This document shows, in pieces, positions 1-64,000 of a DNA stretch of 64,000 nucleotides (its first letter is position 1; the number at the start of each line of letters is the position of its first letter). The DNA comes from Sphagnum magellanicum (Eukaryota > Streptophyta > Sphagnopsida > Sphagnales > Sphagnaceae). The DNA is taken from assembly GCA_021904315.1 (NCBI GenBank), contig CM038913.1:4153958-4217957 (forward strand), read 5' to 3'. A program made the position numbers and the translations under genes. The notes under the pieces are model-generated. The model saw only the letters and a list, made by a program, of their open reading frames with translations. It made no database searches and had not been told where the DNA came from.

Positions 1-2260
1 TTATTACTATTATTATTATTATTATTGATTTTCAATGCAATATTTGATTGGTTCCGTGCTTTGATGATTTTGTCTTCATATGAATGTTTACAATTTGACT
101 TTAATTCCATTATTTTTGGTTTTTTTTTTTATTGATGTCTTGTAGAAAGGGTTGAAATATTACAATTTAAAAATTGCATGGTTTATATTTTAAATGTCAA
201 TAAAACCCAACATTTAAGTACCTAGTCATGATGCACCTCAATATATATATATATATATATAGTAGCAACCACCTTTATTCCCTTGGGGGTTCAAATTTTT
301 TCCCCTTTGTTGTGTTTTGTGTAATAATGGTCATTAAAAAAGACTATTGTACATCATTGTAGTTAATTTTTTATTCATTGTTTTGACTTTCATAATATAT
401 TAAACAACTAATTGTGCTCAAGTTGCATTACAAAAAACAAAGGAAAATATTTTAAATTTTTTTTGTTATTCTTTCCCATGTGAATTCATAATACGTAATT
501 TTAAAAAATGAAACATGATAAGCTTATTTCTACAAAAAAAATCTCTAAGTACGCTTATTGTTAATCATCCTGTAGCTTAATTCTATTGTTATTGTTAATA
601 CATGAACATATCATACTATAATCGTGTAGCTTCTTTTGTTATTGTTAACGTTTACAAACACATTTTTCGGGATGTGTGTGTGTGTGCAAAATTTTACACA
701 AACGTTATAAACAAATCATTTGGTTTTAAGATTAATTGTTAACACACAAATTAATCACAAAAGTAGTCATGTTGGCTTAAGATTGATTGTTAACACATAA
801 AATGTGATACAAAGTAGTCATGTGGATTCCACTGTTAATTATTAACACATGGACTTGTTGCAAAGACAATCATGTGCGTTTGATATTATTGTTAATTGTA
901 TACAATGGGAAAAAAAAATTTTAAATTTAAAAATAAAAAATTACATATATACATATCTTTAAATTTTAATTTTTTTCTTGAATTTCTTGTAAATTTCTTC
1001 CATGGTTCAGAATCCCGAAATAGTTGGAAATAACCTTATACCCACATGAGGAGTCACATTGCATTCAATTTTGTTTTGTTTTGTTTTGTTTTGCCTTTTA
1101 CCTGAAAATATATTTTATTATTTGGCTACTTCAATTGCTTAATTTTGTCCAATTGATAAATATTAAACATTACCTATTAGGTTTGAGTAATAAATATTAG
1201 ATAATATTAGTTCAATTAATACATATTAACTATTAAAAACTATGTTTGAATGAGAGCTAGTTATTATTTTTATTATTTTTCCTTCTTTTTTCTAGTTTTT
1301 TAGAGTAGTATCATTAGCAATCATCCCAAAAGATATTTAACATTAATTGACAACATGTTTGTAAACAAATGTTGATATTTTTTTTACAAAATAAAAGAAC
1401 CTGTGACAATTTGCCCTAAAACTAAAAACTATGAGTATGAATTGTGGTGAAAATTTCTCCCAAAAAGGCCATTTCATGAAAATTTGGCAAATTGTTTTTT
1501 TTTATAACAAAATTTGTGACAAAATGTTCATTTTCTAATTTTGGAGGTTTGATATTTCTGAAATTTATCCTTTAAAAAATCTCGCAAATTTCTCGATTTT
1601 TTTTTCTTTTACAAAAAAGGAATTTGTGATATAAAATTCATTTTTGATGTTTGAGGTTCAAATTTTGTTAAAATTATTTTTATATATCTCAAAAACTTGG
1701 CAAATTTTTTTCTTTAGAATTTTTTTTTATGACAGAATATTCCATTTGAGGTGGAAATCAGGGTTTTCTTTTTCAATTTTGTGATATACATATTAAGTTT
1801 AAATTTCCCAAAGATATAGAAAAACTGGTTGAATTTTGCACTAGAAAAGCACATTTGTCAAAAATAAAATAATTTTTTTTTCAGTAAAAATGACATAATT
1901 TGTCCAGAAAAATCACTGAATTTATGCTGGCAAAAATTCACCAGCCCCCAAAAAAATAAAATAAAATAAAATAAAACTCACTATCTAAGAGGAGCAGTTT
2001 CAGCATTGTTGGTTAATTTTTCCTTAAAAATTAGCAAAAATTTGCACTAGTAGGAACAAAACTGCACAACTTGTGAGAGAAAAATTACTGAATTATTATT
2101 TCCTATTTAATATTATGTTTGTGAGAATTTGCCACCAAAAATCACTACTAAAAGGAGCAAGCAACAAAAGGGACTGAGAAAAGCTTCTTTTTTATTTGCT
2201 GCCAATATATATAGCCAAATAGCTATATTTAAAAAAAAGTTAAAAGTGCTATAATCGAGT
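1..2260. other. AT-rich intergenic DNA, no gene seen
   Basis: No convincing coding sequence on either strand. The stretch is very AT-rich and holds simple repeats: (TTA)n at the first bases, (AT)n near 241-260, a short TTTTG run near 1071-1093 and AAAAT repeats near 1950-1975. Similar AAATTTG-rich sentences recur between 1480 and 1900, which suggests decayed repeats. Confidence 0.6.
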
Positions 2261-2271
2261 TTTAAAAGGAT

Positions 2272-3450
2272 TTTCAATAGCCAGAATTCGAAAAAATTGG
2301 GAAAAATCGCCAGATTTCTATAGAATGTTCACGTAGATTTAGCCCTTAATTAATTAATTAATTAATTATGTAATTAAAGTGTGCTTTTAAAAAATTAATT
2401 TCATTTTTCAGCTTGTAATCCAATTTGGTTAATTTTTCTTGTGGATCTCCACTTTGGTGGCTACATCACAGAATTGACAGGTATGTTTTTGAAACATTCA
2501 ATAGCCATAATTCGAACCAAATTTTAAGAGAAATCGCCAAATTTTCTATACTTAGTTCAAGAAGGTTTAGCGAACTAATAATATTTTAAAGCATTTACTA
2601 TCGTATTTAGTTTGTAACCAAATTTGGCTAAATGTTTTCCTGTGGATGGATCATTGCCACTTTGGCGGCTACATAACATAACAAACAAAATGGACAAGTG
2701 CTTTTTGAGAAGATTTTCAATAGCCAGAATTCAACCAAAGTTGAAGAAAAAATTGCCAGATTTCTTCGATATATATTTAGCTTTTAATCAAATTTGGCTA
2801 AATCTTCCTGTGGAGGATCATTGCCCACTTTGGTGCCTACATCACAAACAAAATTGACAAGTGCTGTTTGAGAAGATTTTAAATAGCCATAATTCCACCA
2901 AAGTTGAAGAAAAATCGCCAGATTTCTATAGCATGGGTTCAAGTAGAGGTACTTTCATATTTAGCTTGTAACCAAAATTTGGCTAAATATTTCCTGTAAA
3001 GCCCAAGGATCATTTGCCACTTTGGCGGCTACATAACATAACATAACAAACAAAAATTGACAAGTGCTTTTTGGAGAAGATTTTCAATAGCCAGGATTCG
3101 ACCAAAGTTGAAGAAAAATCGCCAGATTTTTTTTTTTCTATATATATTTCGGTTTTAATCAAATTTGGCTAAATCTTCCTCTGGATGATGGACCATTCTC
3201 ACTTTGTTGCCTACATATCACAAACAAAATGGGACAAGTGCTTTTGGAGAAGATTTTCAATAGCCATAATTCGACCAAAGTTGAAGAAAAATAGCCAGAT
3301 TTTTTTTCTTCTATATATTTCGGTTTTAATCAAATTTGGCTAAATCTTCCTGTGGATGATGGATCATTCTCACTTTGTTGCCTACACATCACAAACAAAA
3401 TGGACAAAGTGCTTTTGTAGAAGATTTTCAATAGCCATAATTCGATCATA
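2272..3450. repeat. Degenerate tandem repeat, unit about 165-220 bp, seven copies
   Basis: The phrase TTTTCAATAGCCAGAATTCG or a close variant recurs at about 2272, 2493, 2711, 2875, 3079, 3250 and 3423. Each is followed by GAAAAATCGCCAGATTT, then CAAATTTGGCTAAATCTTCC, then CACTTTGG.GGCTACAT. Single units in the opposite orientation lie at about 35035-35230, with a partial unit at 34130-34230, and a further unit sits at 53645-53850. The family is therefore dispersed, and it is tandemly amplified only here. The short ORFs inside it are not conserved and are not genes. Confidence 0.75.
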
Positions 3451-3479
3451 ATTAATTAATTAATTAAAAAATAGCCTTG

Positions 3480-4525
3480 GGAGCGCCCTGGAAACCCCCT
3501 CCCAACACAAAAGGAAAGGGAAGGGAAGGGATCCAGACAAACGCACTTTGTGCGTTGCACTGCGTCTGGGACGTTGCGCACTACGCGCTTCGTCTGCTGC
3601 AACACCTCCTCCTCCTCCTCCTCCTCCTCCTCCTCCTCTTCCTCTTTCTTCTTCCTCTTCACAGCAGTAGCAGCGGCAGCAATCCCAAACAATCGTAGAT
3701 ACCACGAAAATTCCACACAACTCATTCTTCATACAATCCCAAAAAAAAATTTCTTCAAATTTTGGTTTGTTTCCGTTCTTGTTCTAATTCGCGCAGTTTG
3801 CTTCTCCAATTTTGTCCTAGTTGTTTGTTTGTTTGTTTGTTTCTCTCCATGTCTCTGGCTTTGTGGAGACGTTATTTTGGGTCTGTTTGAAAGCTTCTTT
3901 TTCTTCTTTTTTTTGCGCGAGGATGTTTTGTCTCTCTTTTCTCTAGTTTTTGAAGCTCGTCGACGAGGATTGGTTGCTTGATTTGCTTGGATTGCTTGAG
4001 TTTGTGAATGCCTCTTCTTGTTTGTGCACAGCTCCGGGAAGGAGGAGGAGGAGGCACACAGAGAGTGAGAGTGAGAGAGAGAGGTAGGTATAGCTATCTA
4101 GTCGTGGCAAGAAAATCGTAGCGAAAGATTGTTCTGTCCGTTAGTTACCGGATTTGCCTCCGGCAGTTGTTGAGTCTTTCGGAAGGATTGATCCCCGCAG
4201 AGAGACAGAGAGAGGCAATTGGGTTTTGGGTCGTGAAGTTTTTGGTTCACATCCTCGTCGTGGACACGGAGGAGACGGAGATGACGGTTTTGCAGGAGCT
4301 TGGCATATAGAAAGTCAGCAGAAAGGGGTGAGAGAGAGAGAGAGGAAGGGAAAGCAACAACAAGAGGAGAATCAGAAGAGAAGAAGGGGAGAAACTACCG
4401 AGAGTTGGGTTCAGCAAGAAGCAGCCTTGAATGGAGCCAAGCAGATAGTCATTCCAGAGATTTTCTCTGAAAACCCCAGGGAGAACAACCAAACAATTGT
4501 GAGAAAGCAAAGCTACTGAAGGCAG
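3480..4525 (+). promoter_or_regulatory. Promoter and 5' leader region of the U-box gene
   Basis: Composition changes sharply from AT-rich to CT- and GA-rich DNA, as is usual at plant transcription starts. It contains a CTC microsatellite at about 3605-3640, GAGAGA tracts at 4057-4083 and 4325-4345, and TGTTTGTTTG repeats at about 3820-3840. Several short ORFs occur on both strands (for example 4154-4519). They show no recognisable domain and are best read as leader sequence or upstream ORFs. I could not place a TATA box or the start site. Confidence 0.5.
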
Positions 4526-7500
4526 ATGATGCTGAAGACACGATTGTCAATGGAGAAGTTGTTGGAGGTGATATGAGGTAAAAACCCTTGCCACCCAAAT
4601 CTAGCACTCAGCCCCATCACAATTGTGAAACTCACCACTTTGATGGCTGATGGATTGCCAACAGTTTTTTTTTCTCCAAATTTGCTACAAAGAGTTTAAT
4701 ACTGCTCCTCCTCAATTTTGGACATCCCTCATGTACAGTTTGTTTTTGAGTGGGACAGAAGAGGACTGATGTCATTTCTGTCTACATCTGAGAACATCAG
4801 AAAGAGAAAATCTATGGTGGTGCTGTTGTTATTTTTCCCCGCACAGAAAATCTCACTCTCGCATGTTTTGGGTATATACCTAGTTTTTGTGTTCGGTAGT
4901 ACCATGTTGTAACCACTGTTACGGTGTCTGAGAAGAAAGGCACATTCATCAAACAGTGCTCCTGTCCTCAATAGCATATGAGGCGGCAGCTCCATTCCTA
5001 AAGCTGTGGTGGACTGTCATCATAACTTGGCAGCTATTGAGATGGGAAGCAATGTTTGTGGGTTTCAGGATGAATCTGGACAGTGCACACAAGTCTCCCA
5101 GTTGACTCACCTGAATGGGAGTTGCCACTGGTACCACTCCCATACCATATACTACAGTTTCATATCTTTACCTGGGTTATAACCCTCTGCAATACTTATC
5201 TACACACCCACTGTTTGGAGCTCATGAAGTTTGAGTTGGGTGTAATTAGTCATGGCAGCATGTTGTCACTGGGCTATTTGTGATGAAGGTGATGGGGTCT
5301 GACACTTTGTGAGGGACTCTCATAAGGTTATGACTGCACTCATCATCATGTTATCATTGAATTGTAGTTTTGGAGATGTCGCTGTGATCTCATAGATAGG
5401 TATATGATTGGGTTTCTCTCTGCAGTAGTATAGATCATGGACAACAAGAGCAGGCGGGGCCTCAATATGAACTGCTGAAGCTGCTGCTGTGTGTTAGCAG
5501 ACGAAGAACTATGAATGAATGTTAATGATTGGTCCCTCATCTCGCCATGTTGTCGAAGCTTTACTTTTGCTGGGTTTATGTGAAGCAGGGCATGAGTTGA
5601 ATCAGGGAGAGATGGACACTGCAACAGTACAGAGTCTGGTGCAGCAGAGTCCTCTTGCCAAGCCTGCCCAGGTAGCAGCACCCATAAGTCCCTCGTCTTG
5701 TCCCTGCAACAAACTAGAGATTTTGCAAAGTCTTGCTCTTTGACTCGAAGTTATTGTGAAGTCCAGTTCCAGTTCTACCTGGGAGTATGTTGGCTTGGCA
5801 ACATATCTTTCCATCCAGAAGGTGTGATTACAATGTTGACCATATGGGTGTAGCCTTGGAGTTCCTTTGTACTTCTCTTGGGCAATAATAATGTCTGAAG
5901 AGTTTGTGAGCACTTCTTGCAGCTACATGGAGGATTATGTAGGGTCTTGGATGTTTTTGTGAGGCGGTTGCAAGGCTTGGGACCTGCACTGGATGTGGAA
6001 TCTATTCACTTTCGGAAATCGGGTGTCCAAGCACTCTGTGCACTACAGCTGGCCCTTGATAAAGCCCGTTCCCTCCTACATTACTGTGCAGACTCCAGCA
6101 AGCTCTACCTGGTAGGTAGACTTCATCAGTGCCCTATCTTCACAGTTCTCAATGGATCTCTGAGTTGTTCACACGAGTTCCCTACCCAACAGTCAGTCTT
6201 TCAAGGGGACCTTTGTGGACATAGGATGGGTGATCTTCAAACTGCACTGAGTCTCTTGTTCTTTACACGGTTTCCTTTTGCATCGGCAAATCATTTGTCC
6301 ACTTCTTTTGTGCATGAGGCTTAGACGATTGCACCTTGTTAGTCATATACTTGAGCTGAGCTGCTTAGTACTTGCAGGCAATCAAGGGGGAGACCATGCT
6401 CTCACGATTTCAGGAAGTCAAAGAAGGGTTGGAGTTGAGTCTTAGACGGATTTCAATTCTGGTTCCGGAGGAACTCAGTGCTCAGGTTTGTACCTGCAGA
6501 GTTCCCATGCCCTTACTCTTCTTTGAAGTTAACAAGGCAGACAATTGAATAAAAGGAAATGAAACAGAGAAAGTGATGAATGCCCAGGCAGCTCAAGAAA
6601 AGAGAGGAAATAAGGCAATGACAGAGATTAAAATTCACCAACTGAGATGTTTGTGCAGATTTTGGAGATTCAAGTGGAGTTGAGCCAAACCCAATTTGAG
6701 CTGGATCCAAGTGAGAAGCAGATTGGAGCAGACATCATTTCTTTGCTATTGCAGAAACAGAAAGGAGATCGATATGAAAATCCTCAAGCAGAGCAGGAGA
6801 CCTTCAGTCAGGTGGTGATCCAGCTGGGCTTGGTCTCAGCAGATTCTATACTAGTCGAAAAACATGCCCTAAATCGGCTTCTTGAGAAAGCCCGGCATGA
6901 AGGAGACAGTCGGAAAGAGGCAGTTACGCGCCACATACTCCAGCTGATGAAGAAGTTCAATAACATTTTGCGCATGGAGAAGGAAGTCTTGCAAGGTGCG
7001 GGAGAACCAGCAAGGTGGCCTGTTTCTGATTGGGGCTGGGGATTGTCTGGCAAGCTTTCAATTGGGGAAGAAACAGATGGTCTATCATCTCCTTCCTTCC
7101 CATCCCACCATTGTGCTGAATGCCATTGTTCAGAGCTTGGGTTGACCCCATCTGTGGATAACCTTGCTGAACGAGATCGTTGTTCCAGTTCACCACGAAC
7201 TCCAAGGACCTCTTTGCCACCAGAGGAACTGCGCTGTCCCATATCACTACAGCTTATGTCAGACCCTGTGATAGTGGCCTCTGGCCAAACATATGAGCAA
7301 GTCTGCATTGAAAAGTGGTTCCAAGTAAGTTTCTGGCCACATTGAGATTTTATTTTTATTTTTTTCTTATTGCCAGACCTTGGTATTCTTGTTAAAACCC
7401 TAAACCCTAAACCCTAGTGTACATCCACCATGTGGAGCCAGTTTATTGATGAATGATGAAGGTGACGGATCTGTCAAACTGGTTTCTTGCATTGTTGGGT

Positions 7501-9314
7501 TTTGACAGGAAGGGCATGTCACATGTCCAAAGACTCGGCAGAGGTTGTCGCACCTCAATCTTACTCCCAACTACTGTGTCAAGGGTCTGATTGCGAGCTG
7601 GTGTGAGGCCCATGGAATGGGTGTCCCAGAACCCCCATCTCCACCCCCTTCCCCTGTCACTTTATGCAGGTGGGAGATCAAGTTGACCTCAGAACTTGCA
7701 AAGGTGCGAAGTGGAGAACAGCTGAAGGAGGCAAGATTAGCCATGGAGGATGATCACTTGCCTGCTGGTGATGCTGAAAATGAAGCAGATGGAAAGGGAA
7801 GTGCAGAAGAGGCATTGGATCCCTTGGTTCAAGATCTCAACTGTAGGGTGAGAGCTGGATATATAAGAGATAGCAGGGATGTCTGTGAGACTGGACTGGC
7901 ACCAGCATATGGGCTGGTAGAGAGAGGAGCAGAGATGACAGAGCTAAACGATCAGCAATGGTCGAAACATTTGGAGGGACTGGTGGCAGACCTCACTGAT
8001 GGGTCTCCACACCTTCGCTGCCAAGCAGCAGAAGAAATCCGAGTTCTAGCAAAGAACAATGCAAAGGCACGGGCTCATATTGGAGATGGCGGTGCCATTC
8101 CAGCACTTGTGGATTTTCTCTGTACAACCATCAATACAGATGATGATGGTGCTCAGGAAGTCGGGGCCCTCGCACTTCTCAATGTTGCTATTAATGATGA
8201 CAGGTAAAAAAAAGCCCATTTTCTCAAAACCTGCGATATAAATCTGGAGAACACACAAAATCCCAAGAATGCTGAGGAAGGTTTTAGGGTCTAGGGTTTA
8301 CTTTGATGTCACAGATTTGATGGAACTACCTTTGTTGCATCCGTCTGATCATGTAGGATGATGTGACATGCCCACACAAATGAATTCAACAGATAAGACA
8401 CCAGAACTTAGTGTTTGGGAAAATTACACATTGGGTAGCAAGCTGATTTTCTTCTCTCTTGCTTCAAAACTGTGTGCAGGAACAAGGCAGCTGTGGTGGG
8501 TGCAGGAGGAGTGCCCTTGTTTGTAGAGTTGCTGAAAGCTGAAACGAGTCGTGCATCCAAAGAAGCTGCAGTGGCAGCGCTGCTGACCCTCTCCTGTTTG
8601 AATGAGAATAAATCATGTATAGGTTCATCAGGAGCAATCCCACTGCTGGTGCAACTCTTAACCTCAGGCTCCAACCAGGCAAGGAAGGACGCGTTGATCA
8701 CTTTGTACAATCTGACCATATTCTTGGGTAATCGGCCCCGTGTTGTGCGGGCAGGTGCTATCCCAATTTTAGTCCATTTACTAAGCCTCCATAATGTTGA
8801 TCTTGTAGAGAAATGTTTGGCACTCCTATACAATCTATCTTCCATTGAAGAAGGCCGATCCGCAATAGCAAAAACCGAGGGTGGTGTTACTGTGCTTGCT
8901 GAGATTCTTGAGACAGGAAGTAGTACCAAGGAGAAGGAGCATGCCGCAGCCACCCTGCTATTACTTTGTACTAATAGCGTGCAGCATAGTCAGCTAGTGT
9001 TGCGTGAGGGTGTGATTCCAGCTCTTGTTTCACTCTCAGTGACTGGGAGTCCGAGAGGCCAGGACAAAGCTCAAAAGCTGCTCCAGCATTTCCGGGAGCA
9101 GCGCCAAAAGGACACTAAATTGTCACACTCTGCTCCTCTGAGCACCTTTGCCGCAGAGACCTTAAACTTAGAGGAAGCAATGAGAAACAATGACAGAAAG
9201 GAGGAGGAGGAGAAGGGAAAAAAAGACGGGAGCAGACGCATCCATAAGTCTCGCTCTGGCAATACGCTTGCCTCCATTTGGAAGTCGAAAGCTACTACTC
9301 TCCCGGTATCCTAA
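4526..9314 (+). CDS. U-box/ARM-repeat E3 ubiquitin ligase, PUB45/PUB6-like
   Basis: E3 ubiquitin ligase that would bind an E2 through its U-box and substrates through ARM repeats. Proposed exons: 4526-4567, 5923-6111, 6378-6485, 6659-7324, 7509-8203 and 8480-9314. They join in frame to 844 residues (Arabidopsis PUB45 is about 770). The U-box N-terminal domain covers about residues 15-290. It has the family's [16 protein letters not shown] and SSKLYL stretches and the LDPSEKQIG block. The U-box is at about 299-372 ([31 protein letters not shown]). ARM repeats run at about 500-775. The serine- and basic-rich tail ends in TAA. All introns are GT-AG. Exon 1, only 14 codons, is the weak point: it is the only in-frame ATG exon I found upstream of exon 2, with donor GAG/GTGATA. 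Confidence 0.9.
5195..5410. repeat. Dispersed repeat in intron 1 of the U-box gene, shared with a KTN80 intron
   Basis: The order of phrases ACTTATCTAC, CCCACTGTT, GGAG.TCATGA, GTCATGGCAGC, GAAG.TGAT, TTTGTGAG and CTCATA.GGTTATGA matches 24955-25190 in an intron of the katanin p80 gene. Two unrelated genes thus carry diverged copies of one element. I saw no terminal repeats or coding capacity. Confidence 0.6.
7394..7416 (+). repeat. Interstitial telomere-type repeat
   Basis: Three units of CCCTAAA lie in the intron between the two U-box exons. Shorter copies occur at about 20250-20262, 54303-54321 and 58276-58287. Plant telomeres use TTTAGGG, so these are short telomere-like tracts (telo boxes) or repair scars. 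Confidence 0.8.
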
Positions 9315-10900
9315 TGTTGAGAGAAGTGGGTGATAGCCATGCCGCTGCGATATGTCTCAACTGGGTGATGGAAGTTTTGTACTCTATGCGTGAGCAATCT
9401 TCCATTCCACTAATCTGTTTTCTGAAATCCTTGGTGGGTGTTAGAAGAATCATGTACTATGTAATCTTTTGTGTCTTAACATTCCATGTGCCTTTCTGGA
9501 TGGTTAATTTTAGGGTGGCGTTCTTTTAATGTTCATTTGCATGTGTTCCTTAAGTTGTTCTCAACATCACCACCACTTTTTTTTTTCTTAATCTCTAACG
9601 ATTTTGCCACTGGTTCTTTAGGATTGTTACGAAAATATGAATTTGTCAAGTGGTCTAGTAGATTGAAGAAGAGATGTTTGTATTGAACAACTACTACTCA
9701 CCCAATGGTATGGATGGTAATTCTCAACTACAATTATAGAAGGAAAGCTTTTTTGAGCATTGTTGTAATTTGGGTGCTTTTTTTTTCTTTTCTTTTTTTC
9801 CAATTTTGTGATGTACCACCCACATTGGCAATCATACACAAGAGGAATTAGCCAAATTTGGCTACAGGTCAAAGAGGAAATTAAACAAATTTAAGCATCT
9901 TGCTGGAACCTACTGTCTAAATGTGGCTATTTCAGAAGAAAAAAAAACTCCTCAGAGTCTGTCAACTTTGGTGCATTTTTCGCATGAAAAATTGAATCCT
10001 TTATATGAATTGCACTGAATTTTTTAAAAAAAATTTGGTCACCAAGTGGCCAAAATTCACCCACAAAAAAAATTAAAATTAAAATAGAAAATTAAAAAAA
10101 ATTAAAATTTGGTAGCTCTTTTCACTCTTCTTCCATATCAGATTTCCACAACAAAACAAACAAACAAACAAGGGGGTGTGTCACACTTTGGCCTTGCCAT
10201 TTACATTAAGAAGTATCTTAAGGCAAAAGAAGAATTATGGAAACTCAAAATATTTCACCACACCAAAAAACATACTCTTAAGAAAATCCTCTAAGAAAAA
10301 CCAAAATCCTTCAAGATATATTATAACTCTATAATAACTAATCTCAAGTTTTAATACAAGCCAAAAATATCATGTTTCAAAAATCCTCATATGATAAAAA
10401 TAATAGACCTTAGTATATTTACCTAGTAGGAGCCAAAATCCCTTAAGCTACTATACTCTATAAAAAATTCCCCTGAAAATTTGGTCAGGAGATTTGGAGC
10501 CAAGATTTTTAGTGGTTTTTGTGTGCCACCCAAATCAAGGAATTTTTGCTATTCCAGAGCAAAGTTGGAATTCTAGTTGAGGAGAGTGCTTTGTTTTGGT
10601 GGGTGGTGGTGGTGGTGGTGGTGGTGCTTCTTCACAATGATCTTCTCACTCACTTAGAGAAGAGCAAAATTTGCAAGGTCTTTTTTTAATAAAGGATTTC
10701 CTTTTATTTTGCTTTTGATCTTCAGCACAAGAGTTTTTGTTTCCAAAAGCTTTTTTTGCGGGGTTTTTTCTTGTCTTTTCTTTGGCTGAATGATATACAC
10801 ATGTGCAGAAATGATTATGCATTTTGTAGTTTGATTTGATTCTGGCCAAAACTTTTGCTATAAAAGCTTTGATCTTTTTCCCCTCCATGTGCAAGAACTG
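9315..10900. other. 3' flank of the U-box gene and AT-rich intergenic DNA
   Basis: The first few hundred bases are probably 3' UTR and terminator. Beyond about 9700 the DNA is AT-rich with poly-A/T runs, a palindromic TAGCCAAATTTGGCTA phrase near 9850 that recalls the 2272-3450 repeat, and a (GGT)n microsatellite at about 10599-10625. No gene is supported. Confidence 0.5.
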
Positions 10901-12882
10901 AAGAGAAATGGCTGATGGGTTGTTATACTTTACAGCAGGAGGTTTGCAAATTCTTCTTTGGAGAGAAAGAGAGAGACAGAGACAGAGAGAAAAGATCAAG
11001 AAAGACTCTTGATGAGGGAGAAGTAGCTAGTTGTATTCTGCTGGAATTTGGAGGTGAGTTGATGATGATCTGGTTTTGAAAGCTTTTTTGGGTGCCAGAC
11101 TTGTAAAGCTGCAACCAAGAAGGAAATCCAGGAAGTGCCGCTGCAAAAATAAAATAAAAATTGAAGATGAGAAATTCGTTCAGCTTGAGAGAAACGAGTG
11201 TACAAAGAAGATGACTAAATTTTTTGGATAGCTTGGATTTATTTTTTCCTCTCTCTCTCAGCTTTCTCATATCATCGTTTGTAAGCTGGAACAATGTGAA
11301 ATATGGGAGTTTGGGAATGAAGAAAAAAAAGCACAAGGCAAAATGGGTGTTTGTGAGAGAGAAGCTGAAACTGAAGTTTTGGGTTGGTTTGATTTTCTTC
11401 TGGAGCTAATTTGTACATCCCCCCCCCCCCCCCCCCCCCCCCACCACCACATCTGTGAGCTGCACAGGCTCATGGATGGGGCTAATTGATCTCATGTCCT
11501 CTTGTTAGAGAAAGCAAGATTTTCTAATGTTGGTTTGTTGCAGACGAGCTCCAAGGTCCAGCAATGGGGAAGAATAGAAGCAATTGCACAGAAGCAATTA
11601 CAAGAACAAGAAGATGAAGAAAAAAAGAATAAGAAGGTGCATGTAGCACACTACAAAGACTATGCTGCCTGTGTCCAACTTTTGCATCCAGGTATAGACA
11701 GCAAATCAAGATTGAGCAATCTTGATTCAGACATAATATGTATGCAGCAGAGAATCCATGGTCATGATGCACAAAGCAAGCCCCCAAGCTCTTTTCACAA
11801 TTTGTGGGTTGGGGGGGGGAAGGGATTTTTGTGTGTTGTGACCAAAGTTTCAAGATTGGAATTTAAACCTCAAGAACACTGAGCTGCTGCATATAGAGGC
11901 AAAAGGAAGACAACCCGAAGAGGCACCTTATGAACTTCATCTTTAGGTTGCATGTGTGATTTGATCATAGTTTATGTGAAGAAGTTGTTGCAGAACCATC
12001 ATCATCCCACAAAGCTGGCAACATGGCTTATGATGTGGAGAGAAATCAAGGAGGATGTGTCTCCACCTTCCGTCTTGCCATCATCACCAGGAGGAGGAGT
12101 TCTTCATCAGTTCTGGCCTGGAAGCTCCAGTGATACATCATCAGGCTCAACAGTGGTGAATTGTGGTGGTGACAACATATTAAGTTCCAGGAGGAGACAC
12201 GAGGATCAACAAGACCTCCTCATTGAAGAACATTGTGTTGCTATGAAGTATCAGCAATCCACTTCTTCTGGTGATCTCATCAAAGACTGTCAGAGTTTCA
12301 AGTTGCATTGAGGGCATCTGAAAGGTGTGATCCACCTTCCCTTCTTCTGTCACGGGTATGTATGGGTTCTGCCGAGGTTTTGCCCCATGTGGAGGAATGC
12401 AAAGAAAGGAGCAGGATATTATGGTAGTAGCAATTCGCCCTTTTTGTGCATGTCATACTTTTGTGCAAAGCTTCGGCCTTGCTTCTTATTCTCTTGATTA
12501 TGGTAGTGTCCTTGGGTTGTGGTGCCAGGGTGTGGGAAGAGGCACACAGAGAGACCAATTCTTTGTGTGCATATGTGGGGAATGTGGAAGCTGCAGCTGC
12601 AGGTCTCGTTTCATGTGTGCAAGAGCTGGAGCATTTACTGACATTGTGTACATACATACTCCCTTTTTCCCTTTAGCCCTTTTTTTTCCTCAATTGCTTT
12701 GGACTGCAGTTGTAGGATCTCGAATCCATATTTTCAGCTGCCAAATTATGAGTTTCATCACAATTTTGAACTTGTCCAATTTCCCTGGAAAAAAGATTTC
12801 TTCCACAGAGATTTCTTCACTACAAAAAGCCTACATAACAATCCAATAAATGTGGATTCTTTTTGCTGTTGAAATCTTGCAG
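10901..12882 (+). other. Possible transcribed leader or early exons, unassigned
   Basis: The base composition recalls a plant transcription start, with a GAGAGA tract at 10962-10990. A 24-base C run at 11419-11442 is followed by ACC repeats. An exon-like stretch follows the acceptor near 11540. It encodes a charged Gln/Glu/Lys-rich segment (AIAQKQLQEQEDEEKK) and reaches a GT near 11637. An open frame at 11952-12311 shows no domain I know. These could be early exons of the coiled-coil locus downstream or a non-coding transcript; I could not link them in frame. Confidence 0.3.
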
Positions 12883-15292
12883 CATCTATTGTCAAAAGTG
12901 GGCACGACAACATAGATGTAGTCACGGGAAGGATAGCAACAGCAGCTACAAGAGAGGTACAGAAGCCTGCTGCTCAGGCTGCACAGGCTGTTGCAGCCGC
13001 TTGGGAAGCTACCATGGAGCTTGGTGAGGTCAGAACTGATGATACCCAATCCTCCTATTATTGTTCAAGAGCTCGTCGGATGAGGTCTTCATGAAGGTAA
13101 GTTTTTTGTGGTTTCAGACTGAAGAATTGTTGGAAGAGCTAAACAGCCATCTTGCTCTAAAATGTCTGTTGAAAACTGCCTGGACAATCTGACTGTTTTA
13201 CTGTATTCCTTTTGCTTTGCACAACATGAGGGGAATGTGTTATTTTGTGTGGTCTATTTTGTATGTCTACTGGTCATGGTTTTAAGAAGCTGAGAAGGAC
13301 ACTAGTTTTTTATTATTATTATTATTTTTTAATTGCAAGAGGATCTATCAAGCCTCAGAACATTGGGTACAGGTGAGGAGGGAGACACATGCGTTGAGAA
13401 AAGCACAATGGGAAGAGATCAAGCATCTCAATCTTGAAGCAGCGGAGACTCAGATGCTTTATGAGGTACTTGGATCTCATGAAATGCATTGTGGGTTGAA
13501 TACTACTGATGAGGATGAAGCACTGAATGATAAAAACTGATCACCGCACTTGCTGCTGCAGGTGAGCAGGACAAAAATTCAAGACTTGACAGATCAATCT
13601 CAGAAACTGGTGAGTGCAAAGAATGCCCATACAAATCAAAGCTGCATATTTGTCACTTACACCTTGAATTTTTTCAACCTCTAGGACAGCACTTAAAATC
13701 ATGGATGCAAAACATGCAGAATTAGCAATGCTTCGTCATAAGCCTGATGAATGCAGGCATGATATTACAGTAATTACTTCTTTTCACGAGTGGAATTGAT
13801 TCAGACCCAAAATCTGGAGCAGCAGTCAAGCAAGCTTGAAGAATTAGAGAAGACCCATCAAGCGGAACTTGCTTTGCTGCAAAAGAAGCACAAAATGATG
13901 AAGGTTCTAGAATTTTTTCCATGAACCAACTCCTTAATATTGATCTCCACCACCTCAAGGCTGCTTAGAACAAACTTTGGCTCAATATTACTGTTGCTGT
14001 GCACATGTCATTAAACTCTGTAGCTTCCTGTACTGCAGGCAGTAGCAAAAGAGAGAGGGAGTCAGAATATGGAACTGAAGAAGGCAAATGAAATCAGCAA
14101 AAATCACAACACGGAATTCTGAGAAAAAACTAGAAAAAGAAGTATCAGAGATGAAAGACTTGATCCTTCAGGTTGAGATTTTGGAGCAACAGGTAGTACC
14201 CACTTTTCTCCTTCTTAGAGCAACTCCACCAGTGCCCAATATGTGACCCTGCAAGTTAAAATTGGATGAAGAAAAGCCAAAACATGCCAGTTTGGCTCCT
14301 GAAGCAAAATGGTTTTGTCCCGGCATTTTTGTGCAGTTTGCTGAGGATGGTAAAAGGCACACCAAAGCCTAACACCTGCTGTTGATTGGCTAGATAGTTT
14401 GATTGGTCCCGGTGGGTTGCTATTAGTAGTCTCCCACCTATTTGCAGTCCCAGTTTTAGTTTTATGGGTGGGTTTGGAAAATCAAGTAAATTATAACTAA
14501 ACTTGGATGTGAGAAATATTTTTCCAGGGTCACATACTGAGCACTGCTGAAGATGCTCTTACAATGTAATTGCACAGCAAGTTTGAAGTGCATTTGTAGT
14601 CTTTAAAAGCTTGCAATCTGTATCTACATAATCCACATCTGTGATAATTGGCTCATGTGAAACACCATTTCGTTTGCTCCCCATTTCAGGTAAGAAGTCT
14701 TCAAGGTCAAGAAATGTTGACCACCATAGCCCACTATGATTATGAGTTGCACAAGGTGAAGATGTCGTCAACATTTGTACACCTGAACATGATTAGCTTT
14801 GTGCAGGAATTTGAATTCTGAATTGTTGGCATAAGAAGCTCATGTCAGGAATATCTATTGCATGCCATGTCATTCTCAGTTTGGTCCTCTGTCATACTCA
14901 CAATCCTTGTGTATCTTGTAAGCTTCACACCTGATCCAGTTGCCTCAAGTGCTGAATGAGAATCTGATGGTTTTAGTGATAATTCAACTTTGTTAGATGA
15001 AGAGTTTAAATGCTCCATATATTCCCTGCAGGTAAGAGCTTTGCTAGGGGCAGAGAAGGCTCAGCCTCTGACAGAGCTGGTATGCAAGTCTGCAACTTTC
15101 CTTAATTAATTTGATGATACAGATGACGATTGAAGCTGATGTGATTCTCAGGAGCTGCATTTCAGAGGGTTGGACCTCATGATTTTTTTGGTGTTCATTC
15201 CTGGCTGTGGAGGAGCCAGGCTCAGCTTCAGCACAGCAACCAAAGATTGAAGAGAGAATTAGGAGACTGGAAAGTGAAGTTCACACAATTGT
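12883..15292 (+). pseudogene. Multi-exon coiled-coil protein gene, unrecognised, apparently broken
   Basis: A chain of short exon-like segments, each flanked by AG and GT, encodes Ala/Glu/Lys/Gln-rich helical sequence. Segments are near 12883-13028 (TREVQKPAAQAAQAVAAAWE), 13341-13465, 13561-13609, 13801-13900, 14039-14191, 14689-14760, 15032-15080 and 15208-15292, which ends in TAA after IEERIRRLESEVHTIVKPQ. The order and the consistent coiled-coil character argue for one gene. At least two segments need a frameshift to join: a TAA appears early in the 13685 segment, and the frame changes near 14118. I therefore call it a pseudogene, although an unusual exon structure is possible. A Tourist-like MITE lies in the intron after 14191. 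I do not recognise the family. Confidence 0.45.
14218..14558. mobile_element. Tourist-like (PIF/Harbinger type) MITE with TTA target duplication
   Basis: The element begins GAGCAACTCCACCAGTGC and ends GCACTGCTGAAGATGCTC, an imperfect terminal inverted repeat. TTA flanks it at 14215-14217 and 14559-14561. The internal phrases ACCTGCTGTTGATTG and GGTGGGTTGCTA.TAG match the copy at 55254-55570. There is no coding capacity. Three-base TTA/TAA duplications and GAGCA-type termini are typical of PIF/Harbinger-derived MITEs. Confidence 0.85.
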
Positions 15293-16988
15293 CAAGCCTC
15301 AATAACCTATTCCTCCTCCACCATGCTGACAAGTTCTGCAACACCCAGAACTCAGATTCAGTAAATGATACTCACACACATTGCAAAGAAGAAGAATCCC
15401 CAGTTTGGAGTCTAACCACACGCAAGGACGCTGACTGTTGTATGGCTCCATCATCCCAGGTACCCAACTAGTTTCCCCCTCTGCAAAATCCATGTATGTT
15501 TCAGCTGAAATCAGGTATAATTCTCGGAGAAAATTCCTACAAATAATGACATGAGCTAATAACCTAAAAACTGGGGATTTGAAAGCAAAACTTCCCTTGG
15601 ATCTCAACCTGGAGGATTGGTTCCCTCAAGAGATCATGAGATCTAATTGAGATCTTGACATTGTTTTAATGCAGTATGTTGTGGCATTCAAGCCTGTGAA
15701 ATGGCTTTATGGGTACCAAGGAGTTTGCTGCCATAGGAAATTTGAAAGAATGAAAGATGAATTGTTGCAAATGAAAAGCCTTGTTTGCAACATATTCAAT
15801 GAGCATTATAAGTGACCAGTTTACTAGGTTTCTATTGCAGGAGCAGATCATGAACAAAAGTGGCTGCATGAATGGGTGAACTGCAACAACACTAACAACA
15901 ACAACATCAAAACCGGTAGATAGCAGAGATTCAAGAGATTCAATGGTTGTATTTGAAGAAGTACAAACAAGACTAACATCTCGTGATCTCATTGGCAACA
16001 GAAAAATCAAGAAGGTTGGGCCATATAAGAGCAAGCTTGGAACCCAATAATTCCTATGAACTTTCCATATAAAAATCTTCAAAGGAATTAACCAAAACTA
16101 TTGTGCTTTGACATGAGCATTGAAGACAAACTTGAATTTGGCAATAATCCCAATCATTTGTCATGTGGTTCAATGGTGTTGATGGTTTTTTGAAACTAAA
16201 TGAAACCTACGAAACTTTAGTACATAAAGTTCATTCCTTGGCTGACAGAGATGGACTCTAAAGTAATATTGAAAATGCAATAGAAATCTCAACCAATTTT
16301 TTAGGATTGATTAGTGTTGTCAATCACATAGAAGACTAAAACCTACAATTTAATAAGGATTACAACAATGTTGAAAATCAAACTATCTTTGAACCTACTC
16401 ACTCAACTTAATCAGTGATTGTCTACAAAGAATAGATTGTTGATGAATGGCATCCAATCCATGGTACTCCTATGGTCATTCATCATTGTTTCCAGTTACT
16501 AGATCCTCTTGAAATGTAGTTATGGCTTTGAATTATCCTAGAGCATTAAGGCAGCAAAGCTTCAACTTGATCGTTTTCCATTCCACCAGCTTGAAGTTTG
16601 AGCTAAGATTGAGATCCTCAAGCTAGTCACGGTCAATGCCCATGGGCATTGCAAAAGTAATTTCTATTACTTTGATTTGGATTCCCCACATGATGCGTAA
16701 TTTAAGAGAAAGCAATTTTGATAGTTTGAAACAATTGTAAGATTGTGTCTTCTTTGCAATGAAACAATATAGATGAGGGATTTCCAAAGTTCATGGTGCT
16801 AGATGGGCACAATTTCTCTAGACCCAAGAGAATGCAAGATGATGACAATGAGGAACTCAGTGATGAGGAATGAGATGTTGACAAGAGAAATGAGGAAGAG
16901 TAGGTTGGCATCAGAATCGAAGGAAGACAATGAAGGAGAGAAGGCAAAAATGGCAAAGGGTGAAGACAAGTTGAATAAAAAACAAGAG
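15293..16988. other. Intergenic DNA with decayed coding-like fragments
   Basis: No intact gene. Around 16160-16940 there are short coding-like pieces broken by stops, including an acidic stretch near 16838-16905 (DDDNEELSDEE, then a stop, then DVDKRNEEE). This looks like a processed or transposed gene remnant lying next to the SmD3 fragment. I could not identify a parent. Confidence 0.35.
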
Positions 16989-17640
16989 ATGCCAGTGAAG
17001 TTGTTGCAGGAGGCTGAAGGGCATGTTGTCACAATGGAATTGAAAAATGGAGATATTTATTGTGGCAATCTTGTTGAAAGTGAAGATAATTGGAATTGCC
17101 AACTTGAATCCGTAACTGCAACAACAAAAGTATTATTAAATTGCATCTCCCTTGTCATTTTTCTTAAACCAGCATCTTTATGTCATGTTTAACTATCATT
17201 TCTACACAAGAAAGGACGAGGAAGGCAACAAGGTGCAATTTCTTCAAGTTAATTGAATGTAGGTTCATGAGGGATTTGTGGTGAATGGGGGTGTGAATAG
17301 AAACGTAAGATTTGTAATCTATCACAACTTTTTGTTCGAGGAAGGAAAGTGAGGTATGCATACTCTTTGAATCATAATTAGTATTTGTTGTTTGTGCACA
17401 ATTCTTTCATGCAAATAGAAAAGTAATAACCACATTTTAGTTGTAGTGTGTGAATCACACTAAGATTGCTTTCACTTATGATTTTCAAGATTGAAATTGG
17501 AAGATTGGAATTTGTCATTTGCACAATGGACAAACAAAGATGTGGGGTGTGTTGGAACGAATGTTGTAGGTTTGTGATAGTGCCAAGTATGCTTAAGCAT
17601 GCACCGATGTTCATCAACTCCGATACCAAAATTGGGGTAG
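16989..17640 (+). pseudogene. SmD3-like spliceosomal Sm protein fragment
   Basis: Two pieces match the core spliceosome protein SmD3, which forms part of the Sm ring on U snRNAs. Piece one, 16989-17129, reads MPVKLLQEAEGHVVTMELKNG, then the Sm1 block ending in SEDNWNCQLESVT, then ATTK followed by GT. Piece two, about 17560-17630, reads RFVIVPSMLKHAPMF, the Sm2 end of the family. The segment between them that should hold the DGKVSQLEHVFIRGSK region is not recognisable, although a GT after piece one could mark an intron. The usual N-terminus before PVKLL is replaced by unrelated charged sequence, and the Arg/Gly tail is missing. I infer a decayed or transduplicated copy rather than the working gene. 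Confidence 0.6.
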
Positions 17641-18796
17641 AGTGGTTGTGGATATCATCACGTAGACCAATGATATAATAAGTGTTTTTTTATTACTTGT
17701 AGAAACAAGTTTGTGAGTTTTGGAAACTATCAATTTTTTTATGATGCAAGAGCACACAAGATTGCCAAGTTTTTTCTTTTTTGTGTTATTGCTTGCATAA
17801 TGACAAGTTGTGAGATTTTTCGAATTGTTGCAATTTTGATGATGATGATGAATGCAGGGTACACAAGATTATCTCCTCCAAACAATTAGGCTTCTACACT
17901 TGACAAGATATTCACAACGAATGGTAGCGGACCAAAACAAATTGTATGAATAATACTTGAAATGTTGTTCCTTACATCATTATAAGAGTCTATAATATAT
18001 TCCTTTCAACAACGCCGTAACAACAACAACAACAACAATGTAGTAGTAGTAGTTGGAGGATTGATTTTAAATTCACAAATCAAACATGGCCAATAAGTCA
18101 ACAATTAAGCTTTCCTTTTTGTTTGGTTGCCAAATCATTTGGTTGTTGTATGAGTCAAGATAAGGGCATGATCCCATCTCTCTCTCTCTTTTTGGTTGTA
18201 AGTGTACACTCTATCAATATTCCATCAAAATCAAAAAGACCCCTCATGGGCTCAAAACCCAATGACATTTTGTCCCCAATGCTTGTGTCCAAAGGGTTTT
18301 GGATCTCTCTCTCTCTTTCTCTCTCCATGTTTACATACATTAGATTGTTGTTACATTTATTTTTTAATGTGCCCAGGTGGGTTAAAAGCAAAGGGGCAAT
18401 ATACCCTAGGCACATTATTGTGGAGCTTGTAAGGGGGCAAATGGGGAGGTCATGAAAGAGCTTGTTGGATTTTTCTAGTGTATGAGGAAGGCCCGTTATC
18501 ATGCATAATTGTCATGCATAATTTTGCATGTGTGAAGTCTGAGCATTTTGAAATTTTTAATACCCATTTTTATGGGCATTATGTTTTTTTCAAAATGCCC
18601 ACTTGTATTTTGTATGTTTTTTCCCGTGATACCCGGGGACACCTTGTGGGTATCACGGGGAGAAACATTTTTAAAAATTCAGTGGGTCTGCTTTACTAGA
18701 ATAAATTTTGCATATTATTTTCATGAAATGGTTTCAAAATCCCCCTGGCACCTCCACCGTTGGGTAGAAAATGTGTTAGATCATGGGTAATTGGGA
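17641..18796. other. Intergenic DNA with simple repeats
   Basis: No gene seen. It contains an AAC run at 18013-18036 followed by TAG repeats, and CT-rich tracts at 18177-18190 and 18305-18327. A short inverted repeat lies near 18625-18662, where CCCGTGATACCC faces GGGTATCACGGGG. Confidence 0.5.
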
Positions 18797-19606
18797 CTAG
18801 ACCAGTGTTGTGCGTGTAAATGGTTTGGGACTTAGACTCCATGCAAGTGTAAGTGTATAAAACTTATTCACATAAGTGTAAGTGCAAGTGTAAAATATGA
18901 AATGTGTAAGTGTAAAATCATGTAAATTTATTTTATGTCGTGTAAAATAGTGTAAGTGTAAAAATAAATTTATTATATAATTTTACGCAGTCTGATAAAA
19001 AAATGTAACTGTATATATATATATGATTTTACATGGCTCTATAAAATAAAGTAAATATTCAAGAATATAAAAAATGTGATTTTTACTTGAGGAGATTCAA
19101 AAAAAATAAAAAACATCAGCATTCAAGGGCGGGGGAACCTCAGTTTTTGTGGTGAACTGAGTTTCACCCTGTCTCTCCTTTTTCTTAGCGCCTCCATTAC
19201 TGCTCCTAGTTGTAAAGCCACTATAATTAGTCTTGAACCTTGTACATTAAATGCAGATTTTCAGCATTTCATTCCCAGATCTAATAAATTTCCTTACTTA
19301 CTTTATGGATACCCCTGAAAGAAGGGTTTGAGGTGAAACAAGGCCCAAAGACAGGGTGACTTTACAAATAATTTTAGTATTTACACTTACACATCCCCAA
19401 AACATTTACACAGGGCCATGTAAATGTATGTGACAAATATTTGCACTGGCCTCGGGTAAGTGTAAAATTATATATACATTGCAACAGGATAAGTGTTAAG
19501 TGTAAAAAATTTGAACGTGTAAGTGTTAAGGATTTACACTTACACTGGATTTACATGCCATATGTAATTGCTATTGACACTTACACGCACAACACTTGTC
19601 TAGATC
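18797..19606. mobile_element. Non-autonomous TIR element rich in TGTAAG-type repeats
   Basis: The left end CTAGACCAGTGTTGTGCG (continuing TGTAAATG) and the right end, read on the minus strand as CTAGACAAGTGTTGTGCG (continuing TGTAAGTG), form an inverted repeat of about 26 bases with two mismatches. The outer CTAGA may be part of an imperfect 8-base duplication, which would suit a hAT-type element. Just inside each end the DNA is packed with TGTAAGTGTAA-like repeats: forward at 18845-19010, mostly reverse at 19380-19590. The middle (about 19106-19370) has a weaker internal inverted repeat around TTTCACCCTGTCT. There is no transposase. Confidence 0.65.
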
Positions 19607-22329
19607 ACTCTTGTGCAGGTATTAGAATCAGGTCTACATGTACTCACCGGTTATCAACTCGAGTATATACCCACTTACCCAGTGGAGTTGGAAAAATCAA
19701 AAAATTGGTTTTGGTAACCTAGAAACCTTTGTTCTCAAAGCTTTTGAAAATTTCCAAAAACCCACCTTTCTAACCGCCAGTTCTTTCATGAAAACTGCCG
19801 TTTCTTTGATGTTTCTGAAATACCCATAACCGGAGGTTCTCTAATTCTGAATTTTTTTTTCCCCTCACAAAAAAACCAAAACCGGTGGTTCTTTGATTCC
19901 GAAAACTTTTAAGAACCAAAACCGTCGATTCAAATACCCGCACAACACGGGTGTAGTAGACTCTTACTTCTAACAACTCTGATCATCATGATTAATGATG
20001 ATGTCTCTGGAGTGTGAAAATGGACTTTTATGTGACCAAGAAGTTAAACTTAACCATGGTTAAAGAAATCCAAAGAATTTTCTTCACTTACTTTTATTTG
20101 GAAATTTCTCTAAGGATTCAAAAAAGTAAAAAAGTAAAAAATCCACCCCCAGAAATCTTTTAGTTTTACCAAGAAAACAAAAAAGAAAATTTTATTATTT
20201 AAGGGAAAATCAACACCCCAAAAATCAAACCCTATTGAGTGTCAAAAACCTTAAACCCTAAACCAAAATAACTTATATATATATATATATATATATATAT
20301 AATCATCATATTTGTATTTATATTTGTGTGAAACACCAAATTTACAAGAGTTTTAAAAACCCACAACATAAAAAAGAAACCCAGCCCAACTTTTAATTTT
20401 TCCCAGCAAAAATAAATAAATAAATAAATATGAGGATTTGCTTTAAGGAAACTTGACCCAGAAATATTAAACCCTAAAGTGTTGGACACCGCCTTACACC
20501 CATGTCATTAGATTTATATATGTTGTGTGAAACACTATATATGGCACTATTGATGAAGGTAGTTTTTGTTTGTGTAGTTTGTTTTGTCATGTTGAGAGAT
20601 TTCCCAAACCACAACCTCCGTTGTGTCCTTGGTACCATTGGCAAGCCCTCTATGAGTAAGGGTGCATTGAAGTGATTTATACTCTATAGTAGATGTATTT
20701 ATTGAATTATGAATATGTTTATCATTGAAAATTCAATCATAATTTTAAAAATTAAAATTTTAGGCAATTCGAGGATCCGATTTTCACCCTACTTGAAAGC
20801 CCTCAATGAGTACATGTACTTCAAAGTGATTTTGTAATTTTTCATCCTATGGTGTGAGAGTTATTGAATTTTGAGTCATTTTTGTTATTAAAAATTCAAG
20901 AAAAAAAATCAAATTTGCAAAGGAAATTAGATTTCACACAATATATTTTACATTTATATATTGTTGTGGTGTATAAATATTATTTTCATATTTACACGAG
21001 ACTAGTGTAAATATTTATCAAATACAATTACACGACCGTAAACGTTTTGGGGGGTGTGCAAGTGTATATAGTATATATGCTTTAATGAGCATACCTTCTT
21101 ACAAATCCATATAAATTAGTTGTGGGTGCATCCCAAAGCTCTATTTATTTTTATTTGTTTTTCAAACATTCCACTTTCATTGGCCATTCATCCAAAAAAA
21201 AATCATGATATTTTGATATTTTCCAAACATTAACATTTTCTACTAAAATGGGATTATGTTAAATACTATTCTAAGGAATATCTTGAATACACATTTTGTC
21301 CCCACCTCATTTTCTTTGAACTAAAACTTTTATTTCTAATTTTTTTCATTACTATTTTTGGCCTAAGTTTTTACAAAAGCTCACATACTTATTGTGATTC
21401 ATATTAATTAATTTAATTAATTAATTATGGTGCATCACAAAGCACAAATGTTTTGAGAATTTTTTTTCTTTTTTTTTTTTTTTTTGCAATGGGCCATTTG
21501 ATTTGCTTATCATAATAAGAATAATAATAATAATAAGATTATGAAATACCCCCCTCCCCAAGTAGAAATCACATTATTTTATTTTTATTTTACAATTACA
21601 TTATTTTACATAGCCATGTAAAACCACATAAGTGTATCTATTTTTACACTTCCATTGTTTTACACACCATAAAATTAATTTACACAATTTTACACATAAA
21701 AATAGGATCATTGAAAACAGCCAAAAAGCACCCAAGAAATCAGTTCTTCCATTTCCAGAAAGATAAATAAATAAATAAAATTACATATATATATACATAT
21801 ATATAATTTCTTTTGAAAAAGAACCCCAATAATAATAATAATAATTGTTGTGAGAAAAACACCAAAAACGCATATCGAACAAAAGAAATAATTTTGCACC
21901 TATGGAATCCCCTAACAACTCTCTCTTTCAAAATTCATCAATCATTGAGACACTTACACGGTTGCTTGCGTCTGTCCGTCTGTCTGTTCATCCCTCATCT
22001 AATCTTCCATCCAATAGTCTTCAAGGAGGTTTCAAAAGAATAAAAAGACCTCCTCGGATTTTTTTTCGAGTATAATTTTCGGAGCGCACGTAGTATTGTC
22101 GTTGCATTGCAGAGCATAAAAAAAAAAACTTGCAGCACATTTTGAAACACGAAACGCCCACAGGGCACAACAATGACGAGCATTTTCATTCTCTGAAATG
22201 CTCGCAGCATTGTTTTGTTTTGTGTTTTCTCTTTTGGGGGGTGGGGGGCTCCCAAGAAATAAAATCCTAGAATGGTCATTACACTCAATAAAACCCAGAT
22301 AAAACCCCATCAAGGTTAGAAAAGCCCCG
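19607..22329. other. AT-rich intergenic DNA
   Basis: No gene supported. It contains AT dinucleotide runs near 20272-20300, AAAT repeats near 20409-20429, AAT repeats near 21523-21536 and 21829-21845, and a telomere-like CCCTAAACC near 20253. Several TTTACACTTACAC-like phrases resemble the interior of the 18797-19606 element, for example near 20995-21060 and 21605-21700. Confidence 0.5.
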
Positions 22330-22531
22330 GTGGGTGGATGGATGGACAGACCGATGGATGGTCGAGGGTTTTGCCTTACCATATCATTCCTCTCTCCCAT
22401 TCATCAGCATCGTCCGCAGCATCTTCTTCATCATCATCATCGTGTTTTTTTCTCATCATTTTTCCTTTTCTTTTTTTTGGGTTGTCTTTTTTTCTTTCCC
22501 AAATTTTTTATCTTTTTTTTTTTTTGCTTCT

Positions 22532-22571
<40 letters not shown>

Positions 22572-23137
22572 GGTTTTTCATTTGTGGGTTTTCAGATCCA
22601 GTTCGCAACGAACGATTGTGTTTTTTTTTTTTTCTCGATGTTGCCTTTTGCGTTGGCGGGATGGTTTTTGCTCTTGGAGTTCTGGACTCTGTTATTGTTA
22701 TTGTTGTAGTAGGAAGACGAAGACGAAGACGACGACGATGCCGGCTGTAGCAGCAATGCTAGAAGAAGATTTCCTGTTCTCTTGATGGCATGGGTTTCTG
22801 TTCTGGACACCAGCAGCAGCAGCAGCATTATTCTCGTCTTCCTTTTCTGTTCTTCTTCGGCAACGGCGTTGTCGTCGTTCACAGTCTGTCTTCCATGTGG
22901 AGGGATGTAATAGCTGCGGTTCTTGTTCGTGATTATTGGAGGTTAGATACCAGAGTTGCTGGTGCCAGTAGTAGTAGTAGTAGTAGTAAATGCGACTATC
23001 CTCCTGAGAAAGGCGAGTGGCGACATTGGTAGCACTCGGAACAAGAGAGGGAGGAGAAACGGCTTTCTGATCTGAGAAGCATTAGGAGGAGAGGAGAGGA
23101 GAGGAGAGAAGAAAGGGGGAAAAGAGCAGTTGGCAAC
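22330..23137 (+). promoter_or_regulatory. Promoter and 5' leader of katanin p80
   Basis: Pyrimidine-rich DNA with a run of about 38 T at 22533-22570, CAT and AGC microsatellites (22425-22442, 22812-22826), TAG repeats at 22967-22987 and GAGGA-rich sequence just before the ATG. The TGGCAACATGA context precedes the start codon at 23138. Long ORFs here come from simple repeats and are not genes. The transcription start was not determined. Confidence 0.5.
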
Positions 23138-26100
23138 ATGAAGCGAGCTTATAAGCTACGTATCCTTTTTGTTGTTCACGTGATTGCAGTTTGCAGTTGT
23201 AGGATTGTGAAGGAAAAAACATGAATGTGAAGAAGAAGCATTAGACTAGAAGTTGCGTTTTTGTTGTGTACATTGTGTTCGTGTGTGCGCGCGCGCGCGA
23301 TGATTTCTCTCATGTATTCTTTGTTGTGATCGGTTTTTGTGTGTTTTAGGGTTTTGTGGTATTGTTGTAGAGTGTGGTTTGATGTTTGTTGGGAGGTAGT
23401 AATAAGTAGGCAAATGGAACGAGATGATGGTGGTGATGTCTTCTCCTTGACTAGGTCGGTGGTTTCACAGAGGAGTTTGTGGCACATACATCGAATGTCA
23501 ATTGTCTCAAAATTGGCAAGAAGTCGTCCAGAGTGCTTGTCACGGGTGGAGAAGATCACAAGGTCAACATGTGGGCCATCGGCAAGCCAAATGCCATTCT
23601 GGTACAGTACCCATTTCTCTCTTTTGTTTGTTTTTCTTTCTTTCTTTCTCTTCCATTATTAGCACCTAGGGTTTCAGTCCATGCTTTTTGAGGTTGGAAA
23701 CTCCATACATACAAACCGACTGATATTTAGCACATACAATCAACAGCATTTTGATCTCTATGTGGCAAAAAACAGGTGATGTGCCGCATCCAGTAGAAAA
23801 CAAACAAAAGCTTTTATGCTCCTGACAACAAAAACTGAGGTTTCTAGCATTATTTTTGGCCAGTTGTAGGGAGTGTTAGAAGAGCCATCTAGTTCTGAAG
23901 TGCAGCTTTTACACACCTGTCAGTTGGTTCAATTGTTTGAAGAAGGATGAAACCCCACCCCAGGTTTTGATATCAATGTGGCGAAGGTGCTGAGGTTTCA
24001 GCCTTCATCACCCAAGTTATGTAATAGCACATTTGTATGTGATGCACTCTGGCTTGTGTCACATATCCAATTGAAGAGAACGAGAGATTGTCTCTTATGG
24101 TTTCACAGTTGATAAAAAATATAGGGTTCTTTTCTATTGCGCTGTGCAGAGCTTGTCAGGGCATACTAGTGCAGTGGAGTCAGTCACATTCGATTCAGCC
24201 GAGGCCATTGTTGTTGCAGGTGCTGCAAGTGGAACTATCAAACTCTGGGATCTTGAAGAGGCTAAGAGTAAGATTAACCTTCCCTGCTTTGGGCTCACAC
24301 ATCATCATTACACATTAGACTTAAGAGAGTCTCTGAACTAGGGTTTGTCGAATCAGTTGGTTTCTTCTGTGCGGAGATTGTAACCTGATATCAAGACGGC
24401 TTTCATTTCGTCTACCTTGATGGTGTTGTTGTCTGTGAATGACAGTGACATGAATCTCTGACACCGTTTGTTGGGGGGAGCAGTTGTTCGCACTCTCACA
24501 GGTCATCGCTCAAATTGTATTTCTGTTGACTACCATCCCTTTGGAGAGTTCTTTGCATCTGGATCACTTGATACGAATCTTAAAATCTGGGACATTAGAA
24601 GAAAGGGATGCATTCACACATACAAGGGCCACACTCGCGGCATCAATGCTATCAAATTCAGTCCTGATGGTCGCTGGGTCGCTTCGGGCGGTGAGGACAA
24701 CATAGTGAAAGTGAGCACATTGCTTTGTCCTGGAATTTTCCAACTACAGGGATAAGCTATGAGAAAAATGAAGCTTATCTGACAAGCTTGTTTCAACTTG
24801 ACTCAGAGTTGACTATTGACTTTTTGTTTAGCTACATGTCTCTTGAGTGCCAGCCAACATCATGACTGAGTCTTCCCTTTGCTTCCAGAAATGGAACAGA
24901 ACCTCAGGATGCAGATGTCCATATAGCAGTTTGCCTGAAATTTGTGCAGATTAGTACATTCTTATCTACTCCCACTGTTGGGAGTTCATGACAGCAGTGG
25001 GGAGTCATGGCAGCTAGTTGCTGCTGTTCACAATGAAGATGATAGTCTGGCATTTTGTGAGTGACCCTCATAGGTTATGATTGCACTCGTTGTCAGGTTC
25101 TGCCTTCAAAGTCTTGTTTTGGAGTTTCTCTGGAATCTCATAGACATTCTTCACCTTCAAAGTCTTGTTTTAGGTTTTCTCTAGAATCTCATAGAAATAC
25201 TTTGTTCTGAATTTTGGGGCAATTTCCAGGAATTATTAATTGTTTTGTTTGCAACACCACATCCAAAATTTTGACCTCATGCAGGTAGTACAGCGGAAAT
25301 ATATCCTTATCTGTCACAAGAATTTTTGGTCTTCTTAACTTAGGTTTTAACACTGATGGTATTGTCATAATGTGTGGCAGCTATGGGATCTAACAGCTGG
25401 CAAGTTGATGCACGACTTCAAATACCATGATGGTCAAGTGCAATGTCTTGACTTCCATCCCCATGAATTTCTTCTTGCCACAGGTGATGACTGATTCAAA
25501 ATTTTGAGTATTTGAGTTTTGCTTGAGGCTTAGGAGTGAATGAACACTTATTCCCAGCTTGAAGTGAATTTGGATCTCACCAATCTTCCTCTTATACTTG
25601 TAGCCTTGGCATTGTGGAAACTGCTAAAAGGATGTAGCAATGTTTTCTCGCCAACACGCTTCATTGTTGTGCACACTGCAGGTTCTGCAGACAGGACAGT
25701 CAAATTTTTTGACCTAGAGACTTTTGAGCTTATTGGGTCAGCTGGTCCTGAGGTAAGCACTTTATTAAAATGCTCCATAGCCCTTGCCACAGAAAGCCTG
25801 ACCAAATTGTCTGTTAGTGACTGGATACTTTCAAACACAGTCAGTGCTATAGAGAAGGGAAAAGCTATTTTGTTGCAGAATATGTCCCATAGATGAGTGT
25901 AGTTGCAGAAAATGTCCCATAGATGAGTGTAAGTGGATCCAGCACATGAAGATAAATGGGCAATGCTTGATAACAACATGCATTTTGTTGTATGATGGCA
26001 TGCAGACTACCGGTGTGCGCTCCATGGTCTTCAATCCAGATGGGCGAACTATTCTTTCTGCAATGCATGACAGTCTGAAGGTGAATCCTGTCTATGGCAT

Positions 26101-29100
26101 CCACTTTTTGTATTGACATCCATGTCTCCAAAAAAATTGTTCTTGGAGACCATAAGAATCTCACATACAGTTTCATGCCCAGGTTTTATTGGAGAGGAGA
26201 GGGGAAAGCAGATGGGTCAGGGTGTGAGGCTGAGAATATCACTTCTAGTAGGCTAGTCAAACCATTCCAATAGGTGCTTGATTGTGAGACCAGGCAGAAG
26301 TTGTCCAACAGTTTTCCTGCTGTTGCTTGTTGTGCAATCTACTTCTGACAATGTTTGTACATCTATCAAGTTTGAGTCACATGTTAGGTTTTGAATTTGC
26401 TCATGATTTGGGTGGCATGGCAGATCTTCTCATGGGAACCACTCAGATGTCATGATGTGGTAGATGTGGGATGGCACAAGTTGGCTGATTTGTGCATACA
26501 TGAAGGAAAGTTGCTTGGATGTTCTTACAACCAAAGCTGTGTGGGTGTTTGGGTGGTTGATCTTCTGGTATGTCATCATCGAACCCTGTGATAGCATCCA
26601 GCATGGGAAAGCTTAAAGATGCTACATGTTAAGCAAATCTTTACTGTTCAACCGATTTTTGTGAGTGAAAGAGCTTTTGTTTGCAAAGTAAAATTCCCAA
26701 CATACTTGTCGATTGTATGGTGCAGCATGTTGCTCCTTACCAACCTGGCAATCCTGGGCGAGCCAACAACATTCTCGCTCGTAAATTTGGAACTAATGGG
26801 CACCATCAACCACAAGAAGGCCAACATGTTAGCACCACCTCAAATAAGATTGACAAAGTCACAGCTGATCAGACAGACATTGTGGAAATTGCTTTGAAGA
26901 ACATGAAGCTGAATACTTCTTTGAAAAGTAAGCTGCCAAGTGTTTTTGTAATCCTTGGTTGCATTTGTATTAGCAATGTGATTTGATTCTGATACATATG
27001 GAATGCAGTGATCGCTGTTGCATCTTTGTTTTTGTCAGCTTCTAGCTTCCTCTGAGAACTTTTTGGGTGCAGGTGGCGAGATTGAGCCTCCACAACTACG
27101 CCCAAGCACCCCAGTTTCCAGCAGAGGGGCTTCAACCACCACCTCCACAACAGTTTCCACTCCTACCCCTACACAGGCACGTAGAAGTAGTATGACAACA
27201 ACCAAACTGCATACAACAAGTAATGTATTCCGGGCTGCCAATCGCAGTGACCTCATGATTGGTCTAAGTCCAAGGCCTGCTACAGAGTTGGCCACTGCAG
27301 GTCATCTCACAGATGAAAGCAGGCCAGCCACAAGTGCAGGGGAAAAAACATCTTTAAGACCAGAAGAGCACAATACTGTAGAGAACTTGCGAGGTGATGC
27401 TGGTGCAGACTCTCTTAGGATAGATTCACCCAGTCACAGAAAGAGGGGAGTACCAGCAAAGAGAAGCTTTGATGGTGCAGAAAGAAGTGTGCACACCTCT
27501 TCATTTCATCAGTTAGAGAAGCTTATCTCTGAGACACGTGTGTCTAACGAAGGAGAGGATAGCAGTGTTACCTGGAATGGGTCCAGAAGTTATAGGCGCA
27601 GTTCATCTTTTGAAGTTCCAGCTGATCATGTACAAGGCCGTTTCCAGTCCTACACAGGTTTGAGCATAGAACTGTCTACTTGTGACCTTCACCATGTTCA
27701 TACGATGGTTGCCGTACCAATGTCTGTTATTCCATGGATGTTGTCATCGACCCTGATAAAATGAATAATTGGGTGTGAGACTGTCAAAGCAAGAGAAATT
27801 TTCTTACGGAGTAGACAGGAGCTTTTGATCTTGGATCCTGCATGGAGATAGTGAATAACCTTGTATGGATTAAGTTCATATGTTGCCCTACCTGGTGCAG
27901 ATGATATGACTCGGGTACAATCAGCTAGACACACAACAGGGACAGAGGCTTCCACTACAGGTAGCAGCCCACATAATGTTGACTGTAAAAATAAATAGCT
28001 GGTTCTTCCCAAAGACATTGTTCAGCCAAAACCTGCAAGAGATGACTGTTCTGTTGTGGTTGATGTGGCAGGTCGAGCTGACTCTGGAAGAACCAGAGCT
28101 TTACATGCCCAATGGGAGAGGAAAGACAGGCCAAGCTTCTCAGAAGCACCTCGTGTACTCAGTAGCTGTCCAGAAATACCACATGTGTCCAGTGGCTTCC
28201 CAGAAATGCCTTCTGTATCCCATACATCTTCAGAAAGGTCTTCTATATCCATTAGTGGTGGAGTGAAAACACTTGGGCTGGATATAAACTCGTTTGTTCC
28301 GGTGGGTACCACAGGAGCGTCTTTATTGTTAGTGTCTGTCCCATACTTTGATTATCCATTGCTCAGCCTTATATGGATGCATTCAGTCCCCATAATTACC
28401 ACATGGGTCTTTCCAGTCCCTTGTGGATTTGTATCTAATGAGGATAAGCAAGTTTCTGATCATTAGTTGCATCCATGATGAGCATTGTAGCTTGCAGTCA
28501 TGTTTATTCTCTTCAATGGTCTGTAAGTTGGAGATGTATTGTCTATACACACAAGTGAAAGCAAGCTGGTTTCCTCAAAGTTCTTATTGTGTCATTGCTT
28601 GGGCCATAGTTCAGTTCCTTACAGGTCATGAAAAGCTTATATGAGTGTGCTGCTGGGGAAGTGCAGAAAGGTATTAGCACAACATCAGAGCAGACAGTGT
28701 CTGCAGTGAAACATGACACTGACATTATTGAGGAGTTGATGCGACAGCATCACACCATGGCCAGCATAATGCAGTCTCGGCTTACTAATATGCAGGTCCA
28801 GACATGGTGTTTCATTTCCTCACTAGATTTTGCATGTTTTTAACTTGTGCATACACTACTTGTCACATTGATGCTTTTCACTTAGGTTGATAATAGGAAA
28901 CACTACAGCTATGTCAGTTTGAAGCTGTTTAATGCTTTGTAGCACAGAATGTCCTTTTTCATCAGACCTCCTCTTAATTCTAGAAAAGACTCTGGTATGC
29001 AAAATGTTGCTCTTTGCTTCATAGTTCAAGGACCGTGCCACCTGTCAAGTTTTTCCCCAAATGCCTGAGTGCAGATTTGGCTTGCAGGTTGTAAGACGAT

Positions 29101-30759
29101 TTTGGATCAAAAATGATGCACGAGGAGCTGTGGAGGCGATGAAGAAAATGACAGACCAATCTGTAATAATATCCGACTCCACAGTTTTTTTTTGATGGAC
29201 ATGCCATTTAGTTTTTGCCACTGTCTCCACAGGAGCTTGAAGTCATAGGGCAATAGTTTTTGCTGCAGCAAACTTCACTTTATGCATATGTAGGAGATTC
29301 ATATACTCTCTAGGCTACATCAACAGATTCAGTTTATTAACATCATAGTTTCAGTGCTGTGTTATTCTAACTGGCTGCTGTCTACACTTGTGCTCCAGGT
29401 TCTAGTGGATGTGCTCAGTGTATTGATGGAGAGAACAGAGCTTCTGACATTGGAGATCTGCTGCATGCTCATCCCCCTGTTGAATGGTTTGCTTACCAGC
29501 GACCAGGATAGGTACTTGATCTCAGCTGATTTTCAAAATTTTGTGGCTGTGTACATGGCTGTAAATGCAGAACTCCCATGTGTTACCAGTACTTCAGGCT
29601 GAGGTCATCATGGAGACTTCTTCTGTACTAAGGACTTTTTTTTTCCTGAAGAAAAGTTTGGATTTTTTTCTGAGTTTCAACTTAGTATGGGCCGATATCC
29701 CCATGGACAAACAATTTTTTTTGTTGTGTTTGTAGTATGTCACATAACTGCTGTTCATGTTATAAGATGGGCTTGACAGGAACCTCATGACAGCACTCTC
29801 TTTTGATGGAGCTTGTAAACATATTTGTGGGCTTGACAGGAACCTCATGACAGCTCTTTCTCTTTTGATGAAGCTTATAAACACATTTGGCCCTGTCATC
29901 CATACAACCCGGACTTCAGCACCTTCATTGGGTGTTGACCTCCAAGCAGAGCAACGGTATCACATGAGATCCCTCTGCTATACCCATTGTAGCTTTATGG
30001 TGATGGATCAACTTATGGAGAGGATCTGATGATTGACTTCACAGTAAAATTGTTATTGGACTTATGCACTCACCTCTACGTCTTGCCATCATCAAGATAA
30101 CAAAAAAAAATTGGTTCTATGTTGCTCTTGGTGTATATTCAATGAAATTGTGATTATATGGCAATGATAGAAGAAGGGTGAACTGTTTCTAGACCTGCAA
30201 CAACTTTGTTATGTGACTATGGCAAATTAGTGGCATTACAATTTCTTTCAAGATACTTGCAAGTTAAAAGAAGCTGTGGAAGCATGTTGGGCAGGCTGGA
30301 GCGGTGTGTTATGTGTTACCATGAGTTGCAAACTGTAGGCCATTGTTTACTTCCACTCATGAGGTACTTGCCTGCACATTGGCATTCTATGTCCAGTTTA
30401 TTAAAGTGCTTTCTTTATTGGAACCTGGAGTTAATTATTGTTTTGCTATCACTGGTAAGTGAAAGTGACAAGTGTCTGAGAACAGTTTATTGCCAACCAT
30501 TTAGATGTACTTTTCCTGGTGGCAGGTTGGGTATTTCATGATTAGGTTACATGACTGGTTGGAATATGTCACATAGTCAAAACCCAAAAGCTTGAGAGCT
30601 GTTTCACATCAATCATGTTTACTTTTTATGAGGACTGTTTGAACCAAGAGAGCCTTGGCTCATTTTGTATGCTTGCCTGTATCCTTGTTTTGTTGCAGGA
30701 GAGGTGGAGAAATTGCCTCATTGACAAAAGAGTTACGTAGTGCTCTTGAACGAGTGTGA
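23138..30759 (+). CDS. KTN80: Katanin p80 WD40-repeat subunit B1 (KTN80)
   Basis: Regulatory subunit of katanin; it directs the p60 ATPase to microtubule crossovers for severing. Exons: 23138-23159, 23471-23601, 24150-24267, 24484-24710, 25381-25483, 25682-25752, 26006-26080, 26424-26567, 26726-26927, 27073-27657, 27901-27960, 28072-28301, 28625-28795, 29088-29162, 29399-29511, 29840-29956, 30295-30363 and 30699-30759. They join in frame to 857 residues, close to the roughly 840 of the Arabidopsis homologue. Start MKRAYKLQEFVAH. WD40 propeller: residues 1 to about 297 ([54 protein letters not shown]). Ser/Thr-rich linker: about 298-656. Con80 p60-binding domain: to the end ([49 protein letters not shown]). 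The linker exons are the least certain joins. A duplicated acceptor precedes exon 16. Confidence 0.95.
24955..25200. repeat. Dispersed repeat copy in a KTN80 intron, with a local tandem duplication
   Basis: This stretch matches the sequence at 5195-5410 in the U-box gene. Its 3' part holds a direct duplication of about 52 bases: CTTCAAAGTCTTGTTTTGG and its following TTTCTCTGGAATCTCATAG recur with few changes at 25107-25145 and 25158-25195. A separate 29-base tandem duplication (TGTCCCATAGATGAGTGTA) lies at about 25880-25935 in a later intron. Confidence 0.6.
29769..29888 (+). repeat. 60-bp tandem duplication carrying a 3' splice site and exon start of KTN80
   Basis: GGCTTGACAGGAACCTCATG occurs at 29770 and again at 29830, so the period is 60 bases. 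Both copies contain the CAG acceptor followed by GAACCTCATGACAGC. Copy 2 is the canonical exon 16 start ([20 protein letters not shown]). Copy 1 has a 3-base deletion and substitutions, but it reads through into copy 2 without a stop. Using the upstream acceptor would therefore add 20 residues in frame inside con80. Confidence 0.85.
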
Positions 30760-32955
30760 CTTGTCACATGCTTGGTCAGTATTCCCATCCTGTCCTGTCT
30801 CTTGCTCCTACCATGATTAGCTCTAGATGGATATGATGTCATGCACAGGTTGTTGGACTAGTTCACATTTTACTGGAAGACCCACCCAGCCATTACCTTG
30901 AAAGAAATTGTAATGCCACTACCCTTCATTCATCTGACACCACCTTTCAGATGAATTTGGACATACTCATGTTTGATTCCAGATATAGTGAGCTATAAAT
31001 CAGTTGCATACAAGAGTTGCTGAATCAGCACCGCAGTATGCATCCGTATTTATGAGAGTCAAACTAAATGGAATCACCAGTTGTAGGCCCATTCCTGAGC
31101 ATTGTTATCACTATAGAGCATGCTTTTCAAACGTCGGAAGTTTGAAGGGGCTTTGACTTCTAAGCATCGTAAATTGTGGTCTATTAGGTGATTGTTGGTT
31201 CTGAGTTCTCTATGTTTTTCTTATCAGGAGGAGCATAATTGAAGTGTAAGGACATCCAGGTTGGGGTGAAAATTAGGGTTACTGATTCTTGCACCATGCT
31301 CTTTTACAGGCAGGGTGGTCATAGAAGGCCTTGTGCTTTGTATAACAACAATACAACAATGGTATTGTGGCTCCTTTTAAAACCTATGTTAGGTCTGCTT
31401 CCAAGTATGGAGTATGGACCTCATTATTGACTTGAACAAGTGCTTTGAGGCAGTGAGAACAATTGGATTCTTCTGTAGAGCATTCTTGGTTTTGAAGATT
31501 AGCCTGTGTTGTGACAAATTCTGAAGCTAACTTGGGCCTGTAAGAAGAAGCCAGGAATCCTGGTGCCATCCTATTGTGGGATTTGGTAGTTCTTTGTGCC
31601 TGTCAACAGTGCCCAACATACTGTGGACAGAAGAAAGAATGCTGTAGTCTGAGTCTACAGAAGTGCACTACTTGATTAGAGCATGCACCTAGTTCCAAAG
31701 CCAGGCTTTTCTTGGATTGCAGTTGTCAGTACAAGATTGCACAAGCCTTGCGCACATGAGGAAATCATTTTTTGCGGGGTTTTTGGTTGAACTGAAATGT
31801 CAAGTCTAGGTTTACCACTGGTTTTTTAGGTTCAACTGGAAAACAGTAGAACATTGGAAAAACTGGGGCAAGAAAATGACTTTCAAAGTCAGGGAAACTG
31901 TTGTACAATGTACCATGATTTCACGACATATTTGTCAGTTAACTGCTCCGCAGTTCATGATAGCAGTTCTTCTATGCAGGTCATAAATGAGAGCTGGATA
32001 TTCATCTCAATTCATGTAAGTAGATTGCTCATTTATTTACCCAGACACTTGTTTTTCAATGGAGCCATTTGTGTTGCTCAGAAATGTTCAGAAAGCATTT
32101 AGCATTTTATATGCCATCTTTAATCCTCACATGTCTCCAGATTGAAATCAGTGGTGTCTAGAAATGGGTTTCTGGAATGTTTCTAGACCTGGGTTTCTAG
32201 AACCCTCTCTTACAGTCTTCAGCCATGAGGAGAATTAGATGTCCTGTCTGCATGGGTTCAGAACATAACGAAACTTTGTTTCATTCTGGAACTCCTTTAT
32301 CCATGTCATGCTATCCTTATTGGTTTTCTTCAGGAAGGTTGGAGAGTTTCTGTCCTCAGAAGTAATGCAGGAGCAGCTTCATGAGTTTTATGATTCATTT
32401 GTTTTTCTGACCTTGGAACGATGAACCTCCTGATTTGATATCTTTGTTCTGGATATTCCATCTTCTTTATCAAGTTTGAACACTTTAATTCATATAATGC
32501 CTAACCCGATTGTGCATGACTACATATGGCTATCCATTCCATGGTTTACCAACTTGATATATTCCATATCATATAGTATACCATATATCCATTTCATGAG
32601 TTTACCAAACTTGATATGCCTAGCTAGGCTCACTTCATCGCTTGTCAGTAACATGTGTTCAGATGGTTTAAGTACAAAACTCCTAATGAATGCTTCAACA
32701 TAGAGCTAGACAATTTCAGAATGGTTTGTTGTGAACCTTTACATCACATGTTTAATCTTAGTGGTGCACTCATTCTACACAAAATGTGCCATCATTGTTT
32801 CATCTAAGCAGTGCACTCATGCCACACAAGATGTGCCATCATTAGTACAGAAAGAGCAAGATCCTGAGGTAGCCTAATGTGCAATAATAGCCAGGGACTG
32901 CTATTGATGTTACATTCTCCATAAATTCAACAATTAATGTTTTGGAGCTAAATTG
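30760..32955. other. 3' flank of KTN80 and intergenic DNA
   Basis: The first part is probably 3' UTR. No gene could be supported further on. Open stretches such as 31854-32102 have no recognisable domain. A TTCTAGA.CC.GGTTTCTAGA motif repeats near 32155-32200. Confidence 0.45.
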
Positions 32956-33180
32956 TATGTGTTCCAGCATATTGGCAATCTAAAGTAGCCCAATTGTCCT
33001 TAGAAGCTAAATATCATGCTTTGACAAAACTATGGAGGAGGCACAATAGCTACAACATTTGCTTGGAGAAATGGGTGTAAAATTGGATGCACCAATCATT
33101 ATTTCATTTGATAATCAATCTTGTACAAAGATGGCAAAGGAACGTATGCTGGTGGTGGAACAGGAATGTGTGCAAAATCC
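32956..33180 (+). mobile_element. Ty1/copia RNase H remnant
   Basis: The plus strand reads a copia RNase H core in two frames: AQLSLEAKYHALTK, a break, then LLGEMGVKLDAPII and SFDNQSCTKMAKE. These correspond to the family's LSSTEAEY block and DNQSC/A block. At least one frameshift and missing flanks show that it is a dead fragment. The rest of this polyprotein is not next to it in the same orientation. Confidence 0.7.
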
Positions 33181-33439
33181 ACCATGTCTTCTGCCATTGT
33201 TGGATCTTCATGACAATCATCAAGAAGTGATAGAACATCCTTACCCATGAATGCCTCTCCCATCAGTGCAACAATTGTTGAAACTCTCCTCACTTATTCA
33301 ACTAATGTTGAAGCTTCTATAAATTGAAGACAATGTAACACTCCCATTGGAAGGTCAGACTTTTCATCAATGGATGGATGAGGGTTATCGGGTACAACAT
33401 GCAAAGTATCATTTATAGTCTTTATGATGTTCACTACTC

Positions 33440-33870
33440 ATATGTGGAGAAAACATTACACATGTGTTTTGATGAATTGGAACAACTGAGGAGATACGTG
33501 TATCTTCCTCATCAAATAAAACATCGCAATTGATCATGACCTTTTTGGAATGGCCATTCCATAATTTGTATGCCTTTGTTATCTGATGAAAACACATTTG
33601 ACACTTTTGGAATCAAATTTATGTTGCAAGGGCTTGGGTACATGTGCATAAGCTTTACAACCAAATACATGAGCAATGTTCAAATCAAGAATCTATCCAT
33701 TCCACAACTCCAAGGGTGTCTTGTGGTTAATAACACACTGAAGCAACACGATTAAGCAGATAAATTATTGTTGTTGTCATAACACTGCCCAAAACTTCTT
33801 GGCATACAACATATTCCTTGCAATATTAAACAATCATGTGATTGTCAAGCTCTGCAACTGCATTCTGTTT
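33440..33870 (-). mobile_element. Ty1/copia integrase-region remnant
   Basis: The minus strand, with several frame changes, reads KKFWAV, NHKTPLELWNG, HVFGCKAYAHVPK, FDSKSVKCVF and then KAYKLWNGHSKKVMINCDV with LFDEED. This is the order of a copia integrase C-terminal region. It lies in the opposite orientation to the RNase H fragment just upstream, so the two pieces are either rearranged or from different elements. Confidence 0.7.
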
Positions 33871-34129
33871 CAGATAGAAAGGTGCAATGGTTTCATGTCA
33901 AATTACCTACAGATAGAAAATACTCTTCAAACTCTTTGCAACATTCCCAAGTGTTCCCTCTTGTGTTCCCAGGAGTTCTCTTCCTTTTAATGCCAGAGAG
34001 CGGGCCATTAATGGTGCATTCTGCCAGGTGCCCTGTCACTAACTGAAGTTTGAACCCCAGTGTAATGAGTTCACCCTCTGGGAAGTGCAGAGGCCCTGGG
34101 GCTGTGTTTTTTTTTGTAGGGATTATTTA

Positions 34130-34531
34130 ATGTAGTCTACATGGCGATCATGCATAGGAAGATGTTAAAATGGCAATCATCCTTAGGAAGATTTAGCCAA
34201 ATCTGGCTATAGACCAGATATGAAAGTACAAATTTTCCAATCAACCTTCTATATATTCATGCCCACACACTGAAAACATATTATATATACCTCTATACCA
34301 GTGTATTTTTTGTTTTTTTTCAATTTTGTGATTTGTAACATTTTTCAATTTTTTTCCATTTTTTGAGCATTCTTTTGTCGAATTAATTTACACTATTAAA
34401 ACGAATTTTCCTAATTTTTCAATTTGCTTTGTAGCCACAGTGCGAAAATTCACCAAGAAAAATCACTTCTCTGTACAGAATTTCTTTTGTTTTTCCACTC
34501 TGGATTTATTTGCTATGACCCTCCAAGTAAC
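34130..34531. other. Intergenic DNA with a partial dispersed repeat
   Basis: The stretch 34130-34230 (AGGAAGATTTAGCCAAATCTGGCTA) is a partial inverted unit of the repeat amplified at 2272-3450. The remainder is AT-rich with no gene. Confidence 0.5.
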
Positions 34532-35934
34532 TTTTTCTTCTCTCCCCAGGCTGCTCCAATCATAGCCACTGGCCAGGGCGAACCAGCACCTACACTGCTA
34601 CACTCACCTTCTTGAGTGAGGCCTCTAAGAGGCTATCTATGTCCTGGGAAAGCTTAAATTTGGATTCAGAGACCCTGATTTTGTGTGAGGGCGCTACATG
34701 CATCTATAATGTTTTGAAGCTGGCCCCAAAAAATTTGGGATTTTTACCATGGTTCTAGTGTAGGCCAGGTTCACCCGGCCAAGGCAAATTGACCCCCACA
34801 TCAGGATCATGGTAAAAACCCGAAAGCCCGTTTAAATGGTCTCATTACGCCCCAAAAATTGTAGATTTTGGACTTAGGGACCCTGATTTAGCTGGTTTGC
34901 CCAAGGCCCAATTAGTCATGCATTGCCTGCAACATGAGCTCTGGCAGAGCTCTTCAATAAGGCACTCACTGGGTGAAATCAACAAACAGGAAACGTGTGG
35001 GTCAATATTTTTTGGGTCAGTTTTGAGATGTAGACCAAGTGACTATCATCCATAGGAAGATTTAGACAGATTTGGCTATGAGCTAAATATGGAATTAGAA
35101 AAAAAAATTAACATCTATTTTTTGGCTACCTACTTCAACCATATATGGAAATCTGAAAAAAATTCTTGAAATTTGGTTGAATTTTGGCTATTGAGAATCT
35201 CAAAAAGCATTTGATTTTACCACTTTTAAATTTATTACTTAGCTTTTTGGTAAAAGAAAGGTGAGTGTGGATGTGAACAAAAGTCATGATGAAGCTACTG
35301 GGGGAGGCCAGAGGGAAAAAAGCAAAGCGTGTTTGACGAGTCTCTCAAGGTGACATTGCATATTCTACCCTCAATTACGAGTAGAAAATAGACATGTGTT
35401 CAAGAAATAAAGTAATGAATTGTTCAGTGGCCACGAAATCGGTAAAGCGCGCATGCTACAGTCACGGCAAAACCCTTCTAGAAGATTCTGGGGGAGGAGA
35501 AAATGAAGAAGAAAAAACATCCGTGAGAAAAGTGAAGAGTGTGAGAATTCCAGGGAGATCGTGAGGAGGAGGGGTTGGTGTTTTTTGGGGAGAAGTAATG
35601 GAAAGATCAGCTTGCTGGAATATATGTGATGTTAGGGACACCCATCATACCGTGTGTATGCTATTGGGATGGCAAAGGATTTGTAGCAGGTTTTATGAGA
35701 GCAAAAGGTCAAGAGAAAATATTTATGAGAGCAGTGAGCAAAAGGAATTTCAATAGTGGGAAATATGGAACTAGCTCTTCAGAGGGACTAGCTCTCTCCC
35801 TTTTTTTGGGTTCCTGTGGGCTGTGTGTCTTTTGGCCTTTCTTTGGCCTTCCCTTTTTGTCTCCTCTGTGATGGTCCGAATCATCGATATTTTATTGAAT
35901 TTTTGTCTCCCGTAAATAAATTAAAAAATATGAA

Positions 35935-36136
35935 AAATTCATATGGCCTCAAGGGAAAAGGAGTTGATCTTTCACAAGGGCCACTGAAAAGAAAGAGAGA
36001 TGTTGTGCAAATCCATGTTGTGATTGAGACACCTATGGTCCCTGCTGAAAATGCTCCTTCAAGCTCTGGATGCCACAGCAATGTGGTGCTTCTTTTTAAT
36101 TTTATGATGAGCTTTCTTTGCACAGTTTTTTCTTGA
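35935..36136 (+). pseudogene. Small membrane-anchor ORF, left copy
   Basis: Reads MKNSYGLKGKGVDLSQGP, a basic stretch, VPAENAPSSSG and then a hydrophobic segment (NVVLLFNFMMSFLCTVFS) before a stop. The right-arm copy continues past this point, so the stop shortens the ORF here. It lies upstream of the hydrolase exons in both arms and could be the first exon of the resistance gene or a separate short gene. No known domain. Confidence 0.35.
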
Positions 36137-36169
36137 GCTTTCACAAGTTACATGTTGAAGCTTGATTTT

Positions 36170-36350
36170 TTTTTTTTTTTTTTTTTCTTTTGTTTGGGTG
36201 TTGACAATTCTCCTTGACCCTTACAACCATAATATCTTATTGTCCTCACAAAGCATCAGGACAAGGAGGTCTAGTTCAGATTCGAACTCCCAACCAGCAG
36301 CTTTGCAACCATACCCTTTAACCACTAGGGTAGCTGAATGTCCCCAATCA
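36170..36350 (-). mobile_element. tRNA-derived SINE-like element, left-arm copy
   Basis: On the minus strand a box A-like TACCCTAGTGGTTAAAGG is followed about 30 bases on by a box B-like GGGAGTTCGAATCTGA. The order and spacing are those of a tRNA-type RNA polymerase III promoter. The unit ends near a T-rich tract next to TTTGTTTGGGTGTTGACAAT. A diverged copy occupies the mirror position in the right arm, so the insertion predates the inverted duplication or was copied with it. Confidence 0.6.
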
Positions 36351-37096
36351 TTTATAAGCTTCCTTGTCATACATTTCACTTTGCCTACTTTCCAGTTTGG
36401 TTGTTTAAATAAAACAATATGAAATGATGTTAAAACAATAAGAAACAGATTCATCATTGTAGCCTCTTACATTAGGCCAGTGATTCACTTGTTATAACAA
36501 GTAGAATTTGTGAAAGGGAAATTTGTGAATTGACATTGACTAAGAATATATTGGACTTGGAAGGATTGGGAACTTTCATTATAGATTATGAGTTAAGTTC
36601 AATGTGTAGTCTTAATCCAACAACCGAAAGCAAATTATTAAAATGCTCTTGGACCTTCTTATTGGGTTTGTGTCCCAATTCCTTAGGAGTTGGAGACCTT
36701 AGTGGACCAAATGTTGGGGAAAATGTCATGAAATAAAAATGAACCAAACTAGATGGCTTAGTTGATCAACCCAAGCTCTCAAGAATCCAATTCTTAGCAA
36801 TAACCTTTATTGATTGGCATATGTTCCACCTACTATGTAACAATATTTACTTATTGAACTAGGAAACTTTGAGGTCTATCACACATGTGAATGATCTTCA
36901 TTTGTTAGTCATGCAAGATAGATTTGGTATTCTCCAATTCACCTATTATTCACATCTTGTTAATTGTTGATTTTATCTAACTACTATAATTTTTGTATAT
37001 TGTATTTCTTTAATTTAATGTATAGTCAAATCATTTTCAAGAAATGTTTGAGCAATTGTGTTCACTTTGTTTAATTTTCTTTGCAAAAATATCCAG

Positions 37097-40000
37097 TGCA
37101 TGATTTAAATCCCACTTGCAATTCCAAAGATCCGAACTTGACCATCATTTTTTTTCATGGGATTGCTTTTGGCACAAATGATGAATGGAAGGAAACATGG
37201 ACAACATGCCCCACCAAAAATAAAGAAAGTGCATATTTTGGCCAGAAAAATGGCTGCCTGAAAATTTGAAAAACAATGTTTGAATTTTGTCATTGTCTTA
37301 TGATTCTAACATTGTGACAAGTGTTCACAATGATGTGATTGAAATTGGCAAAAACCTCATTCAAAGTTTGGTTACAAATTCAAGGTGTGACAATCTCTTC
37401 TATTTGGGGACACATTAATTACTCCTCCTTGTGTACATTAAAGATAATTGCTTACATCCTTAGATTTTCTTAAATGTTTTGCATGAGTTAATTATTCATG
37501 TTTGTTATTATTATGACACACACCAACAAGTTTCAATTTATTTGAATTGTTAAATTCATGTAGGAGAACATAAAATGGGGCTTACATGCACATATTCTTG
37601 GTTGAGGATAATAGCAAAGCCTATGTTCATTATAAGTTCATGGTACAACTAGTTTGGTTTTGATAACAATTTTTAGTTTGAACTTTTTGAAGCTTTATCT
37701 TTGGTAATGCACTTGAATTTAATTAATTATATTAATACGTGTGTAGAGAGTTTGCATCCATTAGATTGCAAAAAAAATTCAAACCAAATGTGTGTGTGTG
37801 TGTCTATATATATATATATGGTATTTTCAAGGTAACACATAGAAGACGAGTTGTACATAAACACAAGAATGTAAACACTTGCATGTACTTGAAAATAATA
37901 ATTGTTTTACCAAAACATGGTTGTCACATTTTTTAGGTAGATTAATGGAGTCAATAAATGAAAAATGACAAATGATGAGCAAATCAATTATGAACTTATG
38001 GCTTAGGTCATGTGTCAATTGCCTATTGCCCCAAGTATAATAAGATAAATTGTATATGCTAATACAATGTTGATAATGGAATTTTGGTGCATTGTTGAAT
38101 ATTTTGTAGTTATCAATCCGTTTGGGATGGACTAGTGGCATTAATTGCTTATAGTTTTGGAGGTCTTGTACTCAAAAGTTTGATGGTTGAAGCTCACAAG
38201 TATGTACATCAAAGGCTAAAAAATGGTTTGGATGATAAAGTACACAAATGTTGTAAGACATTTTTGAACAATGCTAAAGGTGTAGTATTTTATGGTGTAC
38301 CACATGCTGGTGGTACCCAATATTTATCGAATTATTTTGCTTGGCAACATCAACAAATCAATACATTGAACAAGTATGCAACCCAATCTGGTTGTTAAAA
38401 AAAATTAGAATCTTTCAACTCAGAAATGGAGCACCTTTCAACGGATTTTTAAAATGCTACTCGTGAAGACCTCAACATTTATGCATTTGGTGAAGGATTA
38501 CCTCTCAATGAGAACTGGGTAAAAACATTATCCAACTAGGTTCATTAGTTGAACTTTTTTTGTATTGTCAAAACTTGTGCGGGTTATAATCAATACTTTT
38601 GAATATACTAATGTAATATGGGTCATGTGTGTTTTATGAACTTTGCTTCATAACTTACTATTGATGGAAATGAAATTTGATTAATTTCAAACATCATGAA
38701 ATAGGTTTTAAATTTTCCCTTCATCAAATCAATTCCATATAAATATTTGTAATGAAAATCATAACATCAAATTAAAACATGTAAGATTAATGAGATAAAA
38801 CCAATAACTTTTTTATGTATTTATTTAATTTGCTTACCAAAGGGTTGAATGAAATTACTTTTACACAAAATATTTCATTTTTATTCAAACATCAACAATT
38901 ACTAAATTATAATTTCCACCACCATTTGGAACTAAATTAGAGCATAAGTGAACAAACAAGTCAATGAGTTCCATTAACTTAATCATTTGCACATGTAGGG
39001 AATTTTAGTGCCATATGCCTCAGCTATTCAATTGTCAAACAACAACCATTACAAAATCGAGGATGCTAATCACTTGACAATTTGCAAGCCACCAAACAAA
39101 GATCATCCAAGCCATTCTTTATTGTTAAAATGTTTGAAAATATGTATGGAGGTAAAAACATCAAATCTAAATCTTTTGATTTCATATTTGTTCATGTAAT
39201 TTGATACACATTAGGTCATAGCACACTTGACATGTATTGCATATGCAATGTCATATATATTGGTTATCAAATAAAAAAGATAACATATAAGTGACTTATA
39301 TTTTGTGAATTTTGACAGAAAAATATATTGCTTCCTTCTTTGCCATGTCATGAAGTGGCATTGATTGACAAAGCAAAACACATAAACATCTTGTTACAAA
39401 AGGAATATATTTTTGGTTTGGTTGGAATGGGTGGGATTCGGAAAACCACTTTGAGAAAAAAATTCTATCATTTGTTCCACAACCAATATGACAAATCTAG
39501 TTTTTTGGAGGATGTGAAATCAAACAATATCAATGATGTCATAAAACAACTCATATATGATTTGGTGGTTGAAGCTCACAAACATTTAAATCAAAGGTCA
39601 AGAAATGATTTGGATGATGAAGTACACAAATGTTGTAACACATTTTTGAACAACGTTAAAGGTGTAATATTTTATGGTGTACCACATGATGGTGGTCCCC
39701 AAAATTCATCAAACTATTTCACTTGGCAACATCAACAAATCAACACATTGAGCAAGTATGCAACCCAATATGGTATTTTAAAAAATTTTAAATCTTTCAA
39801 CACACAAATGGAACACCTTTCAACGAATTTTTAAAATGTCATTCATGAAGACCTCAACATTTATGCATTTGGCGAAGGATTACCACTCGATGAGAATTGG
39901 GTGAGATTTTCATTTCACCACATTGAAAATTGTCCAACTAGGTTCATTAATTGAACAATTTTTGTATTGTCAAAACTTGTGTGGGATCATGTACTCAATG

Positions 40001-42105
40001 TTCCGAAATATATTAAGGTGGTGAATGGGTCATGTGTAATATGAACTTTGTTTCATGAATTACTATTGATGGAAGGGAAATTTGATTGATTTGAAACATC
40101 AGGAAATTGGTTTAAATTTTTCCTTTCATCAAATCAATTCCATATAAATATTTGTAATGAGAATCATAACGTCAAATTAAAACATGTAAGATAAATGAGA
40201 TTAAAAACCAATAACTTTGTGATGTATTTATTTAATTTGCTTACCAAAGGGTTGAATGAAATTATTTTTACACAAAATATTTCATTTTTATTCAAACATC
40301 AACAATTACTAAATTATAGTTTCCACCACCATTTGGAACTAAATTAGAGCATAAGTGAATAAACAAGTCAATGAGTTCCATTAACTTAATCAGTTGCACA
40401 TGTAGGGAATTTTAGTGCCATATGCCTCAGCTATTCAATTGTCAAACAACAACCATTACAAAATCGAGGATGCTAATCACTTGACAATTTGCAAGCCACC
40501 AAACAAAGATCATCCAAGCTATTCTTTATTGTTAAAATGTTTGAGAATATGTATGGAGGTAAAAAAATCAAATCTAAGTCTTTTGATTTCATATATGTTC
40601 ATGTAATTTGATACACATTAGGTCATAGCACTTTTGATGTGTATCGCATATGTAATGTCATATATATTAGTTACCAAATAAGAAAGATAACATATAAATG
40701 ACCTATATTTTGTGAATTTTGACAGAAAAATATATTGCTTCCTTCTTTGCCATGTCATGAAGTGGCGTTGATTGACAAAGCAAAAGACATAAACATCTTG
40801 TTACAAAAGGAATCTATTGTTGGTTTGGTCGGAATGGGTGGGATTGGGAAGACCACTTTGTGCAAAAAATTCTATCATTTGTTCCACAACCAATAAGACA
40901 AATCTAGTTTTTTGGAGGATATGAAATCAAAGGACGATATCAATGATGTCATAAAACAACTCCTACACAATTTGTGTGGCAAAAGGCTATGCAAGGATCA
41001 AAATGTGAATAAAAAAGACCTTGACCAAATTAGGCAATGTATGATATCGAAGAAAGTGTTGGTGGTGGTGGATGATGTTTATACTAAGGTGGAGGAACTT
41101 GCATCCTTGCAATTTCTCATTGACAAGGGTGCCAAGATTGCAACTTCTCAAAGCAGAGTACTTGTGAATTGTCGACATTGGCAAACTTTGAAATCTCATG
41201 TAAATGTGGATGGAAAAGTGGTCATGAAACCTTTGGAGGATAAACAAGCAAAGGAACTTTTTATGTTCCATGCATTCGATAATGCAAATCATGTTGCAAC
41301 AAAGGATTTCGAAAATATATGTATGAAACTTATAAAAGCTTGTGGGGGGCTCCCTTTAAGTCTTAAAGTATTGGGTTCTTTTTGTGCAATACTAAAAAAT
41401 TAGAAATGTTGGAAGGTGCATTGAACAAATTGAAAAGTGGGAAAAGTTTCACGGGGGGCAATGATAATGAAGTGTTTTGGAATAAATTGAAGATTTCTTA
41501 TGACCACTTGGATAACGACAATAAAAACATGGTTTTGGATATTGCTTGTTTTTTGGGTGGTTTGAAAATAAATACAATTTGTTGAATGTGGAGTGGAAAT
41601 TATTTATACCCAAATTTTGATTTGCAAAATTTACAAGATAGATCTTTGATACAATGGGTAGAAGGTGAAATCTTGTACATACATGAACAATTCGAGACAT
41701 GGGTCAAAATATTGCAATGGAATATCCACTTATGAATTGATTTATATGGAAATCAAATACATCAAATTTCTTTTTACAAAAGGATGAGGTTGTCACCATA
41801 TTATTTCAATCCTATAATTTTATTTTGATTTCTTATATATATTTTTAATGTCCAAAACCAAATGTTTTAATTTTTAATCTTGATTTTATGAATACATGTT
41901 TTTCTTGAAAAATTGGCATTAAGATGAAATTTTTTTAATATAAATAATCCTTTTGTTTTCATTTCATGTGATAGGTGTTGGAGAATTTAGAAGGCATCTC
42001 ATTGAAAAAATGTGTCAATTTGCCTACATTGTCCCAAATTGGCTCAAAAGGATTTCACAACCTTAGGTTGGTTGACCTAGCAGAAGTTTCACCAAGTATT
42101 GTGGA
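37097..42105 (+). pseudogene. Hydrolase-NBS resistance gene (HNL type), left copy, rearranged
   Basis: Exon equivalents of the right-arm gene can be followed but are broken. The first hydrolase exon (37097-37400) has its acceptor changed from CAG to CAA and a frameshift after NDEWKETWTT. The second (38112-38518) keeps the nucleophile elbow AYSFGGLV and VFYGVPHAGG but has stops. Next come a linker exon (38999-39151) and half an NBS exon (39320-39560) with an altered P-loop, GMGGIRKTT. At 39560 the NBS frame runs straight into a second hydrolase segment (VVEAHKHLNQRSRNDLDDEV). A second linker exon (40406-40558) and a fuller NBS exon follow (40727 onward): GMGGIGKTT, VLVVVDDV, CGGLPLSLKVLGS and LDIACF. 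Further damage is a TAA after LFHNQ and a frameshift at the T run 41379-41383. The copy ends at the start of the LRR exon and has no LRRs. Confidence 0.85.
38184..40730 (+). repeat. Tandem duplication of about 1.4 kb inside the left HNL copy
   Basis: Hydrolase exon 2, the following intron, the linker exon and the start of the NBS exon occur twice. GAATTTTAGTGCCATATGCC lies at 39000 and 40407, and GAAAAATATATTGCTTCC at 39319 and 40726, an offset of about 1407. The junction falls at about 39560, inside NBS coding sequence. The right arm has a single copy. Confidence 0.85.
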
Positions 42106-45100
42106 AGATTAATCATCGCTAGATCGATATGTCATCCCACATGAATTACATCCTATTTTTTTCTTTGTTGACTATATTTAACTCCAATGTAGCAAGGAAA
42201 AGGATGAAAGCGATAAGCATATCCACAAGCTTGCCTAAATCTTCTATGCAAGAGGAACTCATGACCAAAACAACTTCTAAAACCTATTTATCAAGAATTG
42301 TATGTTCTTCTTGGATCTCCAATAAAGAGGACCCAAGGTTTGATTTGAATGCTAAAATTTAAACAAGAAGTATGGAGGAGCAAGCTCTGAGTGTAGCTCT
42401 AGAAGCCCTAAGGAAAAGCCAGTGCACTGTAATTTTGGACTCAAAATCTAGGGAGGCCAAAACTAACCTTTTCTTCATAGTAGCTTTTCTCTCTCCTCTT
42501 TCTCTAAGAACTTCAAGGACTAAAGCACGAGGGGAGCTGTACATTTTTGTGGTTCATGAGATCGCTTCTACCTTTGGTGTCCCCTTCATTGGAAAGGTAT
42601 CCACTACCCAACCACAACTCTTCTTCTTTTATTTCCAGCAAATTCCCATCATTTCCACTTTCTAAACTTCTTGTAGAAATAGTTGGGAGCTTGGTTTCTA
42701 CCAGATTTTTTGGAATAATTCTCCAACTCAGGTTCTTGTAGCTTTGTTTGGCTTATCTAATGAGGAGTTGTTATGACAACATTGATATAGATTTGTACAC
42801 AACTTAAAGACATTTAGGTTTTGGCACTAAATGTGTTAAACTTAAAAATCTATAAACAAGTTTACAAAACACAAAACAATAATGCAAGATCAGTATCCAT
42901 CCATGATAACCTTAAACCCTAATCAATTGATCTTGTACTATGTCAATGCTTGAAAAAAACCCTAGTCAAACATTACTTTGAGGATTTTAATCATTGATTC
43001 CAACCAATTGTGGCAAACAAGGAAAAAAAGAACAAGTAATTGGAAGTTGGAAATTATGATCCCCTTGGGTAACATTAACTTAGTAAACAATATTTTTTAA
43101 AAAATTACACATATGTTCATGAAGCAAAATTATGGACATGCATTTCAACAAGTCAAAAGGTGTTATACTTTGACAAATATTAGGCATTATGAACTTAATG
43201 GAAAAGTATCTAATATTGCAACACATGGGAAAGGAGAAGAAGCAAATATGCCAACATTCATGCTCAATGGGATTTTTGTTTGATCACAAAAGCTTGAAAA
43301 CTGGTGTTCGTGATGTGGAAAGAAGTTTCACATGTCATTGGCTTGTAGAGCTTTGTCGAGAGGTTGTGAACCTCAAAAATGAAGTTGACAGAAAAGAAGA
43401 ACCCATGATGTTTGGTGAGGAGTTTCATACCCCAAGCCACATCTTTTTGTGCATTGAAAATGTGGGTGGTCTACAAGTGTAAAATGGACACGTTGAACTT
43501 TTGGTGGTTCTCACAAAATTGGCAGGTATTTTTCCTATTATAGTATGTCAACATCCTTTCGATAAAACCTTAAGCATTTCAAAGTTGTTAAGTTGGCATA
43601 TTCCCGTTTTTATAGTAATTAATTTGATCTAAATCATTTTGCTATATTTTTTATAAATTTTATTACTCTGTAAAACATTAAAATAATGTAAAATTATTTT
43701 TGTAATAATAAATATTCATTTTTAACAAAATATTATAGGTTCTGCATACAATAATTTACTATAGTTGAATTATTTAAATTAAAATAAATACATTTATTAT
43801 TCACATTATAATAAAATTACCATAAGGATTCTAATGTTAATTTAAATTATATGTTATTAATATTATTAGTAAGTGCAATTACACATTATATAATTTGTTA
43901 AATAATTTTTTAGCATTGTAAGAAAATAAATAAGTAGGGTGAATTTTTATGTTGGAAGAATATTTATTCATTATAATTAAGTAATTATAAATAATAGATA
44001 TATGAATTTTACAGTAATTATGATAATTACATTGATTACTCGAATTACATTATGATGAGTGTAAAAATATTAAATATGGATTTTAATTATAAATTTTATG
44101 TTCTAAATAATTTAATTATTTATAATTAATTTACTTACAATAATTTTACAATAATTATTGTACTTGTTTTTTCTACACCTATGGATGATTGATGTATTAC
44201 CACCTTTACATATACCTTAATATGAGGTTAATATACAATAATAGTTTTTTCAAACCATGCCTTATTAATCCACAAAAATAATACATATATATATACCATT
44301 ATGAATATGGAGTACATAATGTATACATAAGGCTTACTATACATCATTGTTAATTACCATAACATAAAATGCATGACTTACCCTATACAAAATTAGTAAC
44401 ACACATAACTTAATGTATAAATAAGTATTAGTTACCATTTTTTGGTCACTTTTGCAACTAATGGGCCATACAAAGGCATTCTAAGATGAAAATAATGTGA
44501 AAAGTCATTCCATTAGAAGAATGAAAACTTTATAAATAGTTGCGACATAGTCACAAAATTTGACCAAAAAATGTGTGATGTGATTTTCAGTCACAAATGT
44601 CACCAATGTTAGCATAAACAATAATTAATTGCATGTAATCACAAATAATTTGGTTACATTTTAGCCTTTTTCTACTAGTGACAATGCTTATATTAACGAA
44701 AAGGTCCTTCTTCTTTTTGAGCATCGAGCTATCCTTGTCCATTATAAAAATTTTACGCATTGAAGTAGAGAAAAAATTAGTTTTATTATTTTTTTTTCAA
44801 TGCCAAATTTCTTTTAATAGGGAGCTAGGTGAAAGGTCACATGGGACTTAAGATTTGAATGTTTTTGACAAATCATCAATTAAGTTGATAGTTTTCAAAG
44901 TCTACATGTTGGGGTTTTTCAAAGATAAATAACATAATTTCATCATTGTGGCTTTGTTAGCTTTGATAACTTCAATAAATATTTGTTTCTTAAAACGAGA
45001 ACCACGCATACCAATGTTTGTAGAACATGGCACAATGGTTGTTGTCATGTTTATTAAGTAGCACTTACAATTGAAGTGTTGACATAGTAAGCAAGAGTGC

Positions 45101-45589
45101 CCAACATTCGTTTTTTGCCTTTCAACTTGTAGTTGTAGTCAAGAGATAATCTCGCCATGCATTTACAACAAAGACATTAGTCCCAATCTCAATGTCATCC
45201 ATCCATGTGTGATCTATCATCCATCACTATGTTTTGTAATTGACAAAAGTAGTTGAACATGGGATTTTTTTAGTCAACACACCACCCTGGGAAGCTTGAC
45301 TATAGACTTTGTAATTTTCCAAGTCAACGTTTCAACTAGAATTCAATTGTAGACCATGTGGGTGCTAAAAATATTCCATGAATTCCGAAATAATTGGGAT
45401 TTGCTTTCATTTGTGCACCAAAATAATAGTTAGTTCAATTTAGTTGGTAATTGTCAATAATTTTCTTAAATATTCAAAAAATTACAATTGAAATTTAGTT
45501 GAAGATGACATCAAGTGGAAGGTGGGTTGGCTGAAAAAGAGGGGTTTTTAATTAGTGATTCAGTTGGCAATAGATAAAATTGATTTTCT
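42106..45589. other. Spacer between the inverted arms
   Basis: No recognisable gene. Two open frames, 42372-42665 and 43189-43482, have no known domain and I cannot support them as genes. From about 43600 to 44450 the DNA is extremely AT-rich (many ATAATTATAAT-type phrases), like a decayed repeat or matrix-attachment-like region. The last part leads into degenerate LRR units. Confidence 0.45.
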
Positions 45590-48010
45590 CAACTTGAAAC
45601 ACCTTAACAAATTAAGTTCCTTGAATGCATTAGATTGGCCAATAAACGTAAGTAATTTTTGCAAATTCTTCCATTCTCACAATTAAAACTTTTGGAGTGC
45701 ATTTAATTGGTCAATGTACATGTAAGTAATTCCTGCAAGTTGTAGCATTCACACAAATCAAGATTTTCAAGTGCACTTAATGACCAATAGATGAAAGTAT
45801 TTTTTTCAAGTTGGAACACCTTGACAAATGAAGCTTTTGGAATGTGTTCAATTGGCCAATAGATGAAAGTAGCTATTTCAAGTTGGAACACCTTGACAAA
45901 TGAAGCTTTTGGAATGTATTGAATTGGCCAATAGATGAAAATAGTTATTTCAAGTTGGAACACCTTGACAAATGAAGCTTTTGGAATGTGTTCAATTGGC
46001 CAATAGATGAAAGTAGTTATTTCAAGTTGGATTGCCTTGACAAATGAAGCTTTTGGAATGTACTCAATTGGCTAGTAAATGAAAGTAGTTATTTCAAGTT
46101 GGAATGCTTTGACAAATGAAGCTTTTGGAATGTACTCAATTCGCCAATTGCTGAAGGTAGTTCTTCCAAATTGGAACACCCTCTCAAACTAAGCCATTGG
46201 AGTGCATTCAACTGGCCAATAGATGAAGGTAGTTATTTCAAGTTTGAACACCCATATAAATTGAGATGTTGGAGTGCATTCAATTGGCCAATAGATGAAG
46301 GTAGTTCTTTCCAGTTAGAATATGCACTAAAACCAAGCTTTTGGAGTGCATTCAATTGGCCAATAGATGAAAATAGTTCTTTCAAGTTGGAACACTCACT
46401 CAAACTAAGCTCTTGGAGTGCATTCAATTGGCCAATAGATGAAGGTAGTTCTTTCAAGTTGGAACACTCGTATAAATCAAGCTCTTGGATTGCATTCAAT
46501 TGGCCAATAGATGAAGGTAGTTCTTTCAAATTGGAACACCCTTTCAAACAAAACCATTCGAGTGCATTCAATTGGCCAATAGATGAAGGTAGTTCCTTCA
46601 AATTCGAACACTATGATAAATCAAGCCTTTGAAGTGCATTCAATTGGCCAATAGATGAAGGTAGTTCTTTCAAATTGGAACACCCTTTCAAACAAAACCA
46701 TTGGAATGCATTCAATTGGCCAATAGATGAAGGTAGTTCCTTCAAATTCGAACACTATGATAAATCAAACCTTTGAATTGCATTCAATTAGACAATAGAT
46801 GAAGGTAGTTCTTTCAAATTCGAACATTGTGATAAATCAAGCTTTTGGAGTGCATTCAATTGGCCAATAGATGAAGGTAATTCTTTCAAGTTGGTACATT
46901 TGCCTAAAAAAAACTTTTGGAGTGCATTCAATTGGCCTGTAGATGAAGGTAGTTTTTTCAAGTTGGAACGCCCATATAAATTGAGCTGTTGGAGTGCATT
47001 CAATTGGCCAATAGATGAAGGTAGTTCTTTCAAGTTCAAACACCATAATAAATCAAGCTCTTGGAGTGCATTCAATTGGCCAATAGATGAAGGTAGTTCT
47101 TTCAACTTGGAACACCCTGATAAATCAAACTCTTGGAGTGCATTCAATTGGCCAATAGATGAAGGTAGTTCTTTCAAATTCGAACACTGTGATAAATCAA
47201 GCTTTTCGAGTGCATTCAATTAGCCAATAAATGAAGGTAGTTCTTTCAAGTTGGAACACTTGTATAAATCAAGCTTTTGGAGTGCATTCAATTGCCCAAT
47301 AGATGAAGGTAGTTCTTTCAAGTTCAAACACCATAATAAATCAAGCTCTTGGAGTGCATTCCATTGGCCAATAAATGAAGGTAGTTCTTTCAAGTTGGAA
47401 CACTCGGATAAATCAAGCTCTTGGAGTGCATTCAATTGGCCAATAGATGAAGGTAGTTCTTTCAAGTTGGAACACTCGGATAAATCAAGCTCTTGGAGTG
47501 CATTCAATTGGCCAATAGATGAAGGTAGTTATTTCAAATTCGAACACTGTGATAAATCAAGCCTTTGAAGTGCATTCAATTGGCCAATAGATGAAGGTAG
47601 TTCTTTCAAATTCGAACACTGTGATAAATCAAGCTTTTGGAGTGCATTCAATTGGCCAATAGATGAAGGTAGTTCTTTCAAGTTTGAACACATGTCTAAA
47701 TAAAGCTTTTGGAGTGCATCCAATTGGCCAATAGATGAAGGTAGTTCTTTCAATTTGGAACACCCAGTCAAATCAAGATCTTGGAGTGCATTCAATTGGC
47801 TAATGGATGAAGGTAGTTCTTTCAAGTTGGAACACCCATGCAAATTAAGCTCTTGGAGTGCACTCAATTCACCAATAGATTTAGATAATTTTTTCAAGTT
47901 GGAACACCCATTCAAATTAAGCTCTTGGAGTGCATTCAATTGGCTAATAGATGAAGGTATTTTTTCCAAATTTAGGCATTGTGTCAAATCAAGTACTTTT
48001 AATTGGAAAT
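45590..48010 (-). repeat. 72-bp tandem array encoding leucine-rich repeats
   Basis: About 33 units of 72 bases on the minus strand, each encoding a 24-residue LRR of the type SNLKELPSSIGQLNALQ.LDLSQC. The units keep one reading frame over most of the array. Point stops interrupt it, for example at 47529-47531 (GAA to TAA) and near 47220. The distal units at about 45776-46150 form a separate, nearly identical subfamily (GAAGCTTTTGGAATGT with CACCTTGACAAAT on the plus strand), which suggests recent local homogenisation. The plus strand of the array also reads open for long stretches; this is a side effect of the 72-base period. Confidence 0.9.
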
Positions 48011-51000
48011 AATAAAACAAATTACTCGGCAACGTTTGAATCATGCATTTTTTGAAACACAACCACTTAACATTATTCAAAGTTTGCCCTTGGATGAAAA
48101 AATTCACAATAATTGGTGAGGCTTCTGTTAGGTCAACCAACCTAAGGTTGTGAAATCCCTTTGAGCCAATTTGGGACAATGTAGGCAAATTGTCACATTT
48201 TTTCAAGCAAATGCTTCCTAGATTTTCCACCACCTATCACATGAAATGAAAACAAATGGATTATCAATATAAAAAAACATTTCATCCTAATGCCAATGTG
48301 TTTTTACAAAAAACATGTATTCATAAAATCAAGATTGAAAGGTAAAACATTTGATTTTGGACATTAAAAATATTCATAGGAAATCAAAATAAAATTATAG
48401 GATTGAAATAGTACGGTGACAACCTCATCCTTTTGTAAAAAGAAATTTGGCTTATTTGATTTCCATATAAAATGATTCATAATTGGAAGTTCCATTGCAA
48501 TATTTTGACCCATGTCTTGTAACTGTTCATGTATGTACAAGATTCCACCTTCTGCCCATCGGATTAACGATCTATGTTGTAAATTTTGTAATTCAAATTT
48601 TGGATGTAAATAATCTCCACTCCACGCTCGACAAATTGTATTTATTTTCAAACCACGAAAAAAACAAGCAATATCCAAAAACATGTTTTGATGTTGCTTA
48701 TCCAAGTAGTCATAAGAAATTTTCAATTTACTCCAAAGTTCTTCATTATCATTGCCCCCAGTGAAACTTTGCCCGCTTTTCAATTTGCTCAATGCACTTT
48801 CCCAGATTTTTCTAATTCTTTAATATTACACAAAAAAGAACCCAATACTTCAAAACTTAAAGGGAGCCCCCCACAAGCTTTTATAATCTTCGTACATATA
48901 TCTTTGAAATCCTTTGTTGGAACATGATTTGCATTACCGAATGCATGGAACATAAATAGTTCCCTTGCTTGCTTTTTCGTTAAAGATTTCATGACCACTT
49001 TTCCATCTTCATTTACATGAGATTTCAGATTTTGCCAATTTTGACAATTCACAAGTACTTTGCTTTTAGAAGTTGTATTCTTGGCACACTTATAAATGAC
49101 AAGTAGTAAGGATGTAAGGTTCTTCGCGTTACCAACATCATCCACCACCACTAACACTTTCTTCGATATCATACATTGCCTAATTTGGTCAAGGTCTTTT
49201 TTATTCACATTTTGATCCTTGCATAGCCTTTTGCCACACAAATCGTGTAGGAGTTGTTTTATGACATCATTGATATCGTCCTTTGATTTCACATCCTCCA
49301 AAAAATTAGATTTGTCATATTGGTTGTGGAACAAATGATAGAATTTTTTGCACAAAGTGGTCTTCCCAATCCCACCCATTCCGACCAAACCAACAATAGA
49401 TTCCTTTTGTAACAAGATGTTTATGTCTTTTGCTTTGTCAATCAACGCCACTTCATGACATGGCAAAGGTGGAAGCAATATATTTTTCTGTCAAAATTCA
49501 CAAAATACAGGTCATTTATATGTTATCTTTCTTATTTTGTAACTAATATATATGACATTACATATGCGATACACATCAAGAGTGCTATGACCTAATGTGT
49601 ATCAAATTACATGAACATATATGAAATCAAAAGACTTAGATTTGATGTTTTTACCTCCATACATATTCTCAAACATTTTAACAATAAAGAATAACTTGGA
49701 TGATCTTTGTTTGGTGGCTTGCAAATTGTCAAGTGATTAGCATCCTCGATTTTGTAATGGTTGTTGTTTGACAATTGAATAACTGAAGCATATGGCACTA
49801 AAATTCCCTGCATGTGCAAATGATTAAGTTAATGGAATTCATTGACTTGTTTATTCACTTATGCTCTAATTTAGTTCCGAATGGTGGTGGAAACTATAAT
49901 TTAATAATTGCTGATATTTGAATAAAAATGAAATATTTTGTGTAAAACTAATTTCATTCAACCCTTTGGTAAGCAAATTGAATAAATACATCACAAAGTT
50001 ATTGGTTTTTAATCTCATTTATCTTACATGTTTTAATGATGTTATGATTTTCCTCACAAATATTTTATATGGAATTGATTTGATGAAAGGAAAATTTTAA
50101 ACCGATTTCCTGATGTTTCAAATCAATCAAATTTCCCTTCCATCAATAGTAATTCATGAAACAAAGTTCATAAAACACATGACCCATTCACCACCTTAAT
50201 ATATTTAGGAACATTGAATACATGATCCCACACAAGTTTTGACAATACAAAAAAAGTTCAATTAATGAACCTAGTTGGACAATTTTCAATGTGGTGAAAT
50301 GAAAATCTCACCCAATTCTCATCGAGTGGTAATCCTTCGCCAAATGCATAAATGTTGAGGTCTTCATGAAGGACATTTTTAAAATCCGTTGAAAGGTGTT
50401 CCATTTGTGTGTTGAAAGATTCTAAATTTTTTAAAATACCAGATTGGGTTGCATACTTGTTCAATGTGTTGATTTGTTGATGTTGCCAAGTGAAATAATT
50501 TGATAAATTTTGGGGACCACCAGCATGTGGTACACCATAAAATACTACACCTTTAACGTTGTTCAAAAATGTGTTACAACATTTGTGTACTTCATCATCC
50601 AAATCATTTCTTGACCTTTGGTTTAAATGTTTATGAGCTTCAACCACCAAGCTTTTGAGCACAAGACCTCTAAAATTGTAAGCAACTAATGCCACCGGTC
50701 CATCCCAAAGGGATTGATAACTACAAAATATTCGACAATGCACCAAAATTCCATTATTAACATTGTATTAGCATGTACAAATTTATCCTATTATACTTGG
50801 GGCAATTTTCCAATTCACACATGACTTAAGCCACAAGTTCATAATCGATTTGCTTGTCATTTATCATTTATTATTTATTGACTCCATCAATCTACTTAAA
50901 AAATGTGACAACCATGTTTTGGTAAAACAATTATTATGTACAAGTATGCAGGTGTTTACATTCTTTTGTTAATGTACAATTCATCTTTTATGTGTTACCT

Positions 51001-51743
51001 TGGAAATACATTTTTAAAAAATATTAAATTAAAAAAAAGATATGCCCTTTTTTGAAAAAAAATTTTGCAATGAAATGAATGCAAATTTTTTACACATGTA
51101 TTAATTTAATTTAATTTAATTCAATTACATTACCAAATATAAAGCTTCAAAAAGCGCGAATTAAAAATTGCCATAAAAACCAAACTAGTTGTACCATGAA
51201 CTTATAATATGAACATAGACTTCGTTATTATGCTCAAACAAGAACATTTGCATTGAAGACCCATTTTATGTCTTTATACATGAATCGAACAATTCAAATC
51301 AATGGAAATTTCTTGGTGTGTATCACAATATTAACAATTAATTTGTGCAAAACATTTGAAAAATTCTAAACATGTAAACAATTATCTTTAATGTACACAT
51401 GGAGAAATAATTAATGTGTCCATAAATAGAGGAGAGATTCACACCTTGAATTTGTAACCAAACTTTGAATGAGGTTTTTGCCTATTTTAGTCACATCATT
51501 GTGAACACTTGCCACAATGTTAGAATCATAGGACAATGATAAAATTCGAACATTGGTGTTGAAGTCTTCGGGTAGCCACTTTTCTGGCCAACATATGCAC
51601 TGTTCTCTATTGTTGGTGCCACCTGTTGTCCATGTTTCCTTCCATTCATCATTTGTGCCAAAAGCAATCCCATGGAAAAAAACGACGGTCAAGTTTGGAT
51701 TATTGGAATTGCAAATGGGATTTAAATCATGCACTAGATATTT
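47529..51743 (-). CDS. Alpha/beta-hydrolase-NBS-LRR resistance protein (HNL type), right copy
   Basis: Intracellular immune receptor of the plant NLR superfamily with a SERAC1/lipase-like alpha/beta-hydrolase domain in the N-terminal position. Exons, 5' to 3' on the minus strand: 51743-51445, 50720-50312, 49807-49655, 49487-48424 and 48233-47529. All have GT-AG borders and compatible phase. Hydrolase: VVFFHGIAFG, CWPEKWLPEDF, RILSLSYDSN, ALVAYNFRGLVLKSL, VVFYGVPHAGG. NBS: GMGGIGKTTLCKKFYHLF, VLVVVDDV, CGGLPLSFEVLGSFLC, FLDIACFFRG, then IHEQLQDMG in place of MHDLIQDMG. The LRRs follow. One frameshift at the A run 48807-48811 interrupts the NBS exon, and TAA at 47529 cuts the LRR array after about ten units. 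It may be recently inactivated, or the indel may be an assembly error. The catalytic serine of the hydrolase is replaced by Asn. The start codon is unresolved; it may lie in the membrane ORF upstream. Confidence 0.8.
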
Positions 51744-52494
51744 CTGCAAAGAAAATGAAAAAGAATCAACACAATTTTTCAAACATCTCTTGAAAATCAT
51801 TTGACTATACATTAAATTAAAAAAATGCAATATACAAATTATATTAGTTAGATAAAGGCCATAAGTAATTGAAAAGATGAAGTTTAACAAAAATACAATA
51901 ATAGATGAATTGCAGAATACGAAATCTATCTTGCATGACTAATAAATGAAGATCATTCACATGTGTCATAGACCTCAAAGTTTCAAAACATAGTTCAATG
52001 AGTAAATATTGTTACATTGTAGGTGGAACGTATGCTAATCAATAAAGGTTAATGCTAAGAATTGGATTCTTTCAAGTTTGGGTTAATTGATTCAACCATC
52101 TAGTTTGGTTCATTTGTATTTCATGCCATTTTCCCCAACATTTGGGCCACTAAGGCTTCCAACTCTTAAAGAATTGGGACACAAACCTAATAAAAATGTC
52201 CAAGAGCATTTTAATAATTTGCTTTAGGTTGTTGGATTAAGACTACACATTGAACTTAACTCATAATCTATAATGAAAACTCCAGTCCTTACAAGTTCAA
52301 TATATTCTTAGATAATGCCAATTGACAAATTTCCCTTTCACCAATTCTACTTGTTATATAACAACTGAGTCGCGAGCCTAATGTAAGAGGCTACAGTGAT
52401 GACTCCATTTCCTATTGTTTTTGTTTAATCAAACAAATTGGAAAGTAGGCAAAGTGAAAATGTACAACAAGGAAGCTTGTAAATGATTGAGGAC

Positions 52495-52670
52495 ATTCAG
52501 GTACATTCAAGTACCCTAGTGAGTAAAGGGTATGGTTGTGAAGCCGCTGGTTGGGAGTTCAAATCTAAAATAGACCTCCTTCTCTTGATGCTTTGTGAGG
52601 AGAACAAGCTGTCATGGTTATAAGTGTCTAAGAAAATTGTCAACACCCAAACAAAATTAAAAAAGTAAAG
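52495..52670 (+). mobile_element. tRNA-derived SINE-like element, right-arm copy
   Basis: The plus strand has TACCCTAGTGAGTAAAGGG (box A-like) and GGGAGTTCAAATCTAAA (box B-like, one key base changed), then AATTGTCAACACCCAAACAA. It mirrors 36170-36350. Confidence 0.55.
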
Positions 52671-53064
52671 AAAAATCAAACTTCAACATGTAACTTGGGA
52701 AAGCCCAAGAAAAAACTGTGCAAAGAAAGCTCATCATAAGGTCAAGAAGAAGCACCACATTGTTGTGCCATCCAGAGCTTGAAGGAGCATTTTCAGCAGG
52801 GACCAAAGGTTTCTCCTTCGTAGCAGGTATCTGCACAACATCTTTACATGGGAAAGCCCAAGAAAAAATAGTGCAAATAAAGCTCATGATAAGATCAAGA
52901 AGAAGCACCACATTGCTGTGCCATCCAGAGCTTGAAGGAGCATTTTCAGCGGGCACCAAAGGTGTCTCACTGACAGCAGAGATCGGCACAACATCTCTCT
53001 TTGTTTTTGGTGGCCCTTGTGAAAGATCAACTCCTTTTCGCTTGAGGCCATATGAATTTCCCAT
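52657..53064 (-). CDS. Small membrane-anchor ORF with a duplicated module, right copy
   Basis: Starts MGNSYGLKRKGVDLSQGPPK at an ATG at 53064-53062. It then carries two tandem copies of a module of about 50 residues: VPAENAPSSSGWH followed by a hydrophobic segment (NVVLLLDLIMSFICTIFSW, then NNVVLLLDLMMSFLCTVFSW). Each hydrophobic segment is long enough to span a membrane. Gly-2 and the basic cluster could suggest lipid anchoring, but the left copy has Lys at position 2. It lies 0.9 kb upstream of the first hydrolase exon, so it may be the N-terminus of the HNL protein; I found no donor in the required phase. No family recognised. Confidence 0.4.
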   Translation of the reverse strand: MGNSYGLKRKGVDLSQGPPKTKRDVVPISAVSETPLVPAENAPSSSGWHSNVVLLLDLIMSFICTIFSWAFPCKDVVQIPATKEKPLVPAENAPSSSGWHNNVVLLLDLMMSFLCTVFSWAFPSYMLKFDFSLLF

Positions 53065-54249
53065 ATTTCGCACGACTGAAATTCCTATTGCTCCCTTCTC
53101 TCATAAATATTTTTCTCTTGACCTTTTGGTCTCATAAAACCTGCTACAAATCCTTTGCCATCCCAACAGCATACACAGGGTAAGATGGGCGTCCCTCACA
53201 TCACAGATTCCCGCGAGCTAAGCTGATATTTCCACTAGATCGTCCCAAATAACATCAACCCCTTTCCTCTTCACGATCTCCCTGGAATTCCCACTCTTCT
53301 CTTACTCCTTTTTCGACTTTCCTCACAGATGTTTCTTCTTCTTCATTTTCTCCTCCCCCCACAAACTTCTAGAAGGGTTTTGCCGTCACTGTTCAGACTG
53401 TAGCATACGCGCTTTACCGATTTCTTGGCCACTGAACAATTCATTACTTTCTTTTCTAGAACGCATGTCTCTATTTTCTACTCATAATTGAGGATGGAAT
53501 ATGCAATGTCACCTTGAGACTTGTCGAACACGCTTTAATTTTCCCTCTGGCCTCCTCCATTATTATCATCATGACTTTTGTTCACATCCACACACCGACC
53601 TCTCTTTTACCAAAAAACTATAGCAAAAAAGAACTAAGTCATAAATTTAAAAAGTGCTAAAATCAAATGCTTTTTGAGATTCTCGATAGCCAAAATTCAA
53701 CCAAATTCAAAGAAAAATCGTCAGATTTCCATACTTGGTTTTCAAGTAGGTAGCCAAAAATAAGAGAAAGAGGTTTAAAATTTTCTAATGCCATATTTAG
53801 CTTCTAGCCAAATCTTACTAAATCTTCTTACCGATGATAGCCACTTGGGCTATATCTCAAAACTGACCCAAAAAATATTGATCCACACGTTTCCTGCTGT
53901 TTGCTGATTTCAACCAGTGCATTATTGAAAGCGTTCTGCCAGAACTCATGTTGCAGGCAATGCATGATTAATTGGGCCTTGGGCGAACCGGCCAGGGTGA
54001 AGTGACCCCCACATTGGGATCACCGTAAAAGCCCCCAAGACCCATTCAAATGGCCATATTAGGCCCCAAAAATTATAGATTTGGACTTTGGGACCCCGAT
54101 TTTGTTTAAGGGAATGATATTCATAAATATTTAGAATATTTATGAGCAATTTAAATGGGCTTTCCCGGGTCAATTTGCCTTGGTCAGGTGAACCTGGCCT
54201 ATATTAGAACCACGGTGAAAATCCCAAAGTTTTTGGGGGCAGCTTCAAG

Positions 54250-54910
54250 ATATTATAGATACATGTAGCGTCCTTAGAGAAAATCAGGGTCTCTGAATCT
54301 ACAACCCTAAACCCTAAACCCAAGAGGCTTCACTTATGAAGGTGAGTGTACCAGTGCAGGTGCTGGTTCACCCTGGCCAGTGGCTATGATTGGAGGAGCC
54401 TGGGGGGAGAAGGAAATTGAGAAGCCTGATTTGGAGAACCAAGAATCAGGCTAGGGACCCAGGTACACTCCAACTCAAGGATTCAATTTGCTTCACATGA
54501 GTCCAAATTGGTTCCTAGGAAATTGGACCATGGACCCTCGTCTAAAGTGGGCCTAATGGTGTTTTACTGCAAGGCCCTTTTGACTCATTATGTGGAGAAC
54601 CACAATCAGCACGATTGACATCTAGTGCAAAGTGCACACATGTTGGATCCCAGATCTGAGGCATTAGCCTAGTGAAAGCCAGTAAGTTTTTGCTCATTTT
54701 TGGTTTTCTGACTTGCTTTGTGTTATGGTGCCCACAACCAAGTCTGTTGTTTGTGAAGGAATTGGGGAAACCTGTAATTAATGGCCAGGCCGAACCTACA
54801 CCTACATTAATACACTCACCTTCTTGAATGAGGCCTTTCTCTGATAATAGCTCCAAGACGCCTCAAAGAAATGTTAAATTTGAACTCAGAGACCCTGACT
54901 TAGTCTAAGG
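54250..54910. repeat. Arm-end dispersed repeat, with an extra copy outside the arm
   Basis: The end of the right arm (54250-54412, minus orientation) and 54775-54905 (plus orientation) both match 34570-34690 at the left arm end: GGCCAGG.CGAACC, ACACTCACCTTCTTGA, TGAGGCCT and CAGAGACCCTGA. The same family therefore occurs three times, once at each arm end and once just beyond the right arm. A telomere-like CCCTAAACCCTAAA lies at about 54305-54318. Confidence 0.7.
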
Positions 54911-55250
54911 CTTGCTTTATACTCCAAGTCAGGGCTGAAAAAACTTGGGGCCAAGTTTGAGCATTTTGGAGTTTTTGTCTGGCCCCAAGTTACTAATAAA
55001 TGCTACAACATTGGCCACAAGGGTTGGAAATTGGCTTCCCAAGTTTGATGTTATCCTTTTCTTCAGCCTTGGGCCCAATACCATAAAGTTCAGCATTAAT
55101 TAGTAACTTGGGGCAGATTGAAAAGATTTTTTCTATTTCAGCCTTGACTCCTAGTGTAATTTAGCCCTTGGGGCTGATTTCAACTTTAGCACCAATAGAG
55201 TGCGTGATTTGAGTTGAACATCGGCCTCCACTCCTGGTATAAAGTGGGCG
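54911..55250. other. Intergenic DNA, no gene seen
   Basis: The phrases CTTGGGGCCAAGTTTGA, GGCCCCAAGTTACTAATAA, TTAGTAACTTGGGGC and CCCTTGGGGCTGA recur in both orientations between 54936 and 55170. They form weak inverted repeats, probably a degraded element. Confidence 0.4.
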
Positions 55251-55253
55251 TAA

Positions 55254-55570
55254 GAGCAGCTCCACAGGTGCTGGGTATGTGGCCCTGGAGAGTAAATTTT
55301 GGCTCAGCACAATGGCTTTGGCCTCGACATTTTCCTTGATAATACCAAGGCAGGCAAAAGGCTCAGCAAAGGACAATACCTGCTGTTGATTGTTGGATAG
55401 ACTCTAAGACTGGTTGGTCCAAGTGGGTTGCTAATAGCTATTATTGGTTTTCAATCGTTGCAGTGTCAGTTTTAGTGTGGGTTGGGGGAAAAAAAAAAAA
55501 AAAACTAATCCTGGTTTTGGGAAATATTGTGTTTTATTGCCATATACTCAGAGCACCTGTGGAACTGCTC
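55254..55570. mobile_element. Tourist-like (PIF/Harbinger type) MITE with perfect TAA duplication
   Basis: Termini GAGCAGCTCCACAGGTGCT and AGCACCTGTGGAACTGCTC are inverted repeats with one mismatch. TAA flanks the element at 55251-55253 and 55571-55573. The interior shares ACCTGCTGTTGATTG and GGTGGGTTGCTA-like phrases with the copy at 14218-14558. It is 317 bp and non-coding. Confidence 0.9.
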
Positions 55571-56246
55571 TAAAAGATGATTTTAGCTCCAACAAAAGGT
55601 GTTTTTGAATGTCAAGTGATTTCACTAGAATTTCAACGAATTCACTAGTTTAACTAAATGGAGACTAATTGAAAAATAATTAATTCATTAATCTAACGAA
55701 TGGGAAGTAATGAACTGCACCCACATTTTGTAATAATAAAAAACAAACACAAAGTGTTTTTGTAACTTAGTGCCAATATAGATGCTGGTTTGGCCAAGGT
55801 ATACCTATACCAGGTACAAATACTATGCTTGGTCTCATGGTCGTGCGATGAGTGATCACAGCATGGGAGGGTGTGCCCTGTGAATAGTGAAACAGGGGGT
55901 GTTCCAGTACCGTCTCTTCCTGACTTTACGAATAACTCTAATATCACAATTTTAGAGTGGGGTAATGCCATCCAAGTGAGGCATCTTCCCTGAAATAGGC
56001 CTGCCCTGGCTTTCGCCGGCCGGAGTGGCCCAGCCCCCATGACTCCACCAGTTCCATTTGGGATGAACTCAAGTTCATCCCAATTATTGGATCTACTACA
56101 GGCATTGAGGTTGGGTCAATTCTTTTTTTTTTCCCCTTCCTTACTTCAAGGCTACCCATAAAAAAATCTATTATACTACCCAAGCATTTCAAACCCCAAC
56201 TACCTACCTCCGCCCCATTAAAAATCTTAAACCTCGTCGTCACTTG
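55571..56246. other. Intergenic DNA, no gene seen
   Basis: Short open frames on the minus strand (for example 55693-56040) show no domain and no codon pattern that I would trust. Confidence 0.45.
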
Positions 56247-57720
56247 GCGATGTTGCAGAAGACGGTGTTACAGAAGCAATGTTGAAGTGCTGATGCAAAA
56301 GACAATGTTGCACATGTGTGTTGAAGCAATGCTGCAAAAGTGATGTTGAAGCGGTGTTGTAGAAGACGTTGCTGAAGTGGTGTTGCAGAAAATGCTACTC
56401 CAAAAAATAACTAGTGCATATGTGGCAAGAAAGTGTACATAAACCTTTTTTTTATTTGCTTCTTTTTCACTCTTGTTTTTTTGCTCAGATGTAGTAGATG
56501 ACGGCGAGCCTACCTAGCTCATTGTATATTTTGCACCTGAGAAAAAAACTAAGAAATGACGATGAGCCTCCTAGCTCGCCGTCATCTGCTACACTTGAAA
56601 AAAAACAAAAAGATGACTATGAGTCGGGGAGGTTCACCATCATCTGCTACACCTGAGAAAAAAAAACAAAAACAAAAAACAAACAAAGAAATGACAATGA
56701 GCCAGGGAGGTTCGTCGTCATCTGCTACACCTAAAAAAAAATGCAGAAGATGACAACAAGCTAGGAGGTTCTTGACTCGTTGTCATCTCCTGGGTTTTTT
56801 CTCAACTGTGAGCTCACTGACTGCATTGCCACCTAATGCATCTCCTACTTTTTTGTGATTTCACTAACTGCATCACCACTTGATGTATCTCTTGGGTTTT
56901 TGTGATTTTATTAATTGCATCACCACCTGATGCATCTCCTACGTTTTTATGATCTTGTTAGAATTTCATTGACTACATCACCACCTAATGCATCTCATGG
57001 GTTTTTATGATCTCACTGAAATCTCACTAATTGCATCACCACCTAATGCATCACTTGGGATTTTGTGATCTCACTAACTACATCACCACTTGATGCTTCT
57101 CCTGGGATTTTGTGATTTCACTAACTACATCAGCACCTAATGCATCTCCTGTGTTTTTGTGATCTTGCTAAATGCATCACCACTTGATGCATCTCCTAAG
57201 TTTTTGTGATCTCACTGGCTGCATCACCACCTGATGTACCTTCCTATATGTGGGGATGTCAGCACTCCTTAACAAATGCAAAGGTAAAGAGGAAAGGGGT
57301 AGTGAGGTATGTAACATTTGGATAGGCTCTTGGCCAAAAGGAACCACACCAATGATGCTGGTTGGAATTTTTTTTTTGTGTTTATACAATTTGTAAATGG
57401 GCACAGTACAGATGACATCGAGCCTCCTTGGTTCATCGTCATTTCTTTGTTTTTTTTCTCAGGTGTAGCACATGACAACGAGCTTCCCTAGCTTAGCATC
57501 ATCTATTTGTTTTTTTTATCAAATGTAGCAGACGATGGTGGGCCGGGAGGCTTGTTGTCATTTCTTAGTTAGTTTCTCATGTGTAGAAGATGACCTCATT
57601 ATCTCTTGTTTTTTTTCTTCAAATGGAAAAGATGACGACCAGCTGGGAAGCTCTCGATTTGTTGTCCTTTCCTAGGTTTTTTCTCAAGTGTGAATTCATT
57701 GGTTGCATCGCCATCTGATG
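56247..57720. repeat. Cluster of minisatellites
   Basis: Three families. At 56247-56400 an imperfect unit of about 25 bases reads GTTGCAGAAGACGATGTTGAAG. At 56545-56790 and again at 57410-57660, in the opposite orientation, units of about 60-70 bases combine GATGACGA.GAGCC, a GTCATCTGCTACACCTGAG phrase and an A-rich tract. At 56815-57240 about eight units of roughly 60 bases read CTAACTGCATCACCACCTGA, then TGCATCTCCTGGG and TTTTTGTGATCTCA. ORFs here follow the repeat period and are not genes. Confidence 0.8.
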
Positions 57721-58023
57721 CATTTTCAAAGATTTTGAAAATATTTGAACTAGTGATTGTGTAAATGGGTGCATGCAATACACTAAACAATTCACTCTTG
57801 TTTTTGTTTTTGAAGAGGCCTTGAGTTTTATTCAAAAATATTGGCATGTGGTGAGGCCATGTTGCCTCATGTGTTTTCATTGTAATTATTGTTTTGTGGT
57901 GAGGCCACATTGCCTTGAGTTCTTGCCTTGCTTGCACAAGCTCACAATGTTTTGCTTGGACTACTCCTATCTTGTCTTTTTGGATTAATTGTTGTTTAAG
58001 GATTTGAATGTTTTTGTTGTAGG

Positions 58024-59234
58024 ATGGCACGTCCTCGGGAGAAACTTAAACGCCAAGGAAAGGTGACTACTGATAATCAACAAGTGAATGTTGTAGCAAA
58101 TGAAGAGGAAATTGAAGTGGAACAAATAATTATCATTTATACTCCTACTTTTGAAGGTAAGTTTTAATCCCACTCCTATTCTTGAAAGTAAATTTGTTAT
58201 GATGGATGCTACATTTCACATGATAGGGTTTAAAAGAGTGCAATGCAACACATTACAAATAAAAAATCCCAATCCAAACCCTAAACCCCATCTTCATTTT
58301 CTATTTGAGAATGGGGATGGTGTATTTTTTTGCCAAATTTTTTCCAAGCAATATCTTCATTGTTTGAAGGTTTTCATAACTAGCCTATTTGCAATGCCCT
58401 CCTTGTATTTAGTGTTTATTTACTAGTTTGTAATACTTTCATATTTTAAAAATTTTCTTACTAGTTTATTTGTAATACCTTCATATTGTGTAAGGTTTTC
58501 TTGCTCGTCTATTTGCAATACCTTCATATTTTGTAAGTTTTTATTATTAGTTTGTTTGCAATATTTTCATCATTTTTAAGGATTATTTTATGGTTTGATT
58601 TTGAATGTTGTTTTTGTAGGGGCTTTGGTGGCTTCACATGAAAGTGATCAAGTAGAAATACCACCAAATCATGCAATGGAAGATGCAGATTGGGTGCACA
58701 AAAGGTCAAAATGGAAGTGTAAGATCAATGGGTGCACCAACGCTTATGCAGCTAAATGGCCACTTTGTCAACATTTGGACAACAAACACGGGCTTCGCAT
58801 GGAGCCAAGCAAATATGGTCGTCCTTCTACTCGTGTTGGGGGACCAAAGCAACAAAATCACCATGTTATGAATGCTCGAATTTTGAGCAACCCGCATGCA
58901 AGGCAAAGGCGGAATGAAAAGAAGGCTCTTGATAGAGTGAAAAAAAAAAGCAGAGTTAAAATGGGATGAACTCCAAGCCCAAGTGCAACAAATGGAACAA
59001 GTTAAACGGCCTTTGTTGGTACGTTTAGCCTCGGAGATCTTGTTGGGCATCATTGGGATTCCAGCATGGGGGGTGGGGTTCATCCCACAAAGTGCATGGG
59101 CACGCCTTGAAAAGGACAAGAACCTTGTTGAGACAATTCGGGCAAGTAAAGTTACTTATGCAAAGCCTTTGAAACTTGCATGGGGCGTTTGGAATTGGAC
59201 ATTGGAGTCCAATAAACGCAACCGAGTCAAATAA
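58024..59234 (+). CDS. C2H2 zinc-finger protein, frameshifted at an A run
   Basis: Exon 1, 58024-58156, starts MARPREKLKRQGKV and has donor GAAG/GTAAGT. Exon 2 starts at 58620. It carries one zinc finger (WKCKINGC, about 12 residues, then HLDNKH; C-x4-C-x12-H-x4-H). The frame stops at 58969 but continues in another frame to 59234 if one base changes in the A10 run at 58940-58949. The continuation encodes a Gln/Leu helix (ELQAQVQQMEQVKRPLLVRL), AWGVGFIPQSAWARLEKDKN and a basic tail. Joined, the product is about 250 residues; I do not recognise the family beyond the finger. It faces a FAR1/MULE-type gene on the other strand, and both probably belong to one transposon-derived block. Its intron contains a tandem repeat. 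Confidence 0.6.
58370..58590 (+). repeat. Tandem repeat of about 57 bp in the zinc-finger gene intron
   Basis: About four to five copies of TTTGCAATACCTTCATATTT followed by TGTAAGGTTTTCTTACTAGT. The GCAATACCTTCAT core also recurs, dispersed, over the next 3 kb. Confidence 0.75.
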
Positions 59235-61775
59235 ATGGATGTAATATCCAAGTATCACGATTCCGAAATCATTCATGGGTGGTATATTTCCATATTTTTT
59301 CTTTTTAAAAAAAACATTGTTTGCATTTCAACATTGGAATGTAATTTGTTTTTTTGTTTTTTTATGTTAGGCTTCGAGGCACAACAAAGGAGGCTTTTGT
59401 TGCAAATGTAATTTGACTTACACTTGAGCATCATCAACTATTTACTCATCACCATGTAGCCAAAACTGTAGAAGCTGCAACAAAGTATCGCACCAATATG
59501 GGCATTCTTTCTAGTTCATCCTCTTCAGAGGAATAATTATAAATATAACTTTAGTGCACATATGCACCATTTTGTATCGAACCATTATAGATTAATTTAG
59601 CATGATATATTTTTGTCACCATCCTTTTTGTAGTGTGGTTACTTGAATATTTTTGTATCAATCCATTTGTTATAATTTTGACCTATAATTTTGGGATTTG
59701 TAGATTTTGGGTTAATCTTATGCCATGTTACACACAACACCCCCATCCATTACAAATGGATTACATTTACTATAAACCAAATGAGCAATACCTTCATTTA
59801 ATAGGGTTAGCACATTTTGTGGCCATGCTAGAGCATTTACGCAATACCTTCATTATCTTTATCATGAAATATTCGCACAATAACTTTAACAAAAAATGTA
59901 ATACAATATTTTTATATAATTACATTGCCCATTTTCATGAAAGGACCCCTTGGTGCATAAATCGGTTTGTCTATGCATGTATTGCAAACTTTTGATCTTC
60001 TTTTGTTTATGGTTAGGTTTTTCATAAAGTGTTTCAAATTGCAATACCCACATATCAACCAACTCATGTTCATGTTCCATTACCTTAATCTAAATTTTTG
60101 CCTAATATATGTTTCAAATAAATAAGGGGGACATTAGGTTTAGGGAAATTAAGCCCAACTCATTATAATTAATTATTTTAAAGTAACATTTTTCCTAACA
60201 TTTATATTATTTTCATGGAATATTTTTAAATGAATTTATGTATTCACATACACACATATATCTAATGAAGTTCCTATTTTTCTTTTCTTTTTCATTAAAG
60301 GAGAGGAGAATGAAAGTGACTCCATGACAAATGTATGAATGATAAAAAAACCTTCCCATTGGTTGCCCCCTTCTCCCCCCCCCCCAAATAGGTCTAAAAC
60401 ATAAGTTGATAGTCTGTACACAATTTAGGGTAATGTAAAAATAATTCCAAACATAGGTTTAACACTTAGTTCTAAAAACATTGTTAAATTCCACCATTAA
60501 AATTATGCAACCAATTCTTTTTGCGTTTATTTAATTTAAGGTTAATGTAAGGATTTTTTGTTACATACAAAAGTTTTAACTCAACATTTTAAGGTTCATT
60601 ATATAGGTTTGCTTAATTTTTCAAATTCAAACCTATGCATGCAATAGTTTGTAATGTCTACATGATGAGGGTTAAAATTTTCAATTTGTAATATTGTACC
60701 CTATCACCCTATGTTAAATCCCAAATTGCAATACCTAGGTAAATCTATGTTATGTAACCCCCCTTGATTTTCACAATGCAAAAACCTATTCCTTCATCAT
60801 CTAAGGTTATGTAAGATCATCTTGTTTACCAAATGCAATACCTACATTTAGTGCATAAAAATAATAGGACATATCCAAAAGATACCTATTTTAAAAAAAT
60901 TAACCAATTATCAATACCTTCATCTTTAGGTGTAAGCACTGATTGTGGGCATGTCCTAATTTTTCCAAACTTTAATTTGCAATACTTACATCGTTTGTAA
61001 TGAGTGTTAAGGTGATCATTAAGGTAATTTTTCTTTTATTACTATAATGTAATATTACCAATTTACCATAGTAAGCTTATCATTATACCTACATAAATTT
61101 ATATTGTGTACCTTCACCAAAAGCCCCTTTTTGGTTAATAAAAACTTATTATGCAAGTATTGCAAAAACTTAGTCCTTCCTAATCTAGGTATACTTAAGG
61201 GGATCTTGTTCACCAAATGCAATAAGAAATATCCAAATGATATTTATAACTAAAGCAAATCATCATTCTAATGAAGAAAGTAGGACGATACCCACGTTAA
61301 ATGGTCAAATCCCCCTCTGGAAGGAACAGGGAATTCACAATACCTTCATCTAACATAATTAACACCCACGAAAGATATGAAATTATATGCAATACTTTTG
61401 TTACTGCTCGTTAACCTTTAACTATGATATAACCTAAACCTTGCAATACATGCATGCAATACTAATTAAATGCCACAAGAAACAAGATGGGTAAACATTA
61501 CTCGCATATTGACCTAGTGATTATTGCATAATTAACTTGTAATACCCACCTATATAATGTTTGAATGAAATATTTTTGTTTGGGAGTTTTAGAAGATATG
61601 TCTTATATAACTTGAATAATGTAACTTTAACTTTCAAGCCCTATATGTTCATTGATACAAAAATCAACGCATTGACACATAAAGAATCTATTATTTGACG
61701 CAATTGTAATATGATTAACATTTTAGTAATGGAAAATTAAAACGGGGGATAGGTACAAACAAATTTGTGTTTTTT
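59235..61775. other. AT-rich DNA with a recurring GCAATACCTTCAT-like motif
   Basis: No gene. The motif GCAATACCTTCAT or close variants occurs near 59778, 59838, 60838, 60914, 60979, 61338 and 61390, mostly in plus orientation and often at the start of an AT-rich sentence. It is the same core as in the 58370-58590 tandem repeat and, in reverse orientation, in the 62790-63085 repeat. Confidence 0.55.
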
Positions 61776-64000
61776 TTATTCACAAACCCTTTTCTTACAA
61801 ATATTTCCATGTTCTAACATCGTCTCATGCCAATCCTTCATCTGATGCACTAAATTACCAAATCCATAATTGACACAATGAAATACCATGTTGGGATGCA
61901 TGACTACATTCACCTTGGAAAGGCAAATACCTCGTACATTTGTTGCAATAACACCCAACAATGATGTAGTGTGGTCTATGAGTTGAACCCCACCTTCTTT
62001 CACTTCATTGATGATTTCTTGCATTATGTCACCCATTCGAGCAAACGTTTTTTTTCATGGAAGTGGATGAACTTGAAGGTTGGTTGTGATCTTTCTCTTT
62101 TTCCACATTGGGGGAGGTATCGTCTGGTCTCATAAGCTCACACATATCAACAACCCATGGTTTTTCAGAGTGATTTTCGTCGGCCTCTTCATCATCGAAT
62201 TCATTGTCATAAATGTGCAAATAAGTAGAGTCCGCAAACATGGCAACAAAACCTCCACGATCAGATCCATACCATGTCCCACAATATTGAATGATATTGT
62301 TTTTAATGAGACCAGTACATGTAAGAAAAATAGCAACTTGATGTTTAACAAATTTTCACACAATGCCCATTCACATGTGCAACAAACATACTTCCTGAAA
62401 GAAAATGGGACCTTATATGTCATATTCGAATGTTGTTGGCTTTGTACCATCCATGCATGGCCAGTTTCATTCAAATCATCTATCCCATGGGTGACATTAG
62501 TGTGAGGGATCAATGTGGCCTTTTCAACGCTCGTTTTCACAATGCATTCCACAACCGTATTTCTTATGAACATGCGTTTCTTCATTTCAACTGTGTGCAT
62601 GTAGTGTCTTGCAACCGTTGTCGTGAATCTCCGCACTACCCAATCAATTCGTCGACCTCAAAGCCCTTTTGTTTCCAAAGAAAACTAGCATTTCAATGCG
62701 CCATGGGAAAACTTAATTGATGCTTGTGTGTCTTGGTTTGAATGTGGCACTCATTGAAGCCCCACCATCCACAAATCTACAACATACAATGTGGATCCAT
62801 AAATTGTTGTGCAGGTATTGCATTTCTTTCTACCATATATAGTATGGATTAGGGTCATAATGTGGGTATTGCATTTTTCCCCCATATACAGTGTGAATCT
62901 TTAAAAAGTCATGCAGGTATTGCACATATAGTAAGGCTCCCACATATAGTGTGGATTAGGGTCATAATGTGAATATTACACTTTGCCCCCACATACAATG
63001 TGCATATTTAAATTGTCATGTAAATATTACATTTAGTGCTCCCACATATAGTGTGGATTAAGGTTTTAATGTGGGTATTACATTTAATGCCCACATGGAA
63101 TTACTAAGTCCACCATTGGTGTTTTTACCTTAATTCAAAAAGTGAATATTTTGGGACATGCACAACATGGTGCAACAACAATAATGGTTTGAGAGTTAAT
63201 TCACGCACCAATTTGGAAATAATAGGTCCAAAAATATCGAGTCCATGAATCACCTGGTAAATGTTGGGTGAAACTTTCAATGATTTTGTTTCTCCCACGA
63301 ATCATGAAGGTTTCAATGCATTCACTTGGTTCAATGGGCATGTACATGACGGTGTGAAGATCATCCAATATTGCACATTGCATTTCATTGTCTTTGATTT
63401 TTTCCATCGAATGTAGGCGCCAAGCTTTTAAAACGTGCCACACGCAAAGGTAAATGGGTAGTTGATCGTCGCCCCACACAATCCTAACCATGCATAAAAT
63501 ACCAATTTATTCTCATTTCAACTAATAACATTATTTAAAATGGAAAATGTCGGATAAAATTTTGCAATGGCTACATGTACATAAAAGCTCAAAAAAAGGT
63601 AAAATGAAAATGAAATTCACCGCAATGCTCATAATTCTTGTGGAGCATCATCAACAATGAAACATGAAGGTTTTCATTTAGGGTTTTTCCTTAGAAGCTT
63701 TGTTTTCAAAGGAATAAGCCATTCCACCAAATCATCACCTGTTTGGCGACTTGTAATGATCCATGCAATTGGCACTCTAGTGCGATGTGCATCAAACACT
63801 ATCAATGTGAACAAATGAAATTTCACATCATTGGTGTCGAAGGTGGCATCCATTGAAATTGCCCCATTATCACCTTATGAAACTATGGCTTGCGATTGAG
63901 ATGGGGTTTGTATCCCTATTATGAATGGGACATGAATCCCATTATCCTCATTTGCATCTTGAAAATAAAACACATCATCTGGATGACTAAATGCTCATGT
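61776..64000 (-). pseudogene. FAR1/MULE-type transposase with SWIM zinc finger, partial at window edge
   Basis: Minus-strand exons >64000-63621, 63483-63209 and 62656-61776, with GT-AG borders and matching phase. The first encodes the MULE transposase core (SMDATFDTNDVKFHLFTLIV, then PIAWIITSRQTGDDLVEWL, then SCFIVDDAPQEL). The second has LCVWHVLKAWRLH and NKIIESFTQHLPGDSWTRYF. The third has RRIDWVVRRFTTT and a SWIM finger, CTCEWALCENL followed by KHQVAI. Family proteins bind terminal repeats and move Mutator-like elements; domesticated relatives (FHY3/FAR1) are transcription factors. Defects seen: TAA at 63875-63877, TGA at 63629-63631, one missing base in the SWIM motif near 62345 and a frame change at the A run 62048-62055. 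The N-terminus is outside the window. Confidence 0.75.
62790..63085. repeat. Tandem repeat of about 60-70 bp in the transposase intron
   Basis: Four to five diverged units of CCCACATATAGTGTGGATTA, GGGTCATAATGTGGGTATTG and CATTT lie in the intron between the second and third transposase exons. GGTATTGCA is the reverse of the GCAATACC core seen upstream. Confidence 0.7.

Follow-up and report, generated by a model that had tools for sequence, protein, structure and literature searches.

A tail-to-tail pair of HNL-like NLR pseudogenes in Sphagnum magellanicum, probably of different ancestry, with a putative repair tract in one of them

Ectopic gene conversion, or templated insertion at DNA breaks, is a general mechanism and is one of the described systems that come closest to the locus presented here; another is the inverted-duplication origin of MIRNA and siRNA loci, reportedly set out by Allen et al. 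in 2004. As for gene content, the closest class is that of the alpha/beta-hydrolase-NBS-LRR genes (HNL or Hyd-NLR), which excerpts of two papers describe in bryophytes, with one intron in the hydrolase region and one between the hydrolase and the NBS, both of phase 0, and one after the NBS (PMC3352924, PMC11218826); hydrolase-NLRs are reported in Sphagnum in the excerpt of the second, whose authors also assayed liverwort domains for cell death in Nicotiana benthamiana (PMC11218826).

The window, that is, the whole stretch of 64,000 nucleotides analysed here, holds an inverted repeat which a sequence-only reading had described and whose sizes and coordinates stand after self-BLAST of the window: arm 1 spans 34533-42103 on the plus strand (7,571 bp), arm 2 spans 54416-48105 on the minus strand (6,312 bp), and a spacer of 6,001 bp separates them. 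The minus-strand self-matches linking the arms (weakest E 5e-68) form inverted blocks pairing 34533-34795 with 54416-54167 (81%), 34891-35768 with 53992-53061 (83%), 35926-36157 with 53068-52836 (87%), 35998-39568 with 52843-49234 (86%), and 39562-42103 with 50650-48105 (93%), so that the arms differ by 7-19% depending on the block. Arm 1 is the longer of the two owing to a tandem duplication formed by 38179-39568 and 39561-40979. The same reading had given the pair of NLR copies a single LRR array, and the array is indeed in arm 2 only; its proposal that the match ends at the first LRR codons was close, the inner end at 48105 lying about 100 bp short of the array of 72-bp LRR units (45554-48013).

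The outer end (34533/54416) is no clean duplication border, as other family copies match arm 1 out to 34283. The arm ends there because of a deletion of about 490-500 bp at 54417..54424, where arm 2 and D, its tandem near-twin 37 kb to the right, are without sequence that other family members have (54416/54425). D itself lies beyond the end of the window, at about 82679-91369 when the numbering is continued. A segment of about 115 bp (34775..34889) is inverted in one arm relative to the other, with a plus-strand match to 53988-54102; it is flipped also relative to the copy at 8.25 Mb on C8, and K8a, another copy on C8, matches arm 1 unbroken from 34844. Judged by eye, a tRNA-like SINE is plausible at about 36215-36345 in arm 1, with a counterpart in arm 2 and with motifs resembling the A-box and the B-box; neither Rfam at gathering scores nor a tRNA scan gave a match.

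By their predicted exons, both arms are hydrolase-NB-ARC-LRR (HNL-like) genes, from a family with 68 members listed at ≥80% in the genome. Pfam recognises the NB-ARC domain in each (E 2.5e-27 in arm 2, 3.4e-17 in arm 1), and the C-terminal LRRs, seen both as Pfam LRR families and as the 72-bp array, belong to arm 2 only, the match in arm 1 stopping before the array. The joined hydrolase exons of D match DUF676, a putative serine esterase, at E 0.0019, which is below the Pfam curated cut-off; three of four copies match, arm 2 itself gives no match at E 0.1, and the hydrolase exons have no match in the PDB at E 1 and one chance-level match only (E 2.8) in a profile search. Introns placed by splice motifs agree in position with the HNL class, the second one (before the NBS) being of phase 0 and the first one (within the hydrolase region) looking like phase 2. 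As far as the excerpts describe the class, our copies share with it the hydrolase-like exons, the NB-ARC, the LRRs and three predicted introns, one in the hydrolase region, one of phase 0 ahead of the NBS and one following it; they depart from it in that both are pseudogenes, in that the Pfam hydrolase match is below cut-off, and in that the hydrolase-region intron is read as phase 2, where phase 0 is reported.

Both arms are interrupted as genes. Arm 2 (48105..54416, minus strand), with its hydrolase exons, NB-ARC exon, WHD and LRR exon start, has a 2-bp frameshift near 48820, and its hydrolase motif reads AYNFRG, the counterpart in D, K2 and K8b being AYSFGG; its LRR array (45554..48013, minus strand; 31.6 copies by TRF over 45689-47966) contains in-frame stops, the first at 47531-47529. 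D has an open NB-ARC frame (374 aa) and long LRR frames, its LRR exon reaching a first stop only after 858 aa, compared with 234 in arm 2. The 5' part of arm 1 (A, 34283..39568, plus strand), made of the promoter region, the hydrolase exons and the NB-ARC exon start of an HNL-like pseudogene, has a stop after ...YATQSGC, and its P-loop reads GMGGIRKTT; the 3' part (41071..42103, plus strand) holds the remaining NB-ARC region and the LRR exon start. Between the arms, 43608..45554 (minus strand) flanks the arm 2 gene on its 3' side, and the tandem duplication from which D arose likewise has its left border at 43608. A block of about 1.5 kb (42103..43611, plus strand) contains a DHBP-synthase-like exon (42363-42665); the block is present at other places in the genome too and, as judged by eye, often lies close to HNL loci.

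The sequence-only reading took the repeat for a palindrome-like duplication of one gene. Indeed, a single gene duplicated inversely, from arm 2 to arm 1, and diverging thereafter would account for the long colinear match of the arms and for one tract that is about 95-98% identical from arm to arm. The ancestry of arm 1 speaks against it. Each regional tree took in arm 1, arm 2 (called C in the comparisons), D and only three or four further copies, from the 68 listed at ≥80%. K8a is the nearest among the sampled copies to the 5' part of arm 1, up to its own limit at 38140: over 36000-38130, arm 1 is 93.0% identical to K8a and 87.1% to arm 2, and the tree places arm 1 and K8a together (FastTree local support 1.000). 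Over 41040-42090, arm 1 is 88.2% identical to arm 2, at most one point away from K5, K8b and K2, and groups with K2 (0.998). The best genome matches of the 3' part, among the 40 of 181 candidates that were scored, are copies on C2, C5, C17 and C12 at 89%, arm 2 reaching 87% and ranking 24th, and D 29th, by score among the 39 other copies. In every 250-bp window of arm 1 outside 39562-41070 and 38783-39032, arm 2 is equalled or surpassed by one or more copies from other chromosomes. The trees, the genome rankings and the sharp jump in divergence near 41,075 described below led us to reject one inverted duplication as the source of the arms, an origin that we consider improbable; a longer stretch may instead have been duplicated inversely and then overwritten from other copies. 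The two outer parts of arm 1 probably belong to one original gene, since K2-side groupings of arm 1 recur (0.829 in 36000-38130 and 0.906 in 38180-38780, besides the one at the 3' end) and C2 copies stand high in both searches.

Between these two parts lies the tract of arm 2/D lineage (39562..41070, plus strand). Since it duplicates part of arm 1's own gene, we take it for a templated insertion, copied from the arm 2 lineage when a break was repaired. Its left join shares the motif TTG, and its right border falls between 41061 and 41083. Searched against the genome (40 of 187 candidates scored), it is 97% identical to arm 2 and 96% to D, followed by a full-length copy at 91% and one partial match at 92%; in the tree of 39620-41030, arm 1, arm 2 and D stand apart from K5, K8b and K2 (local support 1.000). 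Within the tandem pair, A (here 38179-39568) and B (39561-40979) are 90.8% identical, A and C 90.9%, and B and C 96.6%. A change-point test on 484 variable sites places a switch of ancestry near 41,075, a result reached by none of 5,000 shuffles: in 40780-41075, 32 of the 37 variable sites in arm 1 agree with arm 2, against 25 of 75 in 41076-41400, where 20 sites agree with K2 and not with arm 2 and 28 are found in arm 1 alone. Constraint on exons does not account for this, as the three 250-bp windows that lie wholly or largely within the tract's intron are 94.8-97.6% identical to arm 2, against 83.7-95.6% to K5, K8b and K2; the window 40033-40282 (94.8% to arm 2, 92.4% to D) is below the rest of the tract. 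A second patch at 38783-39282 is arm 2/D-like (94.2-95.0%) and B-like (95.8%), which implies more than one exchange.

The most convincing explanation, which we hold with high confidence on the strength of these comparisons, would thus be a tail-to-tail pair of HNL-class NLR pseudogenes with different ancestry, arm 1 carrying a tract of arm 2 lineage: in the sampled trees, the outer parts of arm 1 fall with dispersed copies from other chromosomes, and the partner of arm 2 is D. A break in the NB-ARC exon of arm 1 would have been repaired with about 1.5 kb taken from the arm 2 lineage, the donor being either arm 2 itself or the ancestor of arm 2 and D; copying would have begun at the 3-bp match (TTG) and rejoined by true homology. 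Because the tract begins about 1.4 kb upstream of the position to which it is homologous, arm 1 contains an internal tandem duplication. As in templated insertion or ectopic gene conversion, one finds a sharp-bordered tract whose donor lineage is identified genome-wide, microhomology on one side, homology on the other, and a duplication of local sequence; unlike the general mechanism, this is one historical event read from sequence, with an insertion of about 1.5 kb.

The sequence-only reading also proposed that the pair could give long double-stranded RNA and so act through small RNAs. One has to ask whether it could be a functional hairpin or convergent-transcript locus giving siRNAs against HNL genes such as D, which appears distinctly improbable. 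Like inverted-duplication MIRNA and siRNA loci, it has inverted arms that belong to a gene family, relatives that are intact elsewhere could be targets, and the complementarity is long and near-perfect: perfect runs of ≥21 common to both arms cover 3,102 of the 7,821 bases of arm 1 (longest run 151), and 981 of the 1,185 21-mers shared by the arms are also in D. An excerpt of a review adds that NLR-targeting miRNAs probably first arose as inverted repeats of NLR parts (PMC10575705). Unlike such loci, the arms here are two paralogues and not one duplicated segment, as the trees, change point and genome rankings indicate, and the spacer is 6 kb; for a hairpin, a transcript through about 20 kb would be needed. 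Moreover, D shares as many perfect 21-mers with arm 1 as arm 2 does (1,185 each), and unlinked paralogues share 718-830 (K8b 830, K5 823, K2 756, K8a 718), the arm-to-arm count being only 1.4-1.7 times as high. All six listed NB-ARC pairs less than 10 kb apart include a broken or partial copy, which suggests decay. That the broken pair would be a maintained hairpin RNA source restraining D and other HNL genes, with arm-to-arm copying renewing its complementarity, seems to us very doubtful; if true, it would make this a moss locus whose hairpin silences NLRs. Among the titles and abstract openings listed in literature searches, we found no hairpin or siRNA locus derived from NLR inverted repeats in moss, and we do not claim its absence from print.

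HNL genes may also be cargo of a mobile element, a candidate reading suggested by inverted flanking blocks of about 500 bp at one C8 locus, but the deletion in arm 2 and D accounts for at least one of the sharp borders that are shared (54425). Finally, an assembly artefact (fold-back read or misjoin) is extremely improbable even at so repetitive an NLR locus, since arms at 81-93% identity by block make a simple fold-back, which would be near 100%, unlikely, and the contigs are from PacBio with an N50 of 17.5 Mb according to an excerpt of the Sphagnum genome paper (PMC9946827).

With the pair of HNL-class pseudogenes of different ancestry as the preferred reading, the pair presumably does nothing as protein and any RNA role would be incidental; we regard the locus as an NLR cluster rearranged in an ordinary way, in which the scar of repair is unusually clear. 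The small-RNA question is now testable because the arms carry diagnostic sites. A visible NLR inverted repeat is not necessarily an inverted duplication. In one locus, with both partners decayed beside a near-twin whose NB-ARC and LRR frames are open, rearrangement of a moss NLR family is on display: mixing of dispersed lineages, tandem duplication, and copying from an inverted neighbour.

Self-comparison of the window reproduces the inverted repeat that the sequence-only reading had taken for a 20-kb palindrome-like duplication of one resistance gene. Arm 1 (34533-42103, plus strand, 7,571 bp) and arm 2 (54416-48105, minus strand, 6,312 bp) lie 6,001 bp apart with their genes in tail-to-tail orientation. 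The two genes have a single LRR array between them, made of 72-bp units, which belongs to arm 2 (45554-48013). The symmetry is thus real, yet identity by window, trees and genome rankings all indicate arms of differing ancestry, so that the palindrome reading cannot be kept. A Pfam scan of ten pieces (the arm 1 counterpart of the winged-helix piece not among them) identified NB-ARC in each arm and, in arm 2, LRRs and a ROQ1-like winged helix; the hydrolase exons resemble DUF676 (putative serine esterase), with a match in three of the four copies scanned and a score below the cut-off in D, a near-twin of arm 2 located 37 kb to its right, beyond the window end. The layout is similar to that of the bryophyte hydrolase-NBS-LRR (HNL) class (PMC3352924): the positions of the three conserved introns agree, and the intron before the NBS appears from its splice motifs to be in phase 0, as in that class, whereas the hydrolase-region intron, given there as phase 0, looks like phase 2 here.

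Both arms are decayed. Arm 1 carries an internal tandem duplication, whose left unit A (38179-39568) and right unit B (39561-40979) both contain stops, and the P-loop in A is altered (GMGGIRKTT). Arm 2 has two additional A's near 48820 that are missing from D and from three family copies on other chromosomes, K5, K8b and K2; it reads AYNFRG, as against AYSFGG in D, K2 and K8b, a position we take to be the hydrolase nucleophile, and its LRR stops begin at 47531.

In order to trace the ancestry of the arms, they were compared with the genome (438,994,042 bases in 31 contigs, the window being C7:4153958-4217957) and with four fetched copies: K8a (C8:19.930-19.948 Mb), K5 (C5:8.195-8.206 Mb), K8b (C8:24.657-24.669 Mb) and K2 (C2:8.089-8.096 Mb). 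Identity by window and trees split arm 1 in three. For 34533-37400, the top other copy is at C8:19.94 Mb (92%), most remaining long matches reach 84-91%, and arm 2 is absent from the listed places (best 40 of 2,724 candidates scored); over 36000-38130, arm 1 is 93.0% identical to K8a versus 87.1% to arm 2, the K8a match ending at 38140. Within this first part, a patch at 38783-39282 is arm 2/D-like (94.2-95.0%) and most similar to the B copy (95.8%). The middle tract (39620-41030) has an identity of 96.8% with arm 2 and 96.5% with D, versus 90.5-92.3% with K5, K8b and K2, while 41040-42090 stands at 87.4-88.6% to all five. Copies on C2, C5, C17 and C12 (89%) come first for the last part; in this ranking of 39 other copies, arm 2 (87%) takes place 24 and D place 29 (best 40 of 181 candidates scored). 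We therefore rejected a single duplication as the origin of the arms, arm 1 outside the middle tract and the patch being nearer to, or as near to, at least one of the sampled copies from other chromosomes. Since C2 copies rank high for the first part too (best 40 of 2,724 candidates), the first and last parts are compatible with one original gene.

The middle tract finds its top genomic matches in arm 2 (97%) and D (96%), the next full-length copy standing at 91% and a single partial match, over 551-1481 of 1,481, at 92% (best 40 of 187 candidates scored). Pairwise identity is 90.8% for A-B, 90.9% for A and C, the corresponding piece of arm 2, and 96.6% for B-C. The right border is sharp: the two arms agree at 32 of 37 variable sites in 40780-41075 and at 25 of 75 in 41076-41400, where 28 sites are private to arm 1 and another 20 follow K2 but differ from arm 2, and a change-point at 41,075 (484 variable sites) was not equalled in strength in any of 5,000 shuffles. 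At the left join, GATTTG is followed by GTGGTTG, TTG being common to both sources. Unit A runs up to arm 2 position 49234, and the gene is picked up again by the third part just some 80-100 bp beyond that point, so that arm 1 minus the tract reads as a nearly continuous gene. A break in arm 1 was probably repaired with about 1.5 kb of sequence copied from the lineage of arm 2, the donor presumably being arm 2 itself or the ancestor of arm 2 and D.

D itself results from the tandem duplication of 43608-79318 (35.7 kb) at 80676-116882, outside the window, in long blocks 91.6-97.0% identical; within it, 54248-56500 is 100% identical to its own tandem copy. D is 98% identical to arm 2 across 48105-50800 and has an NB-ARC frame of 374 aa; its LRR exon runs 858 aa to the first stop versus 234 aa in arm 2, and the translated stretch, which extends past the LRR array, has 16 stops in all, including those after the first. 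By motif count, LRR-like units number 33 in arm 2 (45554-48013) versus 42 in D (82679-85673, outside the window).

Matching of arm 1 to other copies continues out to 34283; arm 2 and D both miss 485-506 bp at 54416/54425, judging from the distance between the two pieces of the match in four copies, one on each of C5, C8, C9 and C17; and the match of the arm 2 3' flank begins at 43608-43610 in four other places, D included (among the best 40 of 156 candidates). The arms therefore have separate breakpoints at their inner as well as at their outer ends. The 1.5-kb block 42103-43611, which contains a 3,4-dihydroxy-2-butanone 4-phosphate synthase-like exon, is repeated in the genome (best 40 of 156 candidates scored), its copies often lying close to HNL loci (coordinates judged by eye). 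A dispersed short repeat of about 180 bp (~34104-34288, more than 30 listed places) lies at the left border of arm 1, and a tandem array of ~171-bp units (2604-3443) has short matches to the arms at 35022-35213 and 53664-53749. At one C8 locus (2183-2794 of fetched stretch L034, and L035, C8:8.2708-8.2724 Mb), an HNL gene has on either side an inverted block of ~500 bp with similarity to window 54425-55640, an arrangement that might point to a mobile or foldback unit. Other window ORFs resemble, by eye, a U-box/ARM-repeat protein (6632-9311), an Sm-like protein (16803-17189) and a WD40 katanin p80-like protein (24462-30538).

A protein search with the arm 2 NB-ARC gave 152 matches, 150 of them listed (150 of 329 candidates scored). 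Not counting four partial matches further down, 68 of the listed rows show at least 80% identity, both arms included, and 57 of these have an open frame of at least 360 aa. The listed matches form 37 neighbouring pairs less than 60 kb apart, nine in opposite orientation; in one of the 37, separated by 257 bp, the two members are pieces of the same split gene. A further six are closer than 10 kb, four of them inverted and only that of the window tail to tail, and all six include at least one member with stops, a shifted frame or partial sequence.

As for the hairpin RNA that the sequence-only reading had proposed, the arms share 1,185 perfect 21-mers. Perfect shared runs cover 3,102 bases of arm 1, 1,219 of which fall in 39569-41030 (1,462 bases); the other four parts (1,073-2,181 bases each) contribute 313, 539, 668 and 363. 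For the control copies, the numbers shared with arm 1 are 1,185 (D), 830 (K8b), 823 (K5), 756 (K2) and 718 (K8a), so that most of the pairing capacity of the arms would be expected of any two members of the family. In a transcript running across the whole pair, 981 of the 1,185 shared 21-mers would match D exactly; a hairpin role is thus conceivable but unlikely. On the whole, the pair is an ordinary outcome of rearrangement within an NLR family, in which one probable copying event is well resolved.
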